A stretch of DNA of 46,667 bases, taken from NCBI RefSeq assembly GCF_012932145.1, contig NZ_MWOK01000012.1, positions 1 to 46,667 of the forward strand. Direction: 5' to 3'. Positions 1 to 46,667 of the stretch are shown in pieces (positions within the stretch are counted from its first letter, which is position 1; each line of letters starts with the position of its first letter). The translations under genes and the position numbers were made by a program. The notes beneath the pieces were generated by a model that searched no databases, had not been told where the DNA came from, and saw only the letters and a program-made list of their open reading frames with translations. Origin of the DNA: Acidovorax sp. SRB_14 (GTDB lineage: Bacteria > Pseudomonadota > Gammaproteobacteria > Burkholderiales > Burkholderiaceae_C).

Positions 1-1
1 G

Positions 2-886
2 CCCGCCCCACGGCCCACCGCGCCCGCGCCACGCGCGGCGCCCGCGAGCGCCAGCGCCGACGGCGCGGTGCGCCTGAACAAGCGCCTGGCCGAGCTGGGC
101 CTGTGCTCGCGCCGCGAGGCCGACGACTGGATCGCGCACGGCTGGGTCTATGTCAATGGCCAGGTGGCCGAGATGGGCGTCAAGGTCACGCCGCAGGACA
201 AGGTCACGGTCGAGCGCGCAGCGCAGCGCCACCAGGACAACCGGGTCACCATCCTGCTCAACAAGCCGATGGGCTATGTGAGCGGCCAGGCCGAGGACGG
301 CCACACGCCGGCCGTCGCGCTGATCAACCCGCGCACGCACTGGCGCGACGATCCGAGCGGCCTGCGCTTTTCGCCGCCGCACTTGCGCGGGCTGGCGCCG
401 GCCGGGCGGCTCGACATCGACTCGGTCGGCCTGCTGGTGCTGACGCAGGACGGCCGCGTGGCGCGCCAGCTGATCGGCGAGGACTCGACGCTGGACAAGG
501 AATACCTGGTGCGCGTGGTCTACCAGGGGCCGGGCCAGGCGCAGGCGCGGCACCCCGACGAGCGCAGCGCACCGCTGCAGGAAATCGACGAGCGCGACCC
601 GGTCAGCACCAACGTGCAGGCGGTGTTTCCGCCCGCGCTGCTCGAGCGCCTGCGCCACGGCCTGAGCCTGGACGGCCAGCCGCTCAAGCCCGCCAAGGTC
701 GAGTGGCAGAACCCCGAGCAGCTGCGCTTCGTGCTGGTCGAGGGCAAGAAACGCCAGATCCGCCGCATGTGCGAGCAGGTCGGCCTGAAGGTGGTGGGCC
801 TCAAGCGCATCCGCATGGGCCGCGTGGTGCTGGGCAACCTGCCCGTCGGGCAGTGGCGCTACCTGGCCCCGGGCGAACAGTTCTGA
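2..886 (+). CDS. 23S rRNA pseudouridine synthase, RluF/RluB-like (5' end beyond window)
   Basis: This enzyme isomerises a uridine of 23S rRNA to pseudouridine. The frame is open to the window edge, so the N-terminus is missing; the visible upstream part is a Pro/Ala-rich stretch and a GTG at 68 is only the first internal start. An S4 RNA-binding domain (RLNKRLAELGLCSRREAD) comes first, then the catalytic domain with the motif GRLDIDSVGLLVLTQDG, whose first Asp is the catalytic residue of the RsuA/RluB/RluE/RluF family. The C-terminal GKKRQIRRMCEQVG and the ending QWRYL look more like RluF than RluB. The exact target uridine cannot be decided from sequence. Confidence 0.85.
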   Translation, partial: PAPRPTAPAPRAAPASASADGAVRLNKRLAELGLCSRREADDWIAHGWVYVNGQVAEMGVKVTPQDKVTVERAAQRHQDNRVTILLNKPMGYVSGQAEDGHTPAVALINPRTHWRDDPSGLRFSPPHLRGLAPAGRLDIDSVGLLVLTQDGRVARQLIGEDSTLDKEYLVRVVYQGPGQAQARHPDERSAPLQEIDERDPVSTNVQAVFPPALLERLRHGLSLDGQPLKPAKVEWQNPEQLRFVLVEGKKRQIRRMCEQVGLKVVGLKRIRMGRVVLGNLPVGQWRYLAPGEQF

Positions 887-920
887 GCGTCCCGCACCCG
901 CTCGGCGTGCGGGGGCGTGC

Positions 921-1418
921 CTAGGCGGCGCAGGCCTTGTTGCGCGCCGCGTGCATGCCCTTGGCCTTGGCGTCGGCCTCGCTCATGTACTCGCCCTGCT
1001 TGGTCTTGCCGTAGTAGCGGTCGCCCTGGCAGTGGTAGACCTTGGTGTCTTTATTGACCCAAACCTTGCCCGGGCCGCCGCCGGGAGCGGCCGCCATGTC
1101 CTGCCGGTCGGGAGCGCCCGGGGCCTTGGTGGGGGCGCCGGTGGCGGGCGCCACGCCGGTCTTGTTGACCGCCGACGATTGCGTTTCGACTGCTGCGGCC
1201 TTGCCGGCCGCGGCGGCGGCAGGGGCTGCGCCATACCAGGTCTGGATTCCCTTGTGGCCCTTGCAAGCCCCGGTCTTCTGGGCAGGCGACGCATAACTGC
1301 CGTCCTTGCACTGGACCGTGGTGCCCGCCGGTGCGTCGGCCGGCAGGGGCTGGCCCTGGGCCCCCAGTGCGCCGAACAGGCTGGCCGTGGCCAGCAATGC
1401 CTTGAGTGAGAGATTCAT
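921..1418 (-). CDS. Small secreted DUF3761-type protein
   Basis: A 165-residue protein of unknown function. A signal peptide is evident at residues 1-22 (hydrophobic core LLATASLFGALGA). Residues about 35-63 carry the CKDGSYA...GACKGHKG...WYG pattern that I recognise as DUF3761. A low-complexity Ala/Pro linker follows, and the last 45 residues form a second conserved block (YHCQGDRYYGKTKQGEYM...ARNKAC), which is common in betaproteobacterial envelope proteins. The ATG has an AGGAG about 8 nt upstream on the minus strand. It is divergent from htpG. The four cysteines suggest a disulfide-bonded periplasmic protein, which is inference. Confidence 0.75.
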   Translation of the reverse strand: MNLSLKALLATASLFGALGAQGQPLPADAPAGTTVQCKDGSYASPAQKTGACKGHKGIQTWYGAAPAAAAAGKAAAVETQSSAVNKTGVAPATGAPTKAPGAPDRQDMAAAPGGGPGKVWVNKDTKVYHCQGDRYYGKTKQGEYMSEADAKAKGMHAARNKACAA

Positions 1419-1526
1419 GCTGAATGCTCCTGAAGCGCTGTGGTGGGAAGCCCATCGTAGTAAGGTTTGGATCCCGGCACAAGGCAGTGCGTGGACCGGT
1501 CATTGCCGCTGGGCGCAGCGCGGGAC

Positions 1527-1554
1527 CTTGAAGCGCTGGCCGGACACCCCATCT
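1527..1554 (+). promoter_or_regulatory. Heat-shock (sigma-32) promoter of htpG
   Basis: CTTGAAG at 1527-1533 and CCCCATCT at 1547-1554 are separated by 13 bp. This matches the E. coli sigma-32 consensus (CTTGAAA, 11-16 bp, CCCCATnT) almost perfectly. It lies about 60 bp before the htpG ATG, and heat-shock control is well known for this gene. Confidence 0.85.
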
Positions 1555-1612
1555 GCCCCTGCGGTGCGCCTTGTGCGCTCACCTTTTATTCCCTTTCTTT
1601 GTTTATCCATCC

Positions 1613-3595
1613 ATGACAACGACCAAGACCACGCTCTCCTTCCAGGCCGAAGTGGCCCAGCTGCTGCACCTGGTCACGCACTCGCTGTATTCCCACCCCG
1701 AGATCTTCCTGCGCGAGCTGGTCTCCAACGCCTCGGACGCCTGCGACAAGCTGCGCTTTGAGGCGCTGAACCGCCCCGAGCTGTACGAAGACGCGCCCAA
1801 CCTCGAAGTGCGGGTGTCGTTCGACCCGGGTGCCAAAACGCTGACCATCACCGACAACGGCATCGGCATGAGCACGCAGGAGGCCATCGACCACCTGGGC
1901 ACGATCGCCAAGAGCGGCACCAAGGATTTCATGGGCCAGCTCACGGGCGACCAGAAGCAGGACGCGCAGCTGATCGGCCAATTCGGCGTGGGCTTCTACT
2001 CGGGCTTCATCGTCGCCGACAAGATCACCGTCGAGTCGCGCCGCGCCGGCCTGCCGGCCGAAGAGGGCGTGCGCTGGACGAGCGGTGGCACGGGCGACTT
2101 CGAGGTCGAGACCATCACGCGCGCCGCGCGCGGCACCAGCGTGATCCTGCACCTGCGCGCCGATGCCGAGGAGTACCTGAACGCCTGGAAGCTCAAGAGC
2201 GTCATCGCCAAGTACTCGGACCACATCAGCCTGCCCATCCTGATGGAGAAGGAAGAGTGGAAGGACGGCGAGCTCATCAACCCGTCGGACGAGGCCGGCG
2301 GCCGCCAGCCCGGCGCGATGGTCAAGACCGGCGAGTGGGAGCCGGTGAACAAGGCCAGCGCGCTGTGGACGCGGCCCAAGCGCGACATCAGCGACGAGCA
2401 GTATCAGGAGTTCTACAGGACCATCTCGCACGACTTCGAGAACCCGCTGACCTGGGCACACAACCGCGTCGAGGGCAACACCGAATACACGCAGCTGCTC
2501 TACATCCCGGCCAAGGCGCCGTTCGACCTGTGGAACCGCGACAAGAAGGCCGGCATCAAGCTCTACGTCAAGCGCGTCTTCATCATGGACGACGCCGAGG
2601 CGCTGATGCCCAGCTACCTGCGCTTCGTCAAGGGCGTGATCGATTCGAGCGACCTGCCGCTCAACGTCAGCCGCGAGCTGCTGCAGGAAAGCCGCGACGT
2701 CAAGGCGATCCGCGAGGGTTCGACCAAGCGCGTGCTCTCGATGCTGGAAGACCTGGCCAAGCACGACAAGCACGAGGCCCCCGTGGAAGGCTCGGACGCC
2801 GTGACCGACGTGGTCGATGCCGACGACCAGGCCAAGGAAGGCAAGTACAGCCAGTTCTACGCCGAGTTCGGCGCCGTGCTCAAGGAAGGCCTGGGCGAGG
2901 ACTTTGCCAACCGCGAGCGCCTGGCCAAGCTGCTGCGCTTTGCCAGCACCATGAGCGACACGGCCAGTGTGTCGTTTGCCGATTACAAGGCGCGCATGAA
3001 GGACGGCCAGGACGCCATCTACTACATCACCGCCGACACCCTGGCGGCCGCCAAGAACAGCCCGCAGCTCGAAGTGTTCAAGAAAAAGGGCATCGAGGTG
3101 CTGCTGATGACCGACCGCGTTGACGAGTGGGCGCTGAACTACCTGCAGGACTTCGACGGCACGCCGCTGCAGTCCGTGGCCAAGGGCGCGGTCGACCTGG
3201 GCAAGCTGCAGGACGAGGCCGAGAAGAAGGCTGCCGAAGAGGCCGCCGAAGCCTTCAAGCCGCTGCTCGCCAAGCTCAAGGAAGCGCTCAAGGACAAGGC
3301 CGAAGACGTGCGCGTGACCTCGCGCTTGGTCGACTCGCCCGCCTGCCTGGTGGTGCAGGAAGACGGCATGAGCACGCAGCTCGCGCGCATGCTCAAGCAG
3401 GCCGGCCAGCAGGCGCCCGAGTCCAAGCCCGTGCTCGAGGTGAACCCCGAGCATGCGCTGGTCAAGAAGCTCGACGGCAGCGTGCATTTCAACGACCTGG
3501 CCCACATCCTGTTCGACCAGGCCCTGCTGGCCGAAGGCGGCCTGCCCGAGGACCCGGCGGCCTACGTGCGGCGGGTGAACGCGCTGCTGGTGTGA
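1613..3595 (+). CDS. htpG: Molecular chaperone HtpG (bacterial Hsp90)
   Basis: A 660-residue ATP-dependent cytosolic chaperone. The N-terminal GHKL ATPase domain shows the ATP-lid and nucleotide motifs in order: ELVSNASDA (Asn-box), DNGIGM and [11 protein letters not shown]. The middle and C-terminal dimerisation domains follow with full family length. I chose the ATG at 1613 because the protein then begins [14 protein letters not shown], as in other family members; an in-frame TTG at 1571 would add 14 unusual residues and would sit only about 7 bp after the presumed transcription start. It is transcribed alone from the sigma-32 promoter and closed by the terminator at 3668. Confidence 0.97.
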
Positions 3596-3601
3596 TGTGG
3601 G

Positions 3602-3652
3602 TTGAAAATGGCGTCCAGCGCATGATGCATAAGCATTTGCAGCGATAAAAAC
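3602..3652 (+). repeat. Dispersed Comamonadaceae-type hairpin repeat, copy 1
   Basis: It begins GTTGAAAATGGC and ends GCGATAAAAA around an imperfect palindrome (GCATGATGCATAAGCAT). The flanks match other copies in this window, notably the one at 6893. It lies directly after htpG. Confidence 0.6.
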
Positions 3653-3667
3653 CATCGTTCTCAAGCA

Positions 3668-3704
3668 AAACCCCGGGGTGCCTGCACTGCCGGGGTTTCT
3701 TTTG
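3668..3704 (+). terminator. Rho-independent terminator of htpG
   Basis: A 9-bp perfect stem (AAACCCCGG at 3668-3676 with CCGGGGTTT at 3690-3698) and a 13-nt loop are followed by a T-rich tail (TCTTTT). Confidence 0.8.
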
Positions 3705-3774
3705 GGGGGTACGCAGGGCTGCCCAGGAAACTGCGAACGGGTTCTGCGCGCGGGCCGGGCGATACGATGCGCTG

Positions 3775-4515
3775 ATGTCTGCCGCACCCCGCCACGACAC
3801 CCGCCAGCCCGGTCCTGTCCCCGCACCCCCGGGCGCACGCACTGCCGCCGCGCAGATGGCGCTGGCCGGCTGCGCCGCGGCCGCGGCCACGCTGGCTTGT
3901 GCCTGGCTCGATACGCGCATGTCGGTGGCGGCGCTGGCGCTGGTGTACCTGATCGCCGTGGTGGCCACCGCAGCCCTGCTCGCACGCTGGGCTGCGGTGC
4001 TCACGTCGGTGGCCAGCGTCTCGGCACTGAATTATTTTTTCGTGCCGCCCCGCCACAGTTTCGAGATCGCCACCCCGGAATACATGCTGGCGCTGGCCAT
4101 CTTGCTGGCCATCTTGCTGGCGGTCTCGCTGGGCATCAACGCCCTGGTCGCCAGCTTGCATGCGCGCCGTGCGCAGGCCGAGCAGCGCGCGCGCCAGGCC
4201 CACGAACTGCATGCGCTCAGCGAGCAGCTGGCCGAAAGCCAGGGGCTGCAGGCCGTGGCGCAGGTCGCCGCGCACTGGCTGTCCGAGCACCTCGGAATGC
4301 CCTGCGCGGTGTTCGTGCGCCCCGATGGGGAGCCCGACCCGCTTCCGGTCGTGCCACGCGACACCACGCTCCTGCCATGGCGCGCCGCAGGCCGCCCGCG
4401 AAGGCGAGGCACTGCGCCGTTCCATGCCGCCGCTGGCGCGGGCGCCTGTTCGAGGCCATGTCGCGCAATGCGGGGCGTGCCGTGGAGTTTTTCAACCTCC
4501 CGCACAACAGCGTGA
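3775..4515 (+). pseudogene. Remnant of a KdpD-like DUF4118 sensor protein
   Basis: The first about 200 residues match the membrane part of KdpD and of stand-alone DUF4118 sensor kinases. There are four hydrophobic segments (residues about 25-125), including the family signature [18 protein letters not shown], then a coiled helix ([22 protein letters not shown]) and the start of a GAF-like domain ending near [10 protein letters not shown]. After about codon 202 the translation turns into Arg/Ala-rich nonsense. No dimerisation His or ATP-binding domain exists. The downstream DNA (4431-4544) is the tail of kup in another frame, so the kinase core has been deleted. The first part could still yield a short membrane protein. 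Confidence 0.7.
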
Positions 4516-4544
4516 TCGAACTGGGCACGCGGGTGCAGATTTGA
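4431..4544 (+). pseudogene. kup: C-terminal fragment of potassium transporter Kup
   Basis: In the frame starting at 4431 the DNA encodes [20 protein letters not shown] followed by [17 protein letters not shown] and TGA. This is the conserved Kup C-terminus, which usually ends with a VELG-type motif. Only about 37 of the roughly 620 residues of Kup remain. There is no start codon or upstream coding sequence in this frame. It overlaps the end of the DUF4118 remnant in a different frame, which places the deletion junction between about 4380 and 4430. Confidence 0.75.
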
Positions 4545-4631
4545 GCGGCGGTAGAGCGTGGCCCTCGGCGCCCACCAGCGCCCCCGTGCCGCGCGCTGCC
4601 CAGGAACCGCGCCTTCAGCCGTGGCGGATGG

Positions 4632-4686
4632 GAGGTGAAATCCGCCTCTAACCCTTGCGGCACTAGCGCGTGCAGCTATCAAAAAA
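4632..4686 (+). repeat. Dispersed hairpin repeat, copy 2
   Basis: GTGAAATCCGCCTCTAACCC begins the copy; it continues through a CTTGCGG...GCGCGTGCAGCTATC core to an A-rich end (AAAAAAG). The AGCTATC-plus-A-tract ending is shared with the other copies in the window. Confidence 0.6.
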
Positions 4687-4688
4687 GA

Positions 4689-4722
4689 AAAGCCCCGGCG
4701 GTGCGCGCACTGCCGGGGCTTT
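4689..4722. terminator. Bidirectional terminator between kup fragment and small ORF
   Basis: AAGCCCCGGC at 4690-4699 pairs perfectly with GCCGGGGCTT at 4712-4721 around a 12-nt loop. A-rich sequence lies to the left, so it should work best for the leftward gene; for rightward transcription only TTT follows. Confidence 0.65.
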
Positions 4723-4752
4723 GGTGGTCAGCGGCGCCGCCGCGCCGGGCGC

Positions 4753-5004
4753 TCAGGCCGCGCAGGCGCTGGCCGGGGCGTGGCGGTGCTGGATCCAGCG
4801 CAGGCCTTCGCTGGTGGCGTAGTGCGCTGCGGCGGCGGGATCGGCGAACACCGACGCCAGGCGCAGCACGCGGTCGTGCGTGCCGCTGCCCGAGCCCGAG
4901 CGGATCGAGACGGAGGCGGCAAAGCGGCCGTCGTCGAGCCGCTTGGTCAGCGGGGACACGAGGTATTTGCCAACGGTCGTGTTGGCGGGGGAGTGGGTCA
5001 TCAT
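4753..5004 (-). CDS. Conserved small hypothetical protein (83 aa)
   Basis: It begins MMTHSPANTTVGKYLVSPLT and carries DDGRFAASVSIRSGSGSGTHDRVLRL followed by an AHYATSEGLRWI ending. I have seen this overall pattern in short uncharacterised proteins of Burkholderiales, but no function is known to me. The ATG at 5004 (or the adjacent ATG at 5001) is preferred over the longer open frame because the upstream residues have no conserved character. There are no membrane segments. The gene faces the bidirectional terminator at 4689. Confidence 0.65.
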   Translation of the reverse strand: MMTHSPANTTVGKYLVSPLTKRLDDGRFAASVSIRSGSGSGTHDRVLRLASVFADPAAAAHYATSEGLRWIQHRHAPASACAA

Positions 5005-5351
5005 GGTACGGGGGCCGGGCGATAGCGCGGCATCAATCAAAAGGCAAGAGAAATGGCCCGTGGGAAGGGCCGGGTGGATCGATCCGGGGTTCCACCCTGA
5101 CGCAGGGGGGCCGGAGAGCACCTGAAAAAAGTCGCACGTGCCAGCGCGAAACTTTTGGTGGCCGGTCAGTGAGAGAAACCGGCGCGGGGCGCAAAGGCCA
5201 TTCAAAGAGGCGGCGCGCGGACTGGGCTGTCGTTTTATAGCGCGCCATTATGAAATCATGGCTTTATCGAACGAGTGATTATATAACATGCCGCTCCAGG
5301 GCCGTTGCATCGCAACACGCCGGTGCTGTGCGGCCTGCTTATGATGGGCAG
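5005..5351. other. Intergenic region between divergent small genes
   Basis: About 350 bp with no convincing gene. It must hold the leftward promoter of the 83-residue protein and the rightward promoter of the Gly-rich lipoprotein. The stretch at about 5233-5290 is noticeably AT-rich and contains TATAAC at 5283, a possible -10 element. I see no clear operator or riboswitch. Confidence 0.4.
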
Positions 5352-5765
5352 ATGCCATGGTTTTTCCCCTTCTCTGCGCGTTCCTGGCGCCGCCCGGGGC
5401 CTGCCCGCGGGCCGGCTGCCGCCCTGTGCCTGGTGGCCGTGGGCCTGCTGAGCGCCTGCGGCGCGGCGCGGGTCGGCGTGGGCATTCCGGTGGGGCCGTT
5501 CACCGTCGGGGTGGGCGCCGGCGCGGGCGGCCCTTCGGTCGGCCTGGGCACCGGCGTGGGGCCGGTCGGTGTGGGGGTGGGCGTCCACCCGGGCGGCCAG
5601 GTCAGCGGCGCCGTGGGCGTGGGGGCCAGCGTTCCGGTGGGCGGTGGCCCCGTGCGGGCGGGCGTCGGAGTCGGCACGGGGGCCGTGCTCTACGACCCGC
5701 GGCGTGCGCCGGTGGCGGCGCGGCCCGGCGTGGTGGTGCCGGACCATGTTGGGTCGCCGCAGTAA
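5352..5765 (+). CDS. Glycine/valine-rich putative lipoprotein
   Basis: A 137-residue protein. A basic N-terminus (residues 1-20) and a hydrophobic segment lead to the lipobox LSAC, with Cys36 as the predicted lipidation site. The mature part is an irregular repeat of Val-Gly and Gly-Pro units (GVGIPVG, GVGAGAGG, GTGVGPVGVGVGV), ending in a Pro/Arg-rich tail. Function is unknown; such repeats may form a flexible or beta-rich envelope structure. The start at 5352 is the ATG that puts the signal peptide at a normal length. An upstream ATG at 5250 would add 34 residues before it. Confidence 0.6.
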   Translation: MPWFFPFSARSWRRPGPARGPAAALCLVAVGLLSACGAARVGVGIPVGPFTVGVGAGAGGPSVGLGTGVGPVGVGVGVHPGGQVSGAVGVGASVPVGGGPVRAGVGVGTGAVLYDPRRAPVAARPGVVVPDHVGSPQ

Positions 5766-5791
5766 ACGGCCGGGTCGGCGGACTGCCGGCC

Positions 5792-6832
5792 TCAGGCCAT
5801 CAGCGGCTCTTCCTGCATCGCTTCGATCTGTTCGTGCAGCATGTCGACCTGGCCCTTCCAGTAGTCGCTGCTGCCGAACCACGGAAAGTTGATCGGAAAG
5901 ATCGGGTCTTGCCAGCGCCGCGCCAGCCAGGCGCTGTAGTGGATCAAGCGCAGCGTGCGCAGCGGCTCGATCAGCGCCAGCTCGCGCCGGTCGAACGGGC
6001 GGAACTGTTCATAGCCCTCGATCAGCGCGCCGAGCTGGTGTGTGCGCTGGCGCCGGTCGCCCGACAGCAGCATCCACAGGTCCTGCACCGCCGGGCCCAT
6101 GCGCGCGTCGTCGAGGTCGACAAAGTGCGGGCCGCCGCGCCCCCATTCGTCGAGCGGCGTCCAGAGGATGTTGCCGGGGTGGCAGTCGCCGTGCAGGCGC
6201 AGCACGGTGGCGTCCTTGAGGTGCAGGCGGCCCGCGCCGCGCTCGGGGTGGGCGTGGCCGCCGATCAGCGACAGGGCCTGCTCGCAGGCGCTGCGCCAGC
6301 GCGACTGCATGTCCAGCGGAATCAGGTCGTGCGCCAGCAGCCAGTCGTGCGGCTCCGAGCCAAAGCTGTGCAGGTCGAGCGCCGGGCGGTGGACGAAGGG
6401 GCGCACCGCGCCCACGGTGTGGATGCGCGCGAGGAAGCGGCCGATCCATTCGAGCACCTCGAAGTCGTCGAGCTCGGGCTGGCGCCCGCCGCGCCAGGGG
6501 CTGACCGAGAACTGGAAGCTGCCGTGCGGGTGCAGCGTGCGCTCGCCCAGCACCAGCGGCCCGACGGCGGGCACCTCGGCGGCCATCAGGTCGGCGGAAA
6601 AGGCGTGCTCTTCGAGAATCTGCGCCTCGCTCCAGCGTCCGGGGCGGTAGAACTTGGCGACGACGCGCTCGCCGTCCTCGAGCGACACCTGGTAGACGCG
6701 GTTTTCGTAGGACGACAGCGCCATCAGCCGGCCGTCGCCATAGAGGCCGACGCTGGCCAGCGCGTCGAGCACGGCGTCGGGGGTGAGGCTGGCAAAGGGG
6801 TGCCGGTCCGCGGTTTCGGGGGTGGAATGCAT
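5792..6832 (-). CDS. srkA: Stress response kinase A (YihE family)
   Basis: A 346-residue Ser/Thr protein kinase of the aminoglycoside-phosphotransferase fold. In E. coli SrkA protects against stress-induced programmed death. Visible motifs are the nucleotide-binding strand ENRVYQVSLEDG and VVAKFYRPGRW, the catalytic loop LHGDCHPGN and the metal motif FVDLDDARMGPAVQDLWML. The C-terminal DPIFPINFPWF and YWKGQVDML blocks are typical of the family. Start ATG at 6832. Its 3' end faces the lipoprotein gene 26 bp away. Confidence 0.93.
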   Translation of the reverse strand: MHSTPETADRHPFASLTPDAVLDALASVGLYGDGRLMALSSYENRVYQVSLEDGERVVAKFYRPGRWSEAQILEEHAFSADLMAAEVPAVGPLVLGERTLHPHGSFQFSVSPWRGGRQPELDDFEVLEWIGRFLARIHTVGAVRPFVHRPALDLHSFGSEPHDWLLAHDLIPLDMQSRWRSACEQALSLIGGHAHPERGAGRLHLKDATVLRLHGDCHPGNILWTPLDEWGRGGPHFVDLDDARMGPAVQDLWMLLSGDRRQRTHQLGALIEGYEQFRPFDRRELALIEPLRTLRLIHYSAWLARRWQDPIFPINFPWFGSSDYWKGQVDMLHEQIEAMQEEPLMA

Positions 6833-6892
6833 GGGGCCATTGTCGCCCTCCTGCGCAGGCGCTGCTGGCGCCGCACCGGTGCCAGTGTTTCT

Positions 6893-6952
6893 GGTTGAAA
6901 ATGGCCTGCAACGCTTGCTGGGAAAGCGCAGGGTGCTATCAAAAATGGATTT
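6893..6952 (+). repeat. Dispersed hairpin repeat, copy 3
   Basis: GTTGAAAATGGCCTGCAACG, then CTTGCTGGGAAAGCGC and GTGCTATCAAAAATGG. The palindromic core is flanked by A/T tracts on both sides. It lies between srkA and the kinase-Usp gene. Confidence 0.65.
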
Positions 6953-6971
6953 CTGTGCCGCGCCTGCGGCC

Positions 6972-8402
6972 TCAGTGCGCCTGGGCCAGCTGCGCAAACG
7001 GCAGCTGCTGCTTGACCAGGATCACGGTGCAGGGGGCGTCGCGCGCCACGCGCAGCGGCACGGTGGTGATGAAGCGCTGCATCTGCAGGCCGTGCGTGGC
7101 CGCGCCCAGGATCATCATGCTGACCTGGTTGCCCTCGGCGTAGCGCACCAGCGCCTGCGCCACGTCGCCCGCCTCGAGCACGTGGTAGCTGACATGGTGG
7201 CCAGCCAGGCCCAGCGGCTCGGCCCAGCGCTGCAGGCGCGCGCGGTGCTGGCGGTGCAGGGCGGTTTCGCTGCGCCCGCTGTCGGTGGCGCTGCTGGCCG
7301 CGGGCGAGATCACGGTCACGCAGGCCAGCCGCGCCCCGGGGCGGATGCCCAGCGAGCGCGCGACGGCCTGGCGCAGCGAATACAGCGTGGCGTCGCTCAC
7401 GTCCTCGTGCGGCACGGCGACCATGACGATGGGCACCTCTTCGATCTGGCGCGTCGGCACGGGGCTCGCCTGGTAGTGCATGCCCGCAGCCTTGAGCCAG
7501 CGCCGCAGGTGCGTGCGCAGGCGCGGCCCGCGCGTGCGCCGGCCGCGCTCGGTGAGGGCGACCTGCGCGGGGTTACCCAGGTCGAAGGCCAGCAGCGCGG
7601 CAGAGGGGTAGCGCTGCGCGGCCTCGGGCTCCAGGCAGCGCAGGATGACTTCCTGCAGCCACTCGGGCAGCTCGGGGCGGTGCTGGCGCGGCGGCGCCGG
7701 CGACATCCACAGGCGCTGGCGCAGGCCGCCCTGCGTGGTCGGCGCGCCGAACGGCAGCTCGCCCGTGGCCAACTCGTAGAGCATCACGCCGATCGCGAAG
7801 ATGTCGCTGCGCGGGTCGCCGCGCACGCCCACCACCTGCTCGGGCGCGATCCACGCGGGCGAGCCCACGGCGCGGCGCAGCTCCTCGGCCAGCAGATCGG
7901 GGTAGTGGGCGTGGCACGACAGGCCGAAGTCGAGCAGCACGGCGTGGTCCTCGCGCGGGAAGAGCACGTTGCCGGGTTTGAGGTCGAGGTGGCAGACGTC
8001 CTGCTGGTGCAGGCTGTGTGCGGCGTGCGCCATGGCCGCGCCCAGGCGGGCGATGGTGTCCACGCTGGGCCGCGCGGGCGCAGCGAGCCAGTGCTGCAGC
8101 GTGGGGCCGTCCACATACTCCATCACCAGGTACGGCAGGCGCGCCAGGTCGCCGGCCGCGACGAAGCGCGGCACATGCGGGCCCGTGAGCGTGCGCAGGA
8201 TCTGCAGCTCGACCTCGAAGCCGACGATGGTCTCGGCACCGTCGCCGGCCGTCATGCGCGGGATCTTCATGGCCAGCGGAAAGCCCGGGTTGGGCGGACC
8301 CACGGCGTATTCGACGCGGTAGATGTGCGCCATGCCGCCGGCATGCACGCAGCCAAGCACCGTGAAGCCGTCGACCTCGGTGCCGGGTTCGAGCAGCTTC
8401 AC
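6972..8402 (-). CDS. Ser/Thr protein kinase fused to a C-terminal UspA domain
   Basis: A 476-residue two-domain protein. Residues about 8-290 form a Hanks-type kinase: Gly-loop GCVHAGGMAHIYRV, Lys46 (AMKIP), helix-C Glu in FEVE, catalytic HLDLKPGN with Asp140, DFG at 158-160 and APE at 186-188. The residue before the catalytic Asp is Leu rather than Arg, so it is a non-RD kinase. Residues about 320-476 are a universal-stress-protein domain (IVMVAVPHEDVSD ... MMILGAATHG ... CTVILVK). No membrane segment is present, so it is probably cytosolic. The GTG start overlaps the stop of the phosphoesterase gene by 4 bp (GTGA), so the two are translationally coupled. Confidence 0.9.
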   Translation of the reverse strand: MKLLEPGTEVDGFTVLGCVHAGGMAHIYRVEYAVGPPNPGFPLAMKIPRMTAGDGAETIVGFEVELQILRTLTGPHVPRFVAAGDLARLPYLVMEYVDGPTLQHWLAAPARPSVDTIARLGAAMAHAAHSLHQQDVCHLDLKPGNVLFPREDHAVLLDFGLSCHAHYPDLLAEELRRAVGSPAWIAPEQVVGVRGDPRSDIFAIGVMLYELATGELPFGAPTTQGGLRQRLWMSPAPPRQHRPELPEWLQEVILRCLEPEAAQRYPSAALLAFDLGNPAQVALTERGRRTRGPRLRTHLRRWLKAAGMHYQASPVPTRQIEEVPIVMVAVPHEDVSDATLYSLRQAVARSLGIRPGARLACVTVISPAASSATDSGRSETALHRQHRARLQRWAEPLGLAGHHVSYHVLEAGDVAQALVRYAEGNQVSMMILGAATHGLQMQRFITTVPLRVARDAPCTVILVKQQLPFAQLAQAH

Positions 8403-9166
8403 TGTCCCACCTCGAGGCGCTGGGCAAAGAATTCGGACAGCGCGCCGGTGGCGCGGATCGCGGCGGCCGCGCCCGCATGGTCGTAGGGCACGCGCTCGAA
8501 GGTCAACCGCCAGGCGGCGGTGTCGAGCAGCGCATACATGGCGCGCGGGTCGCCATCGCGCGGCTGGCCCACCGAGCCGACGGTGGCCACCCAGGGCCGG
8601 TGCGGCGGCACCGGCACGGCCACGCCGGGCGTGGGCACGAAACGCATCAGGCCGTGGCCAGCGCCGCGGTAGTACAGCATCTGCCGGTGCACGTGGCCGC
8701 AGAACACATGGGCGATGCCGGGGCGCTGCAGCGCCGCATGCAGGCAGTCGGCGGCGACAACGGGGTTGTCCACATAGCGCCAGCGCTCGGGCGCGTCGGC
8801 GCTGGCGTGCACCAGCAGCACGCTGCCGAGCTCGGCGGTGAGCGGCAGGGCCGCGAGAAAAGCGTGCTCCTCGGCGCTGAGCTGCGCGTACGTCCAGTCG
8901 GCGCTCTGGGCCACCACCGAGCCGGCGCCGCGCTCGCCGGCCACCGGCGGGCGCACCGCCATCGCGTCGTGGTTGCCGCCGACCAGGTGCGCGCCTTCGG
9001 CGGCCAGCGCCATGGCCTGTTGCACCACATAGCGCGGCGCGGCGCCGTAGCCCACGAGGTCGCCGAGCAGCGCGATCTGCTGCGCGCCTTGCGCCCGCGC
9101 GTGCGCCAGGCAGGCGTCGAACGCCTGCCGGTTGGCGTGGATGTCGGAGAGGAGGGCGATTTTCAT
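8399..9166 (-). CDS. Metallophosphoesterase (calcineurin-like)
   Basis: A 255-residue dinuclear-metal phosphoesterase. The five metal-binding blocks appear in order: DIH (residues 8-10), GDLVGYG (Asp36), GNHD (64-67), a His in VLLVHASAD, and GHVH. Proteins of this type include diadenosine-tetraphosphate hydrolases, phosphodiesterases and PPP-type protein phosphatases; the substrate cannot be read from sequence. The ATG at 9166 is chosen because MKIALLSDIHAN is the usual family start. It is the first gene of a two-gene unit with the kinase-Usp protein. Confidence 0.88.
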   Translation of the reverse strand: MKIALLSDIHANRQAFDACLAHARAQGAQQIALLGDLVGYGAAPRYVVQQAMALAAEGAHLVGGNHDAMAVRPPVAGERGAGSVVAQSADWTYAQLSAEEHAFLAALPLTAELGSVLLVHASADAPERWRYVDNPVVAADCLHAALQRPGIAHVFCGHVHRQMLYYRGAGHGLMRFVPTPGVAVPVPPHRPWVATVGSVGQPRDGDPRAMYALLDTAAWRLTFERVPYDHAGAAAAIRATGALSEFFAQRLEVGQ

Positions 9167-9240
9167 GGTCGTCGGGCGGCAGACGCCATGATGGCGCGGC
9201 AAGCTGAGCGCGGGCTTGCATGCGGCCTAGGGGTAAACCA

Positions 9241-9302
9241 CGAATTGCATGCCAAAAGAGCTGCAAACGCTGGCGGGGCAAGCGCTGGCAGCCCTCATTT
9301 TT
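9241..9302 (+). repeat. Dispersed hairpin repeat, copy 4
   Basis: ATTGCATGCCAAAAGAGCTG, CAAACGCTGGCGGGGCAAGC and GCTGGCAGCCCTCATTTTT. It is close to copy 5 at 9858, about 600 bp away on the other side of the DoxX gene. Confidence 0.7.
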
Positions 9303-9420
9303 GTGCCGGGCGGCGGCACCGCACGGGGCCGGAGCGCGCAAGGCGCGGGCGGCGTAGACTGAAACTTCGCCCGCGCCGCCTGGGTGTGCAGGCGTGAAAC
9401 GACCGAAAGCGAGGTTTTTG

Positions 9421-9828
9421 ATGGCCCACGCTCTTGCCGCGAATGCAGACCTTGTGATCCTGCTGGCGCGCATTCTTCTGATGGCGCTGTTTCTGATCAC
9501 CGGCTGGGAAAAGCTGACCGACTTCGCGGGCACCACCGAGTACATGGCCTCGACCGGCGCGCCCGCGCCGGCGCTGTCCACGGCGGTGGCCATCGTGATG
9601 GAGTTTGGCGTCGGCATCGCGCTGGTGCTGGGCGTCTTCACGCGCCCACTGGCCTTGCTGATGGCCCTGTTCACACTGGGGACGGCGCTGATCGGCCACC
9701 GCTACTGGAGGCTGCAGGGCCCCGAGCGGCACGCCAACCTGCTCAATTTCTACAAGAACGCCAGCATCACGGGCGGCCTGCTGCTGCTGGCCATCACCGG
9801 GCCGGGCCGCTACGCGCTGTGGCACTAG
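9421..9828 (+). CDS. DoxX family membrane protein
   Basis: A 135-residue inner-membrane protein with four hydrophobic segments (ILLARILLMALFLITGW; TAVAIVMEFGVGIALVLGV; ALLMALFTLGTALI; GGLLLLAITG). The motifs RILLMALFLITGWEKL and FYKNASITGGLLLL are characteristic of DoxX/YphA proteins. The ATG at 9421 follows GAGG with good spacing; a GTG at 9394 would add nine residues. Family members are linked to redox or thiosulfate metabolism, but this member has no assigned reaction. Confidence 0.88.
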   Translation: MAHALAANADLVILLARILLMALFLITGWEKLTDFAGTTEYMASTGAPAPALSTAVAIVMEFGVGIALVLGVFTRPLALLMALFTLGTALIGHRYWRLQGPERHANLLNFYKNASITGGLLLLAITGPGRYALWH

Positions 9829-9857
9829 CCCCGCCGGCGTGCGCTGCCCGTGGCGCC

Positions 9858-9921
9858 AGTTTTGCATGAAAAGAGCCGCAAACGCTTGCCACGCAAGCGC
9901 TGGCAGCTCTCTTTTTTGATT
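9858..9921 (+). repeat. Dispersed hairpin repeat, copy 5 (cleanest copy)
   Basis: TTTTGCATGAAAAGAGCCGC, then AAACGCTTGCCACGCAAGCG, then CTGGCAGCTCTCTTTTTTG. CGCTTGCCACGCAAGCG is a strong palindrome, and the outer AAAAGAGC/GCTCTCTTTT also pair, giving a long hairpin. It sits between the convergent DoxX and ohr genes and could terminate both. Confidence 0.75.
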
Positions 9922-9935
9922 TCGCGGTGCGGCGC

Positions 9936-10352
9936 TCAGGCCAGCGTCAGCGCCACGTCGATGTTGCCGCGTGTGGCGTTGGAGTAGGGGCAGACCTGGT
10001 GGGCATCGTCGACCAGCTTCTGGGCCGCCGCGCGGTCCATGCCGGGCAGGTGCACCTTCATGCGCACGGCGATGCCGTAGGCGTTCGGAATGGGACCCAG
10101 ATCGACTTCGGCGTCCACCGCCACGTCTTGCGGCACGGTCAGTTTCTGCTTGGCGGCCACGGCCTTGATGGCGCCGATGAAGCAGGCCGAGTAGCCGGCC
10201 GCAAACAGCTGCTCGGGGTTGGTGCCGGCGGCGCTGGTGCCGGGGGACGACAGTTTCACGTCCAGGCGCCCGTCGTCGGTGCGCGAAGCGCCGTCGCGCC
10301 CGCCCGTGGTGTGGGCCTTGGCGGTGTAGAGGACTTTTTCGAGCTGGGTCAT
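9936..10352 (-). CDS. ohr: Organic hydroperoxide resistance protein Ohr
   Basis: A 138-residue thiol peroxidase of the OsmC/Ohr family that reduces fatty-acid and other organic hydroperoxides in the cytosol. The two redox cysteines are present in their conserved contexts: Cys57 in GYSACF and Cys121 in [11 protein letters not shown]. The N-terminal [16 protein letters not shown] is typical of Ohr rather than OsmC. Start ATG at 10352 with GGAAG upstream. It lies 59 bp after ohrR on the same strand. Confidence 0.96.
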
Positions 10353-10411
10353 GGTGGCTTCCTTTGCGGTGGGTGTCCGCTGCGCGGACGGTGGGGGAAT
10401 GCGGGAATGCG

Positions 10412-10873
10412 TCAGCGCGCGCTCAGCCGGTCGCGCAGGGTGTGCAGCTGCGCCGTCAGCGCCACCAGCTCGGGCAGCGCACACTGCGTGCTCTGCCGCA
10501 TGCAGGCGGGAATGCGCTCGGCGCCCTGGCGCAGCGCGCGGCCCTGCGGCGTGAGCGTGATGCGCACGCGCCGCTCGTCCTGCGCGTCGCGCGTGCGCTC
10601 GAGCAGCTGCGCGGCCTGCAGGCGCTTGAGCAGCGGCGTGAGCGTGCCCGAGTCGAGGAACAGGCGCTCGCCCAACGCCGAGACGGTGGTGCCGTCCTGC
10701 TCCCAGAGCGCGAGCATGACGAGGTACTGTGGGTAGGTCAGGCCGATCTGCTCGAGCAGCGGCTTGTAGAGCTTGGTCATGGCCAGCGAGGCCGAGTACA
10801 GCGCAAAGCAGACCTGGTTGTCGAGCTGCAGGGCCGGAGGGCTGGGGTCCAGGGCAAGGGGATCGCGGTGCAT
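10412..10873 (-). CDS. ohrR: MarR-type organic peroxide sensor OhrR
   Basis: A 153-residue MarR-family repressor. The peroxide-sensing N-terminal cysteine is Cys22 in [10 protein letters not shown], the position known from Xanthomonas and Bacillus OhrR. The winged helix includes [21 protein letters not shown] and the wing [12 protein letters not shown] at 10873 is preferred; a GTG two codons earlier is possible. Its own promoter region contains the palindrome at 10891, and ohr lies directly downstream, so autoregulated co-expression is likely. Confidence 0.95.
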
Positions 10874-10890
10874 GGGCACATTATTGGTCG

Positions 10891-10916
10891 CAATTCAATT
10901 TTGTGCAATTGAATTG
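10891..10916. promoter_or_regulatory. Probable OhrR operator
   Basis: CAATTCAAT (10891-10899) and ATTGAATTG (10908-10916) form a perfect 9-bp inverted repeat with an 8-nt spacer, 18 bp upstream of ohrR. AT-rich CAATTnAATTG-like palindromes are typical OhrR sites. Confidence 0.75.
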
Positions 10917-10974
10917 CCTGGCCCCTCCAAGGCGTCCGGACCGTGCGCGCGGTGCCACCGGACGCGCACGGGCG

Positions 10975-11008
10975 CAAAAAAAGGCCGGGCGGCGTGCCGT
11001 CCGGCCTG
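10975..11008 (-). terminator. Terminator after 3-hydroxybutyryl-CoA dehydrogenase
   Basis: Read on the minus strand, AGGCCGG(acggc...) pairs with CCGGCCT and is followed directly by a run of seven T. A second GC-rich inverted repeat, GCGTCCGG/CCGGACGC (10932-10939, 10958-10965), lies just beyond. Confidence 0.75.
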
Positions 11009-11029
11009 TGCGGGGTGGTCTGGTCCGGC

Positions 11030-11878
11030 TCAGTATTGGTAGACGCCGCGGCCGGTCTTGCGGCCCAGGCGGCCGGCGGCGACCATTTCCTTGAGCAGCG
11101 GGCAGGGGCGGTACTTGCTGTCGCCGAACTCGGTCAGGTACACGTCCATCACGGCCAGGCACACGTCGAGGCCGATCATGTCGGCCAAGGCCAGCGGGCC
11201 GATCGGCTGGTTGCAGCCGAGCTTCATGCCCGCGTCGATGTCCTCGGGCGTGGCCAGGCCTTCGGCGAGCACGAAGAAAGCCTCGTTGATCATGGGCACA
11301 AGGATGCGGTTGACGACGAAGCCCGGCGCGTTCTTCACGGTGATCGGCGACTTGCCGAGCGTCTCGGACAGCGCCTTGACGGCGTCGTGCGTGGCATCGG
11401 ACGTCTGCAGGCCGCGGATGATCTCCACCAGCGCCATCATGGGCACGGGGTTGAAGAAATGCATGCCAATGAAGCGGTCGGCGCGGCCGGTGGCGGCGGC
11501 CAGCTTGGTGATCGAGATCGACGAGGTGTTCGAGGCGATGATGACCTCGGGCGCCACCAGCGCGTCCACCTGCTGGAGGATCTTGAGCTTGAGCTCGTAG
11601 TTCTCGGTCGCGGCCTCGATCACGATCTGCGCGGCCTTGAGGTCGTCGTAGCGCGTCGAGGTCCGGATGCGCGCCAGCGCCGCGGCCTTGTCGGCCTCGG
11701 TGATCTTTTCCTTCTTGATCAGGCGGTCCAGGCTGCCGGCCACCGTGGCCAGGCCTTTTTGCACGGCAGCGTCGGAGATGTCGACCATGACCACCTGGAC
11801 GCCCGACACCGCGCAGGCCTGCGCGATGCCGTTGCCCATGGTGCCCGCGCCAATGATGCCAACCGTTGTGATAGCCAT
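11030..11878 (-). CDS. hbd: 3-hydroxybutyryl-CoA dehydrogenase
   Basis: A 282-residue NAD(P)-dependent enzyme that interconverts (S)-3-hydroxybutyryl-CoA and acetoacetyl-CoA, acting in beta-oxidation or butanoate metabolism. The Rossmann motif GAGTMGNGIA lies at residues 10-19, the catalytic His in FIGMHFFNPVPMM, and SNTSS and NAPGFVVNR follow as in the HAD family. The length fits the short monofunctional form. The ATG at 11878 has AAGGA upstream. It is transcribed away from the GMC oxidoreductase gene. Confidence 0.95.
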   Translation of the reverse strand: MAITTVGIIGAGTMGNGIAQACAVSGVQVVMVDISDAAVQKGLATVAGSLDRLIKKEKITEADKAAALARIRTSTRYDDLKAAQIVIEAATENYELKLKILQQVDALVAPEVIIASNTSSISITKLAAATGRADRFIGMHFFNPVPMMALVEIIRGLQTSDATHDAVKALSETLGKSPITVKNAPGFVVNRILVPMINEAFFVLAEGLATPEDIDAGMKLGCNQPIGPLALADMIGLDVCLAVMDVYLTEFGDSKYRPCPLLKEMVAAGRLGRKTGRGVYQY

Positions 11879-12011
11879 ATGCAGAAATCCTTTTCTTTCC
11901 AATGAGACAAAGCAGCCGAAAAAATCCCGACGATGGTATCGGCAATCGCCGGCGCGCCGGGTTAAGGTGCCAGCCAGCGGCCGCGCAGACGGACGCGCAG
12001 GAGACAGGTCC

Positions 12012-13607
12012 ATGGAGTTCGATTACCTCGTCGTGGGCGGCGGCTCGGCCGGCTGCGTGCTGGCCGGGCGCCTGAGCGAAGACCCCGCAGTGCGCGTGTG
12101 CCTGCTCGAAGCCGGGCCGCCCGACACCAGCGTGCTCATCCACTGCCCTGCGGGCCTGGCGGTGATGGCCAGGTTCGAGCTGAACGGCTGGGGGCAGAAC
12201 ACCACGCCGCAGACCGGACTGAACGGGCGCCGCGGCTACCAGCCGCGCGGCAAGGTGCTGGGCGGCTCCAGCTCGGTCAACGCCATGGTCTACGCGCGCG
12301 GCCAGCCCGCCGACTACGACCACTGGGCCGCGCAGGGCAATCCCGGCTGGGGCTGGAACGATGTCTTGCCGTATTTCAAGCGTGCGGAAAACAACGAGCG
12401 CGGCGCGGGTGCCTGGCATGGGACGGGCGGCCCGCTCAACGTGGCGGACCTGCGCTCGCCCAACCGCTTCGCCCAGGCGTTTGTCGAGGCCGGCGTGCAG
12501 GCCGGCCACGCGCACAACCGCGACTTCAACGGCGCCAGCCAGGAGGGCGTGGGCCTGTACCAGGTCACGCAAAAGAATGGCGAGCGCTTGAGCGCCGCCA
12601 AGGCGTACCTGACGCCGCACCTGGGCCGGCCCAATCTGCAGGTCGTCACCGGCGCGCACGCCACGCGCATCCTGATGGAAGAGCGCCGCGCCATCGGCAT
12701 CGAATACCGCCAGGGCGGCACGCTGCGCCAGCTGCGCGGCACGCGCGAGGTGCTGCTGAGCGCGGGCGCGCTGCTCTCGCCGCAGCTCCTCATGCTCTCG
12801 GGCATCGGCCCTGGCGCGCAGCTGCAGCGCCTCGGCATTGCCACCGTGCACGACCTGCCCGGCGTGGGCCAGCACCTGCACGACCACCCCGATGTGGTGC
12901 AGGTGATGGATGCGCCGGACCTGACCGACTTGTTCGGCATTTCACCGCGCGGTGTGCTCAACACCGTGCGCGGCATGGTGGAGTGGCACCGCCGCCGCAG
13001 CGGCATGCTGACGACCAACTTCGCCGAGGCCGGCGGCTTCATCAAGAGCCACCCCAACGCGCCCGCGCCCGACCTGCAGCTGCATTTCGTCGTCGGCAAG
13101 CTGGTCGACCATGGCCGCAAGACGGTGCTGGGCCACGGCTATTCATGCCACGTGTGCCTGCTGCAGCCTAAAAGCCGCGGCAGCGTCACGCTCGCCAGCC
13201 GCGACCCGGCCGACCTGCCGATGGTGGACCCGAACTTCTTTGGCGACCCCGAGGACCTGCCGCGCCTGGTGCGCGGCGTGCGCCGCATGCGCGCCATCCT
13301 GGCGCAGCCCGCGCTCGCGCGCCACGGCGCGCGCGAGTCCCCCGCGTCGGCCAGCGCGCAAAGCGACGGGCAGATCGAGCAGTTCATCCGCCAGTACGCC
13401 GACACCATCTACCACCCCGTCGGCAGCTGCCGCATGGGTCCCGGCGCCCTGGACGTGGTTGACGCCCAACTGCGCGTGCACGGCGTGCAGGGCCTGCGCG
13501 TGGTGGACGCATCGGTCATGCCGCGCATCGTCAGCGGCAACACCAACGCGCCGACCATCATGGTGGCAGAGAAGGCGGTGGACCTGCTGCGCGCGGCGGC
13601 GCGGTAA
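12012..13607 (+). CDS. GMC family FAD-dependent oxidoreductase
   Basis: A 531-residue alcohol/choline dehydrogenase-like flavoenzyme. The FAD-binding motif VVGGGSAGCVLAGRLSE is at the N-terminus, the GMC signature GKVLGGSSSVNAMVYARG near residue 80, and the second signature SAGALLSPQLLMLSGIGP near 250. The C-terminal active-site block contains the catalytic His in YHPVGSCRMG and the Asn in SGNTNAPTIMVAEKA. The substrate is likely a primary alcohol but cannot be named. ATG at 12012 has AGGAGA upstream. Confidence 0.92.
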   Translation: MEFDYLVVGGGSAGCVLAGRLSEDPAVRVCLLEAGPPDTSVLIHCPAGLAVMARFELNGWGQNTTPQTGLNGRRGYQPRGKVLGGSSSVNAMVYARGQPADYDHWAAQGNPGWGWNDVLPYFKRAENNERGAGAWHGTGGPLNVADLRSPNRFAQAFVEAGVQAGHAHNRDFNGASQEGVGLYQVTQKNGERLSAAKAYLTPHLGRPNLQVVTGAHATRILMEERRAIGIEYRQGGTLRQLRGTREVLLSAGALLSPQLLMLSGIGPGAQLQRLGIATVHDLPGVGQHLHDHPDVVQVMDAPDLTDLFGISPRGVLNTVRGMVEWHRRRSGMLTTNFAEAGGFIKSHPNAPAPDLQLHFVVGKLVDHGRKTVLGHGYSCHVCLLQPKSRGSVTLASRDPADLPMVDPNFFGDPEDLPRLVRGVRRMRAILAQPALARHGARESPASASAQSDGQIEQFIRQYADTIYHPVGSCRMGPGALDVVDAQLRVHGVQGLRVVDASVMPRIVSGNTNAPTIMVAEKAVDLLRAAAR

Positions 13608-13627
13608 GCGGCGCGGGCGCTGCCTTC

Positions 13628-14299
13628 TCAGGCGTGGGTGATCCAGCCCGCATATTCGGGCGCATCGAGGTGTGGCAGCGTGTTGAAGGTCTGCAGCATG
13701 AGCCGCTTGGGCGAGACGCTGAACTCGGTCACGGCGCTGTTGCGGATGCGCATGTTCAGCGCAATCGTCACCTCGGGCGCCGTGCCCAGCACCTCGCCCA
13801 CGGCCGCGGCAATCGGGCCGCCGCTGGAGACCAGCAGCACGTTCTGGCCTGCGTGGTCGCGCCGCACCTGGTCGAGCGTGGCGCGCACGCCGCCCGCAAA
13901 ATCGTCCCAGCTTGGCATGCCCTGCGGGCTGATGACGCCGGCCATCCACTGCGCCAGCGCGTCGCACAGCAGGCGAAAGTGCTGGCGGTACAGCGCGGGC
14001 GTGTCGGCCCGGGGCAGGGGTTCGGTGTGGATGGCGCGGATCAGCGCGAGGCTGTCGTACTCGTTGAGCCCGGGCAGCTGCAGCGGCGCGGGCGCGCCCT
14101 GCAGGCCCTCGGCAATGCCCTCCAAGGTTTGCGTGTGGCGGCGCAGCGTGCCGGTGACCACGGCATCGAACGGCACGGCCTTGCTGCGCCAGTACTCGCC
14201 CAGGCGCACCGCCTGCTGGCGCCCGAGGGCGCTGAGCTGGTCGTAGTCGTCGGCGCCAAACGAGGCCTGGCCATGGCGCACGAGGTAGAGGGTTCCCAT
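13628..14299 (-). CDS. Histidine phosphatase family protein (phosphoglycerate-mutase-like)
   Basis: A 223-residue member of the branch that forms a phospho-His intermediate. The N-terminal motif LVRHGQASFG contains the catalytic Arg-His; TGTLRRHTQTLEG carries the conserved Arg; VLLVSSGGPIAA occupies the place where the family normally has a second catalytic His (typically VSHG), here Ser-Ser-Gly. That change suggests altered or reduced activity. It converges on the GMC gene with 20 bp between stops. Confidence 0.82.
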   Translation of the reverse strand: MGTLYLVRHGQASFGADDYDQLSALGRQQAVRLGEYWRSKAVPFDAVVTGTLRRHTQTLEGIAEGLQGAPAPLQLPGLNEYDSLALIRAIHTEPLPRADTPALYRQHFRLLCDALAQWMAGVISPQGMPSWDDFAGGVRATLDQVRRDHAGQNVLLVSSGGPIAAAVGEVLGTAPEVTIALNMRIRNSAVTEFSVSPKRLMLQTFNTLPHLDAPEYAGWITHA

Positions 14300-14419
14300 G
14301 GCCGGGATTGTGGCTTTCAGGGTTGCTGCGTTCTTGTCACTGCCGCGACTTCTGCTATCGAAACGTGAGCATGCGGCGCTTTTGCCATGCGCGCATGCCT
14401 ACCGCCTCGCGAGCGATAA

Positions 14420-14440
14420 AAGTTTCGGTCAGTGAAACTT
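14420..14440. promoter_or_regulatory. Putative IclR-type operator 1
   Basis: AAGTTTC (14420-14426) and GAAACTT (14434-14440) form a perfect 7-bp inverted repeat with a 7-nt spacer, in the divergent region upstream of the iclR-type gene. The core GTTTC-N7-GAAAC recurs at 14497. Confidence 0.65.
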
Positions 14441-14496
14441 GGTGCGTGTGTTTTGACGGCTGTACTGCAAGCCCATAGATTGCTGGCTATCCAAAG

Positions 14497-14513
14497 GTTT
14501 CATGGAAAGAAAC
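14497..14513. promoter_or_regulatory. Putative IclR-type operator 2
   Basis: GTTTC (14497-14501) and GAAAC (14509-14513) with a 7-nt spacer repeat the core of operator 1. The centres are 75 bp apart. It covers the likely ribosome-binding site (GGAAAG) of the regulator gene at 14518. Confidence 0.6.
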
Positions 14514-14517
14514 TCGC

Positions 14518-15357
14518 ATGCCCACCCTCGCACGCCCCAAGGCGGTCATCACCCATGAGCGGGGCAGCACCTCGTCGGTGGAGCGCGCCATGCGCGTGCT
14601 GCGCGTCATGTCCGAGGGCGGCAGCGTGCGCCTGACCGACATTGCCGCGGCCGCGGACCTGGACAAGGCCACCGCGCTGCGCCTGCTCGATGTGATGGCG
14701 CGCGAAGGCTTCGTGGCGCGCGATGCGCAGAGCAAGCAGTTCACGCTGGGGCCGGAACTCACGGTGCTCGGCGCTGCGGCGCTGCGCCGTTTCGACCCGC
14801 GCCCGCTGGCGCGGCCCAGCCTGATGCGCCTGACGGGCGTGTTCCAGGACAGCGTGGTGCTCTCGATCCGCAGCGGCGTGGAGTCGCTGTGCATCGACGT
14901 GGAAGAGGGCACGTACCCGATCCGCGCCAATTACCTCACCGTGGGCAGCCGAAGGCCGCTGGGCGTGGGCGCGGGCAGCCTCGCGCTGCTGGCCTGGATG
15001 CCCGACGACGAGCGCGAGGCCGCGCTGGAGACGCTCTCGGGCCAACTCGAGCGCTACCCGCGCATCACGCCCGCGCTGCTGCGCGAACGCATCGCCGAAG
15101 CGCGGGAGCGCGGCTACGCCGTGCTGCTCGACGTGGTGGTCGAACGCATGGGCGGGATCGGCGCCGCCATCCTCGACCCCGAGGGCCGCCCCGTGGCGGC
15201 GCTGAGCATTGCGGCGCTGAACGAACGCATCCTCACGCGCGAGCCGGCGCTGGCGCAGGCGCTGTTGCGCGAGGCCACGGTGTGCCAGGTGCGCTGGGCC
15301 GAGGCCACGCGCACCGACCGCCGTGCCACCCCCCTGCACAAGGAGAAACGCACATGA
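14518..15357 (+). CDS. IclR family transcriptional regulator
   Basis: A 279-residue regulator. The winged helix-turn-helix occupies residues about 20-80 (SVERAMRVLRVMSEGG, then LTDIAAAADLDKATALRLL), followed by the GAF-like effector domain (residues about 95-265). It is the first gene of a rightward unit: its stop overlaps the ATG of the thiolase-like gene by 4 bp. That arrangement, with two matching palindromes upstream, suggests it controls its own operon in response to a pathway acid or CoA ester (inference). Confidence 0.92.
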   Translation: MPTLARPKAVITHERGSTSSVERAMRVLRVMSEGGSVRLTDIAAAADLDKATALRLLDVMAREGFVARDAQSKQFTLGPELTVLGAAALRRFDPRPLARPSLMRLTGVFQDSVVLSIRSGVESLCIDVEEGTYPIRANYLTVGSRRPLGVGAGSLALLAWMPDDEREAALETLSGQLERYPRITPALLRERIAEARERGYAVLLDVVVERMGGIGAAILDPEGRPVAALSIAALNERILTREPALAQALLREATVCQVRWAEATRTDRRATPLHKEKRT

Positions 15358-16508
15358 CACCAGCATTGCGGCCCGCCTACCTGCGCGGCGCTGGCGGCAC
15401 GCCGTTCGGGCGCCATGAGGGGCGCAGCGCGCTCGACCTGATGGACGAGGCCGCCGCGCAGGCCATCAACAGCAGTGGCCTTGCGCGCCGCGAGATCGAC
15501 GGCGTGCTCTGCGGCTACGCGACCACGCTGCCGCACCTGATGCTGTCCACGCTGGTCTGCGAGCGCCTCGCGCTGAAGCCGCACTACGCGCACGGGCTGC
15601 AGCTCGGCGGTGCCTCGGGCGCGGCCATGCTGATGGCGGCACGCGAGCTGGTGCGCTCGGGCCGCTGCCGCAACGTGCTCGTGCTCGCGGGCGAGAACCG
15701 GCTCAGCGGCCAGTCGCGCGACAGCTCGATCCAGACGCTGGCCCAGGTGGGCGATGCCGACTTCGAGGTGCCCAACGGTGCCTCGGTGCCGGCGTACTAC
15801 GCGCTCATGGCCTCGCAGTACATGCAGCAGACGGGCGTGACCTCGGAAGACCTGGCCGAGTTCGCCGTCCTCATGCGGTCCCACGCTGCCACCCACCCCG
15901 ATGCGCACCTGCGCACCCCGATCACGCGGCAGGAGGTGCTGGCCTCCAAACCGATTGCCACGCCGCTGTCGCTGCTGGACTGTTGCCCGATCTCGGACGG
16001 CGCGATGGCGCTCGTGGTTTCGGCCGAGCCCGCCGCGCAGGGCGCCGTGGCCATGGTGGGCGCGGGCCAGGCGCACCGCCACCAGCACCTCACGGCCATG
16101 GCGGACGTGATGCAGTGCGGCGCCGGCGAGGCCGCACAGCGGGCGTTTGACGAGGCCGAGCTGGGCTTGGCCGACGTCGACTACCTGGGGATCTACGACT
16201 CTTTCACGATCACGCTGGTGATGCTGCTCGAAGAGATCGGCTTCGCTCCACGCGCGGGCGCTGCACAGCGGGCCCGCACGGGCGATTTCGCGCCCACCGG
16301 GGCGCTGCCGCTCAACACGCACGGCGGCCTGTTGTCATTTGGCCACTGCGGCGTGGCCGGTGGCCTGGCGCATGCGGTGGAGGCCTGGCGCCAGATGACG
16401 GGCCAGGCCGGCGCGCGCCAGATCACGCCGCCGCGCCGCGCCTTCATCCATGCGGACGGCGGTGTGATGTCGTCCCACGTGAGTCTGTTGTTGTCGCGCG
16501 AGGACTGA
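15354..16508 (+). CDS. Thiolase-like protein lacking the nucleophilic Cys (SCP-x/Ltp2 type)
   Basis: A 384-residue thiolase-fold protein. At the position of the acyl-accepting Cys (usually CASG) it has GGASG, residues 85-89, so it cannot run the classical thiolase reaction. The C-terminal half keeps VDYLGIYDSFTITL, NTHGGLLSFGH and GVAGGLAHAVEAW, as in sterol-carrier-protein thiolases. Members of this group that pair with DUF35 proteins include the retro-aldolase Ltp2 of steroid side-chain degradation. Here a DUF35 gene follows after 3 bp, so the two probably form a complex that cleaves a beta-hydroxyacyl-CoA. AGGAG precedes the ATG. Confidence 0.85.
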   Translation: MTPALRPAYLRGAGGTPFGRHEGRSALDLMDEAAAQAINSSGLARREIDGVLCGYATTLPHLMLSTLVCERLALKPHYAHGLQLGGASGAAMLMAARELVRSGRCRNVLVLAGENRLSGQSRDSSIQTLAQVGDADFEVPNGASVPAYYALMASQYMQQTGVTSEDLAEFAVLMRSHAATHPDAHLRTPITRQEVLASKPIATPLSLLDCCPISDGAMALVVSAEPAAQGAVAMVGAGQAHRHQHLTAMADVMQCGAGEAAQRAFDEAELGLADVDYLGIYDSFTITLVMLLEEIGFAPRAGAAQRARTGDFAPTGALPLNTHGGLLSFGHCGVAGGLAHAVEAWRQMTGQAGARQITPPRRAFIHADGGVMSSHVSLLLSRED

Positions 16509-16511
16509 GCC

Positions 16512-16904
16512 ATGCAAACCACCGAACCCACTCCCGCGCGTCCCCTGGCCGCGCCTTTCACCGACGGCCTGCGCGCAGGCGTGCTGCGCTACCAGCAGTG
16601 CACCGCCTGCGGCCACGCGCAGACGCTCGCGCGCTATGCCTGTCAGCACTGCGGTGAACGGGGCGCGCTGCACTGGCGCGACGCGGCGGGCGCAGCCACC
16701 GTGTGCGCGGTCACCGAGGTTGCGCGCGCGCCGTCCGAAGAGTTCCGGGCGCTCGCGCCGTACACGCTGGTCATCGCGCAGCTCGACGAGGGGCCGCGGC
16801 TCATGGCGCATGCCACGCCGGGCGTGCGCATCGGCGAGCGCGTGCGCGCAGGCTTCTTCGAGCACCAGGGGCGCACGCTGGTGCGCTTTGCGCCGGAGTC
16901 CTAG
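16512..16904 (+). CDS. DUF35 Zn-ribbon/OB-fold CoA-binding partner protein
   Basis: A 130-residue protein. An N-terminal helix is followed by a rubredoxin-like zinc ribbon with two CxxC knuckles (CTACG and CQHCG, about residues 31-49), then an OB-fold ([15 protein letters not shown] ... [16 protein letters not shown]). DUF35 proteins bind CoA esters and act as obligate partners of thiolase-like enzymes or hydratases. It directly follows the thiolase-like gene, with GAGGA before its ATG. Confidence 0.9.
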
Positions 16905-16966
16905 CGACGCCGCCATTTTTTCTCGCGTTTGCCGGCACTACTACTACACCTACCAGGAGACAAGCC

Positions 16967-17962
16967 ATGACGACCGCCCTTTCCCTTCTTCCTTCCCGCC
17001 GCCACTGGATCGGCCTGGCCTGCGCCGCGCTGTGCGCCGCCGCTGCGCCGCTGGCCTTTGCGCAGGACTATCCGAACAAGCCCGTGAAGCTCGTCGTGCC
17101 CTATCCGCCGGGCGGCCCCACCGACATCGTGGCGCGTGCCGTTGCGCAAAAGCTGCAGGAGCGCCTGGGCCAGCCGTTCGTGATCGACAACAAACCCGGT
17201 GCCGGGGCCAACCTGGGCGCCGAGGCGGTGGCGCGCAGCGCGCCCGACGGCTACACGCTGGTGGTGGCCACGACGGCGCACGCGATCAACCCCGCGCTGT
17301 TCGCCAAGCTCAACTATTCGCTGCTCAAGGACTTCGCGCCCGTCTCCCAGCTCACGAGCGGCCCGCTGGTGATCGTTGCGAACCCGGCGCTGCCTGCCAG
17401 CAACGTGGCCGAGCTCATCGCGCTGGCCAAGACCCGCCCCGGTGGGCTGAACTTCGCATCCTCGGGCAATGGCCAGTCCACCCACCTCTCGGCCGAGCTG
17501 TTCAGCGCCATGGCCGGGGTGAAGATGTCCCACGTGCCCTACAAGGGCAGCGCGCCCGCGCTGACCGACGTGATGGCCGGGCAGGTCGACCTGATGTTCG
17601 ACACCATGCTGTCGTCGATGCCGCACGTGAAGGGCGGCAAGCTCAAGGCGCTGGCCGTGACGAGCGCCCAGCGCTCGCCCGTGGCGCCGGACCTGCCCAC
17701 GGTGGCCGAGTCCGGCCTGCCCGGCTACGAGGCCATCGCCTGGAACGGCCTGCTCGCGCCCGCGGGCACGCCCAAGGAGGTGATTGCAAAGCTGAGTGCC
17801 GAACTCAAGGCCGTGCTGGAAAGCCCGGACATCCGCCAGCGTTTCGATGCGCAGGGCTTTGCGGCCGCCTACAGCACACCGGTCGCCTATGGCAGCTTCC
17901 TGCAGGCTGAAGTGGACAAGTGGGCCAAGGTGGTGAAGACCTCTGGCGCAAAAATTGACTAA
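16967..17962 (+). CDS. Bug/TctC family periplasmic substrate-binding protein
   Basis: A 331-residue secreted binding protein. The signal peptide ends near LAFAQDYP. The mature N-terminus [19 protein letters not shown] is the Bug signature, and the ligand-loop [14 protein letters not shown] and [14 protein letters not shown] follow. Bug proteins bind carboxylates for tripartite tricarboxylate transporters or act as sensors. No tctA or tctB gene is nearby. Its place between the DUF35 gene and an acyl-CoA synthetase suggests that its ligand is the carboxylic acid activated by the pathway. AGGAG lies before the ATG. Confidence 0.93.
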
Positions 17963-18062
17963 CCCCCTGAGGCGCTTCGCGCCTTCCCCCTGAAAGGGGG
18001 ACGCCGCCAGTGCGGCGGGGCGGCCCTTGCACGGCGGCCCTGGGCTGGGCCGCGCCAGGCTC
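17962..18062 (+). repeat. GC-rich multi-hairpin intergenic repeat
   Basis: Three successive small hairpins (GGCGCTTCGCGCC; CCCCCTGAAAGGGGG; GCCGCCAGTGCGGC) are followed by GGCGGCCCTGGGCTGGGCC. I recognise this type of element as common between genes in Comamonadaceae genomes. It fills most of the 114-bp gap before the acyl-CoA synthetase gene. Confidence 0.6.
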
Positions 18063-18076
18063 GAAGGCCACACGCT

Positions 18077-20194
18077 ATGGACAACTCAACCGACGTAACT
18101 GCCATGCTAGACCTCCTTACTTCCGCCCTCAATCCGCGCTCGGTCGCCATCATTGGCGCCTCGGACAACATCCACAAGATCGGCGGGCGCCCGATCTACT
18201 ACATGCAGCGCCATGGCTACCAGGGCGCCGTCTACCCGATCAACCCCACGCGAGAAGAGATCCAGGGCCACAAGAGCTACGCCTCGCTCGCGGCCCTGCC
18301 CGAGGTGCCGGACCTCGCGCTGGTGGTCGTGGGCGGCGACAAGACGGTGGCGGCCGTCGAGGAATGCGCGGCGCGCGGTGTCAAGTCGGCCGTGGTGATC
18401 GCCTCGGGCTTTGGCGAGACCGGCCCCGAGGGCCTCGAGCAGCAGCGCCACATGGTGGCGAAGGCGCGCGCTGCGGGCATGCGGCTCTACGGCCCCAACA
18501 CCCAGGGCCTCGCCAACTTCGGCACCGGCGCCATCGCGGGGTTTTCGACCATGTTCATCGAGGTGCCGCCCATGGACGGCCCCATCGGCATCGTGAGCCA
18601 GAGCGGCGGCATGAGCGCCATGGCCTACGGCCTGCTGCGCGGGCGGGGCCTGGGCGTGCGCCATGTGCATGCCACGGGCAACGAGGCCGACGTGACCGTG
18701 GGCGAGCTGGCGCTGGCCGTGGCGCACGACCCCGACGTGCGGCTGCTGCTGCTGTACCTCGAAAGCATCGCCCACCCCGAGATGCTGGCGGCCGCGGCCG
18801 CCCATGCGCGCGCACGCGACCTGCCCATCATTGCGATCAAGGCCGGGCGTTCGGCCGGCGGGCAGAAGGCGGCGTCGTCGCACACCGGCTCGCTGGCCAA
18901 CGAGGACCGCACCGTGGATGCGTTCTTCCGCCACCACGGCATCTGGCGCGTGCGCGACCCGCACGAGCAGGCACGTGCGGCGCAGGCCTACCTCAAGGGC
19001 TGGCGTCCCGAGGGCCGCCGGCTGGTGGTCATCAGCAATTCCGGCGCCAGCTGCGTGATGGGGGCGGACGCGGCGGACGACGAAGGCCTGCCGCTGGCCG
19101 AGCTGTCGCCCGAAACCCAGCGCAACGTGGCCGCCCAGCTGCCCGGGTTTGCCACGGCCAGCAACCCCATCGACATTACCGCCGCGCTGCTGAGCGACAG
19201 TGGCCTGTTCGGCAAGGTGCTGCCCGCCGTGGCGCAGGACCCGGCGGCCGACCTGTTCTTCCTCAACATCCCGGTGGCGGGCGCGGGCTACGACGTGCAG
19301 GCCTTTGCGCGCGATGCCGCGGCGTTCGAGGCCGCCACCGGCAAACCCGTGGCCGTGGCCGCGTGGCAGGAAAGCGTGGCCGAGCCGTTCCGCGCGCAGG
19401 GGATTGCCACTTTCCCGAACGAAGGCGAGGCAGTCGGTGTGTTGGCCCAGGTGGCCAAACACACGGAACTGATGCGCCGCGCCCGCGTTGCTTGGCCGGC
19501 CCTGCCGGACGTGCAATTGCCGCCGGGCCAAGGCGGCGGCTTCCTCAACGAGGTCGACAGCCTGGCGCTGCTGGCGCAGCAGGGCGTGCCCACCGTGCCG
19601 CTGCGGCTGGTGCGCAGCGCCCAGGAGGCGCGCGCGGCGTTCAATGCCATCGGCGCGCCGGTGGTGGTCAAGGCCTGCTCGCCCGAGGTGCCGCACAAGT
19701 CCGAACACGGGCTGGTGGCACTGAACGTGGCCAGCGCCGACGAGGCCGCTGCGCTGTTCGAGCGCTTTTGGCAGAAGATGGGCGACATGGGCGTGGCGCG
19801 CGACGGCGTGATCGTGGCGGCCATGCGGCGCGGGCGGCACGAGTTCATGATCGGCGCGCGGCAGGACCCGGTCTTCGGTCCGGTGGTGGTGGTGGGCGAC
19901 GGCGGTAAGAACGTCGAGGCGATGAAGGACTGCGCCGTGCTGCTGCCGCCCTTCAGCGCACACGAGGTGGCGCAGGCGCTGCGCACGCTGCGCATCGCGC
20001 CGCTGCTGGAAGGGGTGCGTGGCGACCCGCCGCTGGACATTGCGGCGCTGTCGGCCATGGCCGTCACCATCGGCCAGGTGATCGCCGGCGCGCGCGGCTC
20101 GATTGCGTCGCTGGACCTCAACCCCGTGCTGGTGGGGGCCGCCGGCGAGGGCGCCATCGTGGTGGACGCGCTGGTGGAGCGGGCCGGCGCCTGA
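18077..20194 (+). CDS. Acyl-CoA synthetase, NDP-forming (acetate-CoA ligase family)
   Basis: A 705-residue single-chain ligase that makes an acyl-CoA from a carboxylate, CoA and NTP through a phospho-His enzyme. The N-terminal CoA-binding Rossmann domain starts NPRSVAIIGASDN; the succinyl-CoA-ligase-like domain carries GIVSQSGGMSAMAY and the loop SSHTGSLANED with the phosphorylatable His; an ATP-grasp domain (from about residue 490) has VVVKACSPEVPHKSEHGLV. ATG at 18077 has GAAGG upstream; an ATG nine codons later is possible. It is the last gene of the IclR unit and probably activates the growth substrate. Confidence 0.93.
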   Translation: MDNSTDVTAMLDLLTSALNPRSVAIIGASDNIHKIGGRPIYYMQRHGYQGAVYPINPTREEIQGHKSYASLAALPEVPDLALVVVGGDKTVAAVEECAARGVKSAVVIASGFGETGPEGLEQQRHMVAKARAAGMRLYGPNTQGLANFGTGAIAGFSTMFIEVPPMDGPIGIVSQSGGMSAMAYGLLRGRGLGVRHVHATGNEADVTVGELALAVAHDPDVRLLLLYLESIAHPEMLAAAAAHARARDLPIIAIKAGRSAGGQKAASSHTGSLANEDRTVDAFFRHHGIWRVRDPHEQARAAQAYLKGWRPEGRRLVVISNSGASCVMGADAADDEGLPLAELSPETQRNVAAQLPGFATASNPIDITAALLSDSGLFGKVLPAVAQDPAADLFFLNIPVAGAGYDVQAFARDAAAFEAATGKPVAVAAWQESVAEPFRAQGIATFPNEGEAVGVLAQVAKHTELMRRARVAWPALPDVQLPPGQGGGFLNEVDSLALLAQQGVPTVPLRLVRSAQEARAAFNAIGAPVVVKACSPEVPHKSEHGLVALNVASADEAAALFERFWQKMGDMGVARDGVIVAAMRRGRHEFMIGARQDPVFGPVVVVGDGGKNVEAMKDCAVLLPPFSAHEVAQALRTLRIAPLLEGVRGDPPLDIAALSAMAVTIGQVIAGARGSIASLDLNPVLVGAAGEGAIVVDALVERAGA

Positions 20195-20235
20195 GCGGGC
20201 CGCGAGCGGCGCGCTGGCGTCGCCTAAAGGCGGAT

Positions 20236-20352
20236 GCTGCCGCTTTGCTCTCAAAAATAGAGCTGCATGCGCTGGCCTGTAGCTGGGTTCGATGAGTTTC
20301 AATGTGGAAACCCAATGGCGGTAGGCGCTACCAGCTTCTCTTTCGATAGCAA
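20236..20352. repeat. Double copy of the dispersed hairpin repeat, copy 6
   Basis: TCTCAAAAATAGAGCTGC at the left and CGCTACCAGCTTCTCTTTCG at the right resemble the ends of two repeat copies placed head to head. They lie in the gap between the convergent synthetase and gntR genes. The long inverted arrangement could stop transcription from both sides. Confidence 0.5.
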
Positions 20353-20418
20353 AGCCGCCGGCCGCGGCGGGCGTTGTGCGCCGGCAGAGCGCTCGCCCGC
20401 GCAGCCACGCCGGCAGGG

Positions 20419-21126
20419 TCAGCCTGCCTCGGCGCCGGTGGCCGCTTGGCGGCGCAGGATCTCGTCCCGCACATTGCGCACGTGCGCGGTGCCTGCGGCA
20501 TCGGCCCCGGCTTCGTCGCCACCCGCCACCGCCTTTGCGATGGTGCGGTAGTCGGCCACACGGATCTTCTGCAGCGCCGGCAGCTTGTGCTGCACGTACA
20601 CCACCGGCATGTGGATCGAGGGGAACAGCCGGCGCAGCTCGCGGCTGCCCGCGAGCTCCAGCAGCGCCCGGTAGAACTCGCGCCGGGCGCGGGCAAAGGC
20701 CTCGGCGTCCTGGGCTTTGTCGGCGGCCCGCAGCGACGCCAGGGCTTTCTTGAGCGCCAGCGGTGCACGCCCGCTGCGCACGCCCTGCGCGGCCGTTCGT
20801 GCCAGCAGCCCGGTCATGCGCTCGGCCACGTCCAGCACGTGCAGGGTTTCCTGTGGCGTGAGCGCCTTGATGACCGCGCCCTTGTGGCGGAACACATCGA
20901 CGATGCCGTCGGCCGCGAGCCGCTGCACGGCCTCGCGCACGGAGTTGCGCCCCACGCCGAACTGCGCCGCGAGATCGGCCTCCACCAGCCGCTGGCCGGG
21001 CACGAAGCGCTGCAGCTCCAGGCCATGCACGATGCCGAAAAACACGGCATCGGAGGCGCTGAACGCCGCCTCTTGCGCGGGCTCGGGAACGCCTTCGGCA
21101 GCGCGGTCGGAAGAGGGATTGGTCAC
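20419..21126 (-). CDS. GntR family regulator (FCD/FadR subfamily)
   Basis: About 235 residues. The N-terminal winged helix contains LVEADLAAQFGVGRNSVREA and the C-terminal all-helical FCD domain contains REFYRALLELAGSRELRRLF, with His residues suited to metal binding in SIHMPVVYVQH. The start is uncertain: GTG at 21126 is used here, and GTG at 21135 is equally possible, with no strong ribosome-binding site for either. It is divergent from the acyl-CoA dehydrogenase operon, which it probably represses. Confidence 0.88.
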   Translation of the reverse strand: MTNPSSDRAAEGVPEPAQEAAFSASDAVFFGIVHGLELQRFVPGQRLVEADLAAQFGVGRNSVREAVQRLAADGIVDVFRHKGAVIKALTPQETLHVLDVAERMTGLLARTAAQGVRSGRAPLALKKALASLRAADKAQDAEAFARARREFYRALLELAGSRELRRLFPSIHMPVVYVQHKLPALQKIRVADYRTIAKAVAGGDEAGADAAGTAHVRNVRDEILRRQAATGAEAG

Positions 21127-21230
21127 GGGGCTCACGCGGGGGTGTGAAAAGGCATGCGCGCCGAGTGTACACAGCGCCTGGGCTCCATCAATGCCGTGAA
21201 CGAGGAATGTGCGACACATTGCAAAACAAA

Positions 21231-21243
21231 ATTGTCCTACAAT
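21231..21243. promoter_or_regulatory. Putative GntR/FCD operator
   Basis: ATTGTCCTACAAT is a perfect 5-bp inverted repeat (ATTGT-N3-ACAAT) in the 163-bp divergent region. TTGT-N3-ACAA palindromes are typical for FCD-type GntR regulators. TACAAT inside it could also be a -10 element for the rightward operon, so binding would block the promoter. Confidence 0.65.
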
Positions 21244-21289
21244 CTGGTGGAACGAAAAGCCTTGCACCACTGTTTCAGGAGACGCCCCG

Positions 21290-22480
21290 ATGGATTTTGA
21301 ACTGAGCGCCGAGCTGTGCGCGTTGCGCGACCGCACCCGTGAATTCATCGCCGAGCAGGTGATCCCGCTCGAAAACGACGAACGCCAGTCTTCCCACGGC
21401 CCGAGCGAGGCGCTGCGCCGCGAGCTGGTCTCCCGCGCCAAGGCCGCAGGCCTGCTCACGCCCCACGCCTCGCGCGAGATGGGGGGCCTGGGCCTGTCGC
21501 ACGTCGCCAAGGCCGTGGTGTTCGAGGAGGCCGGCTATTCGTGGCTCGGCCCGACGGCGCTCAACATCCACGCGCCCGATGAGGGCAACATCCACCTCAT
21601 GGAAGAAGTGGCCACGCCCGCGCAGAAGGAACGCTGGCTGCGGCCGCAGGTGGCGGGCGACATCCGCTCGTGCTTTGCCATGACCGAGCCCGCGCCCGGC
21701 GCGGGCGCCGACCCGTCCATGCTGGCCACCACCGCCGTGCGCGACGGCGGCGACTACGTGATCAGCGGCACCAAGTGGTTCATCACCGGCGCCGAAGGGG
21801 CCGACTACTGCATCGTGATGGCGCGCATGGAGGACGGCTCGGCGACCATGTTCCTCTCGGACATGGACCGCCCCGGCATCGTGCTCGAGCGCAACATGGA
21901 CGCGATGGACGCCTGCTTCACGGGCGGCCACGGCGTGCTGCGCTTCGACAACCTGCGCGTGCCCGCCGCCGACGTGCTCGGCGAGATCGGCAAGGGCTTC
22001 CGCTACGCCCAGGTGCGCCTGGCGCCCGCGCGCCTGACGCACTGCATGCGCTGGCTCGGCCAGGCGCGCCGCGCGCACGATGCGGCGCTCGACTACACGC
22101 GCCGGCGCACCGCCTTCGGCAAGCCGCTGGCCGAGCACGAGGGCGTGGGCTTCATGCTGGCCGACAACGACATGGACCTGCACACCGCGCGCCTGCACAT
22201 CTGGCACACCGCCTGGCTGCTGGACCAGGGCGAGAAGTGCAACTTCGAGTCGAGCCGCGCCAAGGTCGTGTGCTCGGAGGCGCAGTGGCGCGTGGTCGAC
22301 CGCAGCGTGCAGATGCTCGGCGGCCAGGGTGTCACGGGCGAGTCGCCGGTGATGCGCATCTTCACCGACATGCGCGCCTTCCGCATCTACGACGGCCCGA
22401 GCGAAGTGCACCGCTGGAGCATGGCGCGCAAGCTGGTCCACCAAGCCGAAAAGGCCGCAGCGGCGCGGGTGCCGGCATGA
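21290..22480 (+). CDS. Acyl-CoA dehydrogenase family protein (ACAD10/11-like)
   Basis: A 396-residue FAD enzyme that makes the 2,3-double bond of an acyl-CoA. Motifs in order are the substrate and FAD loop CFAMTEPAPGAGADPS, the strand IKGTKWFITGAEGA-like block, FGKPLAEHEGVGFMLAD in the flavin region, and QMLGGQGVTGESPVMRIFTD followed by YDGPSEVHRW. The latter form is typical of the ACAD10/11 clade, whose genes often travel with an APH-like phosphotransferase gene, as here. AGGAG precedes the ATG. Confidence 0.95.
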   Translation: MDFELSAELCALRDRTREFIAEQVIPLENDERQSSHGPSEALRRELVSRAKAAGLLTPHASREMGGLGLSHVAKAVVFEEAGYSWLGPTALNIHAPDEGNIHLMEEVATPAQKERWLRPQVAGDIRSCFAMTEPAPGAGADPSMLATTAVRDGGDYVISGTKWFITGAEGADYCIVMARMEDGSATMFLSDMDRPGIVLERNMDAMDACFTGGHGVLRFDNLRVPAADVLGEIGKGFRYAQVRLAPARLTHCMRWLGQARRAHDAALDYTRRRTAFGKPLAEHEGVGFMLADNDMDLHTARLHIWHTAWLLDQGEKCNFESSRAKVVCSEAQWRVVDRSVQMLGGQGVTGESPVMRIFTDMRAFRIYDGPSEVHRWSMARKLVHQAEKAAAARVPA

Positions 22481-23250
22481 GCGCCGCCATCGACCGTTTC
22501 CGCCTCGACGGGCGCGTGGTGCTGGTCACCGGGGCGTCGAGCGGGCTGGGCACGCATTTCGCGCAGCTGCTGGCAGATGCGGGTGCGCGCGTGGCCGTAG
22601 CCGCGCGCCGTGCGGACAAACTGCAGGCCGTGGTCGATGCCATCACCCAAGGCGGCGGCCAGGCGCGGGCGCTGTCGCTCGACGTGACCAGCGCGGCCAG
22701 CGTGCGCGCCTGCTTTGACGAACTCGCCAGCTGGGGCGCGCCCGATGTGGTCATCAACAACGCCGGCGTCACCGTGACGCGGCCGTTGCTCGAGCAGACC
22801 GAAGAAGATTTCGACCACGTGCTGGACACCAACCTCAAGGGCTGCTGGCTGGTGGCCACCGAGGCTGCGCGGCGCATGGTGGCGGCGGGGCAGGGTGGCA
22901 GCATCGTCAATGTCGCCTCGATCCTGGGCAAGCGCGTGGCCGGCGGCGTGGCGCCCTATGCGATCTCCAAGGCCGGCGTGGTGCAGGCCACCAAGGCCAT
23001 GGCGCTGGAGCTGGCGCGCCACCGCATCCGCGTGAACGCGCTGCTGCCGGGCTATGTGGTGACCGACCTGAACCGCGACTTTCTCACCAGCGAGGCGGGC
23101 GAGAAGCTGCGCAGCCGCATCCCGAGCCGGCGCTTTGGCGAAATGGCCGACCTCGACGGGCCGCTGCTGCTGCTGGCGTCCGACGCGGGCGCCGCGATGT
23201 CGGGCGCCACGGTGGCGGTAGACGGTGCGCACCTGGTGAGCTCGCTGTGA
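22477..23250 (+). CDS. Short-chain dehydrogenase/reductase
   Basis: A 257-residue classical SDR. The NAD(P)-binding motif TGASSGLG is at residues 18-25, NNAG follows after VVI, and the active site shows the Ser region VNVASILGK with the Tyr-Lys pair in YAISKAG. The start overlaps the preceding stop (ATGA) and its own stop overlaps the next start (GTGA), so the three genes are translationally coupled. It probably oxidises the 3-hydroxyacyl intermediate of the same pathway (inference). Confidence 0.94.
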   Translation: MSAAIDRFRLDGRVVLVTGASSGLGTHFAQLLADAGARVAVAARRADKLQAVVDAITQGGGQARALSLDVTSAASVRACFDELASWGAPDVVINNAGVTVTRPLLEQTEEDFDHVLDTNLKGCWLVATEAARRMVAAGQGGSIVNVASILGKRVAGGVAPYAISKAGVVQATKAMALELARHRIRVNALLPGYVVTDLNRDFLTSEAGEKLRSRIPSRRFGEMADLDGPLLLLASDAGAAMSGATVAVDGAHLVSSL

Positions 23251-24284
23251 GCACCGCCGCCACCGCCACCACCCTGCCGCTCGCGCCGCTGCAGGACTAC
23301 CTGCGCGCGCAGGGCTTGGCGGGCGCCGAGGCCATCCAGGTCGCGCCCCTGTCGGGCGGGCAGTCCAATCCCACCTTCCGCATCGCGGCGGGCGCGCGCG
23401 AGTACGTGCTGCGCAAGAAACCGGCCGGCCAGCTGGCCCCTTCAGCCCACGCCATTGACCGCGAATACCGCGTCATGCGCGCGCTGCAGGACAGCGATGT
23501 GCCGGTGCCGCGCATGCTGGCCTATTGCGAGGACGCGTCGATCGTCGGCACGCCGTTCTACGTGATGGATTTCCTGCAGGGCCGCGTGTTCATGGACCCG
23601 GCGCTGCCCGGCAGCACGCCGGCCGAGCGCGGCGCCGTGTACCGCGAGATGGGCCGCGTGATGGCCGCGCTGCACAGCGTGGACCATGTGGCCGTGGGCC
23701 TGGGCGACTACGGCCGCACCGGCCGTTATGTGGAGCGCCAGATCGACCGCTGGTCGCGCCAGTGCCGCGCGCTGTCGGTACCGCTGGACGATTCCATGCA
23801 CCGCCTGATGGAGTGGCTGCCCGCGCAGGTGCCGCCGGGCGACGAGACCACGCTGGTGCACGGCGACTACCGCATCGACAACCTGGTGTTCCATCCCACC
23901 GAGCCGCGCGTGATCGGCGTGCTCGACTGGGAGCTGTCCACGCTGGGCCATCCGCTGGCCGACCTGGCCTACCACTGCATGGCCTGGAACGTGCCGCCCG
24001 CGCTGTGGCGCGGCATGGGCGGGCTGGACCTGCCCGCGCTGGGCATTCCCACGGAGGCCGAGTACCTGGCCGACTATCGCGCGGCCACGGGGCGCGATGC
24101 GCAGGGGCAGTGGTCGTTCTACATGGCCTACAACCTGTTTCGCATGGCCGCCATCCTCTACGGCATTGCACAGCGCGCCGCCGATGGCAGTGCGGCGTCG
24201 GCCGACGCCGAAGAAACCGGGCGCAAGGCCGGGCCGCTGGCGCGGCTGGGCTGGGAATGGGCGCAGCGGCATACGGCGGGCTGA
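23247..24284 (+). CDS. APH/ACAD10-type phosphotransferase family protein
   Basis: A 345-residue aminoglycoside-phosphotransferase-fold protein. The catalytic loop LVHGDYRIDNLVF and the metal motif GVLDWELSTLGHPLADLAY are intact; the N-terminal nucleotide strand region is GGQSNPTFRI with VLRKKP. It is not expected to confer drug resistance. In mammalian ACAD10/11 such a domain is fused to the dehydrogenase and phosphorylates 4-hydroxyacyl-CoAs, and in bacteria the two are neighbouring genes. The GTG start overlaps the SDR stop by 4 bp. Confidence 0.92.
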   Translation: MSTAATATTLPLAPLQDYLRAQGLAGAEAIQVAPLSGGQSNPTFRIAAGAREYVLRKKPAGQLAPSAHAIDREYRVMRALQDSDVPVPRMLAYCEDASIVGTPFYVMDFLQGRVFMDPALPGSTPAERGAVYREMGRVMAALHSVDHVAVGLGDYGRTGRYVERQIDRWSRQCRALSVPLDDSMHRLMEWLPAQVPPGDETTLVHGDYRIDNLVFHPTEPRVIGVLDWELSTLGHPLADLAYHCMAWNVPPALWRGMGGLDLPALGIPTEAEYLADYRAATGRDAQGQWSFYMAYNLFRMAAILYGIAQRAADGSAASADAEETGRKAGPLARLGWEWAQRHTAG

Positions 24285-24944
24285 ACGGCAGGCAGGCCGC
24301 TGGCATGCCCGGCGGCTGCTCCTGCCGGCGCGGGACCACCGCGCTGAAGCGCCACCTGGGCTCCCTCTGTCTGGCAACACCGTGCGCGCGGCCCGATGGC
24401 GGCGGCCATCTGCCTCGCATCTCCGCCGCACACCCTGGCCTGCGCTTGGATAGCCACGGAACGCCCAGAAGGCGAAGTCGAATGGGTGTAGGGGGGCGCC
24501 CAAGCCGCGTTACCGTGTCGGAGACCGCCACGCCGGCTACGGCACACGCTACATGTGGATGTCTGAAGGCCCCCAACCTGACCGAACGGCGGCGGGACTA
24601 TTCCCTACGCCAGCTTCATCAAAACGCCGCGCCCTTGATGTGGCGCGGCGCGCCGGTGGGGTGAATTCGGCGTTTCGACAGGCTCAGCCGCCGTCACTGT
24701 AGGGTGAGCCAGCTGGGCAAGGGTGCCGGTCGACTTTTTGCGGTAGTGGCAAATATCAGTTGGTCACAAGTCTGGCAGACGCTTAGCATGAAGTTTTAGG
24801 ATGTCCGGTGCTTCATCCGTCATGTTTTAGGTTCGCCTAACAACATGTAGCGCTTATGATTTGCCGGTGTAATGCCTGTTTATCCGACCTCTGCGGGGCG
24901 TTCTGCAGTCGTTTAATTTCAATTGAAGCTCATAAGGAATAAAA
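24285..24944. other. Gene-poor junction before the integron cassettes
   Basis: About 660 bp with no credible gene. The first about 420 bp have the GC-rich character of the host; TTCGACAGGCTCAG near 24674 resembles a short repeat common in related genomes. From about 24720 the DNA becomes AT-rich, like the cassette that follows. GCCTAAC at 24835-24841 looks like an isolated attC half-site, but I could not find partner boxes. The promoter for the first cassette gene presumably lies here. Confidence 0.45.
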
Positions 24945-25286
24945 ATGGAGAATCTTGAGCTTCTGAAAAAACTTCAAGAACTTGGTGTCGCATTCTGTGT
25001 TTCCGTGCCAAGCCAATGGGGGCAAGAAACTCATATTGCGAAGCCAGAAGAGCTATTGGCTTTGATTGAAGACCCTACAGTCGTTTTTGCAGCGCACTAT
25101 GGTGTTTCGAAGTCTGAATATTTGGCTTGGGCAAATGAAGATTTTTCTGTTCACTGCTCCGGAAAAACCAGCAAGGGAAAGCAATGCAAAAATATTGTGC
25201 CAGGCGGTTCTAACGTAAGCCCGAGTACATGGGTTGAACTTCAAGGTGAGTATTGCACTGTCCATTCTGTGGGAAGAGAAATCTAA
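24945..25286 (+). CDS. Integron cassette 1: unknown protein with Cys/His cluster
   Basis: A 113-residue protein that I do not recognise. It is AT-rich with codon use unlike the surrounding genes (many AAA, GAA, TTG and ATT). The N-terminal half is mixed helical with no signal peptide or membrane segment. The C-terminal part has Cys71 (CSGKTSKGKQCKN, with Cys81), Cys104 and His107 (YCTVH), a C-x9-C-x22-C-x2-H pattern that could bind a zinc ion. AAGGA precedes the ATG by about 8 nt. It ends 14 bp before a complete attC, which is the normal place for a cassette gene. Confidence 0.8.
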   Translation: MENLELLKKLQELGVAFCVSVPSQWGQETHIAKPEELLALIEDPTVVFAAHYGVSKSEYLAWANEDFSVHCSGKTSKGKQCKNIVPGGSNVSPSTWVELQGEYCTVHSVGREI

Positions 25287-25300
25287 TGGCACATTTTGGT

Positions 25301-25359
25301 TCTAACCCGGCGCTCAAGCCGACCCGCGTACAGCGGTCGGCTTAGCTTTTTCGTTAGAC
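25301..25359 (+). other. attC: Integron attC recombination site (complete)
   Basis: The four attC boxes can be read. R'' is TCTAAC (25301-25306). L'' is GCTCAAGCC. L' is GGCTTAGC. R' is GTTAGAC (25353-25359). AAGCCGACC (25316-25324) and GGTCGGCTT (25335-25343) pair perfectly, and L'' has one extra C relative to L', the extrahelical base that orients strand choice in attC sites. Length is about 59 bp, within the known range. Crossover is expected after G25353. Confidence 0.9.
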
Positions 25360-25370
25360 GCTTTCAGAAA

Positions 25371-25859
25371 ATGGACGAAGCCCGCTTTCCCGAGATTGTT
25401 CGCTCCATCTATGGGGCAGTGGCAGAGCTTGAGGCCATGTTCCCCGGACGCAAGTTCACACCGGACGGGCACATGGTCGGTAGCCTCGGGGAGGCATATG
25501 CAGCCCACCACTACGGAATCATGCTGCACGGGGCGTCCTTTGAATGCCATGACGGCACGTGCAATGGCAAGAACGTTCAAGTGAAAGCCACGCAAGGCGA
25601 TCGAGTGGCGGTCAGTGCCGAGCCGGAGCAACTTCTTGTGCTACGGCTACACCGCGATGGCTCGTTTACCGAGGTCTACAACGGCCTGGGATCGCGCGTC
25701 TGGTCGTTGGTGGCACACAAGCCGCGTCCGAAGAACGGCCAGTACCAGGTATCTGTCGCTGCACTCGGGCGGCTAATGGCAGCGGTACCCGAGCAAGAGC
25801 GACTTGACCACAAAGCGTCTAACCCTTCCTTCAAGCGGACGCCTGACGGCGCCGCTTAA
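25371..25859 (+). CDS. Integron cassette 2: unknown protein, possible PD-(D/E)xK fold
   Basis: A 162-residue protein starting at an ATG 11 bp after the attC. A block GSLGEAYAAHHYGI with Glu41, then HDG with Asp61, then VQVKATQ with Gln70-x-Lys72, resembles the E...D...QxK spacing of restriction-endonuclease-like folds; this is inference and activity is unproven. No membrane segment is present. The last residues, SNPSFKRTPDGAA, are translated from the downstream attC, an ending I have seen on many cassette proteins. GC content is higher than in cassette 1. Confidence 0.78.
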   Translation: MDEARFPEIVRSIYGAVAELEAMFPGRKFTPDGHMVGSLGEAYAAHHYGIMLHGASFECHDGTCNGKNVQVKATQGDRVAVSAEPEQLLVLRLHRDGSFTEVYNGLGSRVWSLVAHKPRPKNGQYQVSVAALGRLMAAVPEQERLDHKASNPSFKRTPDGAA

Positions 25860-25860
25860 G
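25817..25860 (+). other. attC: Truncated attC site (right half missing)
   Basis: GTCTAAC (25817-25823, R''), CTTCAAGCGG (L'') and CCGCTTAAG (25852-25860, L') are present, again with a single extra C in L''. The R' box GTTAGRC expected within the next about 10 bp is absent (TGCCGGACTTCG instead). The site therefore cannot recombine normally. The cassette 2 stop codon lies within L'. Confidence 0.8.
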
Positions 25861-26065
25861 TGCCGGACTTCGCCTTGGGGCGCTCTGACAGTTCAAGCCT
25901 TTTTGGATTCTAGCTGTCGCATCACGGACGATCGTCTATGTTCCGCGTATTCACGCTGAGCTTTCGTATCCCCGGCCGCGATGCTGTGATCCGGTAAATG
26001 GCCGGCGGAAGCACCCCGCAAACCGCGAACGACGAATGGGATTCGCTGGTCCCATCCGCGTTTCG

Positions 26066-27061
26066 TCACTCCGCCTCAATCCCCGCAGCCGCAATCAGCT
26101 CCCGCCACTTGCCGATCTCGCTGCGCGTGAACTGATCGAGCGCAGTACCGGAGCTTCCTTCGATCGCAAACCCGAGGTCGGCAAACCGACTGACCACGGC
26201 GGGCGTGCGCGTGAATTGCATGAATTGCTGGTTCAGCACCTCCAGGATGGGTGCAGGCGTCCCGGCAGGCGCGTAGACGGCCATCCAGTAGCTCAGATCA
26301 AACCCGGCCATGCCCGGCGCGCTTCGCAGACTGAGGACACCGGGCAACAGGGGATGCGGTTGCGCGGTGGTAACGGCCAGTGCCTTGAGCTTGCCGCTGC
26401 GCAACTGCGGCAGCGCGGACTGGATGTCGATGAAGAGCGTGGAGACTTGCCCGCCAATCACGTCGGTCATGGCAGCCGGGCCGCTCTTGTACGGGACATG
26501 GATGAGTTCATGCTTGGTTTTCAGCGCCAGCGTGGCGCCAGAGACGATGCCGGAGCCGTTGGCGCTGGCATAGCTCGCCTTGCCAGGATTCGCTTTGGCG
26601 TAAGCGAGAAATTCCGCGAGGTTGCCAAAAGGCGCATCGGTGCGCGTGGCCAGCACGAACACGCCCTTGCCGATCATGGACACGGGCGCGAAATCTTTTT
26701 GCGGGTCGTACGGCAGTGACTTCATCAAACTCAGGTTGGCGGCCTGGGTGGTGTTGGTTGTGACCAGCAGCGTGTAGCCGTCGGCCGGGGCCTTGGCGAC
26801 CGCGCTGGTGCCAATGGCGCCGTTGGCACCGGCCCGGTTGTCGACCACCACCGGTTGCTTCAACGCGTCGGACATCTGTTGCGCCGCCAGCCGTGCAATT
26901 GTGTCGGTCGCGGTGCCCGCCGCGTACGGAACGATGATGCGGATCGGCTTGTTCGGGTACGTCTGAGCATGCGCAGGCAAGGCGCCGAACGTTGCAGCGG
27001 CCACGGGGGCAAGCAGACATGCCAGTGCGGTGCGGCGGGTGAGGGGCAGGGTTTTGGTCAT
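26066..27061 (-). CDS. Bug/TctC family periplasmic substrate-binding protein
   Basis: A 331-residue secreted protein. The signal peptide includes a twin-Arg pair early (PLTRRTALACLLAP) and ends near AHAQTYP. The mature start YPNKPIRIIVPYAAGTATDT is the Bug signature; VVDNRAGANGAIGT and KAPADGYTLLVTTNT complete the ligand site. Its length equals that of the Bug protein at 16967 but the sequence differs throughout. It is the last gene of the leftward operon, 88 bp after the cycloisomerase homologue, with AGGAG before the ATG. No transporter membrane genes are present. Confidence 0.93.
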   Translation of the reverse strand: MTKTLPLTRRTALACLLAPVAAATFGALPAHAQTYPNKPIRIIVPYAAGTATDTIARLAAQQMSDALKQPVVVDNRAGANGAIGTSAVAKAPADGYTLLVTTNTTQAANLSLMKSLPYDPQKDFAPVSMIGKGVFVLATRTDAPFGNLAEFLAYAKANPGKASYASANGSGIVSGATLALKTKHELIHVPYKSGPAAMTDVIGGQVSTLFIDIQSALPQLRSGKLKALAVTTAQPHPLLPGVLSLRSAPGMAGFDLSYWMAVYAPAGTPAPILEVLNQQFMQFTRTPAVVSRFADLGFAIEGSSGTALDQFTRSEIGKWRELIAAAGIEAE

Positions 27062-27149
27062 GGTGTCTCCTTGGATGGAATAAGTTTGGATTGCGCGCGC
27101 TGCGCACCGGCTCTGCGGCCGTTTGAAAAACAAGTGATTTCGCGGAGCG

Positions 27150-28265
27150 TCAGCCGGCAGGGCGCCGGTGGTGGTAGGCCAGCCGCTCGGGGTCGACGGT
27201 CGCTCCGAACCCGGGGCCAAGCGGCACCACCAAAGCGAAGTCTTCGTAGCGCAACTGGCTGGTGGCGATGTCATCCACCAGCAGTTGCGGGCCAAACAGC
27301 TGGCAGCCCCAATGCAGGTCAGGCAGCGTGGAATACAGCTGCGCGCAGGCCGAGGTGCCGATGGCGCCTTCAATCATCGTGCCGCCAAAAATGGCCAGGC
27401 CGCCGGCTGCGGCGATGTGCGCGACCTGCGCCGTGCGCAGCAAGCCGCCGTGTTTGGTGACCTTGATGGACAGCGCATCGCAGGCATGGGTGCTGGCGTA
27501 GGCCATGGCTTCCTGGGGCGTGGCCACGGCTTCGTCTGCCATCACGGTGATGGGGCTCGTGCCAGTAAGGCGGCGCATGGCGTCGATGCTGGCGGCGTGC
27601 ACCGGCTGCTCGACCACCGCGATGCCACCTGCGTGCAGTGCCGGGATCGCCCAGCGTGCCGTGGCCTCGTCCCAGGCCTGGTTGACGTCGACCCGCACCG
27701 TCGCCGCCTCGGGAAGTGCGTTGCGAATCGCGGTGGCGCGCTGCACGCCCTCCAGCGGGTCGCCCGTGCCGATCTTGACGAGGAAATGCCGGTGTGTGCG
27801 TTCGCCCAGCTTCTGGCGGGCTTCCTCGATGTCCTGCTGCGTGTCACTGGTGGCCAGCACCCAGAGCATTTCCAGCCGGTCGCGCACCGTGCCGCCGAAC
27901 AGCGCTGCGCTGGACACCCCCAGGGCACGCGCCGCAATGTCCACGCAGGCCATTTCCAACGCCGCCTTGCAGGGCAGGTTGCCCTTGATGGCGCGGTCCA
28001 TCAGGGCCAGCACATGCCACAGCCGGCGCGGATCCTGGCCTACCAGCGCGGGCGCCAGCACCTCGTCGATCACGGCCTTGGCGGCGCCGGCACTCATCTC
28101 GTTGTAGCCGGCGATGATGGACAGCTCGCCCAGCCCGGTCACGCCCTCGTCCGTGTGTATCTGCGCGACCACCAGCGTGTGGCCCGCCATGGTCGTCATG
28201 GCCAAGCGGTGCGCGCGGCGCAGCCGCAGGCCGACGATGGTGCTGGTGATGCGCTCGATCTTCAT
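27150..28265 (-). CDS. Enolase-superfamily enzyme, muconate-cycloisomerase-like
   Basis: A 371-residue homologue of muconate lactonising enzyme. Metal ligands are Asp193 (VDVNQAWDE), Glu219 (VVEQPVH) and Asp244 (MADEA), and Lys268 (LSIKVTKHGG) is the second-face base. These are offset by exactly 5 from the usual CatB numbering (198, 224, 249, 273). The Lys-x-Lys motif (167/169) appears as Leu162-Val163-Lys164, so the first Lys is replaced. FGGTMIEGAIGTSA is typical of the family. The start overlaps the preceding stop (ATGA). It could be a cycloisomerase or a related racemase or dehydratase. Confidence 0.88.
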   Translation of the reverse strand: MKIERITSTIVGLRLRRAHRLAMTTMAGHTLVVAQIHTDEGVTGLGELSIIAGYNEMSAGAAKAVIDEVLAPALVGQDPRRLWHVLALMDRAIKGNLPCKAALEMACVDIAARALGVSSAALFGGTVRDRLEMLWVLATSDTQQDIEEARQKLGERTHRHFLVKIGTGDPLEGVQRATAIRNALPEAATVRVDVNQAWDEATARWAIPALHAGGIAVVEQPVHAASIDAMRRLTGTSPITVMADEAVATPQEAMAYASTHACDALSIKVTKHGGLLRTAQVAHIAAAGGLAIFGGTMIEGAIGTSACAQLYSTLPDLHWGCQLFGPQLLVDDIATSQLRYEDFALVVPLGPGFGATVDPERLAYHHRRPAG

Positions 28266-29383
28266 GCGCGCGCCTGCGCGGCGCTGGGCAGCAGCCCGCG
28301 CTCCTGCAACTGGCCAAACCATTTGCGGAACATGTCCTCGGTGTCCATGCAGGCGTGAAAACCGGCCTGGCGGATCTTCACCGAGCTCATGATCACGGCC
28401 GGCAGCGGGCCTTCCTTGCCATGGTTCATCTGGAAGTCGGCATACGTCGCACCCTGGCCGATGAAGGCCGCCAGCTCGCGCGGCGCGGCCAGCTGGTATT
28501 TGTCCACCAGGCGCTCCCAGGCGGATTGCTGCCGGTCCAGCGCGGCGGCCAGGGACTGCGGCTCGGGCTCGCCCACCGGCATGCCGAGCACATCGGCAAT
28601 GGTCGGCCAGACGTTTTGCCAGACGAACACATCGCCGTTTTCCAGGTTGAAGGTTTCGTTGCGCGCGTTGGGCGCCAGCGCGGCCCAGGCGCAGGCCTGG
28701 GCGATCAGGTCGGCGTCGATGGCCTGGTTCACGCGTGGCGGACCGCCCGGGTAGGCCAGCGGCAGGCCCTGCTCGTGGCGCAGCCAGGCGTACACGCCGA
28801 TGGCCGGAATCGGGTTCATGTTGCTGCCCATGGCGTCGCCGAACACGATGCGCGGCCGCATGATGGTGAAGTGCCAGGCGCCCGAGCGGGCCTGGCGCTC
28901 GCGCAGGAAGTCCTCCTGCAGCCAGTAGAAGTTCTCGTGGTTGTCGCGCGGCCAGCGCTCGCGCGCGGGCACGGCAATCTGCGGGTGGATGTGCACGCCG
29001 TAGGCCTTGCCGCCCTGCATGATGGTCACGTGGCGCAGCGCGCCGCCGGGGCGGTCCAGCGGCTCGATGACGTTGCGCAGCATCTGCAGGTTGGTGTCCA
29101 TCTGCTCCTGGTCGCGCCAGCCGCCAACCAGGCCGCCGGGCTTTTCGTACACGGCGGCATACACCACATGGGTGATGTCGTCGCGGCCCGCGAGAGCGGC
29201 GGCGCAGGCGGCGCCGTCTTGCAGGTCCAGCTGCAGGGCCTCGGCGCCGGGGGGCGGCGTGATCGGGCGCCGCGCCACGCCGATCGCGCTCCAGCCGGGC
29301 AGGCTGGCGAAGTGGCGCAGGCAGGCCTGGCCCACCACGCCCGTGGCGCCCACGATGAGGGCGGTTTGCTGGGGTGTCGTCAT
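28262..29383 (-). CDS. SDR family NAD(P)-dependent oxidoreductase, PRISE-like
   Basis: A 373-residue extended SDR. The cofactor motif IVGATGVVGQ is at residues 10-19. IMQGGKAYGVH carries a Lys at the place of the catalytic Lys of progesterone 5-beta-reductase/iridoid synthase-like (PRISE) enzymes, and NFYWLQEDFL and RPRIVFGDAMGSNMNPIPAI match their active-site Tyr and substrate regions. ETFNLENGDVFVWQNVWP is also characteristic. Such enzymes reduce enones. It sits 14 bp after the ABC-type binding-protein gene and overlaps the cycloisomerase homologue. Confidence 0.85.
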   Translation of the reverse strand: MTTPQQTALIVGATGVVGQACLRHFASLPGWSAIGVARRPITPPPGAEALQLDLQDGAACAAALAGRDDITHVVYAAVYEKPGGLVGGWRDQEQMDTNLQMLRNVIEPLDRPGGALRHVTIMQGGKAYGVHIHPQIAVPARERWPRDNHENFYWLQEDFLRERQARSGAWHFTIMRPRIVFGDAMGSNMNPIPAIGVYAWLRHEQGLPLAYPGGPPRVNQAIDADLIAQACAWAALAPNARNETFNLENGDVFVWQNVWPTIADVLGMPVGEPEPQSLAAALDRQQSAWERLVDKYQLAAPRELAAFIGQGATYADFQMNHGKEGPLPAVIMSSVKIRQAGFHACMDTEDMFRKWFGQLQERGLLPSAAQARA

Positions 29384-29397
29384 GGCCGCGGCGGTCC

Positions 29398-30651
29398 TTA
29401 CTTCTTGAGCATCGGGCACTTGGACTGCGCCAGCGGCAGGAAGGCCTTGTCGCCCGGCACCGTGGCGATGAGCTTGTAATAGTCCCAGGGGTACTTGGAT
29501 TCGGCCTGCGACTTCACTTCGAACAGGTACATGTCGTGCACCATGCGGCCGTCCTCGCGGATGCGGCCGTTCTTGGCAAAGAAGTCGTTGATGGGCGTCG
29601 CCTTCATCTGCGCCATGACCTTGGCCGTGTCGTCGGTCTTGGCGGCCTGCACGGCCTTGAGGTAGTGCAGGGTCGATGAGTAGGCGCCCGCCTGGCTCAT
29701 GTTGGGCATCTTCTTCATCTTCTCGAAATAGCGTTTGGACCAAGCGCGGGTTTCGGGGTTCATGTCCCAGTAGAACGCTTCGGTGAGCATCAGCCCGCCC
29801 GCCGTGCGCAGGCCGATGGCGTGCACGTCGTTGATGTACATCAGCAGCCCTGCCAGGGTCTGCTTGTTTTTGCCCTGGGTCAGGCCGAACTCGCGCGCGG
29901 CCTTGATGGTGTTCACGGTGTCGCTGCCGGCATTGGCCAGGCCGATGACCTGCGCCTTGCTGTTCTGCGCGCTGATCAGGAAGGAAGCAAAGTCCGTTGC
30001 GCCGATGGGGTGCTTGGCCGAGCCCAGCACCTTGCCCCCTTGGGCAAGCACCACCGCGCTGGCCTGCTCCTGCAGGCTGTGCCCGAAGGCGTAGTCGGCG
30101 GTGATGAAGAACCAGTCCTTGCCGCCGCGCTGCGTGATGGCGCTGGCCGTCACGTTGGCCAGGGCGTAGGTGTCGTAGACGTAGTGCACGGTGCTGGGCA
30201 TGCACAGGTCGCCCGTGAGCCGGTCGGTGCCGGGGCCGTTGAAGATGATGACCTTCTGCTTTTGCTTGGCCACTTCGAGCACGGCCAGGGCCGGGGCGGA
30301 CACGGCCACGTCCATGATGGCGTCGACCTTGCCGGTGTCGAACCATTCGCGCGCCTTGCTCGCGGCGATGTCGGCCTTGTTCTGGTGGTCCACCACCAGC
30401 AGTTCGATCTTCTTGCCCAGCACCTGGCCGCCGAAGTCGTCGATGGCCATCTGGATGGCTGCTGCGCTGCCCGGGCCGGTGATGTCGGCGAACGGGCCGT
30501 TGAGGTCCGTGAGGATGCCCAGGCGCACGACGTCGTCGGAAATCTTCACCTCCTGCGCGGTGACAGCAGTGGTGGCGGCCAGCAGGGCCAGGCTGGTGCA
30601 AAGCGCGCGGCATGCGCGCGGCAGGGGGCTGCGGTGGGGGTGGCGGTTCAT
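29398..30651 (-). CDS. Branched-chain-amino-acid-type ABC substrate-binding protein
   Basis: A 417-residue periplasmic binding protein of the LivJ/HAAT type. The signal peptide ends near AVTAQEVK. The mature chain starts VRLGILTDLNGPFADITGPGS and continues with MAIDDFGGQVLGKKIELLVVDHQNKAD, both family hallmarks; KDWFFITADYAFGHSLQ begins the second lobe. No livHMGF permease or ATPase genes are adjacent, so it must use a transporter encoded elsewhere. AGGAG precedes the ATG. Probably co-transcribed with the cyclase gene 35 bp upstream. Confidence 0.94.
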   Translation of the reverse strand: MNRHPHRSPLPRACRALCTSLALLAATTAVTAQEVKISDDVVRLGILTDLNGPFADITGPGSAAAIQMAIDDFGGQVLGKKIELLVVDHQNKADIAASKAREWFDTGKVDAIMDVAVSAPALAVLEVAKQKQKVIIFNGPGTDRLTGDLCMPSTVHYVYDTYALANVTASAITQRGGKDWFFITADYAFGHSLQEQASAVVLAQGGKVLGSAKHPIGATDFASFLISAQNSKAQVIGLANAGSDTVNTIKAAREFGLTQGKNKQTLAGLLMYINDVHAIGLRTAGGLMLTEAFYWDMNPETRAWSKRYFEKMKKMPNMSQAGAYSSTLHYLKAVQAAKTDDTAKVMAQMKATPINDFFAKNGRIREDGRMVHDMYLFEVKSQAESKYPWDYYKLIATVPGDKAFLPLAQSKCPMLKK

Positions 30652-30686
30652 GGTTGTCTCCTTGGGTCGTGTGGGGCTGGCGGGAA

Positions 30687-31775
30687 TCAGATCGTGGCGA
30701 TGGGCGTGACGGGCGAGCCCACGGCGCCGGGCAGGCGCAGCGGCGGCGCCGTGAGTAGAAAACGCGTGCGGCCCAGCGCGTGCAGCGCGTCGGCGAGTTC
30801 CTCGAGGTACCACAGCTCGCCCAGCGGCAGCCCGAGCTTGAACAGGCAGTGCTCGTGCAGCGGCAGCAGGGGGTAGGGCGTGCCGTCCGGGGGAGTGCGT
30901 GTGGGCGGGTGGCGCTCCACGGCGTAGTTGTCGGCGACCAGGGCCGCGATGCCGCTGTCGGTGATCCATTGCAGCAGCCGCGGGTCGCTGCCGTCGAGCG
31001 CGGCGCAGCTGTGGTGCAGCCGCACGGCGTCGGGCTGGCCCTGCATCGACAGCACCACGCCGGCAAAGCCCGTGCGCAGCAGCAGCATGTCGCCCGGCTC
31101 CACCGTCGCGTCGCACTGCGCCATGGCGTGCATCAGCTGGTCGTAGCCGATGTCCTGGTAACCGGTGCCGTAGACCCGGGCCAGGTCCACCAGCACGCCA
31201 CGGCCCTGCATGCCTTTCTTGGCCAGGTTCTCCACGCCCAGGGCGCGCGCCACGCTCGCGTCGGCGGGCCGGCCTGCGCAGCACACGGGGCGGTAGGGGC
31301 CGGGCGCACCCTGCGCGCCTGGCTGCGGCAAGCCATGGTCCACCGGGCCCAACACATGTTCGTGGCCGCGGTAGCCGTTGTAGTAGGTGGTGCGCAGCTG
31401 GCCGTCGCCCTCCGAGTCGAACAGCGAACCCACGTGGGCCAGCGAATCCCATTGGGTGGAGTACTGCAGCGAGAGCAGCACCTGGTCGTCGCTGATCACG
31501 TCGGTGGCACCGGGATACACATGGCCCAAGGGGAAGTTGAGGTAGGGCCGGTCGCCATTGCGCGTGGGCGACAGGCGCGGCGGATGGCGCCGTGCGTTGA
31601 GCGCGTTGCCGCCCGGGTAGTCCAGCGGCAGCGAGAGGCAAATGCTGCGCCCCTCGCGCACCTCCTGTGCGCCCTTGCGCACCTGTTCGGGGCCGATCAG
31701 GTTGGCGCGCCCGAGTTGGTCATCGGGCCCGAAGTCGCCCCAGTTCGAGCCGGGCGGGCGTTGTCTCCATCGCAT
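30687..31775 (-). CDS. Cyclase family protein (kynurenine-formamidase-like hydrolase fold)
   Basis: A 362-residue metal-dependent hydrolase of the cyclase (PF04199) family. WGDFGPDDQLGRANLI opens the domain, TQWDSLAHVGSLFD contains the metal-binding His/Asp, and GVLVDLARVYG and EPGDMLLLRTGF form the second site region. The ATG at 31775 follows GGGAG with 8-nt spacing; a GTG at 31790 is also possible. It is the first gene of the leftward operon and may hydrolyse a cyclic intermediate made in the pathway (inference). Confidence 0.88.
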   Translation of the reverse strand: MRWRQRPPGSNWGDFGPDDQLGRANLIGPEQVRKGAQEVREGRSICLSLPLDYPGGNALNARRHPPRLSPTRNGDRPYLNFPLGHVYPGATDVISDDQVLLSLQYSTQWDSLAHVGSLFDSEGDGQLRTTYYNGYRGHEHVLGPVDHGLPQPGAQGAPGPYRPVCCAGRPADASVARALGVENLAKKGMQGRGVLVDLARVYGTGYQDIGYDQLMHAMAQCDATVEPGDMLLLRTGFAGVVLSMQGQPDAVRLHHSCAALDGSDPRLLQWITDSGIAALVADNYAVERHPPTRTPPDGTPYPLLPLHEHCLFKLGLPLGELWYLEELADALHALGRTRFLLTAPPLRLPGAVGSPVTPIATI

Positions 31776-31845
31776 GCTGTTGTCTCCCACCGCTGGTGAG
31801 CGCGGATGTGGAAGCTATGGTGTTGGGCCAGGGCGCACCGCGTCA

Positions 31846-31872
31846 ATTCCTTTGGAAAAAATTTCAAGGAAT
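31846..31872. promoter_or_regulatory. Inverted repeat upstream of the cyclase operon
   Basis: ATTCCTT (31846-31852) and AAGGAAT (31866-31872) are a perfect 7-bp inverted repeat with a 13-nt A/T-rich spacer, about 70 bp before the cyclase start. A regulator site is plausible, but no regulator gene of this operon is in the window. Confidence 0.45.
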
Positions 31873-32044
31873 GAAATCGGAGCCAGGGTAAACCCGCTCG
31901 CCGGGCGGCCGCATGAGGGGGACGGCGCCCTTTAAAGCCATGGTGCGGCGCTTTGCGGCGCGGTGCCGTGGTGCGGACGGATTTCGCCAGGCAAAACCGC
32001 AAGCATCGGCGGACACTGCGGCGCCATGCCGCCGGCATGGCGGC

Positions 32045-33013
32045 TCAGCGCAGGGACAGCGTGCCTGCAAACACCGGTGCATCCACATTGCCGCCCGTGA
32101 GCGCCAGGCCCACGCACTGGCCCTGCAGCTGCGCCTTTTCCTGCAGCGCGGCGGCCAGGGCTGCGGCGCCCGCGCCTTCGGCCACGTTGTGCGTGTCGGT
32201 GTAGATCGCGCGCATGGCAGCGGCCACTTCGCCGTCGCTGACCTGCACGACGTGGTCCAGGTGCGGGATCAGGATGTCGAGCGCCTCACGGTCGGCCACG
32301 CGGCAGGCCATGCCGTCGGCCAGCACGGTGCTGACCGGGGCTTCCACGACGCGGCCCGCGGCAATCGAGTCGGCGTAGGTGGTGGCATGGCGGCTGACCA
32401 CACCGACGATGCGCACGCCGTGGCCCAGCGCGCGCTGGGCGGCGATGGCCGCGCAGGCGCCCGAACCCTGGCCGATGGGCACGTAGGCCACGGCCATCTG
32501 CGGCACGGCGCGCAGAAATTCCCACCAGTAGGTGGCCACGCCGCAGACCAGGTCGGGGTGGTAGCTCGGCACCATGTGGGCGCCGCGCTGGGCGGCCAGC
32601 TGCATGGCGTGTTCGCGCGCTTCCTGAAAGTCGTCGCCATGCTCGATGAGCGTGACGCCCAGTGCGCGCATGGCATTGTTCTTCTCGGTCGAATTGCCGC
32701 GCGGCACGACGATGGTGCAGGCCACGCCGTGGCGGCGCGCCGCCCAGCCCATGCTCTGGCCATGGTTGCCGCGCGTGGCGCTGACCACTTCGCGCGGCAG
32801 CGCGCCGCGCTGGGCGAGCCGGTCGAAATAGGTCAGGCCGCCCCGGATCTTGAACGCGCCCACCGGCGTGTGGTTCTCGTGCTTGAGCCAGCACTCGGTG
32901 CCCAGGCGCTCGCCGAGCAGGGCCCAGCGGTACTGCGGCGTGGCGGCGAAGTCGCGGTAGACGACCTGGGCGGCGGCCTCGATGTCGGCCAGGGTGGGGA
33001 GGGTGGCGTTCAT
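32045..33013 (-). CDS. Threonine/serine dehydratase-like PLP enzyme
   Basis: A 322-residue fold-type II PLP enzyme. Lys55 in VGAFKIRGG is the Schiff-base Lys, SATRGNHGQSMGWAA is the substrate Asn loop, and YVPIGQGSGACAAI is the phosphate-binding loop, with Gln in place of one Gly. It lacks the C-terminal ACT-like regulatory domain of IlvA, so it resembles catabolic threonine dehydratases or hydroxyaspartate/diaminopropionate-type lyases. It is the last gene of the putative eight-gene unit, 52 bp after the VOC gene. Confidence 0.85.
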   Translation of the reverse strand: MNATLPTLADIEAAAQVVYRDFAATPQYRWALLGERLGTECWLKHENHTPVGAFKIRGGLTYFDRLAQRGALPREVVSATRGNHGQSMGWAARRHGVACTIVVPRGNSTEKNNAMRALGVTLIEHGDDFQEAREHAMQLAAQRGAHMVPSYHPDLVCGVATYWWEFLRAVPQMAVAYVPIGQGSGACAAIAAQRALGHGVRIVGVVSRHATTYADSIAAGRVVEAPVSTVLADGMACRVADREALDILIPHLDHVVQVSDGEVAAAMRAIYTDTHNVAEGAGAAALAAALQEKAQLQGQCVGLALTGGNVDAPVFAGTLSLR

Positions 33014-33065
33014 GCGGCAGCTTTCTGGTGGTTCGTCCATTTCACCGGGACAGAGAACGTGGCAG

Positions 33066-33758
33066 CTAACGGGAGTCCAAGGTCAGGAAGCCGCGCGGCG
33101 TGGACAGCGCCGCACGGAGGCACGGCTGCGCGGCCGTGGTGGCGCTCAGCGCGCCCAGGCCGAGGGCGGCGCAGGCCTGTGCCAGCACCGGCGCCTGCGG
33201 GTGCTGCAGCTGCAGCGCCTGCAGTTGCACGCCGCTGGCGGGCAGGCTGTCGCAGGGGTGGCGCTCACCCCACTGGATCAGCGTGGGCAGGCAGCCGTCC
33301 AGCAGGCGCTGGCCATCGGGGCGCACCGTGATCTGCCACTGCAGCAGCCCGCCCGGTGTCGGGCGGCTGGCCGCAAGCACGGGACCCCGGTCCAGGCCCT
33401 GCGCGGCCAGCGCCGCGCGGCCGGCGGCCACATCGGGCACGGCGGCAACCCAGTGCACCAGGCGCGGCCCCTGCTGCGCGATCTGCGCCTGCAGGGTGGC
33501 GTCGTCCATGTCAAACCAGCGTCTATTGCTTGCTGGTATTACGCTAGCAGCTCCCGGATTGATAGCAATGATTTCAAGGTAGGCGCGCGGGTGTCGGGCG
33601 CTGGACACGTTGAGCAGCCGGTTGTGCGTGCCCATGAGCGGGTGCTCGCCGCCCGCCGCTGGCGTGGCGCCGAGCGTGCGCTCGCACCAAGCCACCCCCG
33701 AGGCCAGATCGGCGGCCAGCACCACCAGGTGGTCCACGCGGGGCGCCGGCGCTGTCAC
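33066..33758 (-). CDS. VOC/glyoxalase-like domain protein with a repeat-derived segment
   Basis: A 230-residue vicinal-oxygen-chelate-like protein. VDHLVVLAADLASGVAW and LMGTHNRLLNV form the first beta-alpha-beta-beta unit, and GPRLVHWVAAVPDV and GGLLQWQITVR the second. Residues about 64-80 (IAINPGAASVIPASNRR) are encoded by a copy of the dispersed repeat lying in frame. Function is unknown. The GTG start overlaps the phzF stop by 4 bp (GTGA). Confidence 0.82.
   Translation of the reverse strand: MTAPAPRVDHLVVLAADLASGVAWCERTLGATPAAGGEHPLMGTHNRLLNVSSARHPRAYLEIIAINPGAASVIPASNRRWFDMDDATLQAQIAQQGPRLVHWVAAVPDVAAGRAALAAQGLDRGPVLAASRPTPGGLLQWQITVRPDGQRLLDGCLPTLIQWGERHPCDSLPASGVQLQALQLQHPQAPVLAQACAALGLGALSATTAAQPCLRAALSTPRGFLTLDSR
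33517..33580 (-). repeat. Dispersed hairpin repeat inside the VOC gene, copy 7
   Basis: On the minus strand: ATTGCTATCAATCCGGGAGC, TGCTAGCGTAATACCAGCAA and GCAATAGACGC. GAGCTGCTAGCG...CCAGCAAGC is the core I associate with this family. The reading frame is kept and no stop codon is introduced. Confidence 0.65.
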
Positions 33759-34633
33759 AGCAGCACCTGGCCCGCCACGCAGGTGACCGAGTCGCCGCCG
33801 ATCCAGAGGTCGGCGCCGTCCTGTTGGACATGCACGCGCCCGGCGCGGCCCAGTGCCGTGCCCTGGCTGGCGATGTAGCGCGGGGGCGCCAGGCCGGCGC
33901 CGATGAGCCACTGCGCCAGCGCGGCGTTGAGGCTGCCGGTGACCGGGTCTTCGATCAGGCCGTCGTGGCCTGGAAAGAAGGCGCGCACCTCGAATGCGAT
34001 GCCTTGGGCGTCGCCCTGCGCGCGCCCCATGCCGGCCTGGCCGCGCGGCGCCACCACACCCACCTCGAGCCCGGCCAGCACGGCACCGTCGGGTTGCAGC
34101 GCCAGCACCTGCTCGGCCGAGCGCAGCAGCACGCCGCGCCAGTTCGGGCCGTTGTCGCACCAGGCGTGCGCCACGATGTCGCTGCGCGCCACGCCCAGGC
34201 CGCGCGCGATGAGCTGCACGTCCGCTTCGGGCAGCGGCCCGCTTTGGCGCAGCGGCGGCGCGGCAAAGGCCAGCCGAGCGCCCTCGCGGCGCAGCCGCAC
34301 CAGGCCCACGCCGCATTCCTGCACCACCTGGCCCGCTGTGCGCGGCTGGCCGCCGGCCTCCAGCCAGGCGTGGCAGCTGCCCAGCGTGGGGTGGCCGGCA
34401 AAGGGCAGCTCGCGGCCCGGGCAGAAGATGCGCACGCGGTAGTCGGCGCCGTCCGCGCGGCCCGCCTCGGTGGGCGGCAGCAGGAAGGTGGCTTCCGACA
34501 GGTTCGTCCAGTCCGTGAACTGCTGCATGGCCTCGGTACTGAGGCCAGTGCCGTCGAGCACCACGGCCAGCGGGTTGCCCCGGTAGGCGTGGGCGGTGAA
34601 GACGTCAACCTGCTTGAAGGGACGGTGGTGCAT
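33755..34633 (-). CDS. PhzF family epimerase/isomerase
   Basis: A 292-residue protein of the diaminopimelate-epimerase-like fold. FKQVDVFTAHAYRGNPLAVV is the N-terminal signature, with NLSEATFLLPP carrying the conserved Glu and GRELPFAGHPTLGSCHA and GLIEDPVTGSLNAALA the two half-sites. PhzF itself isomerises a phenazine precursor, but most family members have unknown substrates. No phenazine genes are nearby. It lies 20 bp after the GST gene. Confidence 0.92.
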   Translation of the reverse strand: MHHRPFKQVDVFTAHAYRGNPLAVVLDGTGLSTEAMQQFTDWTNLSEATFLLPPTEAGRADGADYRVRIFCPGRELPFAGHPTLGSCHAWLEAGGQPRTAGQVVQECGVGLVRLRREGARLAFAAPPLRQSGPLPEADVQLIARGLGVARSDIVAHAWCDNGPNWRGVLLRSAEQVLALQPDGAVLAGLEVGVVAPRGQAGMGRAQGDAQGIAFEVRAFFPGHDGLIEDPVTGSLNAALAQWLIGAGLAPPRYIASQGTALGRAGRVHVQQDGADLWIGGDSVTCVAGQVLL

Positions 34634-34653
34634 GGCGGGCCTTGGGAGTGACG

Positions 34654-35292
34654 TCAGGACAGGGGCTGGTCGAGCACGCCGCACGCGCCCGAACGTGTCT
34701 GCAGGCTCTGGAACCAGCGCTCCAGGTGCGGCCAGGCGGGACGCTCCTGGGGCAGGCCGAACCAGCGGTGCACCTCGCAGCCCAAAGGAATGTCGGCCAT
34801 GGTGAAGTGCTCGCCCGCCACGTAGGGCTGGCGCGCCAGGTGGGCGTCGAGCAGGGCCATGAGCGGCTCGGTGGCGGCCACCGATTGCGCGATGAGCGCC
34901 GCATCGCGCTCGGCGGCCGGCGTGCGGATCCACTGCATGAACGCCTGGCGGCCGGCCGGGTTCAGGGCCGTTTGCTGCCAGTCCATCCACTGCTCGGCGG
35001 CAAAGCGCGCGGGCAGGGCTTCGGGGTAGAGCCGGCCCAGCGCGTGCCGCGCGCAGAGGTAGCGCACGATGGTGTTCGACTCCCACAGCACCACCGGGCC
35101 CCCGTCGCTCTCATCCTCGATCAGCGGCACCAGGCCGTTGGGGTTGAGGCCGAGGTAGTGCGGCTCGCGCACGATGCCGAACTGCCCGCCCGCGTCGGTG
35201 CGCTGCAGCGCCAGGCCGAGTTCCTGCGCGGTCCAGACGACCTTGCGCACGTTGACCGAGGACAAGCGTCCCCACAGCCGCAGCAGGCTCAT
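34654..35292 (-). CDS. Glutathione S-transferase
   Basis: A 212-residue cytosolic GST. The thioredoxin-fold N-terminal domain begins LRLWGRLSSVNVRKVVW, with a Ser/Asn active-site environment as in beta or theta-like classes; GLVPLIEDES is the cis-Pro loop and WESNTIVRYLC the gamma-glutamyl contact. The helical C-terminal domain has the N-capping motif FTMADIPLG. The start overlaps the aminotransferase stop by 4 bp (ATGA). Confidence 0.93.
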   Translation of the reverse strand: MSLLRLWGRLSSVNVRKVVWTAQELGLALQRTDAGGQFGIVREPHYLGLNPNGLVPLIEDESDGGPVVLWESNTIVRYLCARHALGRLYPEALPARFAAEQWMDWQQTALNPAGRQAFMQWIRTPAAERDAALIAQSVAATEPLMALLDAHLARQPYVAGEHFTMADIPLGCEVHRWFGLPQERPAWPHLERWFQSLQTRSGACGVLDQPLS

Positions 35293-36476
35293 GCAGCGCC
35301 TTGGTGGGCGCGGATGGCGGCGGCCAGCGCGGCGATGGCGGTGTCGATCTCGTCGCTGGACACGGTGACATACGACAGGCGCAGCGTGCGCGTGTCGGCT
35401 TCGGTGGCGTAGAACGGCGCGCCGGGCACAAAGGCCACGTTGCGTTCTACGGCGGCGGGCAGCAGCTCCTGGGCGTTCACGCCCTGCGGCAGGCGCACCC
35501 ACAGGAACATGCCGCCGGCCGGGCGCGTCCAGCGCACATCCAGGCCCGCCATCTCGCGCTCCAGTGCGGCGAGCATGGTGTCGCGCTGCTGCTTGTAGAG
35601 CGCGCGGATGGTGGGCACATGGCGCTCGAGGAAGCCGTTCTTGATCACCTCGGCCACCACGCGCTGGTTGAAGCCCGGCGTGTGCAGGTCGGCGGCCTGC
35701 TTGGCCTGCAGCAGCTTGGGGTAGACGGCCTTGGGCGCGACGATGAAGCCGATGCGCAATCCTGGTGCCAGCACCTTGGAGAACGAGCCCATGTAGATGC
35801 AGCCGTCGGGGTTGCGCGCGGTCAGGGGCGCGGGCGGGGCTTCGCCAAACCACAGCTCGCCGTAGGGGTTGTCCTCGATCAGCGGAATGCCCAGCTCCGC
35901 GGCCTTGGCCACCAGCGCCGCGCGGCGCGCCTCGGTCATGGTGCGGCCCGTGGGGTTCTGGAAGTTGGGCAGCACATAGGCCAGGCGGGCTTTGCCTTGG
36001 CCGGTGCCGGCCTTGGCGGCAAAGTCGTCGACCAGGATGCCGTCGTCGTCGCTGGCCACGCCCACGGCGATCGGCTCCTGCGGCGCGAAGGCCTGCAGCG
36101 CGCCCAGGTAGGTGGGCGTTTCGACCAGCATGCGGCTGTCCTTGTCGAGGAAGACCTTGCCGATCAGGTCCAGCGCCTGCTGCGAGCCGGTGGTGATCAG
36201 CACCTGCTCGGGGTCCACGGCCCACGGCAGCATGTCGGCCACGGCCTGGCGCAGGGGGGCATAGCCTTCGCTCGTGGCGTACTGGAGCGCGGCGGCGCCG
36301 TCGCGCGCCATGACGGTGTTGCAGGCCTGCGTGAAGGCGTCGAGGGGAAAGGTTTGCGGCGCGGGCAGGCCGCCGGCCAGGCTGATGATGCCGGGCTTGT
36401 CGGTCAGCTTGAGGATCTCGCGGATCGCGGAAGGGTTCATCTTGGCGGCACGCGCCGCCAGGGTCCAGTTCGTCAT
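35289..36476 (-). CDS. PLP-dependent aminotransferase (class I/II, 2-aminoadipate-type)
   Basis: A 395-residue fold-type I aminotransferase. ISLAGGLPAPQTFP at the N-terminus, the cofactor motif ITTGSQQALDL, PNFQNPTGRTM, IEDNPYGEL and the Schiff-base Lys in YMGSFSKVLAPGLRIGF are all present. The subgroup resembles LysN and other broad-range aminotransferases. The ATG at 36476 has GGAG upstream. It sits between two exporter genes and downstream enzymes of amino-acid metabolism. Confidence 0.93.
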   Translation of the reverse strand: MTNWTLAARAAKMNPSAIREILKLTDKPGIISLAGGLPAPQTFPLDAFTQACNTVMARDGAAALQYATSEGYAPLRQAVADMLPWAVDPEQVLITTGSQQALDLIGKVFLDKDSRMLVETPTYLGALQAFAPQEPIAVGVASDDDGILVDDFAAKAGTGQGKARLAYVLPNFQNPTGRTMTEARRAALVAKAAELGIPLIEDNPYGELWFGEAPPAPLTARNPDGCIYMGSFSKVLAPGLRIGFIVAPKAVYPKLLQAKQAADLHTPGFNQRVVAEVIKNGFLERHVPTIRALYKQQRDTMLAALEREMAGLDVRWTRPAGGMFLWVRLPQGVNAQELLPAAVERNVAFVPGAPFYATEADTRTLRLSYVTVSSDEIDTAIAALAAAIRAHQGAA

Positions 36477-36550
36477 GCCAATTGCACTCCAGGGTGGGGC
36501 GCCGGAACGTCCGGCGCGGAAAATGTCAAAGTCGACCATTGTGCGACGCG

Positions 36551-37483
36551 CTAGGGCGCGGCGGGGCGCACCGGCATGCGCCGGCCCACCAGCACTGTGG
36601 CCATCACCGCCAGGCCAAAGCCCACGCTGACCGCGTCGAGCCGCTCGCCCAGCAGCGGCACGGCCGCCAGCATGCCCAGGAACGGCTGCACCAGCTGCAC
36701 CTGGCTCACGCGCACCGTGCCGCCCAGCGCCAGGCCCCGGTACCAGGCAAAAAAGCCCAGCCACATCGAAAACACCGAGACATACGCCAGCGCCGTCCAG
36801 GCGCTCGCCGGCACCGGGGCTGCGGGCCACGACAGCGCCGCCAGCGGCAGCGTGAGCGGCAGCGACAGCACCAGCGCCCAGCAGATCACGGCGTCGGCGC
36901 GCAGGTGCTGTGACAGCCGCGCGCCATAGGCATAGCCGACCGCGGCGCACAGCATGGCGGCCAGCAGCAGCAGGTCGGCCGGGTGCAGCGCAATGCCCGA
37001 CGCGCCCGAGCGCAGCACCGCGAACGCCACCACCAGCGCCGTGCCCAGCAGCGCGCAGGCCCAGAACGCACGCGACGGGCGCTGGCGGTGCAGCAGCGCG
37101 CCCACGGCGGCCGTGGCCAGCGGCAGCACGCCGACGATCACGCTGGCGTGCACCGCGCCCACGTAGCGCATGGCGACGGAGGTCAGCAGCGGAAAGCCAA
37201 ATACCACCCCCAGCGCCGTGAGCGCCAGTGGCCCCCAGTCGCGCCGCTGCGGCCAGGGCGCGCGCAGCACCCACAGCAGCACGGCCGACAGCGCGCCCGC
37301 CACCACGGCACGTGCCATGGCCACGAACACGCCCGACATCAGCGGCGCCTCGGGCGTGCCCACGGCCAGCCGCGTCATCGGCAGCGTGAGCGCAAAAATC
37401 GCCACGCCCAGCAGGCCCAGGGCCAGGCCGCGCGCCTCGGCGGACTGCGGCGCCGGAGCGCGGACGGAAAGCGGGGTGCCCAT
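36551..37483 (-). CDS. EamA/DMT family transporter
   Basis: A 310-residue inner-membrane protein with ten predicted hydrophobic segments in two EamA repeats (LALGLLGVAIFALTLPMTRLA starts the first, DLLLLAAMLCAAVGYAYGA the second). The repeat signature appears in QLVQPFLGMLAAVPLLGE. Such proteins often export amino acids or metabolites. The position beside a LysE exporter and an aminotransferase supports that role here. Confidence 0.92.
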   Translation of the reverse strand: MGTPLSVRAPAPQSAEARGLALGLLGVAIFALTLPMTRLAVGTPEAPLMSGVFVAMARAVVAGALSAVLLWVLRAPWPQRRDWGPLALTALGVVFGFPLLTSVAMRYVGAVHASVIVGVLPLATAAVGALLHRQRPSRAFWACALLGTALVVAFAVLRSGASGIALHPADLLLLAAMLCAAVGYAYGARLSQHLRADAVICWALVLSLPLTLPLAALSWPAAPVPASAWTALAYVSVFSMWLGFFAWYRGLALGGTVRVSQVQLVQPFLGMLAAVPLLGERLDAVSVGFGLAVMATVLVGRRMPVRPAAP

Positions 37484-37520
37484 GGGTGCCTTCGCGTGGT
37501 GGGGGGAAGCGGCGGCGCGC

Positions 37521-38120
37521 TCAGGCGCTGGCCATCCAGGCGGCTGTGAGTGCCAGCACCAGCGCCATCGCGCGGTTGAACCACAGCAGGCGCGCGCCCT
37601 GAGCCAGCCACTGGCGCAGCAGCGCGCCCGTGGTGGCATAGGCCAGGTTGCTGGTGAATGCGAACACCAGCATCACGGGCAGCACCACGGCCAGGCGCTG
37701 CAGGCTGTCTTCGCGCCCGGCCACCCAGCCCGCGACGATGGTCAGCGCCAGCAGCCAGGCCTTGATGTTGACGAACTGCAGCGCCGCGCCCTGCCAGAAG
37801 CCCACGTTCAGGCGCGTGGCGTCGGCCTCGCTCAGGCTGCCGCTGCGGCTGAGCTTCCAGGCCAGCCACAGCAGGTAGCCGATGCCCACCGCCTTGATGC
37901 CCCAGCGCAGCGCAGGCACCGCCACCACCACCGCGCCGATGCCGCCAGCGCACAGCAGCAGCAGCGCCGTCCAGCCCACCGGCACGGCGCAGACAAAGCG
38001 CATCGCCGGACGCAGGCCGCGGTTGGCCGCCATGGCGGTCGACAGCGTGGTGTTGGGGCCGGGCGTGAAGCTCATGGCGGTGGCCAGCGCCAGCAAGGCG
38101 GTGAATTCGACAAAGGGCAT
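37521..38120 (-). CDS. LysE family amino-acid exporter
   Basis: A 199-residue inner-membrane protein with about six hydrophobic segments. SFTPGPNTTLSTAMAANRGL is the LysE/RhtB signature, and FWQGAALQFVNIKAWLLAL the second conserved block. The ATG at 38120 is preferred; an in-frame TTG at 38135 would add five residues. It is the first gene of the leftward unit, divergent from the MocR regulator gene. Confidence 0.92.
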   Translation of the reverse strand: MPFVEFTALLALATAMSFTPGPNTTLSTAMAANRGLRPAMRFVCAVPVGWTALLLLCAGGIGAVVVAVPALRWGIKAVGIGYLLWLAWKLSRSGSLSEADATRLNVGFWQGAALQFVNIKAWLLALTIVAGWVAGREDSLQRLAVVLPVMLVFAFTSNLAYATTGALLRQWLAQGARLLWFNRAMALVLALTAAWMASA

Positions 38121-38179
38121 TGGGGGGCAGTGCAAAGGAAGAAATGCCCAACCACTGTAGGATTGATTCCGCTACAGTG

Positions 38180-38218
38180 CCAATACAGTTTTTCTGACAA
38201 TAGCATGAACTGTGTTGG
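38180..38218. promoter_or_regulatory. Putative MocR operator in the lysE-mocR divergent region
   Basis: CCAATACAGTT (38180-38190) and AACTGTGTTGG (38208-38218) are an 11-bp inverted repeat with one mismatch and a 17-nt spacer. A further ACAGT lies at 38174-38178, giving a direct repeat of the left arm. MocR regulators typically bind such direct or inverted pairs. Confidence 0.6.
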
Positions 38219-38277
38219 TGTGCGCATCGGCACAGTCCCGCCACCTCCTCCCCACAGACGCCCACGTTGTGCCCGCC

Positions 38278-39741
38278 ATGCTGACCCGTACCGCCCACCG
38301 CACCCTGACCGAGCAACTGGCCGAGCGCTTTGCCGAGCGCATCCGTGCGCGCCTGCTGCCCGCGGGCGCGCGCCTGCCGTCGGTGCGCGAATGCGCGCGC
38401 CAGCAGGGCGTGAGCCCCTATACGGTGGTCGCTGCCTACGACCAGCTGCTGGCGCAGGGCCTGGTCGAGGCGCGCCGCCAGCGCGGCTTCTATGTGCGCG
38501 ATTTGACGCAAAAAGCGCCTTCAGCCCTTGCTGGACAAGCGTTGATAGCTATCGAAAGCGCAGCAGTCGAAGGCCTGGCCGCGCCCGCCCCCGTGGGCGC
38601 GCGCACGCTGGGCGCTCCCATCGACGCGGCGGCGCTGATCCGCGGCATGTTCCAGCCCGACTCGGGCAAGCCCCAGCCCGGCGCCGGCGTGTTTCCGCCG
38701 CTGTGGCTGGAAGAGGCGCGCTTCATGCCGGCGGCGGTGCGCAAGGTCGCGGCCAGCCGCGCACTGCACGACGGCTCGCTGAGCTACGGCGAGCCGCTGG
38801 GCGACCCCGACCTGCGCCATGTGCTGGCGCGCCGCCTGGCCGAGCTGAACCTGCCCGCGCGGCCCGCGCAGATCATGACCACGGTGGGCGCCACGCACGC
38901 GCTCGACATCGTCAGCCGCACCCTGCTCAAGGCGGGCGACCCGGTGATGGTCGAAGAGCCGGGCTGGTCGGTCGAGTTCGCGCGCCTGGCGGCCCTGGGC
39001 ATGCGCGTGCTGCCCGTGCCGCGCCGCGCCGAGGGGCCGGACCTGGCGGTGATGGCGCGCTACTGCGAGGTGCACGCGCCCAAGCTGTTCGTCAGCGTCA
39101 GCGTGCTGCACAACCCCACCGGCCACTGCCTCACGCCGGGCAGCGCGCACCAGGTGCTGCGGCTGGCCGAGCAGCACGGCTTCTACATCGCCGAAGACGA
39201 TACCTACAGCCACCTCGCGCCCGACCATGCCACGCGCCTGTCGGTGCTCGACGGCCTGCGCCGCACCATTTATGTCAGCGGCTTTTCCAAGATCCTGGCG
39301 CCCAACTGGCGCGTGGGCTACCTGGCCGCGCCGCCGGCGCTGGTCGAACGCCTGCTCGACACCAAGCTGCTGTCGACGTTGACCACGCCGTCGCTGCTCG
39401 AGAAGGCGCTGGCCCTGTGCATCGACCAGGGCCAGCTGCGCCGCCACGCCGAGCGCATGCGCCTGCGCCTGGCCCAGACGCGCGCGCGCAGCGTGCAGCT
39501 GGCGCTGGAGTCCGGCTGCCGCTTCGCCGCCGAGCCGGCGGGCATGTTCGGCTGGGTGGACACGGGCGTGGACACCGACATGCTGGCCCAGCGCATGCTC
39601 GACGAGGGCTATTTGCTCGCGCCCGGCGCGCTGTTCCATGCCAGCCGCCAGCCCTGCACGCTGATGCGCATCAACTTCACGACCACGCAGGACGCGGCGT
39701 TCTGGCGTGTGTTCCAGCGCGTGGTGGCGCAGAACCGTTAG
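38278..39741 (+). CDS. MocR-type (GntR-aminotransferase) transcriptional regulator
   Basis: A 487-residue fusion. Residues 1-75 are a GntR winged helix (LTEQLAERFAERI, LPSVRECARQQGVSPYTVV). Residues about 110-487 are a fold-type I aminotransferase-like domain with the PLP motifs VLHNPTGHCLTP, IAEDDTYSHL and the Lys in YVSGFSKILAPNWRVGY. The linker (about residues 78-94, QKAPSALAGQALIAIES) is encoded by a dispersed repeat. The ATG at 38278 gives the usual N-terminus. It probably controls the divergent lysE operon with PLP or an amino-acid aldimine as the signal (inference). Confidence 0.93.
   Translation: MLTRTAHRTLTEQLAERFAERIRARLLPAGARLPSVRECARQQGVSPYTVVAAYDQLLAQGLVEARRQRGFYVRDLTQKAPSALAGQALIAIESAAVEGLAAPAPVGARTLGAPIDAAALIRGMFQPDSGKPQPGAGVFPPLWLEEARFMPAAVRKVAASRALHDGSLSYGEPLGDPDLRHVLARRLAELNLPARPAQIMTTVGATHALDIVSRTLLKAGDPVMVEEPGWSVEFARLAALGMRVLPVPRRAEGPDLAVMARYCEVHAPKLFVSVSVLHNPTGHCLTPGSAHQVLRLAEQHGFYIAEDDTYSHLAPDHATRLSVLDGLRRTIYVSGFSKILAPNWRVGYLAAPPALVERLLDTKLLSTLTTPSLLEKALALCIDQGQLRRHAERMRLRLAQTRARSVQLALESGCRFAAEPAGMFGWVDTGVDTDMLAQRMLDEGYLLAPGALFHASRQPCTLMRINFTTTQDAAFWRVFQRVVAQNR
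38511..38562 (+). repeat. Dispersed hairpin repeat inside the MocR linker, copy 8
   Basis: GCAAAAAGCGCCTTCAGCCC, TTGCTGGACAAGCGTTGATA and GCTATCGAAAGC. The CTTGCTGGACAAGCG core and GATAGCTATC end match the family well. It is in frame and codes for the interdomain linker. Confidence 0.75.
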
Positions 39742-39780
39742 CTCGTGGGGGCACTGCGGGCTGCGCCGCCGCCCGGCGTG

Positions 39781-40983
39781 TCAGGGGGCGGGCGGCGCCG
39801 CTTCGAGGCTGGCGAGCGTGCGCAGCAGGGCGCGGTTGACGTCTTCGAGCGCCAGGCCGTGCGCCTTGCCCAGCTGGCGCACCACGCCCGCGTCGCCGCC
39901 TTCGAGCGCGCGGGCCATGGCCAGGCTGGGCGCGTAGGGGCCGGTCTGCAGCACCGCCGCGTCGTAGATGCGCTCGGACAGCGGCACACGCCGCAGCACG
40001 CTGCCCAGCGGCTCGCGCAGCAGTTCGCCGAGCTGCGAGAACAGGGCGCACAGATAGACCTCGCGGCGCAGCGCGGTCTCCAGGCCCGCGTCGATCAGGC
40101 GCTCGGTGAGCCGGGCCCGCACGACCATGGCCGCGCGCACCGGCTGCAGGTCGGGCTCGGCGCTGGCGTGCGGCAGCTGGTCGGACAGCCAGCGCGAGAG
40201 CGATCCGTAGCCCATCATGACCAGGCCCCGGCGCAGCGAGTCGATGCCGGTGCGCAGGCCCAGGGCGGCCGAGTTGGTGTAGACCATGAAGCGGTAGGCC
40301 AGCAGCGGGTCTTCGCCCAGGATGTCTTCGAACACTTCGAGCGACTGCTCGGCGTCGATCGCCTTCATGAGCTTTTGCACGGTGGCGCGGGCCGGTTGCA
40401 GCGGCTGGTGGCGCAGGCTGTGCAGCACGTCTTCCTGCGGCCAGCCCAGCACGGCCTGGGCCTGGCCACGGTCCAGGCACAGCGCCACCAGCGCGCGGCT
40501 GGCAAGGCCTTCGACCATTTGCCCGGCCAGCAGCGTGCCCGCCGCGGCGCCTGCCTGCAGCGCCCGCACGGCGGTCTCGGGCGAGAGGCCCAGCAGGCGT
40601 GTGTCAAAGCAGCGCGCCAGCGGGGGCTCGGGCGGCTGCCCGGCGTCGCCGCGCCACACCAACTGCAGGCCGCGCGCGTGGGCCGCCTGCACCTGCTGGC
40701 AGATCGCCGAGTCGCCGAGCCAGGCCCCCGGCACGGCCACCGCCGGCGAGCCGGGCGGAGCATGCGCGAGCAGGTCGCACAGCAGTTGGCGCGTTTGTGG
40801 CGCCAGCAGCAGCGGCGGCGAATGCGCGGCCCACAGCTCGTGCAGCGTGCGCAGCAGGTGCGGCGCATCGACCGCCAGCGCCGCGTCGGCCGCGTGCACG
40901 GACAGCTCCACGCCCGCCAGCGTGCGCGTGGGGCCCCACAGAGGGCGGTAGCCCAGAACCAGCTGGCTGAGAACGGATTGCAT
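39781..40983 (-). CDS. HDOD domain signalling protein
   Basis: A 400-residue protein. The C-terminal half (about residues 200-390) is an HDOD domain, a catalytically inactive HD-like helical fold (LMKAIDAEQSLEVFEDILGE, LLAYRFMVYTNSAALGL, RRGLVMMGYGSLSRWL). The N-terminal half resembles a degenerate EAL-type domain, as in YuxH-like proteins, and lacks the catalytic EAL motif. It is 21 bp after flgL on the same strand, suggesting a role in flagellar or c-di-GMP-linked signalling (inference). Confidence 0.85.
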   Translation of the reverse strand: MQSVLSQLVLGYRPLWGPTRTLAGVELSVHAADAALAVDAPHLLRTLHELWAAHSPPLLLAPQTRQLLCDLLAHAPPGSPAVAVPGAWLGDSAICQQVQAAHARGLQLVWRGDAGQPPEPPLARCFDTRLLGLSPETAVRALQAGAAAGTLLAGQMVEGLASRALVALCLDRGQAQAVLGWPQEDVLHSLRHQPLQPARATVQKLMKAIDAEQSLEVFEDILGEDPLLAYRFMVYTNSAALGLRTGIDSLRRGLVMMGYGSLSRWLSDQLPHASAEPDLQPVRAAMVVRARLTERLIDAGLETALRREVYLCALFSQLGELLREPLGSVLRRVPLSERIYDAAVLQTGPYAPSLAMARALEGGDAGVVRQLGKAHGLALEDVNRALLRTLASLEAAPPAP

Positions 40984-41004
40984 GAGCGAAAAAAGGCCCT
41001 GGCG

Positions 41005-42249
41005 TCAGGAAATGAAGTTGAACAGCGAGAGCTTTTGCACCATGGCGTAGGACTGCAGCGCTGCCTGGTAGCCGACCTGCTGGTTCTGGAAGTCGGAAAT
41101 TCCCTGGATCATATCGAGGTCCTCGGCGCGCGAGCGGTCGGCTTCGAGCTGGATGGCGCGCTTGTCCTGGTCGCCGGTGATGCGGTCGGCGCGGTTGAGC
41201 AGCTCGCCCGCGTAGCCGCGCACCGACTGCAGGCGTTCCATGCCCCGGTCCATGTTGGCGAGTGCCTGGCCCACGGCCTGGGCGGCGGCATTGCTGTCGC
41301 CGGCGCCCCCGATGTCGCGGATGGCATCGTCGATCACGTTGAAGATGCTGGTGCTGGGTTCCAGGGTGATGCTGTCGCCGCTGGCGGGAGTGCCTTTGAT
41401 GCTGAAGCTCAGGCCGGGCACGCCGGTCACGGTGATGTCGGCCGGCTTATCGGATGGGAAGACCGCCGTCACCGTCGTGGGGAGGGCGCCTGTTGTGTCG
41501 TTGGTGATGGTATAGGTGGCGGTGGTGGTGCCGTCGGCGGGCACGGTGGGCGCCACGGCGGTGAAGCTCAGGGCGTACTTGTCGCCAGTGAGCTGTGCCG
41601 GATCGGTGGTGCGCACGCTGTCGGTGCCGAGGGCGCGGCCAGCGGGAGTGGCCAGGCTCAGGCGGGCGTTGTAGGCGCCGTCGCGCTGCGGCTGGAACAT
41701 GAAGGCCGCATCGCCGTCGAGCGTGTTCGGAATCGACACCGCGGAGCCCGCTCCCTGCCCCGGCAGGCCGTGGAAGCCCATCTGCGCATTCAAGAACGGC
41801 GTGGCATCGCTGCCCAGCGCCGCCAGCAGCGGCACGCCATTGGTGTCCTTGCGGTTGGACACCTCCAGCAGCTGGTCGCGCAGGCTCTGGAGCTGGGTCG
41901 CAATGGTTTTGCGGTCGCTGGCACTGTGGCCGCCATTGCCGGCGCTGACCACCAGCTCGCGCATTTGCTGGACCAGGCCGATGGCATCGCCCAGCGACGA
42001 CTCGGCCTGCGCCACGGCATTGCGCTGCACGTCGAGCGCGCGCTGCTCGGTCTGGATGCGCGCGATGCGTGTCATGGCGCGCTCGGCCTGCGCCGCGGCG
42101 ACCGGGTCGTCGCTGGCGCGCACCACGCGCTTGCCCGAGGTCAGGTTTTCTTGCAGGTTCGACAGCGACGTCTGGCGCGCGCTGATGTTGCGTATAGCGC
42201 TGTCGTACTGGGTGGCGGTGCCGATGCGGGTGAAGGACGGGCTGCTCAT
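41005..42249 (-). CDS. flgL: Flagellar hook-associated protein FlgL (HAP3)
   Basis: A 414-residue hook-filament junction protein, longer than the about 317 residues of E. coli FlgL. The N-terminal flagellin-like helix (NISARQTSLSNLQENLTSGKRV, ASDDPVAAAQAERA) and the C-terminal helix (SDFQNQQVGYQAALQSYAM) are conserved. The extra length is a Thr/Val-rich beta domain at about residues 215-320, ending GTPASGDSITLEP. It follows flgK by 62 bp. Confidence 0.95.
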   Translation of the reverse strand: MSSPSFTRIGTATQYDSAIRNISARQTSLSNLQENLTSGKRVVRASDDPVAAAQAERAMTRIARIQTEQRALDVQRNAVAQAESSLGDAIGLVQQMRELVVSAGNGGHSASDRKTIATQLQSLRDQLLEVSNRKDTNGVPLLAALGSDATPFLNAQMGFHGLPGQGAGSAVSIPNTLDGDAAFMFQPQRDGAYNARLSLATPAGRALGTDSVRTTDPAQLTGDKYALSFTAVAPTVPADGTTTATYTITNDTTGALPTTVTAVFPSDKPADITVTGVPGLSFSIKGTPASGDSITLEPSTSIFNVIDDAIRDIGGAGDSNAAAQAVGQALANMDRGMERLQSVRGYAGELLNRADRITGDQDKRAIQLEADRSRAEDLDMIQGISDFQNQQVGYQAALQSYAMVQKLSLFNFIS

Positions 42250-42311
42250 GGCGAAAGCTCCAGGCGTGTGTGCTGTGGTGTGGTGGGGCGTGCTGTGGGG
42301 CGGGGTGGCCG

Positions 42312-44318
42312 TCAGCGGCCCAGGCCCTGGAGCAGGTTGTCAAAGATGTTCTGCGCGATCTGCAGCATCTTGGCCGAGGCTTGGTAGGCCTGCTGGTACT
42401 GGATGAGCCGGGCGGCTTCCTCGTCAAGGTTCACGCCCGAGACCGCAGTGCGGTCGCGCTCGAGGTTGGCGGCAATCGACGACGACAGCGTGGCCGCAAA
42501 CTGCGCGCTCTGCGTGCGCGTGCCGATCTGCGCCATGGCGCCGGCAAAGCCGTCCGAGAGCGTGGCGCCGTCGAATATCTTGGCGTCGCGCAAGGCCATC
42601 AGCGCGCTGGCGTTGCCGGCGTCGCGGGTGTACCAGTCGCCGTACTGGGCGTCGGTGGCATTGCCCACGGTGACGGTGTCGCCGCCCTTGGGCGCGCCAT
42701 TCAAGGTAATTTCCCAGCCGTCGATGGTGATGGGCTTGCCAGGGGTGAACGCAAAGGGCGGGCCGACCAGCGCCGTAGGCGGCGTGGTCGACATGTCCAT
42801 GGGCGCGCCCTGGTTTCCTGTCAGGGTGAAGGTTGCTGGCGTGCCGGCAGTAAAGGTCAGCTCCACGCCACTGGCGGGCGGCAGCGCCAGTGCCGTCGGC
42901 TGGCCTGTCGCCTTCAAGCCCGCCAGCTGCAATGTGCCGTCGTTGGTGGCTCCCATCTTGGCATTGATGGGGTTGGACGCCGCCAACTGCTGGGGTGAGA
43001 ACTGCAGCGCCTGCATCTGGGCAGCGGCGCCTTGCAGCGGGTTGAGCAAGAAGGTATCGGGAGGGGTAGCGCCCGCAAAGGCTGCGGGTGGCTGGGCGCC
43101 GTCGGTCAACCGAAGCCCTTCGCCGAGCATCACCGCGTTGAGCTCGTTGATGTCCGCAAAGGCCATCGTCTTGCCATCGGACTGGCGCGTGACCGAACCG
43201 GCATTCGGCCCTGTTAAGGCAATGGTGTAGCTCGACGCCTGCAGCTTGGTTGCATCGGCCACTTGCAGGCCCATGGTGGCGCCCGAGGTGTTCCCCTTGC
43301 CCGCTACCGCGTTGGCCAATGGGATCGGCGCGAAAAGGTTGCCGCCCGGTTTGCCATCGAGCGTCAGCCCCAGCCGGTTCTGCGCGTTCAGCGTTTCGCT
43401 GATGCCCACCGCCATGCGGCCGAGCAGGTTGCGCCCCTCGGCCAGGTCGTGGTTCTGAAAGCGCAGCAGCCCCGACACCTCGCCGCCGCCGAGCATGCCC
43501 TCGTTGAGCTCCACCGCCGTGGACGACCCCGGCTGTGTGAAGTACAGGCGCTTTTGCCCTCCGCCCGCGCCGAACTCCACCGGGTCGCCGACCGACAGCG
43601 ACGCCGCCTTGCTGCCCAGCACCAGCGGCTGGCTGCCGCCGACAAACAGGCTGATGCTGCCGTCGTCGGCCGCGACCTGGCTGGTCTGGATGTGCTGGTT
43701 CAGGTCGCGGATCAGCTGGTCGCGCTGGTCCAGCAGGTCGTTGGCGGGCTGTCCGTTGCCCTTGGCGCGGGCAATCTGCTCGTTCATGCCGGCGATGTTC
43801 TTGGCCAGCATGTTGATGCTGTTGACGCTGCCCTTGAGCTGCTCGGCCACGGTGTAGGCGATCTCGTCGAGCCGCTCGGAGGCGCCGCGCATGCGCTTGG
43901 CGGTTTCGTCGATGCGCGTGAGCACGACGTTGCGCGCCGTCAGGTCGGTCGGCGAGCCGACCACGTCCGAGAACGCATTCATCATGTCGTTGATGGCCGC
44001 ACCCAGCCCGGCCGGGCCGCCGCCAAACACGTCCTGCAGCTGGCGCAGGCGGTCGGCGCGCACGCTGTCGCCGGCGTCCACCGCCGCCGCTGCCGTGGCC
44101 TGGCGCGTGAGCAGCTCGCTGTGGTTGCGCAGGATGGACTGCACGTCCACGCCCTTGCCGATGTAGCCGCCCCCGGTGAACTGGCCCTGCACGGTCTCCA
44201 GCACCACGTTCTGGCGCGAATAGCCGGGCGTGTTCACATTGGCGATGTTGTGGCCGGTGGTCTGCAGTGCCACCTGGTTGGCGAGCAGCGCTCGGGCGCC
44301 GACGTTCAATAGGCTCAT
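42312..44318 (-). CDS. flgK: Flagellar hook-associated protein FlgK (HAP1)
   Basis: A 668-residue protein of the hook-filament junction; E. coli FlgK has 547. The N-terminal LLNVGARALLANQVALQTTG and NIANVNTPGYSRQNVV are the rod/hook-family signature, and the C-terminal ARLIQYQQAYQASAKMLQIAQ is the conserved helix. The surplus is in the middle (residues about 440-580), again a Thr/Gly/Pro-rich beta region containing APKGGDTVTVG. It lies 18 bp after flgJ. Confidence 0.96.
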   Translation of the reverse strand: MSLLNVGARALLANQVALQTTGHNIANVNTPGYSRQNVVLETVQGQFTGGGYIGKGVDVQSILRNHSELLTRQATAAAAVDAGDSVRADRLRQLQDVFGGGPAGLGAAINDMMNAFSDVVGSPTDLTARNVVLTRIDETAKRMRGASERLDEIAYTVAEQLKGSVNSINMLAKNIAGMNEQIARAKGNGQPANDLLDQRDQLIRDLNQHIQTSQVAADDGSISLFVGGSQPLVLGSKAASLSVGDPVEFGAGGGQKRLYFTQPGSSTAVELNEGMLGGGEVSGLLRFQNHDLAEGRNLLGRMAVGISETLNAQNRLGLTLDGKPGGNLFAPIPLANAVAGKGNTSGATMGLQVADATKLQASSYTIALTGPNAGSVTRQSDGKTMAFADINELNAVMLGEGLRLTDGAQPPAAFAGATPPDTFLLNPLQGAAAQMQALQFSPQQLAASNPINAKMGATNDGTLQLAGLKATGQPTALALPPASGVELTFTAGTPATFTLTGNQGAPMDMSTTPPTALVGPPFAFTPGKPITIDGWEITLNGAPKGGDTVTVGNATDAQYGDWYTRDAGNASALMALRDAKIFDGATLSDGFAGAMAQIGTRTQSAQFAATLSSSIAANLERDRTAVSGVNLDEEAARLIQYQQAYQASAKMLQIAQNIFDNLLQGLGR

Positions 44319-44336
44319 GTTTTTGTGTCTCTGGCG

Positions 44337-45224
44337 TCAGGCCTGTGCGCGCTGCACGCGCAGGGCACTGTTGATGGCGCCGCTGAGTTTGCGGGCGTAT
44401 TCGGGGTCGGTCGCATAGCCGGCCTTTTGCAGCGCGGCGGCGTAGGCCACGGCCGATCCGGTCTGGGCGCGCGCCTTCTCGTAGCGCGGGCTGTCGTTGA
44501 TGAGGCGGGCGTAGTCGCGGAACGACGCCTCGTACGAGTCGTAGGCGCGGAACTTGGCCGTTACCTTGCGCGGCGCGCCATTGATGTATTCGGTGGTGGT
44601 GATTTCGGCCACCTTGCCGCTCCAGCCCTTGCCGGCCTTGATGCCGAACAGGTTGAACGCGTTGCTGCCGTCGGCGTTCTTGATCTCGCTCTTGCCCCAG
44701 CCGGTCTCGTGCCCGGCCTGGCCGAGCATGAAGCTGGCGGGAATGCCGCTCTCCTGCGCCACGCGCTCGGCCGCCTGGCTGTGGTGCTGCACGAAGTCGT
44801 CGCGGCCCTTGGGCGCGGGACCCGAGGCGGCGCTGCTGCGCGCCTGGCGCGCGGCCGAGAGGCTCAGGGTTGACGGCACGGCCAGGTTCGCGTCGGCGCC
44901 GCCCATCTGGCGCGAGAGCTGGCGCGCAATGGCCTCGGACAGGCTGCCCGGCTGGCCCGCCATCTGCACCGACAGCTGCTGGTCGAGCAGGTCGGTCCCC
45001 AGGTCGCCCTGCGCGTTGTCGAGCAGGCCCGACTTCATGGTGGCCTCGCGCATGCTCTTGATCATCTCGCGCATGAACAGCGACTCGAACTGCTTGGCGG
45101 CTTCGCGCGTGGCCTGGGCGCTGTTCTGGCCGGCTTCGAATTTGAGCTGGTTGAGCGAGCGCACGTCCGCGGCCAGCGCGTTTGACGTGCTGGCGCCGGC
45201 GGCGCCGGGCAGGGTCAGGGCCAT
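44337..45224 (-). CDS. flgJ: Flagellar protein FlgJ (rod cap and peptidoglycan hydrolase)
   Basis: A 295-residue two-domain protein exported to the periplasm. Residues about 40-105 are the rod-binding domain (KQFESLFMREMIKSMREATM). Residues about 140-290 are a GH73 muramidase with the catalytic Glu173 in GQAGHETGWGKSE and the substrate loop FNLFGIKAGKGW. A full-length hydrolase domain is the form usual for beta- and gammaproteobacteria. It follows flgI by 37 bp. Confidence 0.96.
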   Translation of the reverse strand: MALTLPGAAGASTSNALAADVRSLNQLKFEAGQNSAQATREAAKQFESLFMREMIKSMREATMKSGLLDNAQGDLGTDLLDQQLSVQMAGQPGSLSEAIARQLSRQMGGADANLAVPSTLSLSAARQARSSAASGPAPKGRDDFVQHHSQAAERVAQESGIPASFMLGQAGHETGWGKSEIKNADGSNAFNLFGIKAGKGWSGKVAEITTTEYINGAPRKVTAKFRAYDSYEASFRDYARLINDSPRYEKARAQTGSAVAYAAALQKAGYATDPEYARKLSGAINSALRVQRAQA

Positions 45225-45261
45225 GGTGGGGCACTCCGTGCGGGGAAAGGGTGGGCGGCCA

Positions 45262-46410
45262 TCAGATGACCTCGAGTTCGGCGTTCAGCGCGCCGGCGGC
45301 CTTGATGGCCTGCAGGATGGCCAGCAGGTCCTGCGGCGTGGCGCCGAGCGTGTTGAGCGCGCGCACCACGTCGGCCAGCTGCGGCGACGCGGGGATCTGG
45401 AGGATGTTGCCGGGCTCCTGGCGGATCTGGATGTCGCTCTTTTGCGCCACCACGGTCTGCCCCTGCGAGAACGCGCCCGGCTGGCTGATGACGGGTGTCG
45501 AGCTGATGGTGATCGACAGGTTGCCGTGCGCGATCGCGCAGGGCCCGAGCGTCACCGCCTGGTTCAGCACCACCGAGCCGGTGCGCGCATTGATCACGAC
45601 CTTGGCCGAGGGCGCGGCGGTCTCGATCTGCAGTTCTTCGAGGTCGGCAATGAAGTTGACGCGCGCGCCGGGCAAGGTGGGAGCGCGCACCTGCACGGTG
45701 CGCCCGTCGAGCGCCATGGCCTGCCCTGCGCCCAGGCGCGCATTGATGGCCTGCGCCACGCGGCGCGCGGTCTGGAAGTCGGAGGCGTTGAGGCCCAGCG
45801 TGATCGAGTCGCCGTCGTGCAGCGGCGTGGGCACTGCGCGCTCGACCTGCGCGCCCTGCGGAATGCGCCCGGCGCTCAGGTGGTTGATCTGCACCTTGCT
45901 GCCGCCGGCCGAGGCTCCGGCGCCGCCGACCACCAGGTTGCCCTGCGCCAGCGCATAGATCTCGCCGTCGGCGCCGCGCAGCGGGGTGGCGATCAGCGTG
46001 CCGCCCTTGAGCGATTTGGAATTGCCCATCGACGATACGTTCACGTCGATGGTCTGGCCCGGCTGGGCGAACGCCGGCAGCTGCGCGGTGACGATCACGG
46101 TCGCGACGTTCTTGAGCTGCAGCCGCGAAGCCATCTCGGGCGGCAGACTGATGCCCATCTGCTGCAGGTAGTTGGACATCGCCTGTGTGGTGAAGGGCAT
46201 CTGCGTGGTCTGGTCGCCCGTGCCGTCCAAGCCCACCACCAGGCCGTAGCCGGTCAGCTGGTTGCTGCGCACCCCTTGCACGGCGGCCACTTCCTTGATG
46301 CGCAGGGCCTGCGCGGGCAGGGCGGTGCACAGGGCAGCAAGCAGGGCGGCCAGAGGCACCCACCGCCGGGCCGCGTGCCATGACAGGGGAGGGCGCAGGA
46401 CAGCTTTCAT
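45262..46410 (-). CDS. flgI: Flagellar P-ring protein FlgI
   Basis: A 382-residue periplasmic protein that forms the P ring around the rod. The signal peptide ends near LPAQA/LRIKE. The mature start RIKEVAAVQGVRSNQLTGYG and the blocks GLVVGLDGTGDQT and IDVNVSSMGNSKSLKGGTL are invariant family features, and the C-terminus LLAILQAIKAAGALNAELEVI is complete. The ATG at 46410 gives a normal signal peptide; an upstream ATG at 46464 would add 18 residues. flgH, which usually precedes it, is not seen in the remaining 257 bp. Confidence 0.96.
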   Translation of the reverse strand: MKAVLRPPLSWHAARRWVPLAALLAALCTALPAQALRIKEVAAVQGVRSNQLTGYGLVVGLDGTGDQTTQMPFTTQAMSNYLQQMGISLPPEMASRLQLKNVATVIVTAQLPAFAQPGQTIDVNVSSMGNSKSLKGGTLIATPLRGADGEIYALAQGNLVVGGAGASAGGSKVQINHLSAGRIPQGAQVERAVPTPLHDGDSITLGLNASDFQTARRVAQAINARLGAGQAMALDGRTVQVRAPTLPGARVNFIADLEELQIETAAPSAKVVINARTGSVVLNQAVTLGPCAIAHGNLSITISSTPVISQPGAFSQGQTVVAQKSDIQIRQEPGNILQIPASPQLADVVRALNTLGATPQDLLAILQAIKAAGALNAELEVI

Positions 46411-46502
46411 GCGCTTGATTGTGGTGGGCAAGGCCGCTTTGGGATGCACGGAAAAGCGGCGCAATCACCGGTCTATTGGGGGCGCTGGTGCTGGGATGGA
46501 TA

Positions 46503-46562
46503 CAGATGAAAAGTGACTCTGGCGCTTTGTGGGCGTGCGCTAGCAGCTATCTTTTTTAATAC
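46503..46562 (+). repeat. Dispersed hairpin repeat, copy 9
   Basis: GATGAAAAGTGACTCTGGCG, then GTGCGCTAGCAGCTATC and a TTTTTTAAT end. It lies upstream of flgI, about 100 bp from its start. Confidence 0.65.
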
Positions 46563-46633
46563 CGCTCTTGGGAATTCGCCATGGCGCTTTTGCTTGGGAC
46601 TGCTGGCCGGGATGTGCGCCCGGCGGCGCAGTA

Positions 46634-46661
46634 ACTTTCTTTCGCTTCGCCGAAAGAAAGT
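46634..46661. repeat. Perfect 11-bp hairpin at the right edge
   Basis: ACTTTCTTTCG (46634-46644) pairs perfectly with CGAAAGAAAGT (46651-46661) around the loop CTTCGC. This CTTTCTTT...AAAGAAAG hairpin is a second dispersed element type seen in related genomes. It may end transcription arriving from the right. Confidence 0.6.
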
Positions 46662-46667
46662 CACCAA

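Follow-up and report, generated by a model that had tools for sequence, protein, structure and literature searches.

A probable decayed chromosomal integron with two remaining cassettes in Acidovorax sp. SRB_14

A short segment of the genome of Acidovorax sp. SRB_14 is very probably what is left of a decayed chromosomal integron, a bacterial platform for collecting genes, of which two cassettes remain. It lies in a stretch of 46,667 nucleotides of contig NZ_MWOK01000012.1, the whole of which was analysed and is referred to below as the window. The original prediction, made from the letters of this DNA alone, had left three options for the locus: the remnant of a deleted integron, cassettes placed at a secondary site, or a cluster of attC sites lacking an integrase (CALIN). 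That an integron stood here we conclude from a worn intI leader and an attI site of the type found in sister species, located directly upstream of the first cassette; this relic supports the first option and tells against the second.

The history that we propose is as follows. An integrase would have inserted cassettes at attI, near positions 24922/24923, through recombination of this site with the folded attC sites of circular cassettes, until at least three cassettes stood in line: one with a gene for a 113-aa protein, one with a gene of the DUF6998 family and a DUF1010 cassette. Most of intI would then have been lost by deletion, with only the start and leader of the gene left on the minus strand, and a second deletion would have fused the inner part of the second attC with the interior of the DUF1010 cassette, thereby cutting the array off (the order of the two deletions is the one we infer).

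The attC sites and the cassettes that they delimit

In order to keep the search for attC sites free of circularity, a covariance model (R1) was built from an alignment of 37 attC sites from arrays of sister genomes, with the window and the rest of its own genome left out. The structure captured by the model is genuine, with 95.8% of the cells paired and a covariation of 0.396, as compared with 0.112 in shuffled and at most 0.084 in slid versions of the alignment. In the window R1 recognizes a complete site, attC1, on the forward strand at 25300-25359 (R'' at 25300-25306, R' at 25353-25359) with 70.5 bits and an E-value of 2.5e-16. All 18 pairs of the model are standard, C25315 is the unpaired base of L'', and the site thus exhibits the pairing of R'', L'', L' and R' together with the extrahelical base in L'' that characterize attC. 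It is also the best of the five R1 matches listed for the whole genome (3.85 Mb; E 2.1e-14), 150 of the 2971 first-look candidates having been scored. The original prediction had placed a complete attC with readable boxes and the extra L'' base at 25301-25359, which is right to one base, and a covariance search of the kind that it proposed as a check, run here with R1, returned a high score. A second site, attC2 (25817-25859, forward strand), was likewise correctly described as incomplete and as ending the second gene: comparison with relatives shows that R'', L'' and L' are there and R' is absent, and the R1 match, which spans 25817-25874, scores 30.9 bits.

It could be argued that such sequences are chance hairpins or some other repeat and that the genes are ordinary, as matches to an exact attC motif are frequent in this genome, with 29 in the forward search and 32 in a reversed control. 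That motif search was useless on its own, though it did reveal a site on another contig (C39, see below). R1, on the other hand, separates true sites sharply (attC1 has the above genome-wide E-value of 2.1e-14), and attC1 is 89% identical over 64 bp to a site in an array of the sister genome G005, so that we regard an origin by chance as next to impossible. An Rfam search of the window gave nothing at the gathering level, and a tRNA search gave nothing useful at this locus.

The first cassette, with limits deduced from attI and attC1, occupies 24923-25353 on the forward strand and carries an ORF of 113 aa (24945-25286) that ends in a cluster of Cys and His residues and belongs to no recognized family, with no Pfam match over threshold. 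Its G+C content is about 0.45, versus 0.70-0.75 on the left. The gene is rare, being present in two of 399 genomes of the taxonomic family (its own included); weak relatives, with 32-42% identity, are found on 11 plasmids. Next to the relatives of this gene R1 yields at best 10.8 bits (a Shewanella plasmid, L138) and 10.4 bits (G169, L117), so there is no support for cassette 1 having been a cassette in other places. At present it could presumably move only with an integrase supplied in trans. The second cassette (25354-25859, forward strand), as delimited by the attC model and by comparison with relatives, is truncated at its 3' end and contains the DUF6998 gene (25371-25859, 162 aa) discussed in the last section. 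Neither cassette gene was matched by PADLOC at E-values up to 0.1.

Directly after the L' box of attC2 there follows a stretch of 55 bp (25860-25914, forward strand), which is 75-84% identical to stretches of integron arrays in three sister genomes (L069 and L070 in G006, L067 in G001 and L083 in G004); one of its counterparts in L069 reads as DUF1010 (Pfam 1.3e-22). Neither the R' box of attC2 nor the first part of the DUF1010 cassette is present. On our reading of the sequence, a third cassette once stood here and this scrap from its interior marks a deletion that would have had one end within attC2 and the other within the DUF1010 cassette. As a side observation, one sister array (L069:4257-8975) holds five copies of the DUF1010 stretch, which apparently contains a conserved palindromic part; our impression is that the DUF1010 frame may have arisen as a side effect of a repeat and not encode a protein.

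The attI relic and the missing integrase

As the original prediction had stated, there is no intI gene in the 46.7 kb: a profile of seven intact IntI proteins from sister genomes, run against all ORFs of at least 20 aa in the window, gave nothing at E 1e-3, and a genome-wide search with TIGR02249 gave no match on this contig at E 1e-5. Traces of such a gene are nevertheless recognizable with a profile made of eight leader-attI stretches from sister integrons, which has a single match in the window (nhmmer; 24813-24918, plus strand, 18.3 bits, E 4e-5); none of 200 simulated windows reaches this score, the highest being 8.4 bits. The match extends from the aligned intI start codon to a point next to the attI crossover, which alignment with the GTTAG of relatives puts between 24922 and 24923. 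Hence the reading direction would be leftwards for intI and rightwards for the cassettes, as it is in integrons generally. We assign the start codon and leader of the lost intI, without the integrase body, to 24813-24850 on the minus strand and the worn attI to 24840-24922 on the plus strand.

In absolute terms the match of 18.3 bits is weak, and its robustness was assessed in several ways. Against 106 loci and the window, all matches of the profile (E at most 0.01) were either copies of the window or loci that carry intI or attC arrays. When L094, the nearest of the model sequences, was removed, the leader part alone survived (24813-24847, E 0.003). In single comparisons, seven of 11 sister attI sites beat all 500 shuffles, and the remaining ones were equalled by at least one of the 500 (L066 by 18, L091 by nine, L082 and L088 by one each). 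Single pairwise matches of the leader, with scores of 31-34 versus a shuffle maximum of 34, were indecisive.

With the seven IntI proteins as tblastn queries against 24.2-26.1 kb, nothing scored better than E 1.6 and no intI codons were recognizable beyond the start; we read this as deletion of the integrase body almost from its start codon. The lost integrase was probably of the kind that we label here type A, whose leader matches the relic; attI of type B was searched for in the window and none was found at E-values up to 1. A pattern search found no cassette promoter at the locus. With respect to a complete integron, the attI expected between intI and the first cassette is there, as a worn attI with leader (E 4e-5), and a functional intI beside it is missing, since none occurs in the window and the only gene of the genome to exceed the TIGR02249 cut-off is broken.

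Integrons and their decay are usual in this genus, as attC sites were detected with R1 in 20 of its 26 genomes and TIGR02249 matches at E 1e-60 or better in 14 (the genome studied here included in both counts), with 13 genomes above the curated cut-off; attC is present in all 15 genomes with a completeness of 90% or more and a contamination of 5% or less. Sister genomes with an intact type-A intI present the order that we see in the window, i.e. intI start, leader, attI and first cassette. Moreover, three sister arrays retain attI with no intI in the locus (L066 on contig C13 of G001, L068 on C3 and L082 on C55 of G005), a state like that of the window; both G001 and G005 have intI on another contig.

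These observations bear on the second option, according to which a distant integrase inserted the cassettes at a secondary, non-attI site of the attG type and no integron ever stood here. In favour of it one could cite that no intact integron integrase turned up in the window, nor with TIGR02249 in the rest of the genome, that the cassettes are few and that the genes around the relic form an uninterrupted cluster in G028, a genome of another genus of the same family. However, cassettes at a secondary site should have no attI upstream, and here attI and the intI leader are directly upstream and in the correct orientation; loci that bear attI and lack intI are also known from the sister arrays. 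We therefore consider this option very unlikely, and retain the deleted integron as the preferred explanation.

The term CALIN fits the locus descriptively, since there are attC sites with no neighbouring integrase in the window. It is, however, borderline with respect to number: at least two attC sites are needed by the IntegronFinder 2.0 default, and R1 counts one complete and one truncated site, so that with the second truncated the locus is at or below that threshold. It also differs from a CALIN in that a recognizable attI relic remains. Parallels are found among sedentary chromosomal integrons of Xanthomonas, for which one study (PMC12444791) reports that every genome of one pathovar harbours an element lacking intI and bearing the same pair of cassettes. 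As described there, the array is short, intI is deleted or truncated and the cassettes are frozen, as in the window; our case is from another lineage, the end of the array has been cut as well and there are four relics in one genome. Likewise, another study (PMC2426708) states that nearly one third of intI genes are pseudogenes. The loss of the integrase in the window would be the same process, and a broken intI on contig C39 of this genome is such a case, but in the window the integrase is almost entirely deleted.

Surroundings of the relic and its counterparts in the genome

The left flank of the relic is the decayed 3' end of a TonB-dependent-receptor gene (24336-24661, forward strand), which corresponds to residues 569-689 of 694 and matches L071, L072 and L065 at 72-76% identity in blastn (tblastn E 1.5e-6). 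An intact copy of the receptor gene is located elsewhere in the genome (C40:124026-126077; Pfam TonB_dep_Rec_b-barrel, 3.1e-39). The stretch 24336-24726, which resembled DNA beside the intI relic of G022, was considered as an intI remnant and turned out to be the end of the receptor gene. We also considered the receptor gene as the ancestral place of the integron; the intact copy is on another contig and has a different neighbour, and the idea is kept only as a lead. As a separate observation, the same receptor 3' end adjoins parts of integrons both in the window and in G022 (L065:6482-9024, with a broken intI right after the stop codon), and in G004 it is present as two separate scraps (L074:5474-5750 and 9131-9205); this association may reflect chance or a preferred landing place.

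Comparison with relatives, suggested in the original prediction as a way to see an empty site, had a positive outcome: in G028 the two flanks lie next to each other (24268 and 28266 of the window are equivalent to L077:5700 and L077:5736, respectively), i.e. 24269-28265 of the window is absent from the syntenic locus. Along with the integron relic, the missing segment contains the receptor scrap and two unrelated genes, one for a TctC-type receptor and one for a relative of mandelate racemase/muconate lactonizing enzymes, which make up about 2.3 kb of further genes. The segment is thus extra with respect to G028, but, since the gap spans these genes as well, it does not date the arrival of the integron. 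In G035 only the left part is common, up to 24268. The flanking genes had been described as ordinary host operons, a view that needs qualification: the main blocks of the cluster around the relic (approximately 17400-35000 of the window) are 84-88% identical in DNA to L077 of G028 (78-81% in two smaller blocks), i.e. to another genus, whereas among the matches listed for 23247-27373 in the 25 other genomes of the same genus, with five candidates scored per genome, the identity is only 68-72%, to the left flanking gene. Judging from these identities, the cluster itself may have been acquired horizontally.

The same data raise the question of whether the integron decayed in place. A fragment of an integron that had partly decayed elsewhere (receptor scrap, attI and cassettes) could have moved here as a block, an account compatible with the preferred explanation in all but the place, and one that we regard as possible, although we would not call it probable. 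It would explain why both ends are cut, the receptor having lost its first approximately 570 codons and the DUF1010 cassette being reduced to 55 bp; it is also favoured by the intact receptor gene on another contig, by the broken intI and attC sites that directly follow the intact receptor gene in G022, and by the absence of the block from this place in G028. On the other hand, the genome contains the cassette block only once, and the intI of G022 resembles type B (66% identity over 61 aa, E 4e-23) more closely than type A (32-35%), whereas the leader in the window matches type A. As for G028, absence may mean loss as well as that the block was never present.

Further relics were identified in the same genome, all of type B. 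The genome-wide search for intI, also proposed in the original prediction, did find an integrase gene, but a broken one, and no intact integron integrase. TIGR02249 matches it on contig C39 at 11196-11765 with 281.5 bits (cut-off 265), covering only model positions 126-315; in comparison with the intact sister protein L092 it consists of two pieces in different frames, residues 1-46 (68% identity) and 140-332 (78%), with about 93 residues missing between them. It is part of a broken integron (L023, C39:10468-11789) with attI, one cassette, whose gene at about 10.5 kb encodes a PemK-like toxin (Pfam 9e-25), and one attC of 46 bits. A second relic (L105 and L109, C39:250329-251296) comprises an attI 68% identical to that of the first (E 7.7e-11), one cassette and an attC of 45.2 bits, with no integrase body; the gene in the cassette matches the anti-phage protein PD-T7-4 (PADLOC 4.1e-85). 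In the third (L108, C35:15067-15295) small ORFs follow an attI that shares 74% identity with the first (E 5.9e-30), and R1 found no attC there. Counting the window, the genome thus has four relics, and no intact integron integrase was found with TIGR02249. This model also matches recombinase-like sequences on contigs C4, C36 and C27 at 40-80 bits, far below 265, a level of match that is likewise given by 14 of 14 control genomes.

A predicted nuclease in the second cassette

The product of the second cassette belongs to DUF6998 (Pfam 2.7e-47), a family present in 19 of 399 genomes of the taxonomic family, its own included, and mentioned in no paper of the literature that we searched. DUF6998 relatives sit in attC arrays of four other genomes: among the 16 loci scanned with R1 (L007-L013, L022 and L119-L126, with L014-L021 and L127-L137 outside the scan), an attC beside the gene was found in four (L007, L008, L122 and L123) and was absent in 12. 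A further relative is located on a Citrobacter plasmid (L139), where R1 found no convincing attC (best 16.2 bits). With respect to the nearest relative, L007 (80% identical), synonymous differences amount to 0.734, which is near saturation, and nonsynonymous ones to 0.139, indicating that the protein sequence has been conserved by selection.

An AlphaFold2 model built with 17 sequences is confident (pLDDT 88.9, pTM 0.84). When this model was compared with PDB structures by Foldseek, the top ten matches were all chains of NhoI and Eco15I (E 3.4e-3 to 2.9e-2), and Hjc, DpnI and PvuII ranked after them. The structural match is weak, as no E-value is below 1e-3 and the top ten have TM-scores of 0.32-0.49 (by query length) and rmsd values of 7.6-11.2. 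A search with the cassette 2 profile against PDB chains gave Eco15I as the sole match at E up to 1 (E 0.075), in the active-site stretch; the single protein sequence gave matches to PDB sequences at chance level only. In the DUF6998 alignment E41, D61 and K72 are invariant and position 70 is Q or E, i.e. the residues E, D and Q-x-K (Q70-V-K72 in cassette 2) expected of a PD-(D/E)XK active site are kept, with the ten best fold matches above E 1e-3. In the work on Eco15I (PMC11347163), mutation of E49, D69, Q79 or K81 is reported to have abolished activity, and the spacing of these residues is similar to that of E41, D61, Q70 and K72. In its predicted fold the product of cassette 2 resembles NhoI and Eco15I, modification-dependent enzymes of the BisI family; it differs from them in being a member of Pfam DUF6998 that reaches Eco15I by profile only at E 0.075.

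From the modelled fold and the conserved residues, the protein is probably a DNA nuclease of the PD-QXK type, perhaps a modification-dependent restriction enzyme or the product of another restriction-like defence gene. A broader interpretation, which we offer as speculation and rate as unlikely, is that DUF6998 proteins are undescribed stand-alone BisI-like PD-QXK nucleases spread as integron cassettes, and that the relics form a fixed defence repertoire kept by selection. As part of this interpretation, and just as tentatively, the integrons of the genome could have decayed repeatedly while genes proximal to attI stayed, namely those for DUF6998, PD-T7-4 and the PemK-like toxin. If it were true, such relics would act as a defence repertoire retained after the loss of the recombination platform.

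Integron wrecks are already known and the relic in the window is mostly ordinary, being one more case of a well-described path of decay in which the integrase is gone and the cassettes remain. What the analysis adds with respect to classification is that an attI profile from sister species can distinguish a deleted integron from an orphan cluster, which a classification based on intI and attC alone does not do. The relic also leads to the question of whether the cassettes left in such wrecks are kept by selection, and the predicted DUF6998 nuclease is likewise worth following. Cassette 2 is in fact the more useful lead: it belongs to a family of unknown function that resembles modification-dependent restriction enzymes and is found repeatedly in integron arrays, which agrees with recent reports, known to us by their titles as cited in PMC12444791, that integrons store anti-phage genes.
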